Source: Owenia fusiformis (taxonomy: Eukaryota; Annelida; Polychaeta; Sabellida; Oweniidae). Taken from it: 64,000 nucleotides of DNA. The notes below the pieces were generated by a model. The model was not told the DNA's origin, made no database searches, and saw nothing but the letters and a program-made list of their open reading frames with translations. Position 1 is the first letter of the stretch, and each line of letters opens with the position of its first letter. The position numbers and the translations under genes were made by a program. The DNA lies in contig CAIIXF020000002.1 in the NCBI GenBank assembly GCA_903813345.2, forward strand, positions 4,628,001 through 4,692,000, given 5' to 3'. This document shows positions 1-64,000 of the stretch, in pieces.

Positions 1-580
1 AATAGGCGAGGCAAATATTTCACAATCCATAAATCCATTTTTATATGCAAATTAATTTAGAAACCTCTTTTTATGCTAGTCCCATTGTAGGTTTCTAATC
101 TATAACCTCTAATATCTCTCACAGGTGTAAAATAAAGAGGGGCTCAATTGAACTGTAAATCTGAATTTTCAAATTTCCTTATGTAGGACATGGACTTTTA
201 ATGTAGGAAATGGATTCCATTGGGATTTTTTTTATCACAATTGCCATTTTAATCCATTTCTTTGAAACTGAATAAAAAATTCACATGAACTTGGCCAAAT
301 GTTATAGAAAATGTACTGTTAATGTTTTGACTCCACACTCATTTATTCCATGCATAATCTTTACTTATCCTCCCTAAATCCATTCCACACTCTAAATCTT
401 CACAAACATTCCATTTATTTAGATACGTAAACACTGCACTGGGCGAACGAGGACTTGTATTTCAATCAAAATTGTACAAACTATAATCTGATAATGCCAC
501 TTTGCTGGATCTGAACTCTTGTGATAAAATATTTTTGTTAGGATCCAAGCAAGATACTGCAGGGTTGTTTGTTTGATTAG
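1..580. other. 3' flank of SMIM20, no gene seen
   Basis: AT-rich DNA downstream of the SMIM20 stop codon, which lies on the minus strand. It probably contains that gene's 3' UTR. Possible poly(A) signals, read on the minus strand as AATAAA, lie at 414-419 and 343-348. I see no coding exon or clear repeat here. Confidence 0.5.
414..419 (-). terminator. candidate poly(A) signal of SMIM20
   Basis: AATAAA on the minus strand, about 160 bases past the SMIM20 stop codon at 581-583. A second AATAAA on the same strand is at 343-348. The assignment rests only on hexamer and distance. Confidence 0.4.
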
Positions 581-3500
581 TTATAGTTGTTTGCCACTAG
601 GTTGATCTTCTGGCTTGGCTTCAAATGGATTTGACCAGACCCGCATACCTGAAATGAAATAATAACGTAACATAAAAACTGAATATTAAAATTCAGCATT
701 CTCTTTAGTTAGTTTTTATAACTAAAATGTACAAAAATTCCTTAAAATGATCTTCAGTTTATATTTACCCCAAAATGCAAAATTGGCACTCTTAAATCAT
801 GGAGCACATGGTACTGTTTGTATCTACAGGACCATATTTTACCATACTGCATGGTTCTATTACTGAAATGGTACTGTACAGTATTCTTGCACATTGGCTG
901 GTACATTTACAGTAAAACCTGTCTTAGTGAACACATCTCTCTATTGAACACCTGTCTCTAGTGGACATCCTCGCTCCACGCATACTCAAAAGACTTCAGT
1001 ATAAATTACCCTCTCTGTAGTGAACAACTACCAAAACTGAACATTTTTCTTGGCAAAAAATTTTCAATATACACAGGTTATATATTGTAAGAACAGGTTG
1101 ATATCCTAAAATGCCCTGATGATCAACAATAACTAAATTGGATTACCTCCTGGCTGAATATCTTTTTGGTTGATCCCTCGTCTACTCTCCTCTTGTATGT
1201 TTTCTGAAAGCATATGAGAATTAATGAGTGAAACTAGGCCTAAATGACAAAAAAAAACAATTTTATTTGTTTCACATATCTTTTTCAATATGCAGGCTCA
1301 AAATGGACATGATGTGAATAAAATGGGACCCATTGAAATACACGTGCCAAGGTGTTCAAGACCTCTGTAAATATGGCTGAAAACATTTTATTACAATTAG
1401 GTCACAGTGACATGTGTATATTTATCAAATATTTTTTTACAAGTAAAACCTCATTTCTCAGTTTCTGTGAGTCTGAAAAAACTCACATTTGATCAACAAT
1501 CAATTTAAAGGGATTAGATCGTCTGGATTGTTCTCCCGGACAACCAGTTATGTCCTAATATAACTGCTCATATAGCATCATATATGCCTTAGATATGACC
1601 ATATCATGAGCACAGTTTCACCAATATATTGAGAAAATCAACAGGACAACCAATGAAGAACCAAATGTTTAGAACACAATAAGTCTAAAACAACATACAG
1701 TTTTTTTTAGATGAATTTATATTGTAAAACCCTTTTAAGTTATTGAAATAACATTCCCAAAGGATAAAATTATGACTCTTCAAATTTTACAGCAATATAA
1801 ATAATTGAAAAAAAGTAATATAAGTGCGCTTCTTTTATTTCAAAATGATCAAAGTATATGACTGTTATTGTTGAAATGTATGTTTTCGGAAGATTTTTCA
1901 CCAGATTCGATAAATAACGATGTTTTATTGGGCATCGAACTTCCCGTCGTCAGTCTTAGCAAATACAATCAGTTGCCTGGATATTGAGCCCAGGCAGTCA
2001 ATCACAGATCGGAGCACATTGAAGTGGGCTATTTCAATTTTATTTCGTACATTTGTCTTACAAAATTGATGCAGGATGAGTTCATGGCTGAGAGCAATCA
2101 TCAAATTGATACAGTTAACGGATTGTCTGAAGCCTTAACATTGTAAGTCGATAGAAATACTTGTTTTACATAATATAACACGAAAATACCAGAGGGGTTA
2201 CTCTAATTGTGCTTTTGGACGACCCAATCTTTTTAATAAAAATATTACTTTTTATTGATACAGTTTGAACAATACAACAGTTCATTGAATGCTATATTTT
2301 CGTTCCTGCCATATTTGAAAGTGACATTGATACCACATAGACAGTGTCAGAACAAGGTCAAATCGATCTGGTCACTCTCTAATTTGTTTTAAGAACAGAA
2401 TTTTGTGAGATTGCTAAAACCAGAAATACTGTGGATGTATATGTAACATACAGTACAGTACATGGTAGTTCCAAAAAATGAAATAAATATATATCTTTCT
2501 TTCCACACTACTCTAGCCTAGACTTGAACATGGGATTTCAAGAGAAACCCATGATTCAAGTAACTTCTAAAGTGGGGAATAAAAATAGACCTCAACCATC
2601 AAAAGTTGTCACAATGAGCTAAATTCATTGTGTCTCAAACTCTCCCAAGCGGTAGAAAAATAATTCCCGTTCACTTTAAGTAGCACAATAAATGAATCCA
2701 AAGCTTCATACCTGCAAATGATGGATACATTCCTACCAAATTGAAAGAATGTTTTCATGAATTGTCATGTTTGTGATCCAAGGAGGATTGACTCCCAGAA
2801 TGCAACATCAGTTAACTTAATTTACTCGTGACAGGTTTCAAAATGGCGGAACGGCATTTTGAAAGCTGGCACGTGTCATGTTGCATTCTGGGAGCCAATC
2901 CTCTTTGCGGCGTAATAGGGCTCCAAAATCACCTCAACATTTGAAGAGTCGGCATTAACATGTGAATATCCATTTCAACTTTTTAAGTTCTTATTTGTCA
3001 TTATTGACTTACTAAGACGGAGAAAATAGAGCACTGAATACACGGAGGTAAGAATTTATTACATGTGCGACAGCATGTAATTTTCATACAGTGGGGGACA
3101 AAAATAAAACTCAACGTTCACAAGTTGTCACAATGAGCTAATTTCCAAGTTTCGTGTCTCAAACTCTCCCAAGCGGTAGAAAAATAATTCCCATTCACTA
3201 AAGTAGCACAATAAATGAATCCAAAGCTTCATACCTGCAAATAATGGATAAATCCCTACCAAATCGAATGAATGTTTTCATGAATCGCCATGTTTGTTAT
3301 CCAAGGACGGTTGACTCCCAGAATGCAACATCAGTTAACAGAGATCACGATAGTTGAAAAAACTTGTTAGCCATTGTGGCTAAATCTTCCAAAATATTTT
3401 TAGCCAACCAAAATATGAATTAGCCATTTTGAAAAACCGTAAAAAAGGGAATTCGCAATAGAGGTGTCACGGTCCAAGAAAATTTTGGTACGGTACGGAA

Positions 3501-4835
3501 CGGTACAAATGGTCTCAACACGTTACTTTCGGGACGGGACGGGACAGAACATTAAAAATGATGAAATGTCTGATGATGACAGTTTCACTTTTCAAAATCA
3601 TATTCAGGAATAAAAAAACGTCCATTAAAATTGAATGTAAAGCATCTGCCGCCAATGTGATCGGCATTTCACATAGTCTGCACGGTGTAATATTACCAAT
3701 TCGTTTACCTTGTGATATCGGAGTCCCAAAATACTTCCAAACTGCCGACTTTTTCGACTTAGATGCCGGCTCGATTTTTCAATTTCTTTCCTACATCCGG
3801 CATACTGATAATGCACTAGATTTGCGAACGACGATGAAGAAATTTACGAACAAGCATTACCATCTACCTGAAATCGCGGGTCCGCTAATAACACTTTTCA
3901 ATGCAAAGAAGTGTAATCTAGGTACGAGGTAAGTGAAAATATTTCAGAACGAAATCGGAGGTGTTCCTCGCTATTTATACACGTTTTTATGCATTTTAGT
4001 GAAGGAATCTATGTACCGATATTAACCCTTTCTGTCCCATGTCCCGAACCGAAGCATCTGGACCGAAATTCGGTCCAATATCGGGAAACCGTGACACCTC
4101 TAATTCGCCATAACTGCGAAATACCTTTACATATTTTTCGCCACCTCTTTCGAAAATTCGCAATTGGCGAATGGCGAACGTCTACCGTGATCTCTGCAGT
4201 TAACCGTATTTACTCATGACAGGTTTCAAAATGGCGGAACAGCATTTTGAAAGCTGGCACTTGTCATGTAACGTTGCATTCTGGGAGCCAATCCTCCGTT
4301 CCGGCGCAATCGGGTGACAAAATCACCTCAACATTTGAAGAGTCAGCATAACATGTGAATATCCAATTCAACTTTTGAAGTTCTTATTTGTCATTAGGGA
4401 CACAAATTCAACTATATTTGGACTTACTGAGACGGAGAAAATAGAGCACTGAATACACTGAGGTAAGAATTTATTACATGTGCGACGGCATGTAATTTTC
4501 ATAGCTCTTGCAATTCTTTATGATCCCCACTGTAGCTATAGTAATTCTTTATGTCCCCCACTGTAGGTTGATACTGATTATTGCATCTGACTTACATGAG
4601 AGTCTAGCGCAACTTCATTACCGGGGGCTGTTATCACTCGTGTATTGTTCATACATGTCTGTTGCATGTTTCTGTGTGGTGCAGCACCTTTAAAAAGGGA
4701 AACCTGAAGTTTACACTTACGCCATTTCTCAGGATTTAAGTATGGGTCGACTGCAATTGGATACATCGCTGCTCCGACTGCACCAATTATTCCACCCCAC
4801 AATGCAGCATACCTCCACCCTGTCCAACGTGACAT
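581..4835 (-). CDS. SMIM20: SMIM20/MITRAC7, small inner-membrane protein of cytochrome c oxidase assembly
   Basis: Three coding exons on the minus strand: 4721-4835, 1147-1203 and 581-648, giving 79 residues. Both introns have GT...AG ends and phase 1 joins, and the reading frame closes exactly. The start MSRW matches the MSRN start of the vertebrate protein (67 aa). Residues about 9-29 form one hydrophobic membrane segment with the GG-I-I-G-A-x-G-A-A-x-Y-P-I pattern typical of the family. The C-terminal block D53-F66 (DIQPGGMRVWSNPF) aligns with vertebrate DVQPPGLKVWSDPF. In mammals SMIM20 (MITRAC7) stabilises newly made COX1 in the mitochondrial inner membrane, and its C-terminal region has been reported as the source of the peptide phoenixin. 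An in-frame ATG seven codons upstream (4856) is possible, but family length favours 4835. Intron 1 (1204-4720) is swollen by a duplication and nested transposons. Confidence 0.93.
649..1146 (-). other. SMIM20 intron 2
   Basis: GT...AG intron on the minus strand, with donor at 1146-1145 and acceptor at 650-649. It contains a degenerate pogo-like MITE from about 910 (CAGTAAAACC terminus, followed by repeated AGTGAACAC-type words) to about 1080. Confidence 0.85.
910..1080. mobile_element. degenerate pogo-like MITE with CAGTAAAACC terminus
   Basis: It starts CAGTAAAACCTG after a TA and continues with GTGAACAC/CTCTCTA words found again near 10791, 12172, 14322, 18798, 32958 and 41082. The copies at 18798 and 41082 keep the matching right end GGTTTTACTG. 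The right end here (ACAGGTTATA) is decayed. Assignment to a pogo/Tigger-type family is an inference from TIR and TA flanks. Confidence 0.5.
1204..2571. other. SMIM20 intron 1, distal part
   Basis: Intronic AT-rich sequence between exon 2 and the tandem duplication that starts near 2572. I see no exon, array or clear transposon boundary in it. Confidence 0.6.
2572..3091. repeat. segmental tandem duplication, copy A (empty site)
   Basis: About 520 bp that recurs as 3092-4504. Shared landmarks include CTCAAACTCTCCCAAGCGGT, CCAAAGCTTCATACCTGC and ACCTCAACATTTGAAGAGTC. Inside lies a short foldback: 2781-2807 pairs with 2878-2902 (both contain CCCAGAATGCAACAT or its complement). Copy A lacks the insertion found in copy B, so it preserves the pre-insertion site around CAGTTAAC. 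Confidence 0.9.
3339..4196. mobile_element. non-autonomous hAT-like element (outer)
   Basis: It begins CAGAGATCACG and ends CGTGATCTCTG, a perfect 11-bp terminal inverted repeat of the CAG...CTG kind common in hAT elements. CAGTTAA/CAGTTAAC flanks both sides (3332-3339 and 4197-4204), while copy A of the host duplication has this site once, so it is a target-site duplication of 7-8 bp. No transposase reading frame remains. A second element sits inside it at 3459-4102. Confidence 0.85.
3459..4102. mobile_element. non-autonomous hAT-like element (inner, nested)
   Basis: It has ends TAGAGGTGTCACGG and CCGTGACACCTCTA (14-bp perfect inverted repeat). It is flanked by ATTCGCAA (3451-3458) and ATTCGCCA (4103-4110), an 8-bp target-site duplication with one mismatch. 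The open frame at 3558-3932 has no transposase motif and is probably chance. Confidence 0.82.
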
Positions 4836-5668
4836 CACATGTGCTAGGTGAAACAATAAGAGAATTTTAATCTGTCGAGGTTTGTGAGCTTCAGATTGCT
4901 TTCATATGGCCATAATCACGTAAAATGCAACTTTACAAAAACTTTCGTGATTTTCTAAATTGAACGACCTTGACCTTTATTGATGAAGTGAAGAACTACT
5001 TTATTTACAATTTTTAATGATAGCTTTATAAATTACCAATCTATTATACTTTTGTGCTTATATTTCTATTTCAATGTAATTAGTTGAAATTCTTTCAAAA
5101 GATTAGTTTTCGCGAGAGGATTTAACGAAAATTTGAAATGACGTAATGAAGGTACTGGAAGTATTCCGCATAGTGAATTGTCGATAGAATATAGGACGTG
5201 AAATAGATTTTTATTTAGAGTATGGATTGGAATATTTACATAATGAAAAGCAATGGGAATTTTAGATATATATATCATTCATGCAATCAATACAATAAAA
5301 ATGTCTATAATTTTAATTATATTAAAGATTAACGCGGATGGTTATTTGTTTTCGTCGGGTGTTGCAGGTCATGTGTTGAATTTTTGAGAAATCTAAAAAA
5401 TATTTCCATTTATCTCCATTTTCTGCACAAAATCTGAAGGTAAGTGAATCATGATTATATTTACATTGTAGTACAAGTATTTTAGCAACACCAAGCCGCA
5501 TTGTCATCACTAGATGCTCCATGAATTACGTCTAAAATCGATGACAATTTTATTTGAATTTGACTTCGTTTTTTCATGACATGATTTTTGAATTTTCAAT
5601 GATAATTTTTCTGGATCTTTTTTTGAAATTTGGATATTCAGCCTATTGGATAAAGACTGGAAAATGTT
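4836..5668. other. 5' flank of SMIM20
   Basis: About 830 bp between the SMIM20 start and the LINE remnant. The SMIM20 promoter should lie here, reading leftward. I see no TATA box at a convincing distance and no CpG-rich core. Confidence 0.4.
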
Positions 5669-8096
5669 TGGTGATTAACCTTTGAAAATGAAGCACATTT
5701 ATTAGATTTTATTAGAAATGTAGAAATACCCAAGTTGAATGAACAAAATTCAAGATCTTGTGATGGGATCATTTTAAAAGATGAATGTCTGTTTGCATTA
5801 AAAAAAAATGAAAAATGATGCTAGCCCAGGTCTAGATGGACTATCGGCAGCGTTTTATAAAGTTTTTTGGAACAGAATTTCAGACTTAGTGATTAATTCA
5901 CTTAACCAAGGTATGCAAACAGGGCAATTATCTTGTACGCAAAGGGAAGGTGTTATCACTTTATTGCCAAAAAAGAATACTTCTCGCAATTTTTTGAAAA
6001 ATTGGCGTCCCATAACGCTTAATAATGTGGATTATAAAATATGTGCCAAAGTCTTTGCAAATAGGATAAAAAATGTTGTCTCAATGTTAGTAAATGAAGA
6101 CCAATGTGGGTACATTACAGGACGCTCTAGTAGCACAATATTGAGGGCTATTGATGATGTTTTAACTTATTTGGATAATGAAGATAAGCAAGGAATATTG
6201 CTATCTGCTGATTACTCAAAAAGTTATGACAGTATTTTTAAGGATTTTATGTACGACTCACTTTCAATTTTTGGATTTAGTGATTCTTTTATAAGCTATG
6301 TGAAGGCAATCAACAATAACTGTGTTAGCTATATTAATTACAATGGATGGATTCATGGTAGAATTCCACTAAATAGGGGCACAAAGCAGGGAGATCCACT
6401 GTCTGCTTTAATATATGTCATATCTTCAGAAATTTTGGCTTGTAATATTCGTCAGAATAAAAATGTGATTGGTGTTAAACTGCCGAAAGATAGCGAATTA
6501 AAATTATTGCAATATGCAGATGATACCACCATATTTGTTCATGATGAACTATCATTAAAATATATTCTTAAACTTTTTGACATTTTTGCATTAGTATCAG
6601 GATTAAAATTAAATAGAACAAAAACTGAAGCGTTATGGTTAGGGAGATGGAAGTTTAGGAAGGATACAATTTATAATGTAAAATGGAGCATTTATCCTAA
6701 TAACAAATTCAAAATTTTAGGCATTTTATATAGCACGACAGAAAATGTCATGAATTTAGCTGATAATATAGAACCAAGATTTGCCAAATGTCAAAATATC
6801 CTAAAAATGTGGTCAATGCGTAATTTAACTATGTTAGGCAGAATCACACTGATTAAATCATTAGTCTCATCACAATTCATGTATTTAATGCAAAGTTTTA
6901 TTTTCAATGATGACATTTTAAGAAGAATGAACACCATGTTTTTTAAATTCATATGGTCAAAAGGCAATTATAAGGAAGAGGATTTAAAATCTGTACCAGA
7001 ACATGTTAAAAGGGATTTTATGGTACAAGATTACAAAGATGGAGGTCTGAAAATGATTGATATGTATGATATGCAAGTCTCATTTATTCTGAAATGGATT
7101 AAACTGATGGTTTTACCAGGTAATGGACATTGGAGATGTCTTCCAAAGTTTTACTATAGCAAATATGCAACAGAACTTTATGTATTTAAGTGCAATAGTA
7201 CAATTAATAATTATACTGCTTTACCTCATTTTTACAAGAAAGTTTTACAAACTTGGGAAAATTATAAAACTGAATCTGACCAATCAATTATTTGGAATAA
7301 TGAAAAGTTCAAAATAAGTGGAATTAAAATATGTTTTACAAATTGGATCGCAAAAGGTATAAATTTTGTAAGTGATATTGTAACCAATGATAGAGTAATG
7401 ACATATGGCGAAATATCTAGGATTATTGGTAGGAATCCTTTGACACTAATACAATACATTGGTCTTTCAAATTGTATCAATAGAAATGTAATATTACTTT
7501 ATGGTAATGTAAAAGCAAATGATGATTTCAAATTATATTTAAATGGTAAAGAGATAACATTTTATGAAACATCAGATTTTAGAAAACTATGTACAGATAA
7601 AAGAAAATTGATTTTACAGTATAATGGTAAGGATATTTCATGTGCAACTTGGCTTAGAGCTTTCAAGTGCAAAGTAGATGCCAAACTCCTAATTATTCAC
7701 TGGAAAACATTACATAACATATATCCATGTAATGAGATTTTAAATCGTTTTAGAATTAGAGATAGTACATTTTGCGAGAATTGTAATGTTATTGACAATG
7801 TTAGACATAATTTTTATGAGTGTACAAAAATAAGGGATATATGGAAATTTTTTGATAATATCACTTTTGAGCAAATTATAGGAATTAATAAGTATAAGAA
7901 TTATAAAGAAGTGTTAATAGCCAGGAGGGCAATACAAATCTTCAATATCGACAAAACTGGAAATATACTTGCTTATTTTGAAAAAGAAAAACTGTACAGA
8001 AATTAAACAATGTAATTAGGCCTATGTATAATGTATAATTGTATATATGTTTTATTCTTGAAATATAGTTTTTATAAAAAAAAAAAAAAAAAAAAA
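5669..8096 (+). mobile_element. 5'-truncated non-LTR retrotransposon, Tx1/L1-like
   Basis: LINE remnant consisting of the reverse transcriptase part, a C-terminal domain, a short 3' UTR and a 21-A tail at 8076-8096. The endonuclease domain and any first ORF are missing, as expected from incomplete target-primed reverse transcription. Coding similarity is readable from about 5675. The 3' UTR (8007-8075) is short and AT-rich. The right edge abuts sequence leading into a foldback repeat at 8175. No clear target-site duplication was identified. Confidence 0.93.
5675..8006 (+). pseudogene. LINE ORF2 fragment: reverse transcriptase plus C-terminal CCHC domain
   Basis: The 732-codon open frame at 5808-8006 reads SPGLDGL..., a typical RT motif 1. 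Motif A is ADYSKSYD with catalytic D135. The RGTKQGDPLS motif follows, then YADD at residues 236-239. The C-terminus has C656-x2-C659-x7-H667-x4-C672, the CCHC-like knuckle found at the end of L1/Tx1-clade ORF2 proteins. Just upstream (5675-5799) the protein similarity continues in another frame; the switch falls in a run of nine A at 5800-5808, so one base has probably been gained or lost there. With no endonuclease domain the copy cannot move on its own. The fairly intact RT frame suggests it is not very old. Confidence 0.92.
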
Positions 8097-8174
8097 CCTT
8101 TGACCTCAATTGTTTTCTGCTACAGTTTGGAACAGAAATAATGACACGTGGATTTGCTGAAGTGAGGATTTCCT

Positions 8175-8602
8175 TATCCTGTTCCCGGACTATGGTCCTG
8201 TACTGAGCCCATACATTTGCCTGTATGATTACAACTTGGGAGAATTATCTACGCCCCTTCCACTTAAGAAACCTACCTCAATGCATTCTAGAACTCAAAA
8301 TGTAACTTCTAATATATTGGAACCGCCGATTGTCTGGGTTAGTTGGCAGAACGAGGTCTTTTTGTTTCTTATGGCTCTTTTGGTCGAAGTTCGATTAAGA
8401 TGGCGGTTATAACGGAATTTCCCGAACTCTTCCGTAATAGCACGAACTTGGTTTTTCGTTACGTCACTTTCGTGTAAAATGGATTTGTTTCCGGTAAGGG
8501 GGAATTTCGAAAATTTAAAAGGGCGTAGATAATTCTCCCAAGTTGTAATCGTACAGGCAAATGTATGGGCTCAGTACAGGACCATAGTCCGGGAACAGGA
8601 TA
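8175..8602. repeat. foldback element with ~86-bp inverted arms
   Basis: 8175-8259 and 8518-8602 are inverted copies of each other with only a few differences; shared words include TGTTCCCGGACTATGGTCCT and TACTGAGCCCATACATTTGC. Outer ends read TATCCTG and CAGGATA, so a TA target duplication is possible. About 260 bp of unrelated sequence lies between the arms. The superfamily is not recognised. Confidence 0.85.
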
Positions 8603-9470
8603 AAGGATTTCCCATGTTAAAAATAAGAGAATTTTCAAGAGGTCATACACATCATTGGATGACAGTATACAAAATGTAAAATATATAGATTTTAAGGGAT
8701 ATGTATTTGGACAATATTTGAGACTATAGGGCTTTCAAAACACCATGGTTTGGATATGGTGATAGAAAATCCACCTGTCATTTATTTTGTTCCAAACTGT
8801 ATATCTGTTCTTCAGATACAATAAATATATATTTAGACCTAGGCTATATGAGTTACAGAAATATTTACTCAAGTTTTGTTTGTGATGTTTTACGAATATT
8901 TTAGAATACAGTCTTCCCTTGCACCTTTGTTTCAGTCTCAAAGGTAGACATGTTAAAACATCAAAGTAATCCATTATCTAAACTTCTTAGGTATTATAAC
9001 ATATGACCATAGATAGTGGGAAGTTTTCGGATATATTCTAGATGTTTATTCCAGGTTCTGTAAGATAAATCAAGGGAAAAATACCTTCTGTCACTTTAGA
9101 CTTGTTCTATTTTTCCGGGATGCAGTTTTACATGTAAAAATTTGATATCATTTGATTCTTGTCAGAACTGCAACTGCAGTTCTCACGAGTCAATTTTTAA
9201 TTGTTTTAAAACATATGGATTTTAGAATTTTTTTGAACAAAAATAACAGAGTTCTGCTTTAACCTTCAATCAGTTTTACTACTCTATACTTATTCCCAGA
9301 TGCAGTTTTACATATAAAAATTTGATATCATTTGATTCTTAAAATAGTCACATAAGTCGAACTGTAACTTTGATTCTCGTGAGTAAATTTTTTTAATGTT
9401 TTAAAACTTCGCTCTGCAATGGTTAGTTTTCACTGCACATGCATACATGCCTTCCTGATTTTGAGGGAGC
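8603..9470. other. gene-free AT-rich stretch
   Basis: No exon recognised. It contains a short direct repeat: ATGCAGTTTTACAT.TAAAAA followed by TTTGATATCATTTGATTCTT occurs at about 9119 and again at about 9299. Confidence 0.5.
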
Positions 9471-9757
9471 AAGGAACAAATCCAAAACGAAAAATTTCGA
9501 ACGGAATGCGTGACATATACGACATTCGCGTGAAAAGTCCGAACGAAATGCGTACATTTTTTTCCCGCATTCGTATTTTTGCTGTGTAGACGATCTTTTT
9601 TAGAAATTTTTCTGCAGAAATATTTTTGCTTGACAATTACCAGGTAAAATGCGTATTTGCGTGACATTTTCTGTCACGCAAAAATAACTGGCGTGACTTC
9701 AAATTCCTCAGCAAATGCGTGACAAATACGCAAATTGCGGGACAGTTGACAGGCCTG
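9471..9757. repeat. dispersed repeat, partial copy of the 61034-61533 element
   Basis: It shares long blocks with 61260-61533, such as TATTTTTGCTTGACAATTAC, GGTAAAATGCGTATTTGCGT and TTGCGGGACAGTTGACAGGC, and ends in the same GACAGGCCTG terminus. The left end seen at 61034 (CAGGGCTGTCAACT) is not present, so this is a truncated copy. Confidence 0.8.
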
Positions 9758-12655
9758 CATTACTGTACTGTTTTAAGAAATGACATAGCTTATTTTTGTG
9801 TCTAGATGCAAAGTGTAAACAAAGAATCAACAAGTAACAAGAGTTCCAAAATAACCTACCACATATAATTTTGAATTAAAACATTTTTTATGAAAAACTG
9901 ATAAGTTTTGCAGTCATAACAAATTACAATCTCCTAATTCCTAATGACAACTATCTTACTATTTTATTAACTTTGATGATTTCCCAGATCTTTAGATCCA
10001 AAATCGTCCATAATCATGTATCATGCCCTTGTACCTTCTAACAAATTATTACGAATTATGAGATTTGTAGAGAATTATAAAGCTGCTTGAAGCTAGTCGT
10101 GATATCCCAGTCTAGTGCTTTAAATTAATTGATTTACTTTGATCATATCATTTGAGCAAAACATGATGGTGACTCGACAAGTAATGGTTGGTTACTACAA
10201 TCTCAAAAGCAGTTAAGCACCTTTATAGGGTAGGTATTACTATACCAAGAAATCATTCATATTTATAGATAATTTTACGGTTCAATGGCCTATCCTTACT
10301 GCTGGTGGCCACTGGCCATCACAGCCCAGGTAATAAATCAATTCAAACCAACAGTGCTGACATTTTCTAAATCAGTCAGCAAGAAAGAAATCTGCTTGAA
10401 TAATTCTAATGTTGGTCAATACTTGGTAGACAATGACTGGAGGAAATTAACATACTATAAAAAAAAGTCATCTTTCTTTCGATTATAAGCTTTGGTTGCC
10501 TCTGTGTGTTCAGAGGTTTAGAGTATAGACCAAGCTATCTTTTAAGGAGCTAAGTGAAATAAATTCGAAATAGTTGTATATTATAAGCAAAAATGTTCAA
10601 TGAGTTTTCGTCCATATGAAATATCTTGATTGGTTTATATTGAATTATAGGTTTAGTCTTAAAAAGAATTACACATGCAGTTTATATACCAACAGATTGG
10701 ATTATTTATAGCAAAACCTCTACAAGAATATTCATAAAAGCTTGATGTATTGAATGAAGTCCACAATCTTTAATTTGAGATATGTATAAAGTAAAGCCTG
10801 CCTTAATGAACACCTCTCTAGTAATCACCTGTTTCTAATGAACACCTCTTCACATTGTATATTTTTCACTGTTAGGAGCTAACATATATTTTACTTTTAA
10901 CTGTAAAATTTGAACTATTACCCCTTCAAGTAGTCAAATATACTAGCCTCTGACCATTCAAACACTTTTCAAACACCAATTTTTTTACAACTTATAATAA
11001 ATATATATGCTGTTTAGTGCAGCATACAGGCTTGGAAGACCACACAGATTAGAGTATGCTTTACATTCGTTTGACTTCGCTTCTCAAAATAGAGCTAAGC
11101 TTTTTCAGTGTCTTTACTTTTTCAGTTTTCAATAAATCTGAGCTATTTAGAGTTTTGTCGTCGAAAAATGGATGACTTTCTATATATGGTAATTTTCTCT
11201 GATGTAATTGCATAATTATCATGCATGCATTTAGCATGTGTTCTTTCTAGCTCGCTGAGTGGTGTAGAAAGGGTCAGTGTGATAAGTTTAAAAGGATTCA
11301 CGACCCGAACTGTAATATACTCTATATTAGGCAGAGAGCAGTTTATAGGGAGACTGCGCACAGGGTAAGATTTGAGTTTATTTTTATGACAGCTCATGTG
11401 TAGTTGACAATCTTGGCAAATTCTCAATGCTTCTCTGGTTTGTATAAATAGGAACTGTGTTAGAAATTGATGATCTATTTTAGCCTAGCCAGTGTCAATA
11501 AACTATACTAACCGCAATTACAGGATCATATCAGCAAATAAGGAAGCGAATTAATCCCCATGGGTAGCGTGATAACTTGCCTGTGGGCTTTAATTAGGAA
11601 ATGATCAGAATAAGGAAGAATTAGAATTAACATGTATCGAGGGACTGACTTATGCATTGTCCCCATGTATTGTCCAGTATGTAGCTAGTCTGTATGCGTT
11701 AATAAGGAAATCGTCAGAATGAGGAAGTATTAGTATATCGAGGAACTGACTTTCAGTATGCAACTCTTAAGCGGGTATTGTCCAGAGTGAATGTCTTCCC
11801 CTGGTCAAAATTATTTTAAAATCATCACCATTTTGAGCATCTTTCAAATTATATAAGCCAAAATTATCAAATTTGAAGCCCCTTGTTGGTATTATGCATG
11901 TTTAATAGAATCCTAATTTCTAGCTCTGATGGGAGGTCATAGCGTATGATATGATGTTATGTGGCTAGCTAACCCTAAGTTATAGTCAATAATCTGAAAA
12001 GTCTTGTTTTAAAAAATCAATGTTCCTTTTTGTCACTGCTATAATACATCGCAATTTAGCATTTTCCTTTTTATCCTGCTGCTACCATTCAATGATTTTA
12101 TCAATAAAGCAAATGTTTACATTACTAAGGTATTTATATCAGTGTTCAATCATTAGAAGATGCATATAGTGAAACCTCTCAATTTGAACACTTTTTCTCA
12201 TCCGAAATTTCGTTATTCTCCCATTTACTCACAAGAAACCTTGAAATGTGAACACCTGCTAATCTGAACACTTTCAGCTGGTCCTAATGGTGTTTGGATT
12301 AGACATGTTTTAATTGACTGTAGTTTTAAATTTACATAAATGTTGATTGTGGTACTGTAGTTTACAATTAAGCACTTTATGAGTAGGTGGTTTAACCATT
12401 TGTTATAAGCTGTTCATTATTGATTCTTGTTATGATTCTTGTTTATAATATCAGGTTGTTTTTGATCATATCACACTTACTTTTTGCAAAGTGTGAAATT
12501 AAATTTTAAATGACGTAACATAAAAAGGTATATTAAATCACTTTCCAAGGAACAAGAATAGCTTGTCAAAGAAAGTCAAAATTTTGATTACTGAATATGC
12601 ATTTCAAAAGTCCGTTCTCCTGATGGTCTAAAGTACTCCTGTTGAAATCCAGCCC
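9758..12655. other. gene-free stretch with degenerate MITE pieces
   Basis: No coding exon recognised. Pogo-like MITE fragments (GTAAAGCCTG..., GAACACCTC words) lie at about 10791-10860 and 12172-12335. The remaining sequence is AT-rich and apparently unique. Confidence 0.45.
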
Positions 12656-13392
12656 TTGAACTCTCGATCCTCCCAATTAGGGGTGGGGGCGTCGTACACA
12701 AACTTTCGATCCTCCCTATTAAGGGTGGTGCAGTCTCGTCAAAACTCTTGATCCTCCCCATTAGGGGTGGGGGAGTCTCACACAAACTCTTGATCCTCTC
12801 CATTAGGGGTGGGGGAGTCTCACACAAACTCTTGATCCTCCCCATTAGGGGTGGGGGAGTCTCACACAAACTCTTGATCCTCCCCATTAGGAGTGGGGGA
12901 GTCTCACACAAACTCTTGATCCTCCCCATTAGGAGTGGGGGAGTCTCACACAAACTCTTGATCCTCTCCATTAGGGGTGGGGGAGTCTCACACAAACTCT
13001 TGATCCTCCCCATTAGGGGTGGGGGAGTCTCACACAAACTCTTGATCCTCTCTATTAGGGGTGGGGGAGTCTCACAGAAACTCTTGATCCTCCCCATTAG
13101 GGGTGGGGGAGTCTCACACAAACTCTTGATCCTCCTCATTAGGAGTGGGGGAGTCTCACACAAAGTCTTGCTCCTCTACATTAGGGGTGGGGGAGTCTCA
13201 CACAAACTTTCGATCCTCCCCTTTAGGGGTGGGGGAGTCTCACACAAACTCTCAATCCTCCCCATTAGAGATGGGGGAGTCTCACACAAACTTGATCCTC
13301 CCAATTAGGGGTGGGGGAGTCTCACACAAACTCTCGATCCTCCCCATTAGGGGTGGGGGAGTCTCACACAAACTTTCAATCCTCCCCATTTG
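12656..13392. repeat. 42-bp minisatellite, about 17 copies
   Basis: Unit CTCTTGATCC-TCCCCATTAG-GGGTGGGGGA-GTCTCACACA-AA, 42 bp, running head to tail. Outer units (12656-12770 and after 13140) are more diverged than central ones. Because 42 is divisible by three, both strands show long chance open frames (14-residue repeats of the CETPPPLMGRIKSL kind on the minus strand). The purine strand carries G4-G5 runs in every unit. Confidence 0.95.
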
Positions 13393-14007
13393 TAACTTCT
13401 TAAATTATTATTCTATAAACTTTTATGATATCTTTCTCATGTCTTTAGGCTATAAGCAACATATACAAGTATGCTTAGAAGTTAGTTAGGTTGACATGAC
13501 ATTAAACACTTGTTTAATATATGATATCTGTAATATCTGACCTTCTAAATGTCAGAAAATGCCACATATTAATTAAATGTTATAAGGCCATATACTTTAT
13601 CAATGTTTCAGTGATTTTTATGGTTCAAATCGTTGAGTTAACAGTAATTTGGCTGGCTCTAGAAAATACACTCTTGGTCAAGTATATGGAAAATTAGGTA
13701 TTTCACAGAAATCAGTCTTTACTGTAAGAATTGCATGAAAGAATTATATGCATAGGTGATTCTTCAAAAATGTCAAGCTAGCTGTGTTCCAGGAAACCGT
13801 TATTAGTCTGAAGAATACACTCTTTTACCAGAATAATCTCCCAAGATTTCAATGGACTCTGATTGATTAATTCCTGGGAAATCTAAATGTTGTTCATTAC
13901 ACATGTGTTGAGTTGAAAAAATATTTGAAAAATCTCCTTTCATGAAGATTTGAGAGGGCATTAGAAATGAGGAAAATATGGTAAATTGGAAAATATTCCA
14001 TATACTG

Positions 14008-14181
14008 TATATAGGGTATCTCAAAAAATGTACCCAAAAGCATATCAACAGCATAGACAAACCAATCAATATTTTCAGACATTTTTACATGGTCTTGTAG
14101 TCAAAACATAAGAGTTTTTTCCTCTATGTAAATGTGCTGTTGATATACTTTTGGGTACATTTTTTGAAGCACCCTGTATAT
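14008..14181. mobile_element. mariner-like MITE
   Basis: Inverted arms of about 50 bp: 14010-14056 versus 14128-14179, sharing CAAAAAATGTACCCAAAAG and ATATCAACAGCA. The outer end reads TACAGGGTGCTTCAAAAA on the minus strand, the ACAGGGTG type of mariner terminus, flanked by TA. Internal sequence is about 70 bp and non-coding. Confidence 0.75.
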
Positions 14182-14321
14182 GAGCAAGTTGAGCAAACTT
14201 GTGTTCTGAATTATTACTTGACCAATCTTTCTTACAAATAGGCAATATCATTAGCATTGATTATTAATTACATGCTCATTGCTCTAGATCACCAAATGTG
14301 TTTACTCTTAGCACCTATTAT

Positions 14322-14700
14322 CCCAGTAAAGCCTGTGTCGGTAGAACACCATTAGTTTTGCATTTAACATGTTCTACTTTGGAAGTGTTCTACCTATAGG
14401 GGTTTGGTTAAACATTAGTTAGTAGGTCATAGGAATTTGAAGTGTTTAACTTAAAGAGGTGTTCCACTTATAGAGGTGTTCTGCTTATATCTAGGTATTC
14501 CACTTAAAGATTGGTTCTACTTATAAAAGTGTCCCACTTATGTGTTTCACTTATAACTGTATTCTTATAGGTGTTCCACTTATGGAGGTGTTCTACTTAT
14601 ATTGTTCCACTTATAGTGTTACTTACAGAGGTCTTCCACATATATAGGTGTTCCACTTAGAGGGATGTTCCAACTTGACAGGTGTTGCATCAAATTTTTG
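14322..14700. repeat. pogo-like MITE expanded into a degenerate ~18-bp array
   Basis: It begins CAGTAAAGCCTG like the CAGTAAAACC MITE family, then consists of loosely repeated words such as GTTCCACTTATAGAGGTGTT at 17-19-bp spacing. The words resemble the GAACACCTC motifs inside other family members, so the array probably grew from inside one element. Confidence 0.6.
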
Positions 14701-16682
14701 TATCCAATGGCTTGAAACAGGACTCATACTAAGATGTAGTATAGTCTAGCTACAAACCCTCATGAACACATATATAGTCTTGCTTCAATAAGTTTCTTGT
14801 TTAGATAGGAGTCAACTCCACAGTCTTGATGACAAAAACTTCGAAATATGAATTTATTTTCATGAAATCGGGCAGAAATGTTGCACAAATAACAAGTATG
14901 TCTTTGTAAATTGTGTCATCTATAAGCAATTAAGCACCGGTTTGTTACGATATGTACTCTATGTTGACCAAGAGGTGGACTAGGTCTACCCGACTGGTGA
15001 CTTTTGAAAGTGAACTGGTCTGTATCAAAAGTAACCGGTCCCAGGCGCTCGGGCCGACGCCTATGCACCCTGGTCAAGTCCACAGTCTTGAAGCAAAGCT
15101 ATTTTGAGTAAAACTACACGGTGTAATATAAAATACATGCACAAGTTGAAGATTCTTGACATTGAATTTTATAGATGTCAAGTTGTCAACAGCTCACAAT
15201 TTATTTAAAAATGTTAGTCAACTTTGATTTGCATTGATAAGAATATTGATCATTTTCATCATCTTGGATTTCTAATGGTATGAAGTGATTGAAAATGAAA
15301 CTGGTAAACGAGTATGCATTTTCATCTGGTCTTAAAGATAGTTGTTTTATAGTTGAGTCAAATGTTAGTATACCTTCTTAGTTAGCTGTTGAGTACAAAC
15401 ATTTCCAACTATGTTGAGTGATTTTATATTTTCTTTATTTCAGTTCTTCCTTCATTTCACCATAATTCACATTTTAACTTTAAGACATAATTTGGTTATC
15501 TCATTGTTTATGTTTACAAACTATGCTAGAATGTTTCCACGGTGATAAAGATAAAGCAGACAAACATCACCTGTTGCTTTTTGCAAGCTTTTGCTTCCCA
15601 TAGATCTCCATAGTTACCGTAATTAAAGGGCATTAACTAGGACTCCAGAATAATGCTGTGAACATGATTGCCCCCATTTTCAGGGCTTGGCAAATCCGCC
15701 CACAGTCCATTGCCCCATTGCCCTATTGGCATCCATTTATTCAAGTTCATTACCAAGTGTAAACTCTGTGGTTTCCATTGGCGATGAGCCAGCTGTGAGT
15801 ATGAAAACAGTAGCATCAACTTTATTTTTAGATATTTTTTGAGTAAAAGGAACATGTGACTTTAACTGTACTGTGCATGCTTTTGGGGGATGATCATGTA
15901 CCTCCTCGCTAAAGCCCATCTTCACCTTCTAGATACTTATGAGATGATGATTTTAACACGCTGAGCGGTTATTAACCTTGGTTTAATGAAAATGATAGTG
16001 AGAAATTTTCTAAAGGATATCTTGAATATGGATATACATCACACATGGATAAAGGCAATAAAACTTCCAATATGAAGTACTTTATAGGATTTGTAGGGCT
16101 TTAGGATCAGACAAAACTACATTCAATGGTTGGATTTATTTCAAACATGGATAACAGTATAATTAAAACAAGATAAAAGTGATTAAGCTACCAACTACAA
16201 AGTAACATATGATTCATAAAGCGTCAAGATCAGATAATAATGCATATCCATTGGGTGGATTCACTTCAAATATTTATCCCATAAGAGGAAACATGTAGAC
16301 GTATCTGTAGTATTTTCTATTAGAAGTACACTTGTATCTTGGATTAAATGCTTAAGATCAGCCGATGCCATACTTTCAATGGATGGATTTTTTAAACATT
16401 TATGCTGTTGGATAAGACATGTAATATTTAAAATGTGATCAATCATTAGTTCATTGTCTAGGATTAATATGGCTTTCAGATCAGACAATACCCTATAAGC
16501 CATCTTGACTGTAGTTCTAAGTTATTTATTGAAGTAGTTTCTAAGACAATGTTAATTCTTGAAGATGACTTGAATGACTTCCCTTTCTTCCACATCCGAA
16601 GTTAGATAAGGCTTTTAGCCAATAGCAGGGGGATATTGAACAATATCGTGTTGGAATGGTTTATAAGGGTTTAACAATTTAG
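14701..16682. other. gene-free stretch
   Basis: AT-rich with no recognised exon, array or transposon end. Open frames here are short and lack conserved motifs. Confidence 0.4.
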
Positions 16683-16740
16683 TTATGTCACCACCAAAAG
16701 TGGTGACATATTGTTATGGTCTCCGTTTTTTATATATGCA
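16683..16740 (+). repeat. SINE body fragment
   Basis: TGTCACCACCAAAAGTGGTGACATATTGTTATGGTCTCC matches the body of the SINE at 50075-50285 (reverse strand there) and at 40429-40575. Only the 5' part of the body is here; a matching 3' part (GGCAGGTGGTGACATTTTGC) is at 18174-18215. Confidence 0.6.
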
Positions 16741-16776
16741 CCACCTGAATGGCTCAGTTAATTATTTGCCGAAGTA

Positions 16777-17343
16777 GGTTTACATTTTAACTTGGAGTTA
16801 ATAATTCAACTATTAAGTGAAAAATTCAAATTCCAGGTTAATAATTGAAAAGTTAGGTTAAGAATTCAAATGCTAGGATAAATCAAATACTAGATTAATC
16901 ATTGAAGTGCTCGGTTAACAATTTAAATGTTTGGTTATCAGTTTAAATGCTAGGTTAACAATTCAAATGCTAGGTTTAGAAATCAAATACTACTAAGTTA
17001 ACAATTCAAATGCATGATAACAATAAAAATACGAGGTTACAATTCAAATGCTAGGTGAACAATTCAAATGCTAGGTTAAGAATTCAAGTACTTGGTTAAT
17101 AATTCAAAAGCTAGGTTAAGAATTCAAGTACTTGGTTAACAATTCAAATGCTAGGTTTAGAAATCAAATACTACTAAGTGAACAATTCAAATGCATGATA
17201 ACAATAAAAATACAAGGTTACAATTCAAATGCTAGGTGAACAATTCAAATGCTAGGTGAACAATTCAAATGCTAGGTTAAAATTCAAATACTGAGTTAAG
17301 AATTCAAGTACTTGGTTAATAATTCAAAAGCTAGGTTAACATA
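16777..17343. repeat. degenerate ~18-20-bp tandem array
   Basis: Repeats of AATTCAAATGCTAGGTTAAC and variants, roughly 27 copies. A higher-order duplication is visible: the block starting CTAGGTTTAGAAATCAAATA at about 16970 recurs about 182 bp later at about 17152. Confidence 0.85.
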
Positions 17344-18407
17344 TCACTCACTTAATAAATTATCTACTTATCACTTCTTATCTAAAAATGACTTACTAAT
17401 TGGTAAACGTTCCTAATTATAAATCTTATGAACTATTACTCTACTAAATGTGGCTCTACATAATTTGATGAATTTTGCCAAGATTTAATTTGGCGAATTT
17501 AGCAAGAATAAATATCTGTGAAATTGGCAAATTTGACAGGAGTGAGCATGTTACTAAGACAATGTAAAGTCAAGGATCATATTTTGACATTGTCACAAAC
17601 GAAAACTCATTAATAATATGTACCTCATACTTAATTCATGCACTGGATGAAAATCATTCCCAGGGATTTTTTCTGAAAAATTGGCAAAGACATGAATTGG
17701 CAAAGTTTTGCAAATCGTCAAATTCGCCAAATTAAAATGGCTGTCAAATTAAGAAAAATAACAGTATAATGTAGACTGTAACTGAATATGGTTCTGATTA
17801 TAAGTGCATGTTTTACAATACCAAAGAAGTTCCACCTTATCTTTGTACTCAGACACTCAGGAAACCAGTTGTAAAGAAACTGATTATTTCTTTAAAACAT
17901 TGGAAATGAAAGAAACATTGGTTGAAGCAGACACAATGTTAGTTGATGGGAGGTGCTGGAAGGAATGTTCATTTGAAAAAATATGACGTGACACATGGTG
18001 AAAACTGAAAATAACTGTTTTTGGAATGGATATATTATATAAATACATGAAATTGTCAGAGATATGGAAACCTTGATATGGATTTGAAGCTTTTGTCTAA
18101 TAAATGAATGACATGTTAATTAAGTGCTCCATAGAGAATCAAGAGAGTAAATCATGTTCTGGAGAATAATTTGGCAGGTGGTGACATTTTGCATGTTTAT
18201 GCTTTGTCTGACATACATAACAATAAGGATGTTTTTGCATATATATATTTACAGTAAATAACATGTAAACAATTTGTTAGTGCAATGTTCACCTTTCTGG
18301 TAAAGTGTTTTGGCATTTACTTTAGTGTCTCATGCACAACAGGCCTAAGTTATTCATTTACATGAACCTATTTTTCCCAGTACTTATAGACTAATATGAT
18401 AGCATAC
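17344..18407. other. gene-free stretch
   Basis: No exon recognised. Between 17460 and 17740 there are several AATTTGGCAAATTTG-like inverted words (GAATTTGCCAA / TTGGCAAATT), which may be a decayed palindromic repeat. A SINE tail fragment is at 18174-18215. Confidence 0.4.
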
Positions 18408-18545
18408 CAGACCCATAGTCGGCTTTTACCAAGGGGGGGGGTTTCAGTTTTTTAAACGGGATTCAAAGACAATTTTTGGCCAAGTTTACTTGAAATATGC
18501 TAAAATGGTAAAAACTGTGATTTTGAAAGTATTTTTGACTACAGA
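18408..18545. mobile_element. truncated CAGGCCCGTAGCC-type hAT-like MITE
   Basis: It starts CAGACCCATAGTCGGCTTTTACCAAGG followed by a G run, the same layout as the complete copy at 28848-29053. The right terminus is missing. Confidence 0.55.
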
Positions 18546-18797
18546 TATACTGTATTTCTTATATTTGTTTATTTACAGAAACCCATTTTTCCGGGAGTGA
18601 TTGACTCACATTATAGCATACGCCATATTTTCGAAAAAAACAAACTGTAATTTTTGAACATCATTTCTGCTTGCTTTTTCCTATTGCTAACATCAAATGA
18701 GGCAATCGAGTGTAAGGTAGATATACATGTTGGGAACAACTGCATTTGACAGCTCATTCACAAATGAATAGAATCTTAATGAATCTAGAATCAATTA

Positions 18798-19008
18798 CAG
18801 TAAAACGTCCTATATATCTGAATTCTTCTCTAATCTGAACACCTCTCAATATGAACATTTTCTGTCTTGATTGTCCCTCTCAATATGAACACTTTTCGGC
18901 CTATGTTTCTAATCTACTGTAGATTCTCATGTTAAAAAAAACTTTGAAATATGAACACTTCACAATAAGAATGCTTTTGGCCAGTCCCAGAATGGACAGG
19001 TTTTACTG
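18798..19008. mobile_element. pogo-like MITE, both ends present
   Basis: Left end CAGTAAAACG after TA; right end GGTTTTACTG. The interior is made of CTGAACAC/ATGAACAC words in both halves. This is the clearest full copy of the family in the window. Confidence 0.65.
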
Positions 19009-20960
19009 CAGAGTACAATTTGAATCAAAAATATTTCTCCACTAGTTGAGATGATTTTTTGTAAATGTTTGCATTTGAGGAACATCTTCCATATTTTGTG
19101 ATATTGTTTAGTATAGACAGTTGTAGGCTTCAGATCACCCAAAAGTCAGAATTTGAAGGTACAGGATTGGTATATTACGTATGATCATTTATAATGTCAA
19201 GTAGGCTATGTTGTTTTAGTGATTTATTTTGACACATCCTATTTCTGTATATATGATAAATAAATTTATAAGTAGTAGGGTCTGTGTTTAAATCCTGTCA
19301 AACATGATCACCTTTTGTACCACTGAAGTGTTTTGCTTGATTTACAGTGTTCTATTAGAGAGAAGAGGTACCATGAAGTGATTTGGTCATTGGACTGACA
19401 AGTTAGTCTTCATAAGGAAGTGTTCAAATTTAATACCAGAGGTGTTCTACTTGACAGGTTTAACTGTATGCATTCCACAAATGTAATTATTACATTTCAA
19501 GAAATAGGGGGAGAGGGGGGGGGGTTAATAGGCGATCGTGTTGTGTTAGATCAAACATACAAGAATTTGATTTAATTTTTTGTAGATAAATGGATGCTCA
19601 TTTAGGGAGTTAATCTGAACTATAATTAAATAATTATTAATTTTTTGATACAACTTCAAAATATTTACATTTTCCTCTTAATTATTTTATTGTTTATTTG
19701 TTGTTTGAATAATAAACAAAATCAGCTCTACTTCAACTAGACATTCTGAAAATTGATATCTCAGTCAGAAGGGGGTTAATTATATTTTACCTTGAGTATT
19801 TGATTTATTTCGCAACAGTCAGACAGTCTAGTGGGTGGGTTAACCTAACCTATCATACTGTTGTGGCTATATTATTAATGCATGTCCCAGTTTATGTATT
19901 ATGTATGGAGATATCATGTGTTTTATCATAGAGCGGATAACAAAGGATGTATTGCAATTGATTCTTAAAGGGATCTCCATTTAAGTATGCGACGTTGAGA
20001 ACTTGCTTTTATATCGCTGAAGGAGTTTTATAATGAAAGATGTATTATGCACTTGGATTGTGGCTGCCATAGTTTCTGTACAGTGTGTTATAGATATAAT
20101 GTATATATATGGATGGAATAAGCGGTTGAATGTAGCGTAATAACGTTGAATCTCGGTGTTCAATGGAGGATATCTTTGGACATCTCAATACCTCAAGGTA
20201 TTTGTATAACTGAATGGAATATACTGGTAAAACAGTATTATTGGCTGTCTAGGGATATAACATGGTCGATTGCTGATACATAGCAATATTACAAATTCAT
20301 ATATTACTGGATCCATTACATGATTCGTTAATGTTGTTGAATAGGCGATTGGATGAATATGAGCATGATCAGTTGAATATGGAAATTTTCTTGTATAAGC
20401 GTGAATGGTATGTTGCCACCCAAAAATAACATTGTAGATGTCTTATGTGTAAAACTGGATTATGTTTAGAAGGGGTCTTAGAATGTCACAGAGTATAGAA
20501 TTCATTATTGTAAAGAATGGCAAAATATTGAAATTGTCTTTAATCAATCTCTGTTGTCAAAGGAAGAGATCGTAAACTGATGTCATTCAACTTAAATGTC
20601 ATTAGCCATGACTGATCGACTTCCTTAATCTAAGGAATTGAAAAACATCCTAACCTTGGAGAATATTCATGAATTTTGTTCCCTGTTAGGCCCAAGAATA
20701 GGTGGTGACTTCACATAGGGAAAAATCAGGAAATTAGACGATCCAATATCTGATTTTTGTTCATATAGAATCTCTTTGGTTAGTAAGTAGTATGACTCAT
20801 TCCATTATATGTTAAGTCTACATTTTCTTTGTTTCAACAGAGTTAACGGAAACCTATATTGTTGTTGTTTATCAGGGAAAACATAGAAAAATCTGGTAGT
20901 AGCTTCAGCTTTCATTGGTTAGTTGACTGTATGACATTTTCCATTCTATGATTTCTCTTA
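19009..20960. other. gene-free stretch
   Basis: AT-rich DNA with no recognised exon. A purine-rich run with G blocks lies at 19505-19526. Confidence 0.4.
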
Positions 20961-21206
20961 CAGGGGCGTAGCCAAAACATTTCGCTTTTCAGTCAGGGGG
21001 GTTCGATGTGGCATAAACAAGCCAAAAAATATTCTCTTATTTAGAATTTTACAAAAATTGATGCAACTTCCTTCAAAATTCAGCTAGAAGCTTCAAATAA
21101 AAAGCATTTAAAGCTCCTTTCTTCTACTTTCTCATGGTTTTATTTATTTTTTATTATGGGGGGGGGGTGCGATCACCCATTGCACCCCTCCCCCTGGCTA
21201 CGCCTA
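20961..21206. mobile_element. hAT-like MITE with CAGGGGCGTAGCC terminus
   Basis: Left end CAGGGGCGTAGCC; right end GGCTACGCC. TCTCTTA occurs immediately outside both ends (20954-20960 and 21207-21213), a convincing 7-8-bp target-site duplication. The interior has G-rich and C-rich runs (21161-21195) and no coding capacity. Confidence 0.75.
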
Positions 21207-21309
21207 TCTCTTATTAATTGTCTTATGTCAGTTCTACATGTTCTTTGGATGAGGCAGAGAATAACTAAATCCTTTTAAATGTTGTTCCCTATAGGTAGAA
21301 CATTCTGAG

Positions 21310-21426
21310 CACTTTTTAAGTGATTTTGGCCATTTTTGGACCAAAATTGTCACAAGTGAACCCCCCTGGAATCTTTTCAAAAAGTGAACCCCCCTTGGCA
21401 AATCATGGCTATTGGCTACGGGCCTG
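21310..21426. mobile_element. fragment of the CAGGCCCGTAGCC-type MITE
   Basis: The right-hand half only: GTGAACCCCCCTTGGCAAAT... ending GGCTACGGGCCTG, the same terminus as at 29053. The left end is not visible. Confidence 0.5.
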
Positions 21427-24400
21427 TAGAAATAATGGTTATAATTAAGGTTCTAAGGTATTATTATGAATAGGTCAAAAAGTGAAAAAGAAACATGATT
21501 CCATAGATCGAATGGATTGCCAATGTTATAAGTCATACTACTAGTAATAATTTGTCCATCTCATATCTGTACTTTTCATTATGATGAATCTTTGAAGTTT
21601 TTTTTAATTTTTGTTTTGCCACATGTCGGGTTTCTTTCAAGATGTTGTACATAAATAAGGATCATGTAGGCTGCATTTTTATACATGTTTTGTTTGACCG
21701 TGAGCAAGGTTTTAAGCTTAAAAATTAGCCAGATTGTGGTTATATGTGCGAAATACCGCTGTGGAAAACAAATAAATAGGCCTATAACGCAACCATATCA
21801 AATTCACTTGCACCGCAGTCATACAAAAATACACCCTTAAATTATTTTGCAATGGTGTTTACGTATATGTATTTTTTAAATATTTCTTGTCACTGACCAT
21901 GCACTTTTCTGATTCTGAGTATAAAGCATTGTTTAAGAGGAGAACCACTGAAGATCTCGTAGAGGGAGTTGTTGAAATTATATTCACTGCCGTCAGATCA
22001 ATACTCCTCTGCTAGATTTCCATTCAAAGAATAACTCAATCTAAATAAAGGAAATATAAGGAAATTCCGCCTCCCACGTAATCCAGGGATTCTAAGGCTA
22101 GAATTTATTATAACAATTTTGATGGATGCTAAATGCATGATAATTTTGCATTTATAGAATGTAGTATAATTAAGGAAATTGTGATATTATAATACAGTAC
22201 AAATTTGGCAAGTGCTGCCCCAAAGTCTTCAATTTAGATAGTTGAATAAATAAATAGATAAAGGATGCAGTATTTCATCATGGAATTACAAATGAATCCT
22301 ATGCATTTTGGAAACAGTGGCAGCGGTGATGTAATTATGAGCTTTACATAGCAAATACTCATATATCTGTAAGTAATCTGTAATTAGTATACAGGGCATG
22401 TTATGAATTAAATTTCAATTAAATTTCAATGCAATGCATAAGACAATACAATTCAAATTGAAGTCAGTTTCGAAAAAGTGGGTGGGGGGTTGTACCTACT
22501 TCTGCGGATGGTCATGCGGCAATATGATGTTTAAACGTGCGCCGAGGGGAAACACATTATAAGGTCTTCTAAATTAATCCCCAAAACAGATTTAAGACTG
22601 GAAACAAAGTTGATCTTTAATCATAATTCATTTATTTCCCTGCTGTAATAAATGATAAGTTCTAAGAAGAAAAATATGATTCTATTCAAACTTGGATGAA
22701 TCCAAAATAATTGAGAAATTGATCGCGAGGTTAACAGCTTGAATAGAGATATGTAATGACATTTCTTGTATTAAATTAGCAGCATAAGAATGTAATGTGT
22801 GCCAGTTAGTCTTCTTAGTTAGATTCATTCTCTATAAACGGATGTCTAATCCATGGTTAATTATCCTCCAGTGACAGTATCTTCAAATACCTTTTAGAAG
22901 GTTTTAACAGGGATAACATATTAATGTTCCAGTTGTTTTAGTTGTCTTTGTTCCAGTGCCATTGACCATTTCTGGGAAAATCAATATGTGTTTTATACTA
23001 TTAATTAATCAGTGAATTGAGAAAAACAGGGAGAGGCCAGTATATCAGACTGTGCAAGTAGCATCATTGGAATATTAGGCCTGCTGGGTAGCTTTAGAAT
23101 GGTTGCAATTTAGACATGACCTGCAATAATATATATCAGGGGAAGACATGAAAATCAGAAGGGACCCAAATTCTGAAAATGTGGACTGAATTTTTTAAAA
23201 ATTAGCTCAAAATTAAAAATGATATCCAGTAAGGCCAGTTCGTTACCAAAATTGACCTGTTTATATAAGAAAATCAGATTTTGGGCCTTAAATTTTTTGG
23301 GCTGCCACTGCATACTGAGGTACTAACATGTATGTCTTATGGCCTTTCTTTTGATAGGCGCATACCTGCATGTCAAGATGTCTCAGTTGTTAAATAAGTT
23401 AGGTTAAGAGATGTTTGAAGATTTGTCTCAGAGCTCATTGTTAAAATTGATTAGTCTGATGTCAACTTTCCTAACGAATGTCTTTGCAATGATTTACATT
23501 AACACCCTCCCTTATTCCCAAAATGAAATTGAACATTCATAGATTTTTTCCCTTGCATTTTTCATCATATTATCTATTCCTCTGTTTATTCTAAAGGTAT
23601 CTTAAGAAAGGATATTTGTTAGTAGGAACGAGAGCTTGATGCAGTTATTACTATCATTTGTGTCATGGCATCTCATGGTAAGAATCTCCCACCCCCGCCC
23701 CCCTATTATAATATCCCTTTGTATAAAGGTGTATAGAAAGTGAATGTGTTAGTGGTATAGAAAATATGAGTGGGAGGAGAGGGTTGATGACATTTTGACT
23801 ATTATTGTAACATTTGTATCCTGGGCTCCTGGCACCTTGTGATTTGTAAAGGGGGGGGGGGGGGGGGGGTGATGCAAGATTGCTTTTGTGACATTTGTAT
23901 ATTTGCACCTCATAAATTGAGAGCTCTCAGTTTAAAAACACATAAAAACTATGAAGTATTTCTCAACAACTGTCTACACAGTACATGAGAAGTAGAACAA
24001 CATGTTAGACGATAAACAAAATGTCACTATGACCTAGCTTTAAAACTTAAAATAAATTGTAATGAAGTCAAGAATTAAGTAAACATACATAAAGTGTATA
24101 CATGTAAGTTTTATGTTCCAAATTATATAGAATCCCCTAAAGAGTTCTTATACTTTCGGAGAAATTCTTTTGAATAACTAGACAGACGGATATTTGAATC
24201 GCTGATGATTTAATTGAGAACATGTGTGTTGTGACGGTTGTCATGAACTTTCATCAGCTGTAGTATGTTGTAACTAGGGGAGAAATTTGTGTAAGATGTC
24301 CGTCTGCTCACGTCCATCTGCTCATGCTTATTTCACTCTATTTCTCTCTAAAATTTGAATAAAGTGTCAGATTTTTTTTCATTTTTATACAATTTAGAGT

Positions 24401-26306
24401 GTTAACTATTTGGTGTTAACATTTATATGTTAAAATATCTCCTCTTTCTCGCTCTATTTTTCATTTTAAAATGTGGTCATTTCGACATTTTTTACTTCCT
24501 ACGTGTCATCAAAAGGAAATTACAATTGTGAAACCCACAGTGTTCTATATTTAGCTATCGGTCATCTGGGTGGCATGTCGGGAAGTTAAAAATGTTCAAA
24601 TATATTTCCTAGACAGTCATCGATATAACAATATTTTGTTTTATCAACATAGAGAAGAACATTGATTTGAAAATAAAAAGGAACTGAAATCAGATAGCGA
24701 TCTTTTAAGTAAATTAGAAGAAGGAAGATAGTGGATTAAAGAATACTACAGTAGCTTCAAACATTTAAGAAAAAACATGAATTTTAGGAATGAACTGATT
24801 CTTTCTGATGACAATTATTAAAACCACGAATTTATCAAAAAGGAATCTAAGAATAACTTTAGACAGCAATAACTGAATTAGACAAAAAGCCAAAACAGTT
24901 GAAAAGCTCAGATTGACAAATAAATAAAAGTAAAGTGACTTGTATAAAAAAAGCCTGGCTGAACAGAGGCCATAGAGTGAAAAACTACAAACAAAAAATT
25001 CTTTGGATGTTGAACAGTATATAAGACCGAGTAGTGACACTTAGAGCATCAAATATAGTGCTACAAATAAGGTCAAATAGTGCTACTTTAGCTTCAAATA
25101 TAGTGCCATACTTAATGCGTAAGGCCAAATATAGAGCAACTTGTTGCAAATCATAAGTGCATAAGATGAACATTATATATAAGGATCAATATGATGAGCA
25201 CACGCATGAGGATGAGAATACAAATCAGGAGAGCTCAATCTGTGAAACTACATTCCATTAGATCTCTACTAGAGAAACAACGTATTGAACGTAAGTTAGG
25301 CTGCTTTTTGAAATTTAATAATTCATAATAAATGTAGCAAAATCTGAATATGTAATCTGAACATATCACAATATGAACACTTTTTCATGGTCCAAAATTT
25401 GATATCTCTTATTCACTGGCATGTTTAAAACACCTGCTAATCCAAACACTTTTGGCCAGTCTCAGTTAGTGGTGGGACTCGTGTGAATTATCCTACTCAT
25501 GTAGAGGCTCTTGAACACTCGATTTATTCGCGATTAAAATGAATGATTTTGGAAAAAGTTCAGAAAAACTTTCTTTGGAAAGTTACAAACTTTCACTTCC
25601 GGTAGCAATGTTTTCAAGTGTTCTCGGCTCAACCTACCTTGGATAACTCCAACATACTCATCAAATTATTCAAATAGAATAACTCAATACACTTTATATG
25701 TTCTTGTTTTGCATTGAAAAGTAAAAAATTGAGCAATTTACGCTAATTGGTTTGACCTAGTTAAACATTGCATTGCACATGCGCAACCGGATGTAATCGA
25801 TAAATAAAAACAAACATGACTCGGAAAGCTTATTGTATTTGATTTATTATTCGAATTTTAAGGTATCAAACTACAATGCTATATATTAAGGAAGGCATCA
25901 TTGCTAAAGATTGTACAGAAATGTTGTACATTGGATGTGTTTTTTTACGTAAATTGTGGTTGAAAGGTGGGTAAATCACATTTTCTTCATAATTTTTTTC
26001 ATTTTTTTTCAATTCGAGTCAGAATTTACCAATCGATGAATCGTATTTACAGGGTTTGGCGAGTAGTATTCGAGTCCACGAGTCAATCGTTGCTCCACTA
26101 GTCTCAGTGGTGTTTGAACCAGACAGGTTAAATACTGTATACAAAATTTTTTATGCTAATTTACTGACTATGGAATTAATTTTTTATGCTAAATTAAATA
26201 GTTTATGATAGAATTTACTGGACATTGTCAAAAAAGTAAGCACTTATGTCACATTTTACAGATAGAAAACGCGAAGAGTAATTCAATAAAAACTACAGAC
26301 AGGCTA
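21427..26306. other. gene-free stretch
   Basis: Nearly 5 kb in which I recognise no exon. It holds a 19-base G run at 23851-23869 and C-rich patches near 23690. A decayed pogo-like fragment lies near 25340-25460. Open frames on the minus strand near 24765-25173 are low-complexity and hydrophobic, without family motifs. Confidence 0.4.
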
Positions 26307-26510
26307 CAGTGGCAGATCCAGCAGTTAACAAGGGGGGGAAAAAATTTGGGCCCCTAAAACAAAAGTTTGAAAAATAAAGGCGCGTTTTGGCCAAAACAGG
26401 CCAAAAATATGCCTTATGCCTGACAAAATTTTAGGGCCCAAAAACTAAACAAAAATGTCTAGGCCCACTAAAGGGGGAGGGGGCCGGCCCCATGGATCCC
26501 CATGCCACTG
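26307..26510. mobile_element. hAT-like MITE with CAGTGGCAGATCCAG terminus
   Basis: Left end CAGTGGCAGATCCAG; right end GGATCCCCATGCCACTG. The interior has a G-rich strip and repeated GGCCAAAA words. Flanking sequence gives no clean 8-bp duplication, so the insertion is probably old. Confidence 0.65.
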
Positions 26511-28361
26511 GGCTGTAAATATTTACAAGTCATATGCTTTATTTAAGAGTCATATGATCAGTCAGCAGTGTTATAATTACAGGCTCACATATGGATACTA
26601 TTACATTCATTTATGTATGTCACATTTGAAACACTTTCAAACATATTTTTCATTTTAAGTAATGAATTTATTACAGTTTACCAACTTGGCTGGGTTCAAA
26701 GTGCATTCCTTGTCAACAAAGCATGGACATTTGAAAATTATTTTAAGTTCCCATATTTACTCATATAAACCCCAAGAAAACATACAAAATCATCTGGTTG
26801 TAGCATTCCAATTCAGAGGTTTTAAGGCACTTGCTTTTGATGCTCAAATTGATACTCTGCTTGTTCTTTTACATGGGGCGTCATTATCATATACCTGATA
26901 ACTATGAATTTTCTTACATAGGAATTAATAGTACTCACTGACTGAAAAAGCAGTGCAAAAACTTCAGGGGCTATACCTCCTGTCTGCATTGTAAAAATTG
27001 TAAACCTGTCTTCAACTTGGAAACTATAAGAAGAATTACTCTAAATGTAGTGATGAAGCATCAAGTGGTTAATGTATTTTATTGACAGGAAACAGTGTAT
27101 CTTACAAATCTTCAAATCCCAAGAAAATTATTTTGGCCCTTTTTATCAATATTTCAATTTCTGGGTTACGATTACGCCATCTATAATTTGAATGCCATTT
27201 TGCGGCTCAATCTAGTCAAACTTTGAGTTATTTCACTTATTCCTTGCTTATTTGTGATCTTTTTGTGATATTTGGTGAGGAATATATGACTAGAGACATA
27301 GAGTAGAAACCAGGAGTAGAGATCGATAAGAAGACAAGTCTATGTACTTTCATATTGATTTTTGGGAAAATGACTATTGAATTAGGATGCGTGTCTATCA
27401 GTAGATGTTTAAACTGTCATGTCGACTCTGGCTCATTTCGCTCAATTCTCTGTAAAATTTGAATGAACTGTCACATTTTCTTGCATTTCTATACAATTAA
27501 GAGTGCAGACTACATGCCTGTTTATTTCATTTTTTGCTAATTCCCCTGCTTTATAATCTATTTTGCATTTTGAAATATGTCTTCATTGACAATTTAGTTG
27601 TAAAATACACAATAGGCAAATAATCGCTGATGTTCTTTCTATCTTACAATTTCTTATAAATGTATACAAAATTCTGTGTTGATGTTTTTTAAAGCATACT
27701 ATGCTGGATCCATTTTTGGAATCATCGTAACTTAACACTTAGTCATAAGTCATTGTTCGTCAAAAAGTAGTAAATGGGTTTCTCGGAATCGTAAATTACG
27801 ATTGTACCAAAAATGAGCCCATGTATATTCTGAATTTATCTAGTAACTTGTAATACAGAACATCTTGGCTGATTAATAGAATATCTTATCAAAAGCTGTT
27901 AACAAGTTATGAAAAACATTACAACTAAATAAAAATACTGGTATGTGTGCACAGTTATTGAAGCAATATATACTATAATTAGTATCGCTTTGTTCATAAA
28001 TACATTACATTTAAAACTGATTGTACCAGTATAATATATATAATTTAATAGATTCAGGGTACTATTAAGACAAACCCACAGTTTTGGATTCACTTCAAAT
28101 TAATTGAGATAATTACGGAGCTGTGTTTGATTTTGTGGCGAAAAGTTAGATACCAGTATTTGCAACTTAGATGTTATTATGACAAACACATATTTTAATG
28201 TGTATTGGTTACAAGGATAAATAAACAACCTAGATACCACATTCAGAATGTTATGATTTTAATGCATCAAGTGTATTCAAAGTTGTTCTAAAGGAAATAG
28301 AGAAAGAGGAAAATTAAAGACTAAATATATAAATGTGTTAGTGAAATGTGAACACTGCAAT
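26511..28361. other. gene-free stretch
   Basis: No recognised exon, array or complete element. An inverted pair (AGTAAATGGGTTTCTCGGAATCGTAAATTACGATTGTACC near 27767, and its complement near 45525-45600) shows that part of this stretch is a dispersed repeat. Confidence 0.4.
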
Positions 28362-28534
28362 ACTGCATTGACATACAGTGAAGTGAACCTGCATTGACGT
28401 ATAAGTGAAATTGATTTGACGTATAAGTGAATCTGCATTGACGTATAAGTGAACTTGATTTGACGTATAAGTGAACCTGCATTGACGTATAAGCGAACTT
28501 GATTTGATGTATCACTGAACCTGTATTGACATAT
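28362..28534. repeat. ~22-bp tandem array, about 7 copies
   Basis: Alternating units CATTGACGTATAAGTGAACC-TG and ATTTGACGTATAAGTGAACT-TG form a 44-bp dimer pattern. Each unit carries TGACGTATA, resembling a CRE half-site, which may be coincidental. Confidence 0.85.
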
Positions 28535-28847
28535 CAGTGTATAATGAGCTTTTGCATATTTAGGACAACATTTAAAACTAGAAAACTTGAGGAGTTGGAT
28601 TCAGGTAAAGGCTTGTGATGTTGCCATAGAGAAAGCTGTTCATGAAAGAACTAATCACTTCAGAAATGGGTGTTTATTAAAGGTGTTCACGAGGTGTTTA
28701 ATTGAGCTAAGGCCTGCTAAAGTTTACTCAAAAAAGGTTTTTATAAGATTGATGTTTATTTATGTTATCCACCCAGGCAATGGACTTTCATAAATCCTTT
28801 AAATTGTTCTGTTTAGCTAGTGTTCACAAGTTCTAATATGGTCACTA

Positions 28848-29053
28848 CAGGCCCATAGCCAGGATTTGCCAAGGGGGGGTTCAATTTTCAAAAATTTCCA
28901 GGGGAGGTTTACATTTGACAATTTTGGCCCAAATCAGGCTAAAATCACTTGAGAAGTGCTCAAAATGGTCAAAAACTGCATGATTTTGAAAGAATTTTTG
29001 ACCAGGGTTGGGGTTCGCCCGAACCCTGCGAACCCCCCCTGGCTACGGGCCTG
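28848..29053. mobile_element. hAT-like MITE with CAGGCCCATAGCCAGG terminus, complete
   Basis: Left end CAGGCCCATAGCCAGGATTTG; right end CCTGGCTACGGGCCTG. The word CACTA sits just outside both ends. Inside are AAGGGGGGG and CCCCCCC tracts and the GGCCCAAATCAGGC motif seen in related copies at 18408, 21310, 43823 and 56760. Confidence 0.75.
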
Positions 29054-29254
29054 CACTATAAAGGTGTTCGCTATAGGTATTCGCAAATGTTTTCAGTGTA
29101 AATTGGACAAGAGTTATTTTAATTGAATCTTACATTCAAAGCCTGTGATTGCTTTCTTGAACAATTTTGCCCTTAACATTAAGTGGCAGATTGCGTGACA
29201 GAGTCTGAACACTTCACTATCACTATATAGTCAAATATTGAAATGAAGGAGGCT

Positions 29255-29525
29255 TCAATAGCTTCATCCTCCGATCATAGGGCTTCAAAATCCAGAATAT
29301 ATTCTTTCTTTTTACCCCCTGCGATAAGCAGTTAGCATTTCCCCGATTAAGAACTCGCAATCTGATTGGCTGTCGCAACAATGCGGCAGAAATTATCTAT
29401 AGGTCATTGGGCATAATTAGATCACGTGATTCATTTTAATCGGGCGCTTCCAAATTAGTTATAGCAAGGGGAAGAAGGAGGTACGGATTCTGGATACCTG
29501 CTTAGGAGGATGCAATAGCTTCCGA
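29255..29525. repeat. inverted-repeat element with a GC-richer core
   Basis: The ends are imperfect inverted copies: CAATAGCTTCATCCTCC on the left and GGAGGATGCAATAGCTTC on the right, each beside an ATCCAGAAT or ATTCTGGAT word. The core (29310-29480) is GC-richer than its surroundings and includes GATTGGCTG and TCACGTGA. It is probably a MITE; a promoter for the downstream PP2C gene is a less likely reading. Confidence 0.45.
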
Positions 29526-31560
29526 AGGAAAGGTCTTTGATGTCTATTCTTATATATTTGAATTGCTTTAAGTTTCCATGAAATCCATTTCAAGAATGGG
29601 ATGTTGTATTGAATCTGCAGAAAATCAAATGATGTAACATTTGTACAATGCTTGTTTTAGTATTGATAATATAGCCTGCACAGTTTAGTAACAGAATCAG
29701 AAATGCAAGAAATTAAGCCAATCTCTCTGTATTACTGTACCCTAGTCTTTAAGTTACTATAGCCATGCGTTAGACTGTAATTTTAGCCTGTCACATGTCA
29801 TTATGTCTTATTCAATATCCTTAGTAAAAGCCTTCTCATTTAAGGCCTTTATTACAGGCCCTCTTTCGAGGCCTTTATTCAAGGCCACTTTCAAGGGCTT
29901 CAATGGTCAGACTAGTAACAATAAACTGATAACATTTTATCTCAACTATTTGGCCTGTAAAGTAATACAATAAATCAAGAATCTCCTCTCAAGAGTCAAC
30001 TTGTGTACATTTCTCTCATCTCATCTAATATATACTTAAATTCCTATAGATGTATATGTGCTGTGTCTGTTAAAGGGTCATGTTTTTGTAATAGGGCGAA
30101 TTCAGTGTTTTAATATTGAATATGATTTTAAATCCCAGGGTCTGTTGTATTAAATAAACTAGACCTTCAATGATTCTATGATAATACATCTTTGAAAAAG
30201 TCATTTTTATTCTTTAAGCATTTTTTTAGAATAATGTTTCTTACAGTCTGCTATATTGTTGTAGCCTTCCTATTTAGTGTAAACATTTGATCCAAAATTA
30301 TGGATTAGTTCAGTTCTACTAATTTAGGTTTAAGAAATACAAATCTCAACTACATGTATATTTTTATGCATCTGAAAATTCAGTTTCTGTGGTTATTTTT
30401 TTTCTGCAGTTACATACAGATAAGAGAACATAACAATTGAAGATTATTTGGTGTCATTTATTCTTCTGGGCAATTATATAATTTGTTATTTGCAGTTATA
30501 TCAAAATTACTTTCTATTTGCTAAACTGATTATGAAATATCTATTATTCCCTTGAGTATACTCTCCTGTCAAGCTGCTTTCTAAATAACTTTCGACATGA
30601 ATGACCCTTTAAGCAGAGTACAGACCCTTTAATTGTACCGATTGCATGCTCACCCATATTTACGTAGCTAGAGATTGTGTCATAATAATATTACTCATTT
30701 CTGATAAGCAGTCTGTATTTGTAACTTCGACATGACAAACTTTATTTTAATATGCAATATACAATGTTTAAAAATAGTTATTAGGTCCATTTGAAATTTA
30801 GTTTAAGTTAATCAGCTCAAGGAGTTCTTGTTTATACGCACACAATAAAGATGTTTAATGAAGTATATATATGTGCATAATGTACTTGTAGGAGCTACTG
30901 CAAAGTTGTGTATTAAACAGTGTAGGAATGTCGAATTTGCATAGTTTAAGCTCAAAATATAAGCTTTTAAGGATTAAAATCTGAAGTATATGCACAAGGC
31001 ACACATGGATGTGAACGCATGCTACAAGCATGGCTTACAACAAGAAAATCGAGAGTTAGAAAAAGTTAAGAGTATCATACAGTAAACTCAAAACAGAACA
31101 TCAGGAGGATCAATGATTGGAGAACTATATCACATCAAATTTAAAAAACTTAAAAAGTTTTGGAGAAGTCAAAGCATTTGTATATATGAGACTAGGAGTT
31201 GTAGTACAATGATGAGAATACATACTAATAGATCAATTTTGAATGCAATAAGATCTCTTATTTAGAATTAAATTAATGAAAATGTTTTAAGACTGTTTTA
31301 TTATTCTATAAATGTTTGATAATCATAACAATTTGCGGAGGTTTCTATTTATTGAAATTTGAGCACTAGTTATGTCATGACTCAAGTTGTAAAGTTTAGA
31401 CTTTTAAAAAGCACAAAAAGTGAAGTTACAACACAAGTTGTAAAATACAGACTTTTAAGAAGCACAAGTAAATATACTTTTATTTTTAATAAATAAAGTG
31501 ACAGTAGGTCACTAAATTTTCTCCATTTTTATAAATTTCATGAAAAAATATTCTTTACAC
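29526..31560. other. gene-free stretch upstream of the PP2C gene
   Basis: No coding exon recognised. Because the first coding exon of the PP2C gene is preceded by a 3' splice site, one or more 5' UTR exons should lie upstream, possibly here. A short direct repeat (CAAGTTGTAAA.T...AGACTTTTAA.AAGCAC) occurs at about 31384 and 31432. Confidence 0.4.
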
Positions 31561-31725
31561 TCTTTTCTAGGTATATTTAAGTGCACCCTTTTTGCAAAAC
31601 TGAAAGATGTCGACAATGTGGGGAAAGAGTGATTGATATTTGAAAAATAGCACATGACTCTATTAAAGATTGCGTCAAAATTTCAAACATGCAGGGCAAC
31701 CTTAAGCAATCAGTAAAGTTATAGA
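31561..31725. repeat. diverged half of the 59723-60145 foldback family
   Basis: Words such as GACAATGTGGGGAA, TTTGAAAAATA.CACATGACTC and ACATGCAGGGCAACCTTAA align with the right arm of the foldback element at 59723-60145 at clearly reduced identity. Only one arm is present. Confidence 0.65.
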
Positions 31726-31805
31726 TGAGGTATTTTTAATGTTGAAGCAGAGTGGCTGTATATGTCAGTTGACTGTGTCTAATATTCTATATTTTCTGTG
31801 CTTGT

Positions 31806-31807
31806 AG
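31806..31807 (+). other. 3' splice site before the PP2C start codon
   Basis: TTTTCTGTGCTTGTAG precedes GCAAGATGGGG. A pyrimidine-rich tract plus AG five bases before the ATG implies an intron in the 5' UTR and hence an upstream non-coding first exon that I could not locate. Confidence 0.65.
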
Positions 31808-31812
31808 GCAAG

Positions 31813-34800
31813 ATGGGGCAAACCCTGTCAGAGCCTGTGACTGCCAAAGAGACATCAAGCTGTGGGAACACTCAGTATAAAGTTGGCTCATCATGTATGC
31901 AGGGATGGAGAATCAGTATCCTTAAAAAGCATAATAAAATAATTCAAGCTTTCAAAATATCACATTTTCACACCAGCCCTTAGCAAAGGATTTCATTCTG
32001 TGTTTTCAGTAATTAATGGAAATTTCAAATTCTTCTTCTGCCAGTTTTATGATAAAGAATAATGACAGAACAGAGCTGAACTTATAAATACGCTTGGAAA
32101 AATAAACATTGAATGTCTTAATGAGATTTGAAAAGATAATTGGGTCCTGGGGCAGTGTTATTAAATAAAATGTGTAATAGGCATAACATCAATATTAAAG
32201 AGAGAAACATACCTTCAGTGTGCCATTTGCAGTAATCTTAAAGGATTTTTTGGTCAGTGGAGTGAAAAAAATTGATGACAACTTTTGAGAAAACTAAAAC
32301 CAGACAACTTTTGTCCCTCTCCTTCCATTCTATTGGATGGGAGTAAAACAATGTGTGACAAAACGTCAGCCTTATCCTTACTCCACACCAGAGGTTTCAC
32401 TAGAATTTCTCACTACAGGCTAAATAAATGAAAACAGCAGGCAAAATTAATGGAAAATTTAACATGGAAAAGTTGAAAAGTCCCTTCCTGCTGTTAATGA
32501 AACTTCTGCTCCACACTGACACAACCTGACCTGGCACTCTCCCTTTACTTGTCCCTCTCCTTTTAATCCCGGTTGATTATTATTAAATGTGATTGTTGTT
32601 CCTCCTTAACTCCATCAAGATATGGAAGATGCTCATGTTCATCTGTTGAGTCTGCAGCAGGATAAAGACGCTTCATTCTTTGGTGTATTTGATGGACACG
32701 GAGGTGAGTCATAGATCTCTTTTCTCATTCTTATACTCACATGACATAACTCACTGTTGCATTGTACTGTGTGCATTTTCATGGTCACAGAGGTAGTTAG
32801 AACTGTATTTTGTAAGTTAGAGAACAAACTAATTTTGATACTTATGGCATCTCTCTGTTGCATCATAAATGTCCAGAAAGAATGGTCTTTACAAGTCATA
32901 GAATAAACTGAAAAGTTGTTAGAGCAAATAGTGCAACACTTTTTGGACAACCCTTGTATAGTAAAATCTGTAAATTGAAATATCTCTGAAGTTGGAACAC
33001 CTCTGTAAATGGAGTACTTTTCTGAGTCTCATGACCAATTGACTAATGTTAAATGAACCTCCATAAGCGGAACACAGTCTGGAGCACCTCCAAAGAAGAC
33101 AATTTTTAGAGGTACCAAAAGGGCTTCAATTATACAGGTTTTATGGTACATGCTTTTTTTCTTTTTTGGCAGCCCAGGGGTTTAACTAGAATTTCTCACA
33201 ACAGGCTAAATAAATGAAAACAACAGGCAAAATAAATGGAAACCATAAATTTAACATGGAAAATTTGAAAAGTCCCTAAAACCAACAGGTGATTTTGTGA
33301 AAACAGGTGATTTTCACCTGTTGCCTGCTGCAAATGAAACCCCTGCAGCCTAGTGTAAAACCAATGACATTAGTCTAACCATGTTCTGTTTGACTTTTCC
33401 AGGGCCCAAAGTCGCACAATATGCAGGAACTCATCTTCATAAGAAAATAGCCAACCATTCTCTATATAGTAAGTACTATTGTACAATGGTATGTCCCAAG
33501 GATTTTTCTCAGGTGGATGCAAAATGTGATTCTGCCATTTGGTGTAGATATGCCAATTTTTAAAAAGTTATGATGACTTAGTGGGTGCAAATCTTATTCA
33601 TTTATGTGCAAGCCTATTTTTAAAATACAGCACTGCCTGCTTTGATGATTGAGAGATCATCATTTCGAAAAAAATGAATATATTTCAATAGAAAAACACT
33701 TTTGCATTGAAAGTCAGTAATCCCATATGTAAAGCAATAAACCTCTTGTACATATATTGAAACTAGACTTCATAATTTAAGAATTCATAACTTTTGAGTT
33801 CCCTTTATCCTTCAAGAATTATCGAGGAATAACCAAGCTTAAGCAAAAAATCACTTGTATTTTTTTTTGGTTTCAGCTCAAAACTTACCTGAGGCTTTAA
33901 GGTTAGGTTTCTTAGAGTTAGATGAGGATATGTTGAAAGGTGGGTAACTTTATGGTAAATAAGAGAGAATCTCATTAAATCAGTGAAGGAATATTAAATC
34001 TATTTGCCGAGACAGGGAGTGGGTATTTGTTTATTTCTGAAGATTTTGTTCATGTTCAGGTTTCATTTCATTTATTACTTAAAAATAGCTACTTATAAAT
34101 GGTCAAAAATGAATAAAATAAAAAATAGTCAAATAATCATGTTAGATGTATGACTATGAAAAACAATGCATATAAACATTTTTCAAACACTTGTTTGAGG
34201 GGTGGGAGGGGAGGTCAGAAATTGACTGCAAATGGAGTTAAAATCCTGCATTGAACCTTTGAGATGCTACCTAAGTAAAATACATGCAACATTATTAAAG
34301 ATGATCCACCTCAATTGCCTATAAAAATAGTTTTATAACTTTACTATTTTGTGACTTACACCATTTAAGGTGAGCAAAACCCCTTGCGTATGATGTGTTA
34401 GATCATCCTCATGGAGTACCAATGGATGGCATTACCCAGAAACCTCAGCTTGAAGGTGCCATGTGTACCATGTGTACCAAGTCAGCCCTTGAAAGCATTC
34501 ACTGCAGTCTCTGATTTGATTTGTGTACTGTGAACTTACACCAGAAGACATACTTTCCATGTGAGCTATAGATATTCGACAAGCCATGTTAAAAAGCAAC
34601 TATCCCTTTCTTGTAGATGCTGAGATGAAGGATGAACTTGCAGGGACTACGGCTTGCGTAGCTTTAATCAAAAATAATAAAATATATTGTGTAAGTAAAA
34701 AATTCTTAAACATTATGTCCCAAGTTTAAAAAATAGAGTTTGTAAAGTTTAGAATTCCTAAGTCCATTGTTCTTTTACTATGATGTCACGATATCCATGG

Positions 34801-37613
34801 TTACAACAAACTTTTATCCCTCAGATATAAGGCTACAAAACAATATTATCAACAAATATTTTTTTAAATGTGTATGGAAAAGCTCATGATTACATGCTGT
34901 ATTTTTAGGCCAACTGTGGGGATTCCAGGGCTATTGCCAGTGTTAAAGGGCAAATAGAACAGCTGTATTCAAATGTATGTTATGTTTTAGGCCAACTGTG
35001 GGGATTCCAGGGCTATTGCCAGTGTTAAAGGCCAAATAGAACAGCTGTCATTTGACCATAAACCAAGTAATGAATTAGAAACCAAACGTATCATTGCAGC
35101 GGGGGGATGGGTAGAGTTCAACAGAGTGAATGGTAAGTATAAAATATGGTGTGTTTGTCAAATAAATGAAAAATATACTAAGAAAGAGTAATAGGAATAA
35201 TAAGCAAGAAATGAAGTAAAAATTGTATTGAGATTGCTGAAATTATAATCCTGCAATTCTCAGAGACGTGCTGCATAATAAAAGGGATTAGTCAAAATTT
35301 GCATTAGATTTGTGCATTTGTGCCTTAAACAAATATATTTAGCTTTACATTGTTTTAATAGCTTTAACTAGAAGTGACATAGGCCCCAGGAATGTGTATA
35401 AAAAATCATGTATTTCAACTTTAAATACATATGTCGACTCAATTTTTTCATACACGTTCCTGGGGCCTATGAGAAGTGATATTTGAGGTATTTGATAGCA
35501 TCTCTTACAAATTGAATATGTCTTCGATACAATATTCTTTTGATGGAACAACCTAAATAAGGAAATATTGCATACATTTTTGTAACTAGACTCACCTATT
35601 TTCTTTTTACATGAAGATTCCCAGTTTTCCACTCAGTAAAGCTGCCTTGCCTGTAAGATGTGTTTGTGTTTGCAGGTAATCTAGCACTATTGTTCTTGTG
35701 TTTGCAGGTAATCTAGCACTATTGTTCTTGTGTTTCCAGGTAATCTAGCACTATTGTTCTTGTGTTTCCAGGTAATCTAGCACTATTGTTCTTGTGTTTC
35801 CAGGTAATCTAGCACTATTGTTCTTGTGTTTCCAGGTAATCTAGCACTATTGTTCTTGTGTTTCCAGGTAATCTAGCACTATTGTTCTTGTGTTTCCAGG
35901 TAATCTAGCACTATTGTTCTTGTGTTTCCAGGTAATCTAGCACTATTGTTCTTGTGTTTCCAGGTAATCTAGCACTATTGTTCTTATGTTTCCAGGTAAT
36001 CTAGCACTATTGTTCTTGTGTTTCCAGGTAATCTAGCACTATTGTTCTTGTGTTTCCAGGTAATCTAGCACTATTGTTCTTGTGTTTCCAGGTAATCTAG
36101 CACTATTGTTCTTGTGTTTCCAGGTAATCTAGCACTATCCAGGGCTTTAGGAGATTTTGTATTCAAAAAGAATGATAAGAAGAAGGCTGAGGAGCAGATA
36201 GTAACTGGTAAGTTTGAATTGAAAATACAGAAATGGTATACTAAGTAAATACATGCCTAAGTAAAAAATAACCACAAAATTTAAGAATGATAAGAAGAAG
36301 GCAGAGGAGCAGATAGTAACTGGTAAGTTTGAATTGCTTTTATGTTCTTGCCATAATTGAATTCAAGACATCTATTTAATTGTTAACTATAAATTATATA
36401 TGATGCAAGAGGAGACTGACACCAAAATGTCTGATTAGGTTCTGGGTATTATAGGTTAAATTAACAAGAAACTTTTAACACTTGGTGTCTTGTGAAATCA
36501 ATCTGATTGAGATTTAGAAATAATATATATATTTGTAAAAGAACCTGTTTATTTCTTCATTGTTATTTTTTATTTCGTAAAATCCCAAAGTTTGTGATAT
36601 TTTGTCAAAATGTATCACTTGAATTTTAATTTTTTTAAATAAGCTTGTTGAGGTGTTAAATTCCAAATTTTTGAGCTTTGCAAGTAATTTTTGTCATGAC
36701 CCTAAAATGTACTGAGTTTTTTTACAAAGTAAATAATAGATCTTTCAGTAAAAATGACGGTTAATATTTCTCTTATGGTTTATTTCAGCAAACCCAGATA
36801 TTGTCGAGAATGAAATCACAGCTGACCACGAGTTCCTTGTGTTAGCGTGTGACGGCATTTGGGATGTTTTGACCAATGAGGAGGTCACTGACTTTGTACG
36901 AAACAGAATAGCACAAAGAATGGAGCCAGAAGTGGTAAGTCTTAATGAGCCTTAGTCAAATTTGCTCTATGACGGCAGTAGCTTCACAAATCTGTAGGCT
37001 ATAGGAAATCTACATCATACTGCTTATCCCTATATTCCATGTTGCATATTTCTCTCGAAGAATTTTTAATCATGATAATCAACATATCACTTATTAACTT
37101 TGATTATGGAACATGATGCAATCAAGAGATTATTCATGTAATTATTAGGCCTTCATGTATGAAAGCCAATTTGTCATGTTATCATCATTCTGAAAACACA
37201 TGAGTTTCAATACTCTGTTCTGCGTATAGCAAAACCTGAGAAATTTAAGACATCTGATATGATAGCATGTGACGTCATAGAATATCGTAAAATGAAAGAA
37301 GTGTTCACCTCAAAATGGAAAGATGTGCACTCCATTGTATAGGTGTTCACCCCATTGTATTCCTGTTCACCCTACTGTATAAAGTCAATATAAATTGTTC
37401 AATTGCGCTGCATTGCAGATCTGCGAGGAGCTAATGACCCGATGTTTAGCGCCAGACTGTCAGATGGGAGGTCTTGGATGTGACAATATGACTGTAGTAT
37501 TAGTATGCTTCCTCCATGGCGGAACTTATGAGCAACTAGCCGAACGATGTTCCAGGCCTTGTGTTAGAAGTAACAATATAAGGAATAATATAAACGATCC
37601 CGATCTTAAGTGA
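31813..37613 (+). CDS. Protein phosphatase 2C (PPM family, ppm-2/Ptc2-3 type)
   Basis: Nine coding exons: 31813-31915, 32620-32703, 33403-33468, 33877-33939, 34617-34690, 34991-35132, 36124-36207, 36789-36934 and 37419-37613. They join in frame to 318 residues, all introns GT...AG. The metal- and phosphate-binding PP2C signatures are intact: R33, MEDAH 36-40 (E37, D38), DGHGG 59-63, GTTA 115-118, CGDSR 133-137, SRALGD 183-188, ACDGIWD 225-231 (D227) and CDNMTVV from 275 (D276). The start MGQTLSEP is near identical to nematode ppm-2 and like fungal Ptc2/3. Gly2 with Ser6 fits N-myristoylation, so membrane attachment is likely. The enzyme is expected to remove phosphate from Ser/Thr, using Mg2+ or Mn2+. 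It is shorter than PPM1A (382 aa) because the C-terminal helical domain is missing. Exons 6 and 7 have duplicated boundary sequences that could disturb splicing (see 34909, 35676 and 36283). Confidence 0.97.
32399..32518. mobile_element. 120-bp hAT-like MITE in PP2C intron 1
   Basis: Ends CAGAGGTTTCA and TGAAACTTCTG. Perfect 8-bp target-site duplication CTCCACAC at 32391-32398 and 32519-32526. A longer relative is in intron 2 at 33175-33345, so exon 2 is bracketed by two copies in the same orientation. Confidence 0.88.
32958..33147. mobile_element. degenerate pogo-like MITE in PP2C intron 2
   Basis: It starts TAGTAAAATCTG and ends CAGGTTTTATGG, with GGAACACCTC words inside, as in the copies at 18798 and 41082. 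Confidence 0.5.
33175..33345. mobile_element. hAT-like MITE in PP2C intron 2
   Basis: Ends CAGGGGTTTAACTAG and AATGAAACCCCTG. It shares CTAGAATTTCTCAC.ACAGGC and GCTAAATAAATGAAAACA with the 32399-32518 copy but has about 50 extra bases near its right end (GGTGATTTTCACCTG). GCAGCC lies on both flanks, an imperfect target duplication. Confidence 0.8.
34909..34974 (+). repeat. partial duplicate of PP2C exon 6 (5' part)
   Basis: 34909-34966 is identical to the start of exon 6 (34991-35048) except one base, and it also has a 3' splice site (TTTTTAG) before it. The offset is 82 bp. A GTATGT donor-like word at 34975 would end a 66-nt in-phase exon, but it would leave only 16 nt before exon 6, too short for an intron. 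Using the first acceptor and reading on would shift the frame. This is most likely a recent tandem duplication that is skipped. Confidence 0.9.
35676..36123 (+). repeat. 32-bp minisatellite made of the exon 7 splice acceptor, 14 units plus the real one
   Basis: Fourteen exact-period 32-bp units precede exon 7. Each unit holds TGTTTCCAG (or TGTTTGCAG in the first two) followed by GTAATCTAGCACTAT, that is, the 3' splice site plus the first 16 bases of exon 7. The genuine exon starts at 36124 as the fifteenth acceptor. Units differ at only one or two positions. Reading from any earlier acceptor meets an in-frame TAG in the next unit, so only the last acceptor gives a full protein. Confidence 0.97.
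36283..36336 (+). repeat. partial duplicate of PP2C exon 7 (3' end plus donor)
   Basis: Matches 36168-36221 over 54 bp with one substitution (GCT to GCA, silent for Ala in frame), including the donor GTAAGT and eight more intron bases. The offset is 115 bp. A second usable donor at 36323 would add 115 nt and shift the frame. Confidence 0.93.
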
Positions 37614-38305
37614 TGTTATTGGTGAAAATGGATAAATGTGGATACATCTATGATCGTCAAATTAGTCGTGACCAGTCCGGTGCATTATGGATCTTATATT
37701 GGCTAAGGGGATGAATTGTGGGAATGTACGCAGTTTTAAAGTGTATTACTGATGCATTATGGGTAGCCTGGGGGCTGGATTTCCATGGCAACTCGAAATA
37801 TAATAAATGCTTCAATAACAACCATCCATACAACAATGGAGTTACCGAGGAGTCGTTAAATGCATTTTTCGATGTCACAAAGAAATGACATCAAGATGCC
37901 ATCGGTAATTGATGTCACAATCAAATGATATCAAGATGCCATTGAAAATTGAAGTACATATAAAAATGTTATTGTCATTCATTCATATAATATTAGGATT
38001 ATTTTCTGTTAATGTGTATTAGCAAAACGAAAAGCAATTCCATGAGGATACACACAAGCTGTGTGTGGATGCAAGTCAAATTTTGAACTTGAAGAGTAGT
38101 CTCGAAACGGAGATTAAAATTAGAAAAATTTGATGTTAATGAACATGTTATATTAGGGAATAGCCCATGGGATAGCCATGCCTTAACAACAAACTGTTTC
38201 CATGGCAACCAGTGGAAAGAGCAACCCAAGCTTATTAGACAAAAAGAGGATCAGTTTTCAGTTAGGAATAAAGTAAATTGACATCAAGACGGGTAAATAG
38301 CCTAC
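37614..38305. other. 3' UTR and flank of the PP2C gene
   Basis: Candidate poly(A) signals AATAAA at 37802-37807 and 38267-38272. A short internal repeat (GATGTCACAA..AAATGA.ATCAAGATGCCAT) occurs at about 37873 and 37912. Confidence 0.5.
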
Positions 38306-38711
38306 TAAAATATGGGAAGACTTGGTGTCTCATACAGGTTTAAAGAAGACGCTTTAAATGATGGATAATAGGACATCTGAAAATTCTAAAATATGGGAAG
38401 ACTTGGTGTCTCATACAGGTTTAAAGAAGACGCTTTAAATGATGGAAAAAAGGACATCTGAAAATTCTAAAATATGGGAAGACTTGGTGTCTCATACAGG
38501 TTTAAAGAAGACGCTTTAAATGATGGAAAATAGGACATCTGAAAATTCTAAAATATGGGAAGACTTGGTGTCTCATACAGGTTTAAAGAAGACGCTTTAA
38601 ATGATGGAAGATAGGACATCTGAAAATTCTAAAATATGGGAAGACTTGGTGTCTCATACAGGTTTAAAGAAGACGCTTTAAATGATGGAAAAAAGACATC
38701 TGAAAATTCTA
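38306..38711. repeat. 81-bp tandem array, 5 copies
   Basis: Exact 81-bp spacing of TATGGGAAGACTTGGTGTCT at 38311, 38392, 38473, 38554 and 38635. Units are nearly identical. It lies about 700 bp past the PP2C stop codon and may be within the 3' UTR if the distal poly(A) sites are used. Confidence 0.96.
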
Positions 38712-38834
38712 AATACAGGACAGAGTAATATCATAAACCAAGCAATAATTTACATGCATATAATTATGGGAGATTATGCTATATTATTTAGTATATTTCA
38801 ATTTGTATTAATTGTCCAGCCAAAATTAACAATA

Positions 38835-38964
38835 TACGAGGGGCGATTCAAAAGTAATGGACAAAATTTTGGATGCATACATGTTCTTAACATTGTCCAA
38901 TCAGTCTAATTTTCTTGACATACATTAGATCATTTTGTCCATTACTTTTGAATCACTCCTCGTA
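38835..38964. mobile_element. mariner-like MITE with CGAGGGGCGATTCAAAAGTA terminus
   Basis: Inverted ends of about 28 bp (ATTCAAAAGTAATGGACAAAA on the left; its complement on the right, two or three mismatches), flanked by TA at 38835 and 38963. The CGAGGGG.G.TCAAAAG terminus is typical of mariner elements. The interior is about 65 bp and non-coding. Confidence 0.88.
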
Positions 38965-39340
38965 ATGTTTCATGTGCCGAATGTATGTTATTTTATGATT
39001 TGTTTGGTAGCTTGAATTCTGAAGGCAGCTCATTTAAATAGTTTATGTTAATGAATTGAAATATTGTATATTTAATAACTTACAAATATTTATCTTGTAC
39101 ATTGTACTTTGTACAGATGTATATTGTAATATTAAAATTTACTTACAAATAGTGTATGATGAAGACTTACAAGTATTGCTTGATCAAGACTAACTGATTA
39201 TCATATTTTAGAGCATGTATTTAAATAGTCTTAACAATTTATATTGAAGTAAAATATATGAACATGGTATTACAATTACAAAAGGGAAAATGCTGAAATT
39301 ATTTAAAATAATTTTTTTATTAAGTTAAGCTTACACAAGA

Positions 39341-39402
39341 TATACTTTGACATCACAATGATATACTTTGACATCACAATGATATACTTTGACATCATGC
39401 TT
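39341..39402. repeat. 21-bp tandem repeat, 3 copies
   Basis: GATATACTTTGACATCACAAT repeated three times, the last copy diverging. It is followed by AT-rich unique DNA. Confidence 0.85.
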
Positions 39403-39821
39403 ACTCATTATAGTCTATATATTCTGGAGCATATTTTTCATTAGCTTGATATTATTTTTGCAATTAAATCTTATATAAAACTCCAAAAACCATACACAGT
39501 ACAGGCTTTGCTTTCTTCTTGTGTAAGTATTCGGTTTTATACTTTAAATGATAATGTCATCTTAAAAGGAAGACAATACTTTAAATGTTAATGTCATCTT
39601 AAAAGGAAGACAATCAGTCAGATTTGATATCTTTCATTTTGATTTTTTTCTGAAAGGATGCGATATGTAAAGGATTATTCCAGTTAAGTACTTCTTAATG
39701 CTTAAGGCCATATTTAAACCAATCAGCAACTTTAGAATCTTCAGTGAATTCAATGATCTTAAGATACATGTAAGGCTATAGATAAACAAACATGATTCAC
39801 CACTCCCATTGTAAAATTGAA

Positions 39822-39900
39822 TACAAGGTGAGATAAAAAAATGTTACCTATTCTGATTGTATACTAGTTTAAGGGTATCATCTTTTTGGCCCACCCTGTA
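39822..39900. mobile_element. 79-bp mariner-like MITE
   Basis: Ends TACAAGGTGAGATAAAAAAATG and, on the complement, TACAGGGTGGGCCAAAAAGATG. This is the same ACAGGGTG-type terminus as at 14181 and at the distal edge of the METTL22 array (59173). Confidence 0.65.
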
Positions 39901-40101
39901 GTAGAACAAAAATTGTTCCCATTAAGTGATAGTGCCTCTTTAAATATTATGCTACCTCTTCATGTATTGCCATGGTTACATTTGAAAACACATGGCGGTC
40001 ATGTTTGAAAATGCAAATTAGAGTGGAATAAGCAAGGAAGGTGAACATATGAATTGTTAAAGAAACATTCAACTGAAGAAATTCATTTTCATAGACTAAC
40101 A

Positions 40102-40247
40102 GCTAAAGCTGTAAACTACAGTGTATTTGAGCTAAAGCTGTAAACTACCGTGTATTTGAGCTATAGTTGTTAACTACAGTGTATTTGAGCTATAGTTGTA
40201 AACTACAGTGTATTTAAGCTATAGTTGTAAACTACAGTGTATTTGAG
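40102..40247. repeat. 29-bp tandem repeat, 5 copies
   Basis: Unit GCTAAAGCTGTAAACTACAG-TGTATTTGA; the later copies carry GCTATAGTTG in place of GCTAAAGCTG. Confidence 0.9.
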
Positions 40248-40428
40248 ATTGTATGTGCAGGTATGGTGAGATTTTCACCTTGGTTTCTATCCAGCTATAG
40301 GACCTGGTCTTGTATGTGGATTTACACAGTGTTTAACATATAATGACCCTTGTAGAAAGATACAAAATCTTGATCATCGCATACTGAGGAATACATAAGT
40401 ACATGTATGTTTGTAAGATCATTATATC

Positions 40429-40575
40429 ACCACTAGACTTGGTGACATATTGCAATATTGCTATAGTCTCGAACTTTTTTTATGAGTGGCAGTTGGTGTT
40501 TGGTGTTCAGCATTCGGCATCTGTATGTAATGAATGGCAGGTGGTGATATTTCGCATGTTAATGCCTTTCTGATT
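40429..40575 (+). repeat. SINE body copy
   Basis: TCACCACTAGACTTGGTGAC..., then GGCAGTTGGTGTTTGGTGTT, GGCATCTGTA..TAATGAATGG and CAGGTGGTGATATTTCGCATG. The same order of motifs is found in reverse at 50075-50210. No tRNA-like head is attached here. Confidence 0.75.
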
Positions 40576-41081
40576 CTGATAGAGTTCCACCATGTTACCC
40601 CAATTTCTTCAATTTCACTTATTCATCAAGTTTCTCGGTTCTCATGTTCCTGTGACTAAAATTATGAAATACTGCCATTGTGTGTTTTCTGTTATGTCAG
40701 TTTATGCACAATAAAACTATTGTAATGCAAGATTGTGAGGTAACTAGAACAGTATTACTGCCATTTTAGAATGCCACATGTTTGGTATTGAGGACAGCCT
40801 GGGTTCAAGCCTTGAGGTGGGCCTATTTGGACAAGCTAACATGCATAATGTTTGATTACTTACTCTACTATGGTAAAGATTGTACAGTTGTCATGGAAAT
40901 AAGGTCCAGTCCATTCCAAGTATTGTTATTATTAATCCTGTAATCTGCTGTTTTGTTACATAAAACAAAACAAATATGATTGTTATTACTTTATTGAATT
41001 CTCTGAAATTGCTAGTCTCTAGCTAGCTTTCTCTCTCTCTTTCTCTTTGGCTAGAAACTGAACTAGCATCTTTATGTGTTA

Positions 41082-41306
41082 CAGTAAAACCTCTTAAGTG
41101 GAACAGTCCCATACGTGAAACTAATCTAGCATGCAGCGAAAGCATTTTCAAAGTCATGTGACCTAATGTAAAAGGAACCTCCATAAGTAGAACACTTTAA
41201 AGTCATGTGTCTCATAACTTAGTTTATAAAACTAAATGTTGAACACCTCCAAGTTGGAACACTATTTTGAAGTACAAAATGTGTCCCACTTACACAGGTT
41301 TTACTG
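41082..41306. mobile_element. pogo-like MITE, both ends present
   Basis: Left CAGTAAAACCTC after TA; right CAGGTTTTACTG. GGAACAC/GAACACCTC words repeat inside in both halves. Confidence 0.65.
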
Positions 41307-41673
41307 CACATTTATAAATTGATAACCATGTTAGGATTTGATGTGAGACTTGTTGATGATATGCTGTATTATTTTGTAGTTTGTACATGTTGATAAGTCA
41401 AATAGTTTGTAAAGATAAATTGTTATATAAATAATGTAAATAATTGTATTATATTAAAAATTAAAATAAATATATGGGTAGAAATATAAATTAATCAATT
41501 AACATTTGTTATATATCTTGAAAAAGCCTGTCTATGTTTCCATCAAAAGAAGTTTTAACTCTATATTCTCATCTTAAAGGGGCAACAAAGACTGTAGAGA
41601 GAGAATTTGAAATTTTTTATTTTTTCTGAGCTATCAGGTAAATATTTGGCTTAAAGATTCTCGCAATCTTTAT

Positions 41674-41714
41674 CCAATCAGCGTTTGCGATGTGTATCGG
41701 CTCACGTATAAAAG
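41674..41714 (+). promoter_or_regulatory. CCAAT plus TATA motif without an obvious gene
   Basis: CCAATCAGCG at about 41676 and GTATAAAAGGC at 41706-41716, about 30 bp apart, resembling a core promoter. The following 300 bases contain only a 64-codon frame (41842-42036) with no known motif. It lies between two convergent genes, so it may be chance or belong to a decayed element. Confidence 0.25.
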
Positions 41715-43822
41715 GCGAATCCAACTCAAATCCATGCAGGGGTGTATGAGGTACTCGAATAGGAAAGACCTCGTGAAATCTGAATTTATATGCACATGGT
41801 CAATGTTTACACATGTTTGGAGTTATTGAAGAAAATGTGATATGGGTGTGGTTCCGAATTTGAAGTCATTGCTGGAAAATATGATTTTAATACGTGAAAT
41901 TATATCTATAAATACAGCACTAAAAATAACAGTACACATGAAGTACATGTATGATTGTGTCCAGAAATGTTTGAAACCCTGTCTGCATTTTGTCACCATT
42001 GCTCTTTCTTCCCACATTCTAGTGCTGTTTGAATGAATATATTAATTAATGTATTTCTAACTAAATATATCACATTTTTTATAAAGCACAAACATTTAGA
42101 TCATAAAAAAAAATATTCAATACTTGAGTGAGCATGATATGCAAGGGTTACTAAGTTGACACAGTAAATGACCACTGATATTGTGTTAGTCCATGCACAC
42201 AGCGTATTCTGCTATTCATTTGCTAACACCCCCCACTTTCATAGTGAAGTGACTAATTGGTTTTTGTTATGTTTTAATGTGTTTTGGGTCCCTTGTTACA
42301 GCAAGGGGGCCAGTAAAGTAGACTAACATGTTTGCATGGTAAGGTTTGATCGAATATGTGAGACACTTGAACACCTTCTTTGACATACAGCACCTATTTT
42401 CTTAAAATGTATGTACAAGCTATCAATTTCAGCATTAAGAAATGTTAATTCAGTTCAAAGCTTCTATAAAGGGAGTCCCACTTATAGATTTTTAAGATTC
42501 ACCACGTTTCAAGAGGAATATCAGCTGAAATAATGTTCATCCAGGGGGTTTCTTTGTAGATAATGAAATATGTAAGTATTGATGAAATATCGAAACTTAA
42601 ATATATTTTACACTGGTCGATGATCGTTGAATGGCCCCTCTGCACTAATTGTTGCACCTTTAAAATCAACTAATTTACATTTGTCATGTGTTTTGAAAAA
42701 TGTTTAACTCTCAGTCGAAAAAAAGAGTCGAAGAAAGTAATATCTCAAACAAAATGTTTCAACTTTTTATCATCTGATCATCTACTCATTTAAACAAGGG
42801 AGTTCAAAGGAGTAACCCTAAGAAAATAGTTTAAAACAGTAAACCTTCCTTTTAAAGGTCTCGCATTTAAATTGACATTTTTTATTATTACTAATATTTT
42901 TTTTATGCAATGTAGCAACAAACTTTTAAGTTCATACTTTTGTCCCCATTTATTGATACTGGTGCGAAATGATCACCAAAAGCATTATTCTGTGTAGTCC
43001 ATCCTGCTCTAGAGCTAGAGAATGTCTTTCGCACAATCGCTTTAATCAATGGAGCATCCCAATCTCATAATTGAAATCACCTAGGATACATTGGGGCCCC
43101 TCTTTAATTGGAAAATATCCTTGGTCATTTTTTCTAGTAAATGTCAATAGTGGAGATAAATAGCAGGTACATAAGAGTTCTTTGCAGATGGATTTAGCCA
43201 TAGAATGTCGTCTTGTTCAGATCAGTCAGGTACCCTGCAGGCTAACCTTTCAGAACATTATTTCTAACCACAATACTGATGCCACCTGGTCCTCCACAGA
43301 GTCAACATGTATTAGTGTCCATTAGTGTATTTGTTACTGAACCCATGTGTTGTCTTCTATTTCGACTTCATCATGTAGGAATTTTTCCTTCAACCTAAAA
43401 ATATCAATGTCAATGTTGGCAATAATAGGTTTCCTAAAACTGGGTTCTCATCTTCAGGTAAAAACAATTATGAAATGACAGGTATGACCTCTATAATGTT
43501 TCAAATGCTGTACATGTGGGATTTTAATCACTTTCTTGCACAGGACATTATGATTAGAAAATGTCACCTTGATTGTAAACAATGCTTTATTTGTATAACT
43601 GAGAAAATGGTTATCCTAACGCTAACATAGAAAATTATTCTCTGAAAAACTATTACAAAGATGCTCTGGCATTTCCCTGCATCATCCAAACTTTATAGGT
43701 ATAAGAGGATAAAACTTTAACATTTTACTCCAGAATTAAACCAACATAGAGATTTGTGAAAACACTATGTGAAAGGACATTTAAACGGCAAGAGAAATGC
43801 TCTTGTTTTAAACACCCTTATA
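41715..43822. other. intergenic stretch between PP2C and METTL22
   Basis: AT-rich, with no exon recognised. A possible METTL22 poly(A) signal on the minus strand lies at 43586-43591. Confidence 0.4.
43586..43591 (-). terminator. candidate poly(A) signal of METTL22
   Basis: AATAAA on the minus strand about 560 bases past the METTL22 stop codon (44155-44157). No nearer canonical hexamer was seen. Confidence 0.3.
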
Positions 43823-43985
43823 CAGGCCCGTATCAAGAGTTTTCCAAGGGGGAGTTCACTTTCCCAAAAAATTCTAGGGGGGATTCACTTTGGCAAATTT
43901 GGCCAAAAATCACTCAAAAAAATAGACAGGATTGTGAAAAACTGCATGATTTTGAAAGAAATTTTGGCCGGGGGGGCTGCTTATA
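43823..43985. mobile_element. CAGGCCCGTATC-type hAT-like MITE, right end lost
   Basis: Starts CAGGCCCGTATCAAGAGTTTTCC and continues with G runs, TTTGGCCAAAAATCACTCAAAA and GAAAAACTGCATGATTTTGA, all shared with 28848-29053. It lies in the 3' flank of METTL22. Confidence 0.6.
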
Positions 43986-44154
43986 TGAGTACGGAAGTGC
44001 ATTCTTACTTACTGTTTGCACCAGGAACTGTGTGGATTCTTCAGAGAGTCCTAGCCTGATGGATTCTCTGTTGTTGCTCCCTCCTCTACATGCACTACCA
44101 ATGGGCCCTTTACCTGAGAACAGGTCATGACTTGATGTTGATGTACTCTAATCC

Positions 44155-47100
44155 TCAAGACACAAACTCTGCCTGGATTTTCCATAATTCCTTGAACATA
44201 AAAATGTAACATGATATGAAAAAAGATATTGAAGCATTGTTTTAAATTTATTCTGATAGGCATATAGAACATCGGAAACGAACAGGATGGTCCAAAATTT
44301 CCAGAAATAAATGTGTCTTGAAGGTGTTCACTAAGCACAGGTGTTCACTAGAGACAGGTGTTCACTAAAACACTTCATTTCTAGTTTACATTGAAAAAAA
44401 TGTTTATAAAATTTTGTTGAGCTAGAGTATACCGGGAGGCAATTGTCATCTATGTAGGTAATTGTCAGTGTAAGCAGTTATTTGTCCGACAATAGAGACC
44501 TTTCGATATGAGTTATTTGGAATATGTATACGCAAACCTGTACTTGTACAAGTCAGGAACTCAAATCACAACAAAAAATCCAACAGGTATGTAGTTTTGG
44601 TTTCAAAATATGATTACAACTTAGAAATCAATTCTGCCATTGCTGGGATATTCACATTCAAACATTCAATTACAAAATAAGGAAAATATTACCAATGAAA
44701 TGTACTTTCCTGGTTTCTTTGAGAAACCTTCCTCCCCAGTGGTATTTGCTCCATTTAAAAGTTAAAGTTGCAGTATACATAAGTTAAGCTGAAACCTTGA
44801 TATCTTTCTAATTACCTACATGTAAATGGATGACATTGCCTCTCTGTACTCTAGTTGCCTCGCCTGCCTATGTTTGGCTTTGCAAAATGGTTGTAGTAGT
44901 ATTCATACACTTTGAATTTGTCTCTTTTGCAATCATAGTTTATTGATAAGAACACTTACCAAATATTTAGTCCTTGTGTAGTGAAAATATTGTGGAAAGT
45001 CTATAGGTATAGCCTCTGATGTATATCTGACCCCAGATGTCTCCTGTGTTAGTGCTGCCACCTGTTGAATGAAATGTGTGTATGCTGGACATGCAACCTC
45101 CAGATCTGTCAATGTAAAATTGAGACTGAAAGTAGAACATGATTATTGTAAAGTATGTGTAATACCAGTTAGAACAAAATAAGTACATTGGCACAGAGTC
45201 ATAGTTAATGTGAACATAGTTATGAACTATCTGAAGATGAAGCTCTCTTTTAAGAAGCAAAGTTGAACAAATAAAACAGGTAAACAAAAAAGTGACATTG
45301 CTTAGAGTTATTCAGCAGGTTCAACTGCTTCCTTGCATTCAGCATTTATACATTAAAGCTTTATAATGAAGGTTTTTTGTTGTTGCACTGACAAAATCTT
45401 GTTGTTGCACTGACAAAGCTTTATTGTCAAAATACTTTATAATGAAGCATGAATCAATTCAACACTGCAATGTAACAAGTACCATTAAAAGTTTTAAGGG
45501 TTTGGGGTCTGAGATACTGAGATACAAATCAGGGTTTCTTTTTTGGTACAATCGTAACTTATGATTCCGAGTAGACCTTTATCTACTTTTTGACGAACAA
45601 TGACTTGCAGCCAAATCGTCAGTTACGACAGTTTCAAAAACAGATGCCAGGTATCTAATGTTTCTCATTATTAAACATGAAATCATGTTTTAAATGGTGG
45701 TTGAGACTTGAAACTAATACTATAAATAGTATGAAATATTTCTTTTATTATTCACTTTTATATTCACCACTCTTTTTGGGAATGTCTTAAAGGAACAAGA
45801 ATGATTTTTTTGTATCATTTTCAGATTTACACTGGACTAAATGCCACATCCGGAGAATACGCCCATTGAATACACATTTTTTCTGATGTCACAGGCCTGT
45901 CCATTTCATTTTCATTTGAGTTACATATCTCACACCGACACCATAGGGCATATATGTGTGGTAGGATAATGTAACTTGATATCCTAAGGTAGAAACAGCT
46001 CCCCGTATTAATCTGACGGGAGCTGGTATCTTTATCCTGGCTAGGACCACAGACAGTTCAAGCCAGCATAGGCCTTTTATATCGAGTACGAAACAGCTCC
46101 CCGTATTAATCTGAGGGGAGCTGGTATCTTTATCCTGGCTAGAACCACAGACAGTTCAAGCCAGCATAGGCCTTTTATATCGAGTACGAAACAGCTCCCC
46201 GTATTAATCTGACAGGAGCTGGTATCTTTATCCTGGCTAGAACCACAGACAGTTCAAGCCAGCATAGGCCTTTTATCGAGTTAGTATCACTCTAGTAATC
46301 AACTTCTCTGGTGTACTAGTTAGCATGAGCTGGCTCCTGTCGCCGCAAGCTGGGATTGAACCCAGAATCTTGGCATCAGAAGTCCAGAGTGCTAACCTTT
46401 ACACCACAGAATCAAAGACATATTCAATATGTATTCTTATTTTTATGTTACATGTAATGTATAGACCAATGAGAGAGTGGGGAATATGACAGTGATATAA
46501 TACTTACCGTTTCTCCACTGCAATATAGAGGGTTTTAGCAGGTGGCTGAGACATTAATCTCTTCACTGTGTTAAACAATGCATCTGTTAGAGAATTGTCA
46601 TATATCACTGAAATACACAAGAGCAGATCATAATATTATATACTGAGCGTATATCATTTGCAATTAATTTGGCAGCCATTTTGAAACCAGCAAAAATTCA
46701 TGATGTTTCAGCTATATAGCTAACATTTAAACTGAAGGTAGCTAGAAAAGATTGGAGATTTATCTACTCAAGTACAAGCAGCCGTTTTGAAACCAGGAAT
46801 TTTTGTCAAAATATCTTTAACTATTTTGAAATTGTTGAGAAAGGAGCATGTAGGTTATCGCAAACAATTTCAAACGATTCTAACTTGAATTGTGAATATT
46901 TTCTAATCATGAGCATGGGTGTATCTTTTAGATCCATTCATTATCTTCAAGAAAAGTATATAAAATGATGATTAAGTTAATCAGACTTAAGTGATATTGC
47001 AGGGTCAATGGACCAATCAACATACTTTTTCAAAATTGTTGACCTAATTTTCACCAAAAATGCAACCTTTTATTATATTATATTGTTGAATGCGTAATTA

Positions 47101-50100
47101 GAATGTGCTTTGAGACATGTTCGATTTTCTAAAAAGAAAAGCTGATTGCTCCAGGGACTTTAAAGATACTGAATTTGGATGACCAAAATGAACTGAAACC
47201 AATGGATAGCATGAGATTTTTCAATGGAGAAATAACATGGGGAACACTTATCTTAAAGCAATTAAGTTATTCTTTCAGGAACTATTTGATACATCAAAAT
47301 AAAGAATAGTAATGCATTAAACATTGTAAAAAATGATTGCATTTTTGGTGAAAATGGGGTCAACATCTTTGAAAAAGTGTGTTGATGGGTTGATTACTAG
47401 TTAAATATCTCCGAGTTTGTTTGACTTTATTATTACTGTAAATAGTTTTCTTTGAGATAATGAATTGATCTAAAAGATAAACCTGTCTTCATTGTCAAAA
47501 AATAGTCATAATCCACGATATAACCTTCTGAAATTGTTTGCGATAACCTACGTGCTCCTTGTCATAACTTTAAAATATTATTATTAACCATCCATCAAGT
47601 TCCTGTACAATTTCAACCAAACTGTTCAATACATTTGAAGTTATGACCAAAAAATTGACCAAAAACCTTTCGAGTTATGACCAAATATGGAAAATTGATC
47701 AAATGCATTTAGAGTTATGATCAAATATGGAAAACTGACCAAATACATTTATAGAAATGACCAAATATGGTAAACTGACCATCAGCTGCTAGCATGACTG
47801 TTGTTTTCTCATTGAGATGCTTCACATCTGAGGTACTCCAGGAAAACTTTGATGAATCTGGAAGTTAAAAGTGAGATGATTCAACAAAAATGCAATGTTG
47901 TTGTGATAATGGAAGTTTGTAACTTTTGACTGAGTCAATGCAATATGAAGTTTTAATGACATTTAGGCAACATTGTTTTTGTAAAAAAGATAAGGAGGAT
48001 TAACGGTAAACTCAGATATTCTTAAATAACTAACCATGTCCAATAAAATAAAACATATGCATGTCAAGATAAAAATGTATGTATACTGTATATGTATCAA
48101 CTTGATGGAATCCCAGTTTGTAGTTTGAAGGATATGAGATAGAAAATGTTAAACTTTAATGCAATAAATGTAGCCTTATGCACACCTTGAAGGAGGTTAC
48201 CTTTGCTCCAGTCTAACTCCCGTATTGCAACTCCACTCTCCTGACCCATTTCATTGACTTTGTTCAACTCTACATTATGTTCACATGTTGTCAGTACATT
48301 CTCACCAATATCTGTAATGACAGTAACAACATGTCTACAATAAAATAATCTGGGAAAATCTTGGAATCTCAGAAAATCTCATGAAATATACTTGTTCATG
48401 AACTCATTTTTTATACTAATTAATCGTTAAAAAATTGTAAATATGAAATAAGCAAACATTAAACAATCAACATGAGGAAGTTAACCATGTGGTATTAATC
48501 AATAATTTTTGTAAATATTTAACCAAGAACATGGGTTGAGGAAGGACAACATAACATTTTCAAATAAAAATAGCTTGTTTGGATATGATAACAATGCCAA
48601 CAATAAAATGATATTCATTATATAATGAGCTATTTATAGTTGTATTTTACATATTTTGCAAAATATACTATTTTCAGGCAAGATTGCTGAATTAAATTGT
48701 TCATTTTAACATACTTATATTTAAAAAATTCTTGACTTCATTTATCATTTTATTGCAAGGATGACCTCTCAAATAAAACAAGACACATTTGTGAACTATA
48801 TGCATATATCAATATATCATATTCAATATACGCAATGCAGCCCATTATCTAATAATAATTATCATCCCAATCCTAAATTGGCCAACTACCATGCCAAAAA
48901 ACAAACAGTTTGAGATTTTCTTGCAAAAGAATTTTCCTTGAAAAGAATCAATGGAACAATTACCTTGAAGGACATTAACAAGACATTACATACAAGATTC
49001 CAGAAAGGAAGATAAAATAAAAAAAAATAACTAACTTAAAATCAAGTTTCTGATTTTTCATCACTGAAGACTTCAAAAAGCATTGGAATCAATCCATGAA
49101 AATGTTTGGCTGAAAATGTGTGAACAACATGTAAAAAGTACATTTTCACAAATATCTGTAATAATAGTAAAAACATCTCTGCAATAATAGTAATAAAATG
49201 TCTGCAATGATAGTATAACATGTGTTTATAATGTACAATATTAGTACCAACAAAACTACTGTACTTTAAGACCAATTATGGGGAGCCATCTATACATGAA
49301 ATATGGAGATATTTACATTACATTACTCTATTCTTATCAATCCTTCGCAAATTGTGACACTTACACATTCATTTTATTTTGTCTTCCAAATTCATGTTGT
49401 ATATCTATTTCATTAGTTTCTCATTTATTTTTATCAAAAGATTTTTATGATTCAATTTTAAGGCTATGTAAATGTCAAGATAGCCTAATTAGTTTAGTTT
49501 ATTGTTATTATAATGTACATTAATTAAAGTAGCAAAACCACACATTTGTGAGGGATGAAACAAATTCAAGTCACGTGATTTATTTTTTACGTGATCTTTA
49601 TTTTTTATCACAATTCAAAATTCGACAAGTAGACAAATCACGTAGATTCGTAAACAATGGCAACAGGGTGAGACAAAAAATTTTGCATGATAATGCATGA
49701 TAATAAAGATCACCTAAATCTAATTGAATCTTGCATACTCATTACGGCGCCAAACTGGATGCAAACAGCCCCTACTCATATTAAGACATTGTTGAAAGAG
49801 GGACTGTCGCCTAGATTTCTCCCCCAGCCAGTCAGTGATGTCCCATTATAATATCTTACATATGGGTATAGTATTGCCAATGTATTGAGAAAATCAGCAG
49901 AACAAACAATTGTCAGAATTGAACACAATTGAGTTTGATCGCAGTAATCAAGGGAAAACCCTGACAAGTGACATGTGCACATGGGTGTAGGAAAACTGGG
50001 CATGTGCCTTTTAGCCAGGCAGCCAATCAGATTCACAGTCTACTTTCAATATATGAAACAAGGCATCAACATGCAAAATGTCACCACCTGCCATTTATTA

Positions 50101-53100
50101 CAGATGCCAACTGCCAATTGTCAAACACCATCCAGAAAAAAGTTGGAGACTATAACAATATGTCACCATTGCTGGTAGTGACATAATAATCAACAGAATA
50201 ACCATATGTCACTGCAAGGTTTTGAACCCACAATCTCAGTAACCTTATGCTTTTCCGATTGCATCACCCAGCTCTGCAAGAATTTACAAAAAAAGTACAT
50301 ATAAATAATTTCAGGAAAAAAGCATACAAGTACACTTCTATTATTTGAAAATGATCATTTATACTACCAATAATATTAAAATGCATGTCTGAGAAAGTAT
50401 CTTCATCTAAATTTTCAAATTTCCTGTTTCTTGGCACAAGTGTTGATAAGTAACCCAAACCCAGACAGGCAATCAGATTCAAAGCAGTTATTTAAATTTC
50501 ATTTTGAATTTCTTACTGTTCAGTAAATATTTCATTTCTGGGAACAATGAAATTGATACAATAAATGTTGGAGTTGGGATCTAATAGTTGGTAAGTAGAG
50601 TGATGAAACTGTTTTACATCTCCTAATGCAAAAATATCAAGGGGGAGGTACTCTAATTGTGTTCCTACAAGACAGCCCCTTTTGAAGTTATGGTGACTTA
50701 TCAGAATGATGTGCTGACTCTCCTAAAAACTTCATGATTGCAGAAATTTTATACTGATGCACTTTTAACAGGACACCCTGTATGTTTTAAGGGTGATTAT
50801 AAATCAATTGGAACCAAACATAATATTACAATCATCTTAAAAAATAAATATGGCAACACCTGTGGGTAAGTTTATCTTCTTTTTAATTGTAATTTTAAAA
50901 TTATTATATTTTTAAAATCATTTTTCATTATGACACCAAATAATAATTATTTTATTTACTTTTACATTTTATTATCATCATGCTTTATATACTGCATGCT
51001 TACATACAATAAAATGAAATGCATACAAAATATAGAAAAAATTACATTTACTAAGGAATCATTTTGAGACAAATAGCATAATGTTAAATTGTTTATGTCA
51101 GTATGTAGTGCAAGCCCCTCAGATGGGGTTGGTTACGTAAATTATTTTTTGTTTCAAACTTATCAAAATTGCCCAGATATCAGCTATTATTATCATCTAA
51201 AATGATAAAAAAAAATTGAGAAGGAGGAGAAACTCTCTACCACGTCTCTTGCACAACATCCTCTGCCACCCACCCCCCCCCCATCTAGAAAGAGGAGAAA
51301 TGTTAAAATGATAAAAACATAATTCCAGGTGTGCAACATGAAGCCCTTTGTGAGTTTAAAAAAAGATATCTCTGCAAGAAATGCAAGCTTCAGCCGGAGA
51401 AGTTTGTCCTTGATGCTGATGATGTCTTATTTTGGTACCAACTTATATATAATCCACAAGATCAAGGACCGACACACTGTTTCCTGTGCAACAAACCAAC
51501 ACACAAGTGATTACGCCAAGTACTCTTACAATATGTGCTCAGACTGCCCACGCATCCCATTGGATATCAAAACTTTCTCAGACTGATTACAAATTATCCT
51601 GAATGCTGCTGTAATTAGCAATAGATTGGATGAACAAAAATTCAAGCGCCCTTCAATCGAAAACAACTGTTTTCAAATACTGACACTTCAAATGACATGG
51701 ACATAAGACAGTCCTAAATCGGGACATTAATTCATATAAACACTTTTTCCAAGCATGTTGGTCCCCCATGACATACCATTTCAATAATGTACATTTGCAG
51801 TCAGATTCAGTATGATATTATATATTGGACAGAAATTCTTGAAACATGGAATAGACTTTCTGAATCTAGATGGACTTGATTGCACTGTTTACGCTTGGAT
51901 CAACAACATTACATATTGATGTTTAAAAATTCATGCAAGGACATTTCAAACATGCGTATATCTTATATATACAGCGCTTGCATTAGGTTAGAAAATTTGT
52001 GAGTCCCAAGGACGCAATTTTTTTTAAAAAGTGTGTCCTTTGAAAAAAAAAGTGTGTCCCCTATTTCTAGCCTGTTTTGAGGTATAACTTTATTTTAAAA
52101 GCATTTTTTACCAAAACACCTTTCAGTTTTTGATTTCTTGCCGCGAATTTAAAACGGAAGTAAACGTTAAGTATGGACTGAATAAATGCATGTTCTTTCA
52201 TTCGACAATGAATACATTTTATTTCATGAATAACCTAATATTTGTTTCTGAATAGGAAAAACTGTGGCATGTCATGGTTTCAAATTTAGAAATAAACAAA
52301 GTCGAAAAAATTCGAGAGAATCATGATTATTTGTAAATATTCAACATGTTGAGCCTTATTTACAATTCAAATAAAGGTGAGAGATCATAATTATTTGTTT
52401 TTGTTAGGTTTCGTTGTAAACACATTGTAGTATTGAGCTAAAAAAAAATTGTGTCTAAAAAACACAAATATTTTCAAATTTTGCGTCCTCCAAATTAATT
52501 TTGAGTCCTTAACATGTATGGGACGCCGTTAATGCAAGCCCTGATATACTGTATATATATATATGGAAAAATAAAAACATTCTTTTTCATGGACTCATTT
52601 AATATGAAAAGGACTGTTTCAAAATGTGATTTAAAGTAATGTCATGATTACATCTTCATCTACAATCTGCAAAAGGCTGATAAGCCCATTTAAAGCATTA
52701 GTAATCTGTTACCAACAGCACATGGTTATAAACCTTTTTGAAATAAATCATTAATTTTTGTAAATATTTAACAGAAAATGCAAGGCAAGTCAACAAAACA
52801 TTTTCAATTCAGGTTATCTAATAAAAATGATAACAATGACATTCAAATGAAATGGGAGCTATGATATAGATGGCAGTTCACTAAATCTTTAGTGGATTGT
52901 GCTTTATACCTGTTCCATTGGTTTATGTGTAAATACTGCTGTCTTAAATCTTTAGTGGGTTGTGCTTTATACTTGTCCCATTGGTTTATGTGTAAATACT
53001 GCTGTCTTAAATCTTTAGTGGGTTGTGCTTTATACCTGTCCCATTGGTTTATGTGTAAATACTGCTGTCTTAAATCTTTAGTGGGTTGTGCTTTATACCT

Positions 53101-56100
53101 GTCCCATTGGTTTATGTGTAAATACTGCTGTCTTAAATCTTTAGTGGGTTGTGCTTTATACTTGTCCCATTGGTTTATGTGTAAATACTGCTGTCTTAAA
53201 TCTTTAGTGGGTTGTGCTTTATACCTGTCCCATTGGTTTATGTGTAAATACTGCTGTCTTAAATCTTTAGTGGGTTGTGCTTTATACCTGTCCCATTGGT
53301 TTATGTGTAAATACTGCTGTCTTAAATCTTTAGTGGGTTGTGCTTTATACCCGCCCCATTGGTTTATGTGTAAATACTGCTGTCTTAAATCTTTAGTGGG
53401 TTGTGCTTTATACTTGTCCCATTGGTTTATGTGTAAATACTGCTGTCTTAAATCTTTAGTGGGTTGTGCTTTATACCTGTCCCATTGGTTTATGTGTAAA
53501 TACTGCTGTCTTAAATCTTTAGTGGGTTGTGCTTTATACCTGTCCCATTGGTTTATGTGTAAATACTGCTGTCTTAAATCTTTAGTGGGTTGTGCTTTAT
53601 ACCTGTCCCATTGGTTTATGTGTAAATACTGCTGTCTTAAATCTTTAGTGGGTTGTGCTTTATACTTGTCCCATTGGTTTATGTGTAAATACTGCTGTCT
53701 TAAATCTTTAGTGGGTTGTGCTTTATACCTGTCCCATTGGTTTATGTGTAAATACTGCTGTCTTAAATCTTTAGTGGGTTGTGCTTTATACCTGTCCCAT
53801 TGGTTTATGTGTAAATACTGCTGTCTTAAATCTTTAGTGGGTTGTGCTTTATACCTGTCCCATTGGTTTATGTGTAAATACTGCTGTCTTAAATCTTTAG
53901 TGGGTTGTGCTTTATACTTGTCCCATTGGTTTATGTGTAAATACTGCTGTCTTAAATCTTTAGTGGGTTGTGCTTTATACCTGTCCCATTGGTTTATGTG
54001 TAAATACTGCTGTCTTAAATCTTTAGTGGGTTGTGCTTTATACCTGTCCCATTGGTTTATGTGTAAATACTGCTGTCTTAAATCTTTAGTGGGTTGTGCT
54101 TTATACCTGTCCCATTGGTTTATGTGTAAATACTGCTGTCTTAAATCTTTAGTGGGTTGTGCTTTATACCTGTCCCATTGGTTTATGTGTAAATACTGCT
54201 GTCTTAAAACGTCAAATACTAAATAAATCCAATAAATATCTAATTTTCTCATCATAATTATTTACTAACATGTTTTGTGTTTCAATATCATGAAGTTTTG
54301 GATATTTTCTTTGAAATTAAGTTTATGAGATTTTGAAGCAAGTTTTACATATTAAAGTATGTAATTAAACCCACTGAATCCTTCATATTATGTATGTTAA
54401 GATGATTTTTTTTATATTTTTTAAATACTCCAAAATATACTAGTTACTATTCTTTTAGATTTTAATAAATGCTTAATGGTGACCTTTAATATTATTTTCA
54501 TATTTGCAAAGGTAACCTCATCGCCATTGTAAAGACTGAATTCAGCAACTTACTTCAATGTCTTAAAGGGTGACGCATGTCGTTTAGCAAATCGAACGCT
54601 CGTTTCTGGTGTTGCTCACCATTTAGTATAAAAGGCTCGATCCCGGAATAATACTCAAGGGTTCAAAGGCTCGAGGTCGTTGTGTCAACATCTCTAACTT
54701 TTATATAACATTTGTACAGTATAGATCGTCACACATTTATAAAAGGGAGATTTTCATTTTATACGGGAAGCTTATCGGAACCCTTTAAAAGAATCAAGAC
54801 ACATTTGTGAACAATATGCATCATTGATTCAAATATGAATATATTCAGCCCATTATTTAAATACTATCCTCAGATCCTTATCCCAAATCGCCAACTTTTT
54901 TATCAAACACTACATACCTTATGAAACATCTCAAGTAGACTTGAGGTTTTATTATGTCCATAAGATATCAGGACAAAAAATTTGGACCAACTCTGGGTTT
55001 AAATTTGAGTTTTCAAAAATTATACTTTATTCCCTTTTATTCCCATAAAATATAAGGCTATAAATATGAGCTTCATGATAACTTTACAGAAGATTTTCTT
55101 TTCAACATTATTTCAACTGATCTGCAAAAATGATGTCCTCTAGTTATACAATATTATTTTCAGCTTAAGATTTACCTCTTCAATTTAGATTTACCTCACC
55201 TATTTAGGTTTACTTCACCAATCTAAATTTACCTCATCTATTTAAATTTACCTCACCTATTTAGATTTACCTCACCCATTTAAATTTACCTCACCTATTT
55301 AGATTTACCTCACCAATCTAAATTTACCTCAATTATTTAAATTTACCTCACCTATTTAGATTTACCTCATCTATTTAAACTTACCTCACCTATTTAGATT
55401 TACCTCACCTATTTAAATTTACCCCATCTAGATTTACCCCAACCATTTAAATTTACCTCACCTATTTAGATTTACCTCACCTATTTAGATTTACCTCACC
55501 TATTTAGATTTACCTCATCTATTCAAATTTACCCCACCTATCTAAATTTACCTCATCTATTTAGATTTACCTCACCTATCTAAATTTACCTCACTTAAAC
55601 TTTACCTCACTTATTTAAATTTAAGTCACCTATTTTTTGATCCTGACTATGCCCATGTTATGAGTCAAACAACTCATGTGCAAAATTAGTAGCTCAGTAT
55701 ATTGATAAATGATGCAAAATTATGTCAATTTAGATTTTGCACTGTCTAAAGTGTTTGTTGCTTCGTCATGAAAGAGTTGAAAGGCAAGCTATATAGATAA
55801 GAACAACAAATTTGTCATTAGTTTACTATACCTGTGCAGAAGATGTGTTGTGCTACCTTGGCCATTACAATGCTCACAAGGCCAACACCTCCACCCAGCT
55901 CCAGAGCACAACAGTCAGAGAACGCCTGTCTGTGGTGCAGTATGTAATCACACAGTAACAGTGCACCTGACCATACTTGTAGTCCAACATCTCGGAGTCT
56001 TGTTGCCATGGCATGCTCTGAAGATGAACAACAAAAGAGTTAAAATCAGGGCCTGTGATGGCTGTGATATAATAGTACAATGCTCAATGCTTCAAATGCT

Positions 56101-57706
56101 AAAAGGGGAGTAAATTCACTAAAAACAATTGTTATTAAAAGTGGATGAGGTTATACCCCTATGTTACCCCTATGCATGTTCCTGTTCAAGTGAGGTAATA
56201 AATCAACGATTATGTGGTCTTCTGAACTATTGGTTCGCAAAAATATACATTTTCTTAGACATATAATGACACATGTTTGTAATAAATATATCATGGGAAT
56301 TTTGCCTATAACACATGGAATAAGGAAAAACTAAAAATCGCACATTCGAGGTTCCGACATTTTCGGTAACCAGCGTAATCGAGCAGATCACCAGTGTGAC
56401 TACAGTATCTAGCTATATGGTGCTAAATAACAATGTTCTACAAATAATATAGCATATACCTATAACAATAGAATATTCTGTCTTTGTGTCTTTCCTAGAG
56501 AGAATCAGATCACCATCTTCATCAGTTTCTATCTGTTCATCAGTGTTTTCCTCTTCCTCATTATGTTCAGTACAGTGGGTAATTGCTTTAGGATCATCAT
56601 ACACAAAAATTGTTCTGGTTACTGAAAGTAAACAAATGTATAATTGCTATAGAATGTAACAATATACGTGATGACTTTTGACAGGGGGAGTTTTCCGATA
56701 TGGAAGTTTTTTAACAGTTTTGGTAACTGAAAGAAAACAAATGTAATAACAGAGTACATGACCTGCCCATAGCCAGCTTTTGCCAGGGAAGGGGGGGGGG
56801 GGCTTTTTGCCAAGGGGGGAACTTTTTGACAGTTTTGGCTAAAAAATCATATGAAAAGTGCTCACAATGGTGAAAAACTGCATGATTTGATTTTGAAAGA
56901 ATTTTTGGCTGGGGGTGCTTCATGATGACTGTAGTAGTATTTGTTTTGTTTTGGAAACTACAAATTTTACAGTCAACTTCTTGGGAGTAGGCAGGCATGA
57001 AGCAGGTGAGGCAAATGCCTCGCCAAAATTGTACAGAAAAATATATCTTCAGATGTTTTTCAACTCAAGCTTTAGAAACATGGTCCAAATGCACAGATGC
57101 CAGCCAGATCGAGTTTATAGTAGTAGGTTAGGCTCAGAATTCTCAATAAATAATCAAGGTTTTATCCTTGAGGTGCTTATACTACTACACAAATGCCCCT
57201 TGGGGTGTCTTCCACTATTGTGATTGTACTTGTATTATTTGGAATTTAGGAAATAAATAAAACAAACAAACATAGTCGTGCCGGCATCTGTGCCTAAATG
57301 TACCTCCTTTACTCTGAATTTGCCTCACCTACAGATCTTTGCCTCATCTAATTTTAGACCCTGGTATGGCCTTGATCTTTACAAGTAAATGGGAAAAAAC
57401 ATTCTTGCTTTTTAAGAATGGGTTATACCAGAGGCTTTCAATAGACTCTTGAAAGCACATGGTTATACATGCACTAAGGGAATCATACTGCATAAAGCAG
57501 AATTATTTAAGAAACAACTTAAAATACATGTGCTGTATATGGTACTACTAATAAAATTTCAAAGTCCATTGATTAATTCATTAATTAAATGCCCCGAACC
57601 AAATGCCCATATTTTTACCTTTGTATTCATTGTCAGATTGTGGGATGTCTACATTTATATCAGCATACACATGGACATCAGAAAGGCAAACTTCATCCGG
57701 CTCCAT
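44155..57706 (-). CDS. METTL22: METTL22, SAM-dependent protein lysine methyltransferase
   Basis: Eight coding exons on the minus strand: 57619-57706, 56460-56621, 55832-56017, 48201-48311, 47780-47857, 46508-46607, 44960-45125 and 44155-44190. All introns are GT...AG and every phase matches, giving 308 residues (human 404). The start MEPDEVCLSDVHVY matches the LSDVHLY block of the human N-terminus. Residues 31-83 are acidic with the conserved DEDGDL. The class I methyltransferase core has the seven-beta-strand family signature VWSGALLLCDYIL (98-110), motif I ELGGGVG (123-129), acidic D146, ELDW (177-180), AADVIYDNSLTDA (from 206) and VEKR (239-242). The last exon encodes ELWKIQAEFVS, matching human ELWKIIAEPVT. 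Human METTL22 methylates the DNA/RNA-binding protein KIN17. The N-terminal acidic linker is shorter than in human. The largest intron spans 48312-55831. Confidence 0.95.
44191..44959 (-). other. METTL22 intron 7
   Basis: Minus-strand GT...AG intron, phase 0, with donor GTAAGT at 44959. If it were not spliced, the reading frame would continue ten codons to a TGA at 44936-44934. The 36-nt last exon beyond it restores the conserved C-terminus, so splicing is preferred. Confidence 0.85.
45992..46413 (-). mobile_element. tRNA-derived SINE with a tripled 98-bp body segment
   Basis: The head (about 46413 down to 46345) has a pol III A box GTGGTGTAAAGGTTAGCA and a B box GGGTTCAATCCC, similar to a tRNA-Gln type gene, but its stems do not pair well enough for a working tRNA. 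Downstream on the same strand the body is repeated three times at 98-bp spacing (GAAACAGCTCCCCGTATTAA at 45992, 46090 and 46188), each unit about 96% alike. It lies in METTL22 intron 6. Confidence 0.75.
48320..48930. repeat. intronic segmental duplication, copy 1
   Basis: Blocks of this stretch recur, diverged, around the 63-bp array: TTCATG.ACTCATTT (48400 and 52587), ATTTTTGTAAATATTTAAC (48507 and 52754), AAATGATATTCATT-like words before GAGCTAT, and AAGACACATTTGTGAAC (48779 and 54796). The shared order indicates one ancestral duplication inside METTL22 intron 3. Confidence 0.6.
49145..49215. repeat. diverged copy of the METTL22 exon 4 acceptor region
   Basis: CACAAATATCTGTAATAATAGTAA.AACATCTCTGCAATAATAG resembles the exon 4 acceptor and following intron at 48303-48345 (CACCAATATCTGTAATGACAGTAACAACATGTCTACAAT), and then repeats internally. 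The coding part is not preserved. Confidence 0.5.
50075..50285 (-). mobile_element. tRNA-derived SINE, head and body
   Basis: Head on the minus strand, 50283 to 50215: A-box-like GCTGGGTGATGCAATCGG and B-box-like TGGGTTCAAAACC. The body follows with TGTCACTACCAGCAATGGTGACATATTG, TGGCAGTTGGCATCTGTAAT and GGCAGGTGGTGACATTTTGC. Body-only relatives are at 16683, 18174 and 40429. Confidence 0.75.
50850..51510 (+). CDS. candidate small gene: 65-aa CxxC...CxxC protein
   Basis: Two exons, 50850-50865 and 51329-51510, joined by a GTAAGT...TTCCAG intron in phase 1. The product starts MATPVGVQHEALCEFKKRYL and carries C21-x2-C24 and C56-x2-C59 with 31 residues between, the layout of a zinc ribbon, and an FWYQLIYNP core. 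The ATG has A at -3 and G at +4, and TATAAA lies about 50 bases upstream (50798-50803). It sits inside METTL22 intron 3 on the opposite strand. I do not recognise the family. Composition is balanced and unlike the surrounding AT-rich DNA, which supports coding. Exon 2 may instead be the last exon of a longer gene or a transposon-derived domain. A competing frame through exon 2 (51329-51586) looks less protein-like. Confidence 0.5.
51972..52543. mobile_element. hAT-like non-autonomous element in METTL22 intron 3
   Basis: Ends CAGCGCTTGCATTA and TTAATGCAAGCCCTG (one mismatch). The interior includes a pair of inverted blocks (GTGAGTCCCAAGGACGCAA and TTGCGTCCTCC...GAGTCC). Flanks are AT-dinucleotide runs, so a target duplication cannot be read with certainty. 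Confidence 0.75.
52883..54205. repeat. 63-bp minisatellite, 21 copies, open on both strands
   Basis: Exactly 21 head-to-tail 63-bp units (AAATCTTTAGTGGGTTGTGC-TTTATACCTGTCCCATTGGT-TTATGTGTAAATACTGCTGT-CTT). Most units are identical; variants are C/T at TACYTGTCC and one CCCGCCCC unit. As 63 equals 21 codons, both strands are open: minus 52843-54255 and plus 52892-54226. It lies in METTL22 intron 3, within copy 2 of the intronic duplication. Confidence 0.97.
54206..55167. other. METTL22 intron 3, between two arrays
   Basis: AT-rich. Contains the rest of intronic duplication copy 2 (to about 54900) and a GTATAAAAGGCTCGATCCCG word at 54629 in a GC-richer patch (54560-54700). No exon recognised. 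Confidence 0.45.
55168..55633. repeat. degenerate ~19-bp array, about 24 copies
   Basis: Variants of CACCTATTTAGATTTACCT repeated with many substitutions and length changes, ending about 200 bp before METTL22 exon 3 (55832-56017). It is much older-looking than the 63-bp array. Confidence 0.9.
56760..56925. mobile_element. CAGGCCCATAGCC-type MITE fragment in METTL22 flank/intron
   Basis: CCTGCCCATAGCCAGCTTTTGCCAGGG with long G runs, then TTTGGCTAAAAAATCA and GTGAAAAACTGCATGATT, matching 28848-29053 and 43823-43985. It sits in METTL22 intron 1. The right terminus is missing. Confidence 0.6.
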
Positions 57707-59173
57707 TCCCTTGAAATGTAAAGTACAGGGTGGTACAAACATGCAAATGGACATCAGAAAGGCAGACTTCATCCGGCTCCATTCCCTTTAAATGTAAAGT
57801 TAGTACAGGGTGGTACAAACATGCAAATGGACATCAGAAAGGCAGACTTCATCTGGCTCCATTCCCCTTAAATGTAAAGTACAGGGTGGTACAAACATGC
57901 AAATGGACATCAGAAAGGCAGACTTCATCTGGCTCCATTCCCTTTAAATGTAAAGTACAGGGTGGTACAAACATGCAAATGGACATCAGAAAGGCAGACT
58001 TCATCTGGCTCCATTCCCTTTAAATGTAAAGTACAGGGTGGTACAAACATGCAAATGGACATCAGAAAAGCAGACTTCATCTGGCTCCATTCCCTTTAAA
58101 TGTAAAGTACAGGGTGGTACAAACATGCAAATGGACATCAGAAAGGCAGACTTCATCTGGCTCCATTCCCTTTAAATGTAAAGTACAGGGTGGTACAAAC
58201 AAGCAAATGGACATCAGAAAGGCAGACTTCATCTGGCTCCATTCCCTTTAAATGTAAAGTACAGGGTGGTACAAACATGCAAATGGACATCAGAAAGGCA
58301 GACTTCATCTGGCTCCATTCCCTTTAAATGTAAAGTACAGGGTGGTACAAACAAGCAAATGGACATCAGAAAGGCAGACTTCATCCAGCTCCATTCTCTT
58401 TAAATGTAAAGTACAGGGTGATACAAACATGCAAATGGACATCAGAAAGGCAGACTTCATCTGGCTCCATTCCCTTTAAATGTAAAGTACAGGGTGGTAC
58501 AAACATGCAAATGGACATCAGAAAGGCAGACTTCATCTGGCTCCATTTCTCTTTAAAAGTAAAGTACAGGGTGGTACAAACATACACATGGACATCAGAA
58601 AGGCAGACTTCATCTGGCTCCATTCCCTTTAAATGTAAAGTACAGGGTGGTACAAACATGCAAATGGACATCAGAAAGGCAGACTTCATCCAGCTCCATT
58701 CCCTTTAAATGTAAAGTACAGGGTGGTACAAACAAGCAACTGGACATCAGAAAAGCAGACTTCATCTGGCTCCATTCCCTTTAAATGTAAAGTACAGGGT
58801 GGTACAAACATGCAAATGGACATCAGAAAGGCAGACTTCATCCAGCTCCATTCCCTTTAAATGTAAAGTACAGGGTGGTACAAACAAGCAACTGGACATC
58901 AGAAAGTCAGACTTCATCTGGTTCCATTCCCTTTAAATGTAAAGTACAGGGTGATACACACATGCAAATGGACGTCAGAAAGGCAGACTTCATCTGGCTC
59001 CATTCCCTTTAAATGTAAAGTACAGGGTGGTACAAACATGCAAATGGACATCAGAAAGCCAGACTTCATCCAGCTCCATTCCTTTTAAAAGAAAAGTACA
59101 GGGTGGTACAAACATCCAAATGGACATCAGAAAGGCAGACTTCATCTGGCTCCATTCTCTTTAAATGTAAAGT
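57707..59173 (-). repeat. 76-bp array carrying the METTL22 start exon, 19 units
   Basis: Directly 5' of METTL22's first coding exon are 19 units of 76 bp (one unit is 80 bp). Read on the minus strand, each unit contains TTTAAAGGGAATGGAGCCAG and continues like the first 12 codons of METTL22 (MEPDEVCLSDVH), then GTTTGTACCACCCTGTACTT. One unit (around 58570) keeps the exon-like CATGTGTATG. With the genuine exon there are 20 ATG-bearing copies. On the plus strand each unit starts TACAGGGTGGTACAAAC, which at the far edge (59173) continues as TACAGGGTGGTTCAAAAATG, a mariner-like terminus. Confidence 0.95.
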
Positions 59174-59289
59174 ACAGGGTGGTTCAAAAATGATACTCTA
59201 ATTTTGGAATAACTTTCTCAATTATGGTGGAATCTTCATGAATTGTACAACCAGGTATTGTTTTATGGAAATATTCTTTCCTATTTTAT

Positions 59290-59513
59290 AGCTAAAAGTA
59301 TGTGCTCAGGAAAGGTCAATGAACAGAATCTTTTGATTTTTTCAGAAAATGTTTCTAATATATTGCTCTAAATGATACAAACGAAATTTTAAAAAATCGT
59401 CTGAAACAATAATGGCTGTAGTTAAAAGGAAAATAGATAGACTTTAAATTCATTTTCTGAAAAAGTCAAAAGATTCTGTTCAGTGACCTTTCCTGAGCGC
59501 ATACTTTTAGCTA
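59290..59513. repeat. inverted repeat with ~62-bp arms
   Basis: 59290-59351 pairs with 59451-59513; shared words are AGCTAAAAGTATG.GCTCAGG and AAAGGTCA.TGAACAGAATC. The loop is about 100 bp. Confidence 0.8.
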
Positions 59514-59722
59514 TTTTTCAGTCACATTTTCAGGGGGCTGAAAAGGTTATCTTATCATGTTTATGGTCATTCCGACCATTTCACCTGTGTTCCCAGTCAT
59601 GTAAATGATATGTGGAACTAGTTAAACTGACTGGAGGTCCAACAAGAACTCTGTTATCTTGGTTCAAAAAAATTTCAAAATCCAGCATGGTTTTGACATT
59701 TTTTGTTTTGTCATAATTTCCT

Positions 59723-60145
59723 GTTAAGGTCAGGGTGCATGATGGGAAATTTTCTGCATTCCTCAATTGAGTCACATGTTATTTTTCAAACAAGAATAAC
59801 TCCTTCCCCACATTGTCTATGTCTTCCAGTTTTGCACAAAGAGTGCACTTATGTGCCTAGAAAAGACTTGTGAGAAGAATGTTTTGATAAAGTGTATAAA
59901 AAACAAGAAAATTCAGTGAAAAAAATCAGAAAATTTTCAGAATTTTTTTTCACTGAAATTTCTCATTTTTTTTACTTTTTACAAAACAAACCTTCTCACA
60001 AGGCTTTTCTAGGCACATAAGTGCACTCTTTGTGCAAACTTGGAAGATGTAGACAATGTGGGGAAGGAGTTATTCTTGTTTGAAAAATAACATGTGACTC
60101 AATTGAGGATTGCAGAAAATTTCCCAACATGCACCCTGTCCTTAA
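59723..60145. repeat. foldback element with ~150-bp arms
   Basis: Ends GTTAAGGTCAGGGTGCATG and CATGCACCCTGTCCTTAAC. Arms 59723-59880 and 59993-60145 are closely matched (GACAATGTGGGGAAGGAGTT, GGCACATAAGTGCACTCTTT). The centre is a smaller AT-rich palindromic region. A diverged single arm is at 31561-31725. Confidence 0.88.
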
Positions 60146-60305
60146 CTTCCATAGCACCTTAATTACAAAAGGCCACAGCTTTGCTGCACATTATACATTA
60201 CTATATGAAATATACAAAAGTTAGGATAAATATAAATGTTTCTATTTTTACATAAACTGTTTCAATTTGGTCATTTGATTCAACAATGATTGCTTCTCGT
60301 AAAGG

Positions 60306-60425
60306 CTAGAGTACCGACAATTGTCGGTACTCTAGACTCTGATGTGGTGGCACGCTAGAGGACCGACAAATAAATTGTCGGTACGGGAGATATGCTGTGT
60401 TTAAACGCTAGAGGACCGACAAATA
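60306..60425. repeat. cluster of ACCGACAATTGTCGGT palindromes, left group
   Basis: 60306-60335 is a perfect 30-bp palindrome (CTAGAGTACCGACAA and its complement). A variant (ACCGACAAATAAATTGTCGGT) is at 60362-60382, and a half-site (CTAGAGGACCGACAAAT) follows at about 60408. A right-hand group lies at 62605-62726. Confidence 0.92.
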
Positions 60426-61033
60426 TTGATTTTCGAATTTTCTGGCGCATGCGCAATGCGCGGGGGGATATTTCAGATATCATACGGATATTTTGGGAAC
60501 AAGTGCAAAACCCTGGGAGGGCATTAGCCCCGGTTACCCGGGGATTACCAAACCCAGTCAAAAAATAGTAGCCCGGGAACAGGGTGGGTAGTAAACGTTG
60601 AAAACCCAATAAAAAAACATGAACAAGTAAGACGTTAGAGAGCTATTAATGCAGAGTAAACGGCTATATATATTCTAAACAGATATTTAGAGCTTATCGT
60701 ATGGTATGAGGTTCCATATCCATCCGCCAAATGGTATATAGTCCATTTAAAAACCTGTGGTATCGTTCTAAATAACCCATAGTTGGCTTCTAGGGTACCT
60801 AGTATGCCACTATTTGGTATCGAAATAAAGAGGAGTTCAACTTTCATTTGAATTACGAAAATAGCGATGTAGGTCAAAATAGTTCCGAACGTGAGCATGT
60901 TTACTACGCGTTTGCCCGTCATATCAGAATTGAGGAAGTGGTAGCAAACGCGAGTTACAATAAACGGACGCTGATATCTCAAAAAGTAACCTGACTCCCT
61001 ATAATTTGATGTAGGTCAATCGAACCCCTATAT

Positions 61034-61533
61034 CAGGGCTGTCAACTTGGACCACCTAATATGAGTGACTTCAAAATGTTGGACACCTAAGTCCAAATCT
61101 GAACACTTTTGTCCAAATTTTGAACACCTTTGGCCAACTTTTAAACACCTTTGGTCAAAGTTTGAGCACCTTTGCCAAAGTTTGAGCACCTCTAATTTTT
61201 CGCGCTCGCTACGCTCGCGATATCGTCAACGGGGGGGGGGGGGGGGGGGGGGGGGGTAGGTACGAAAATTTCCAATGAACATGCGTGACATATATGGGAT
61301 TCGCGTGACAAATCCAAACAAATTGCGTTCGGTATTTTTCCGACGTTCGTATTTTTACCGTATCGTAAACATATTTCTAAAAAGCTTTTACAGAAATATT
61401 TTTGCTTGACAATTACCAGGTAAAATGCGTATTTGCGTGACATTTTCTGTCACGCAAAAAAAACTGGCGTGACTTCAAATTCTTCAGCAAATGAGTGACA
61501 AATACGCAAATTGCGGGACAGTTGACAGGCCTG
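61034..61533. mobile_element. hAT-like element with CAGGGCTGTCAACT terminus
   Basis: Left CAGGGCTGTCAACT; right AGTTGACAGGCCTG. CTATAT lies just outside both ends, a partial target duplication. The interior has repeated TTTGAACACCTTTGG..AA words, a run of 26 G (61231-61256), and the block shared with 9471-9757. Confidence 0.75.
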
Positions 61534-61977
61534 CTATATGGACAGGTGCATTTTGATATATAACACTATGGGGGATAAGCGTTTCATAGTTGGTCACGAA
61601 CGCCATATGTGCAAAGTATTGTTATGAATTTTCGAATTTGGTGTTGGATTACGGTACTCATACCTTATAGCACAATTTTTCATTGAAGTTGCATTTGGCT
61701 CCCTTAGTTAATGGCCACGATTCCATCTCGCATGAGAGAGCTACCAAACGCAAAGTAAACAGTGATATATTCCAAATGAGATATTTCTCCTGTGCCATGG
61801 CGTAGTAGGGGTAGAGGTCGACGGGGGCGAAAGCATCCCCTCCCCTAATTGTATATATCGACCCATTAGATAGAACAAGAAAAGAGCTTTAAAATGTTTT
61901 TTAATTGAAGCTTGTAGGACAATTTTGATGGAAGTTGAATCAATTTTTGTCGAAATAAATTATGGCTCACTACAAGT

Positions 61978-62388
61978 TAAGGCACAGCTGGAAAGTAACA
62001 TTTTGGTAAAAAATTGCTATACCTGCACATGTTATTTTCTGGTACAAAATAAAGTATGAAGGCATGTATCAATTTCCTTGCTTTTTTCAGGAAAGTATCA
62101 TTACATTGTCTTCTTTTAGAATATCTGGTAGGCGTTCAAAGGGTACTCCAGGGAATTCTGATATTTCACACTTCCTGTTTTTCCAAATTTTCTTTCAAAG
62201 TTTCCAGACAACACAGGAGCTACCATTGACCTGTTTCCAGGTTTACTAAAAGTAGACAGTGTAATGATACTTTCCTGAAAAAAGCAATGAAATACACACA
62301 TGCCTTCATACTTAATTATGTACCAGAAAATAACATGTGCAGGTATAGCAATTTTTTACCAAAATGTTACTTTCCAGCTGAACCTTAA
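61978..62388. repeat. foldback element with ~140-200-bp arms
   Basis: Left arm from TTAAGG..CAGCTGGAAAGTAAC; right arm ending in its complement. Long shared blocks include TTGCTATACCTGCACATGTT and TTTTTTCAGGAAAGTATCAT. The open frames on both strands (62064-62249 and 62116-62301) mirror each other because of this symmetry and are not genes. Confidence 0.9.
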
Positions 62389-62448
62389 TGCCTGTACGAT
62401 TCCATACTGCAAAAGAAGTAATATGCCCCCCCCCCCTCAAAAGAAAAA

Positions 62449-62521
62449 GTAGGTCTTGCCGGGATTCGAACTCGGGACCGAGCGTGTTTGAGTCGTGCTC
62501 GCTAACCACTAGACTACCAGT
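62449..62521 (-). repeat. tRNA-like SINE head
   Basis: Minus strand: A box TAGTCTAGTGGTTAGCGAG and B box GAGTTCGAATCCCGG. The T stem pairs 4 of 5, but acceptor and anticodon stems do not pair, so a functional tRNA is unlikely. It sits just outside the right arm of the foldback element at 61978-62388. Confidence 0.6.
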
Positions 62522-62604
62522 GATGAGGTTATATTCGAATTTCACAGTAGTGGATTTATTTATGAAATTGTCGGCTCTCTAGCAAAAACACGTAGCAGCC
62601 ACTT

Positions 62605-62726
62605 GCGTACCGACAATTGTCGGTTCTCTATCTGACACTACTAGGTGACGATAGAGTGCCGACAATTGTCGGTACCCCAGCAAATACCCCTGGACAGTCT
62701 CCAGTACCGACAATTGTCGGTCCTGG
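62605..62726. repeat. cluster of ACCGACAATTGTCGGT palindromes, right group
   Basis: Three copies: 62609-62624, 62659-62674 and 62704-62721. The last extends to CCAGTACCGACAATTGTCGG-TCCTGG (62701-62726), palindromic except one pair. Between them are further short hairpins (CTCTATC...GATAGAG; CCCCAG...CTGG). Confidence 0.92.
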
Positions 62727-63926
62727 AGCCACTCCGTATTTTAAAATTCAAAGTAGGAGTAAACGTCGTAGCATTGGTCAGCAATCAGTTGTTTCCACCT
62801 TATTTGTAGCTGTACTTACTTTGTACCTTCTAGTTGCATAAAATGTTCTTTTCCTCCACGCTTTTCCTCAGAGTGTGATTCTGTTGAGGGAAATAAGTTA
62901 AACTTTAAAAATTCTTTAAAATCGCCGCCATATTGATCAGCTGGATTACGCTACACTAAAGAGGAGGAAATATCCCAGAGTTCATAGTTGAACCTGTAGC
63001 ATATCTATCAAAGCAAAGAAGAACCGTCTTGCTAGTGGATCATATATGGATTATACTGTTCACGTGGACCATTGATCTCGATACTGAAGTACTTCCCAAG
63101 AAAGCATTTATTGCAAATGGTTGTGCTGATCACAATTAGTTGTGCTAGAGGGCCACTAAACTAAATGCGATGAGAAGACAACATCCATAAATGATTGTGT
63201 TAGGATAATAATTGATGCTGATTGTTCAAGAAGAACGATAACGCCAGTGGTTGTGCTTACCATACAACATCGTCTGTCATTGATTGTGCTACTGAAGATT
63301 GACAATAGCCTAATTGTGCCATAACATTTTTCTTCATAACGTGATCATCCGATATTGTTTTTTTTGTGGGGTGGAGCTCATGTACGTGTCTCAAAATCGA
63401 ACGCGGGTTTCACGGTTAGCTGTGCCACAGTGTGTAGTAGCCTAGTGTGTGTGAAGACCGAGCGTGCGAAGGTGGTATTTTGTTCAAATCACCCGGGCGC
63501 CGGCCAATGAATCGGAGCAAAGGTGACCCAGGCATTAATGACGCGTTCGTTCATTCAAAGGGCACATATATACGGAACTACACCCCACAAAAAAAACTAT
63601 GGAAATTAATCATTTATTCTAAATTCGTAAACTCAAACGGATATATAAGACTTAAAGGAATATTCCTTGCTAGACCCTTTCTCTCTTAATATGGTAGCTA
63701 TAATCATATACATAGTTTCCATATTTAGCAAAACATGGGAAAATATTTTAATATGGTCAATATTGATCATTTAAAAAGCTAGTGCTTATTTCCAGTGAGC
63801 TGCTATCTTTTAAGATTTCTTGCAGGAAGTGATGTCATCAACTCTCAACTTCTATAACCTTGCACATAACAGTATAGGAAAGTAGCACAAAAAAATGCCA
63901 AACTTTGTGACAAAGAATTTCATCCT
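62727..63926. other. gene-free stretch
   Basis: No exon recognised. ATTGTGCT words recur loosely between 63110 and 63330. The frame at 63447-63689 shows no family motif. Confidence 0.4.
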
Positions 63927-64000
63927 GCTTGCAGCGAGAAGACGGACCGGTTCGAGGCAATCTGCTTGCAGCGAGAAGACGGACCGGTTCGGGGCAATAG
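63927..64000. repeat. 37-bp tandem repeat, cut by the window end
   Basis: CTGCTTGCAGCGAGAAGACG-GACCGGTTCGAGGCAAT occurs twice (second copy with one change) and reaches the window edge, so the array may continue. It is GC-richer than its surroundings. Confidence 0.85.

Follow-up and report, generated by a model that had tools for sequence, protein, structure and literature searches.

The array and the gene it runs into

Is a tandem array that runs into the start codon of a gene part of the message of that gene, or is it non-coding DNA that has grown out of its first exon? The question is raised by a METTL22-like gene of Owenia fusiformis and the repeats on its 5' side. The window analysed is the whole stretch of 64,000 nucleotides from contig CAIIXF020000002.1 (positions 4,628,001 to 4,692,000 of the forward strand); coordinates are those of the window. 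Of 16 contigs of the assembly that were examined, 12 measure 32–62 Mb and 4 are below 0.7 Mb. The 74 histone matches make up two large clusters (contigs C8 and C11) and one small cluster (C10), with single matches scattered elsewhere. With the contigs numbered in the order 1, 10, 11, 12, 2, 3 and so on, an order in which their lengths decrease steadily, the clusters would fall on chromosomes 5, 8 and 7, the places that PMC12153100 reports for Owenia fusiformis. Mitochondrial COX1 had no match in the assembly.

The METTL22-like gene lies on the minus strand. Coding exon 1 (57619–57706) comprises 29 codons and 1 nt, with the ATG at 57706 and the donor GTAAAA after 57619. Exons 2 to 7 (44960–56621) are placed at 56621–56460, 56017–55832, 48311–48201, 47857–47780, 46607–46508 and 45125–44960; the model is without the last exon. 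The seven modelled exons join in phase, with GT–AG borders and no stop, and across them the gene looks intact. The product contains a Methyltransf_16 domain (E 3.2e-21). All seven genome matches of the model fall within the window. Eight rows of PDB relatives include METTL21C, EEF2KMT, METTL21A, METTL21B and others, METTL22 being absent from these rows; the name METTL22 is thus a putative one, taken from a similarity of SDVHLY and DEDGDL to the N-terminus of human METTL22. A separate 40-bp repeat within the gene (47651–47781) begins at the exon 5 donor.

The array, also on the minus strand, occupies 57664–59188 and consists of 20 units of 76 bp, the exon unit and 19 decoys, as delimited by TRF, unit cutting, alignment and genome matches. 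The TRF call is 57664–59192, with a 76-bp unit in 20.1 copies, 94% matches and a score of 2719. Cut by a fixed anchor, the units measure 76 bp (18 units), 80 bp (one unit, 57740–57819) and 77 bp (one unit, 58504–58580). Each unit, read on the minus strand, has a leader part of 33 nt (37 nt in the 80-bp unit, 34 nt in the 77-bp unit) followed by 43 nt starting with ATGGAG or ATGGAA. The start exon is thus multiplied about 20 times upstream of the gene, as the preliminary description had it. The start context that it placed in every 76-bp unit is confirmed by alignment in so far as an ATG is present in 20/20 units; the homology to the exon extends over 14 codons and 1 nt per unit, not about 12 codons. 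Unit 1 (57664–57739) is the real exon, its 33-nt leader joined to the first 43 nt of coding exon 1, so that the decoy copies number 19. The array runs into exon 1, and the space between the decoys and the true ATG is the 33-nt leader of unit 1 only.

The units stand head to tail, 76 bp by 20, and the decoys are 94.8% identical on average (lowest pair 85.5%). All ten genome matches of the array lie inside it. In this one search of the 498,259,871-bp assembly (525 contigs), which scored the best candidates only and could let a weak copy elsewhere escape, the array is locus-specific rather than a dispersed element. Growth by local duplication, also claimed earlier, is supported by the units and their alignment.

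The genome is rich in arrays of this kind. Those with a unit of at least 25 bp in at least 5 copies number seven in 12 sampled 10-kb pieces, 6/12 pieces containing one, and six in the window, the METTL22 array included. Extrapolation gives tens of thousands of such arrays genome-wide; a few on start exons are therefore expected, and more start-exon arrays are likely in this minisatellite-rich genome.

Divergence of the units

The decoys are 85.5–96.1% identical to the exon unit. Five sites separate the exon from the decoy consensus. One is in the leader; codons 3 and 6 carry one synonymous difference each, and codons 13 and 14 one amino-acid replacement each. The earlier statement that the consensus departs from the exon past codon 12 therefore holds for codons 13 and 14 and misses the leader site and codons 3 and 6. 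Unit 13 (58581–58656) is an exception to the split past codon 12, retaining exon-type codons 13–14 (GTG TAT); unit 2 retains codon 3 of the exon.

No coding constraint on the copies is detectable. Variable columns number 10/43 in the coding half and 9/33 in the rest (permutation P 0.44, the chance of a coding half at least as conserved as observed). Distinct decoy changes are synonymous in 3 cases and nonsynonymous in 9, the possible changes standing at 24:102, and unit 17 contains a stop codon. Selection retaining the decoy ATGs was considered and rejected: all are kept (20/20), yet the chance of three invariant ATG columns is 0.42. The unit alignment gives no sign that the copies are retained as protein code, nor of an ongoing loss of ATGs. 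Because conservation of the coding half does not exceed that of the rest, most changes are replacing, one stop is present and ATG retention is at chance level, the copies are best read as drifting non-coding minisatellite DNA.

The single CpG of the exon, within CCGG, is kept in units 1 and 2, the latter being the 80-bp unit (57740–57819) with a 4-nt insertion. The other 18 units have CCAG or CTGG, which would be the two products expected of methylated CpG decay. In units 1, 2, 3 and 13, CCGG and CCAG are each paired with GTGTAT in one unit and with TTGCAT in another. This pattern points to exchange of sequence between units, in which the exon may have taken part; the alternative is repeated mutation that produced identical changes twice.

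Leader length and the start of transcription

The reading favoured, with a probability of roughly 60%, is that a minisatellite has grown from the METTL22 start exon, that its upstream copies are non-coding, and that METTL22 is expressed from the exon unit at the end of the array, with a short leader. Tandem duplication of a 76-bp segment (leader, 33 nt; start of coding exon 1, 43 nt) would have come first. Slippage and unequal exchange would then have raised the number of units to 20, as at other places in the genome. The 19 upstream copies would have no use as coding sequence. The terminal exon unit would be the source of METTL22. Its transcripts would most likely begin no more than about 75 nt from the true ATG, in unit 1 or in the 3' portion of unit 2.

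Leader arithmetic favours such starts. Only leaders shorter than 36 nt contain no upstream ATG. In leaders of 36–75 nt the upstream ATGs are all in frame; they lie in unit 2 at 57772, 57754 and 57742 and would extend METTL22 by 22, 16 and 12 residues, respectively. Leaders of at least 76 nt include the out-of-frame decoy ATG at 57782, the frame of which runs across the true start to a stop at 57693. The leader of a working METTL22 mRNA is predicted to be shorter than 76 nt. On this reading the array would have displaced the ancestral upstream DNA by about 1.45 kb, and the units would now be promoter-proximal DNA.

Several observations are counted against the favoured reading. Leaders shorter than 76 nt are unusually short for animals. 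The TATAWA box is found in 0/20 units; matches to initiator-like and TTTAAA motifs occur but are short. CpG depletion extends from the gene through the array, unlike an unmethylated promoter: observed/expected CpG is 0.30 over the gene overall (0.03–0.61 in 1-kb bins) and 0.02–0.19 in the 1-kb bins of 57001–60000, rising to 0.92, 0.97, 0.69 and 0.89 in the four bins of 60001–64000. The objection is limited, since the copying of a single CpG-poor unit would leave a repeat of the same appearance. The same confounding applies to a calibration on Rab start exons, in which upstream CpG values are 0.28–1.02 at 14 loci and 0.03 for METTL22. For this calibration 20 of 31 matches were fetched and 14/20 loci used; those left out had no in-frame ATG (L022, L029, L032, L034) or no motif at the expected place (L036, L037).

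The first of the alternatives in rank, and still an unlikely one, places the promoter beyond the array, at 59189 or further, and keeps the array in the leader, so that 19 decoys with 72 upstream ATGs throttle METTL22 translation by copy number. The duplicated unit has just 33 nt of leader, and a longer ancestral leader would place the ancestral promoter beyond 59188. The real start context AAGGGAATGG is identical in 14/19 decoys, and the last decoy frame, opening at 57782, stops over the true start. The rotating frames of the decoys, pointed out in the preliminary description, are present in all 19; its figure of 19 decoy starts falls short of the upstream ATGs, each unit containing 3–5 and the whole array 77, with 72 upstream of the true start. 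A transcript starting at 59188 would carry these 72, of which 68 are closed uORFs; of the 19 decoy frames beginning ATGGA, 18 close before reaching the true ATG, and the last runs across it in another frame. Against this alternative, such a leader should nearly abolish expression from a single-copy, intact METTL22-like gene, and no selection for or against decoy ATGs is detected.

The DNA past the array also speaks against a promoter there. It begins with 99 bp that are seemingly non-repeated (59189–59287) and would be the nearest surviving part of the ancestral 5' side; self match aside, none among the matches listed (best 40 of 1690 candidates scored) starts before query base 100. Genome matches then give a dispersed high-copy repeat with inverted arms (59288–59714), a dispersed high-copy inverted-repeat (MITE-like) element with most listed copies 96–99% identical (59723–60146), about 150 bp nearly free of matches, and an element that is young, CpG-rich, high-copy and dispersed (60298 to at least 61033). 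The last contains an exact NRF1-type palindrome at 60445–60454; consensus strings were used for NRF1, ETS and YY1. A passage in PMC11292947 reports that upstream promoters of Owenia are hypomethylated and that NRF is among the motifs of unmethylated promoters. A promoter at about 60.4 kb, proposed from the CpG boundary and the NRF1 site, was rejected: the stretch from 60298 is dispersed. Because the listed copies of the element are 96–100% identical, its CpG richness reflects youth, not a promoter.

Also unlikely is a start of METTL22 transcripts within or beyond the array such that the number and frame of the self-copied starts set the amount of the enzyme and its N-terminus.

Splice sites and motifs of the units

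Splice sites were scored with a generic matrix. By it the seven donors of the gene range from 0.96 to 6.35 and its six known acceptors from 3.04 to 5.58. These scores bear on a further reading, a doubtful one, which puts a non-coding exon past the array and has the array spliced out as a 5' UTR intron whose end is right before the ATG. An AAG acceptor-like site is present at 57709 (2.76), and a moderate donor, CAGGTGAAA, lies at 59585, its score of 3.39 being in the range of the gene. The acceptor-like site, however, scores below all six known acceptors, and it recurs at the same place in 16/19 decoys with scores of at least 2.65, that of unit 19 being better (5.49), so that exon 1 is not singled out. 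The donor at 59585 sits in the dispersed repeat.

Distinctly improbable is an array that serves as a promoter or enhancer through the octamer ATTTGCAT, repeated along with initiator-like motifs from unit to unit. The octamer occurs in 13/19 decoys and is absent from the exon unit; an initiator-like match is found in 19/20 units. The motifs were picked after the sequence had been viewed, and a repeat multiplies any one chance motif.

That each unit acts as an alternative first exon, as also suggested earlier, is very improbable and is not supported by the donor scores: a start codon is present in every unit, with the real context in 14/19 decoys, and the donor-like site of unit 18 scores 2.05, a value inside the span of the donors of the gene, but the best GT of the other 18 decoys scores at most −1.24 against 0.96 for the weakest own donor, the ATGGA frames of 18/19 decoys stop before the true ATG with the last out of frame, and conserved coding sequence per copy is not found (P 0.44; stop in unit 17). 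The motif GTRAG, found in 0/20 units, was set aside as a weak donor test and replaced by the scores; just 2/7 of the gene's own donors match it.

Comparison with known systems and meaning

Three known systems resemble the locus: gene-associated minisatellites, such as the human minisatellite VNTRs (PMC8096271), the VNTR in the 5' UTR of human TYMS (PMC3320636), and the tandem variable first exons of UGT1, GCNT2 and the protocadherins (PMC1885805). Gene-associated minisatellites are alike in having a unit of tens of bp and about 20 near-identical copies, in being locus-specific and in lying beside a gene; the METTL22 unit differs in that it straddles the border of leader and coding sequence in the first exon and multiplies the start codon. 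The TYMS VNTR is alike as a set of tandem repeats in a 5' region, near a start codon. It consists of two or three short copies, which are transcribed and are not known to contain start codons, whereas the METTL22 array has 19 copies bearing start codons. Tandem variable first exons are alike in placing several first-exon copies upstream of common exons. Those of UGT1, GCNT2 and the protocadherins consist of complete exons, each with a promoter and a donor; the METTL22 copies are 76-bp fragments, 18/19 without a usable donor.

No comparable minisatellite that has swallowed a start codon appears among the best 8–15 matches of narrow literature searches. On the favoured reading the locus would be a clean example from nature of a start codon engulfed by a minisatellite with the gene still open. 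For METTL22 to be expressed, its leader must be very short, the array must be bypassed by splicing, or the many decoy starts must be tolerated. If, in the unlikely case, transcription begins inside the array or past it and the copied starts are read, the out-of-frame decoys would repress translation, the ATGs at 57772, 57754 and 57742 would add 22, 16 or 12 residues to the enzyme, and METTL22's own first codons would form a length-variable translational dial.

Intron between METTL22 exons 3 and 4

The intron between exons 3 and 4 of the METTL22-like gene (minus strand) carries two tandem arrays, one of 21 units of 63 bp with 98% matches (52882-54208) and one of 25 units of 19 bp (55168-55635). 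Long open frames, of 472 and 453 codons, lie on both strands of the array of 63-bp units, because the unit length is a multiple of three. A 51-bp copy of the start of exon 4 together with its acceptor region, 86% identical, lies at 49137-49187, in the intron upstream of that exon.

Exon 5 splice donor

Where METTL22 exon 5 (47857-47780) has its splice donor, a repeat of 3.3 units of 40 bp starts (47651-47781), and the donor-like GGTCAGTTT recurs within this repeat. This is the gene's second array at an exon edge.

Dispersed element and a sampled array

Beyond the main array of 76-bp units, positions 60298-61033 hold a young, high-copy element. Its copies are 96-100% identical among the matches listed, the best 40 of more than 1000 rough candidates being scored in each search. 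The element carries the palindromes ACCGACAATTGTCGGT and an NRF1-like site (60445-60454). In L006, a sampled piece of the genome, positions 5083-10000 are occupied by a tandem array of 51 units of 96 bp, continuing past the end of the piece.
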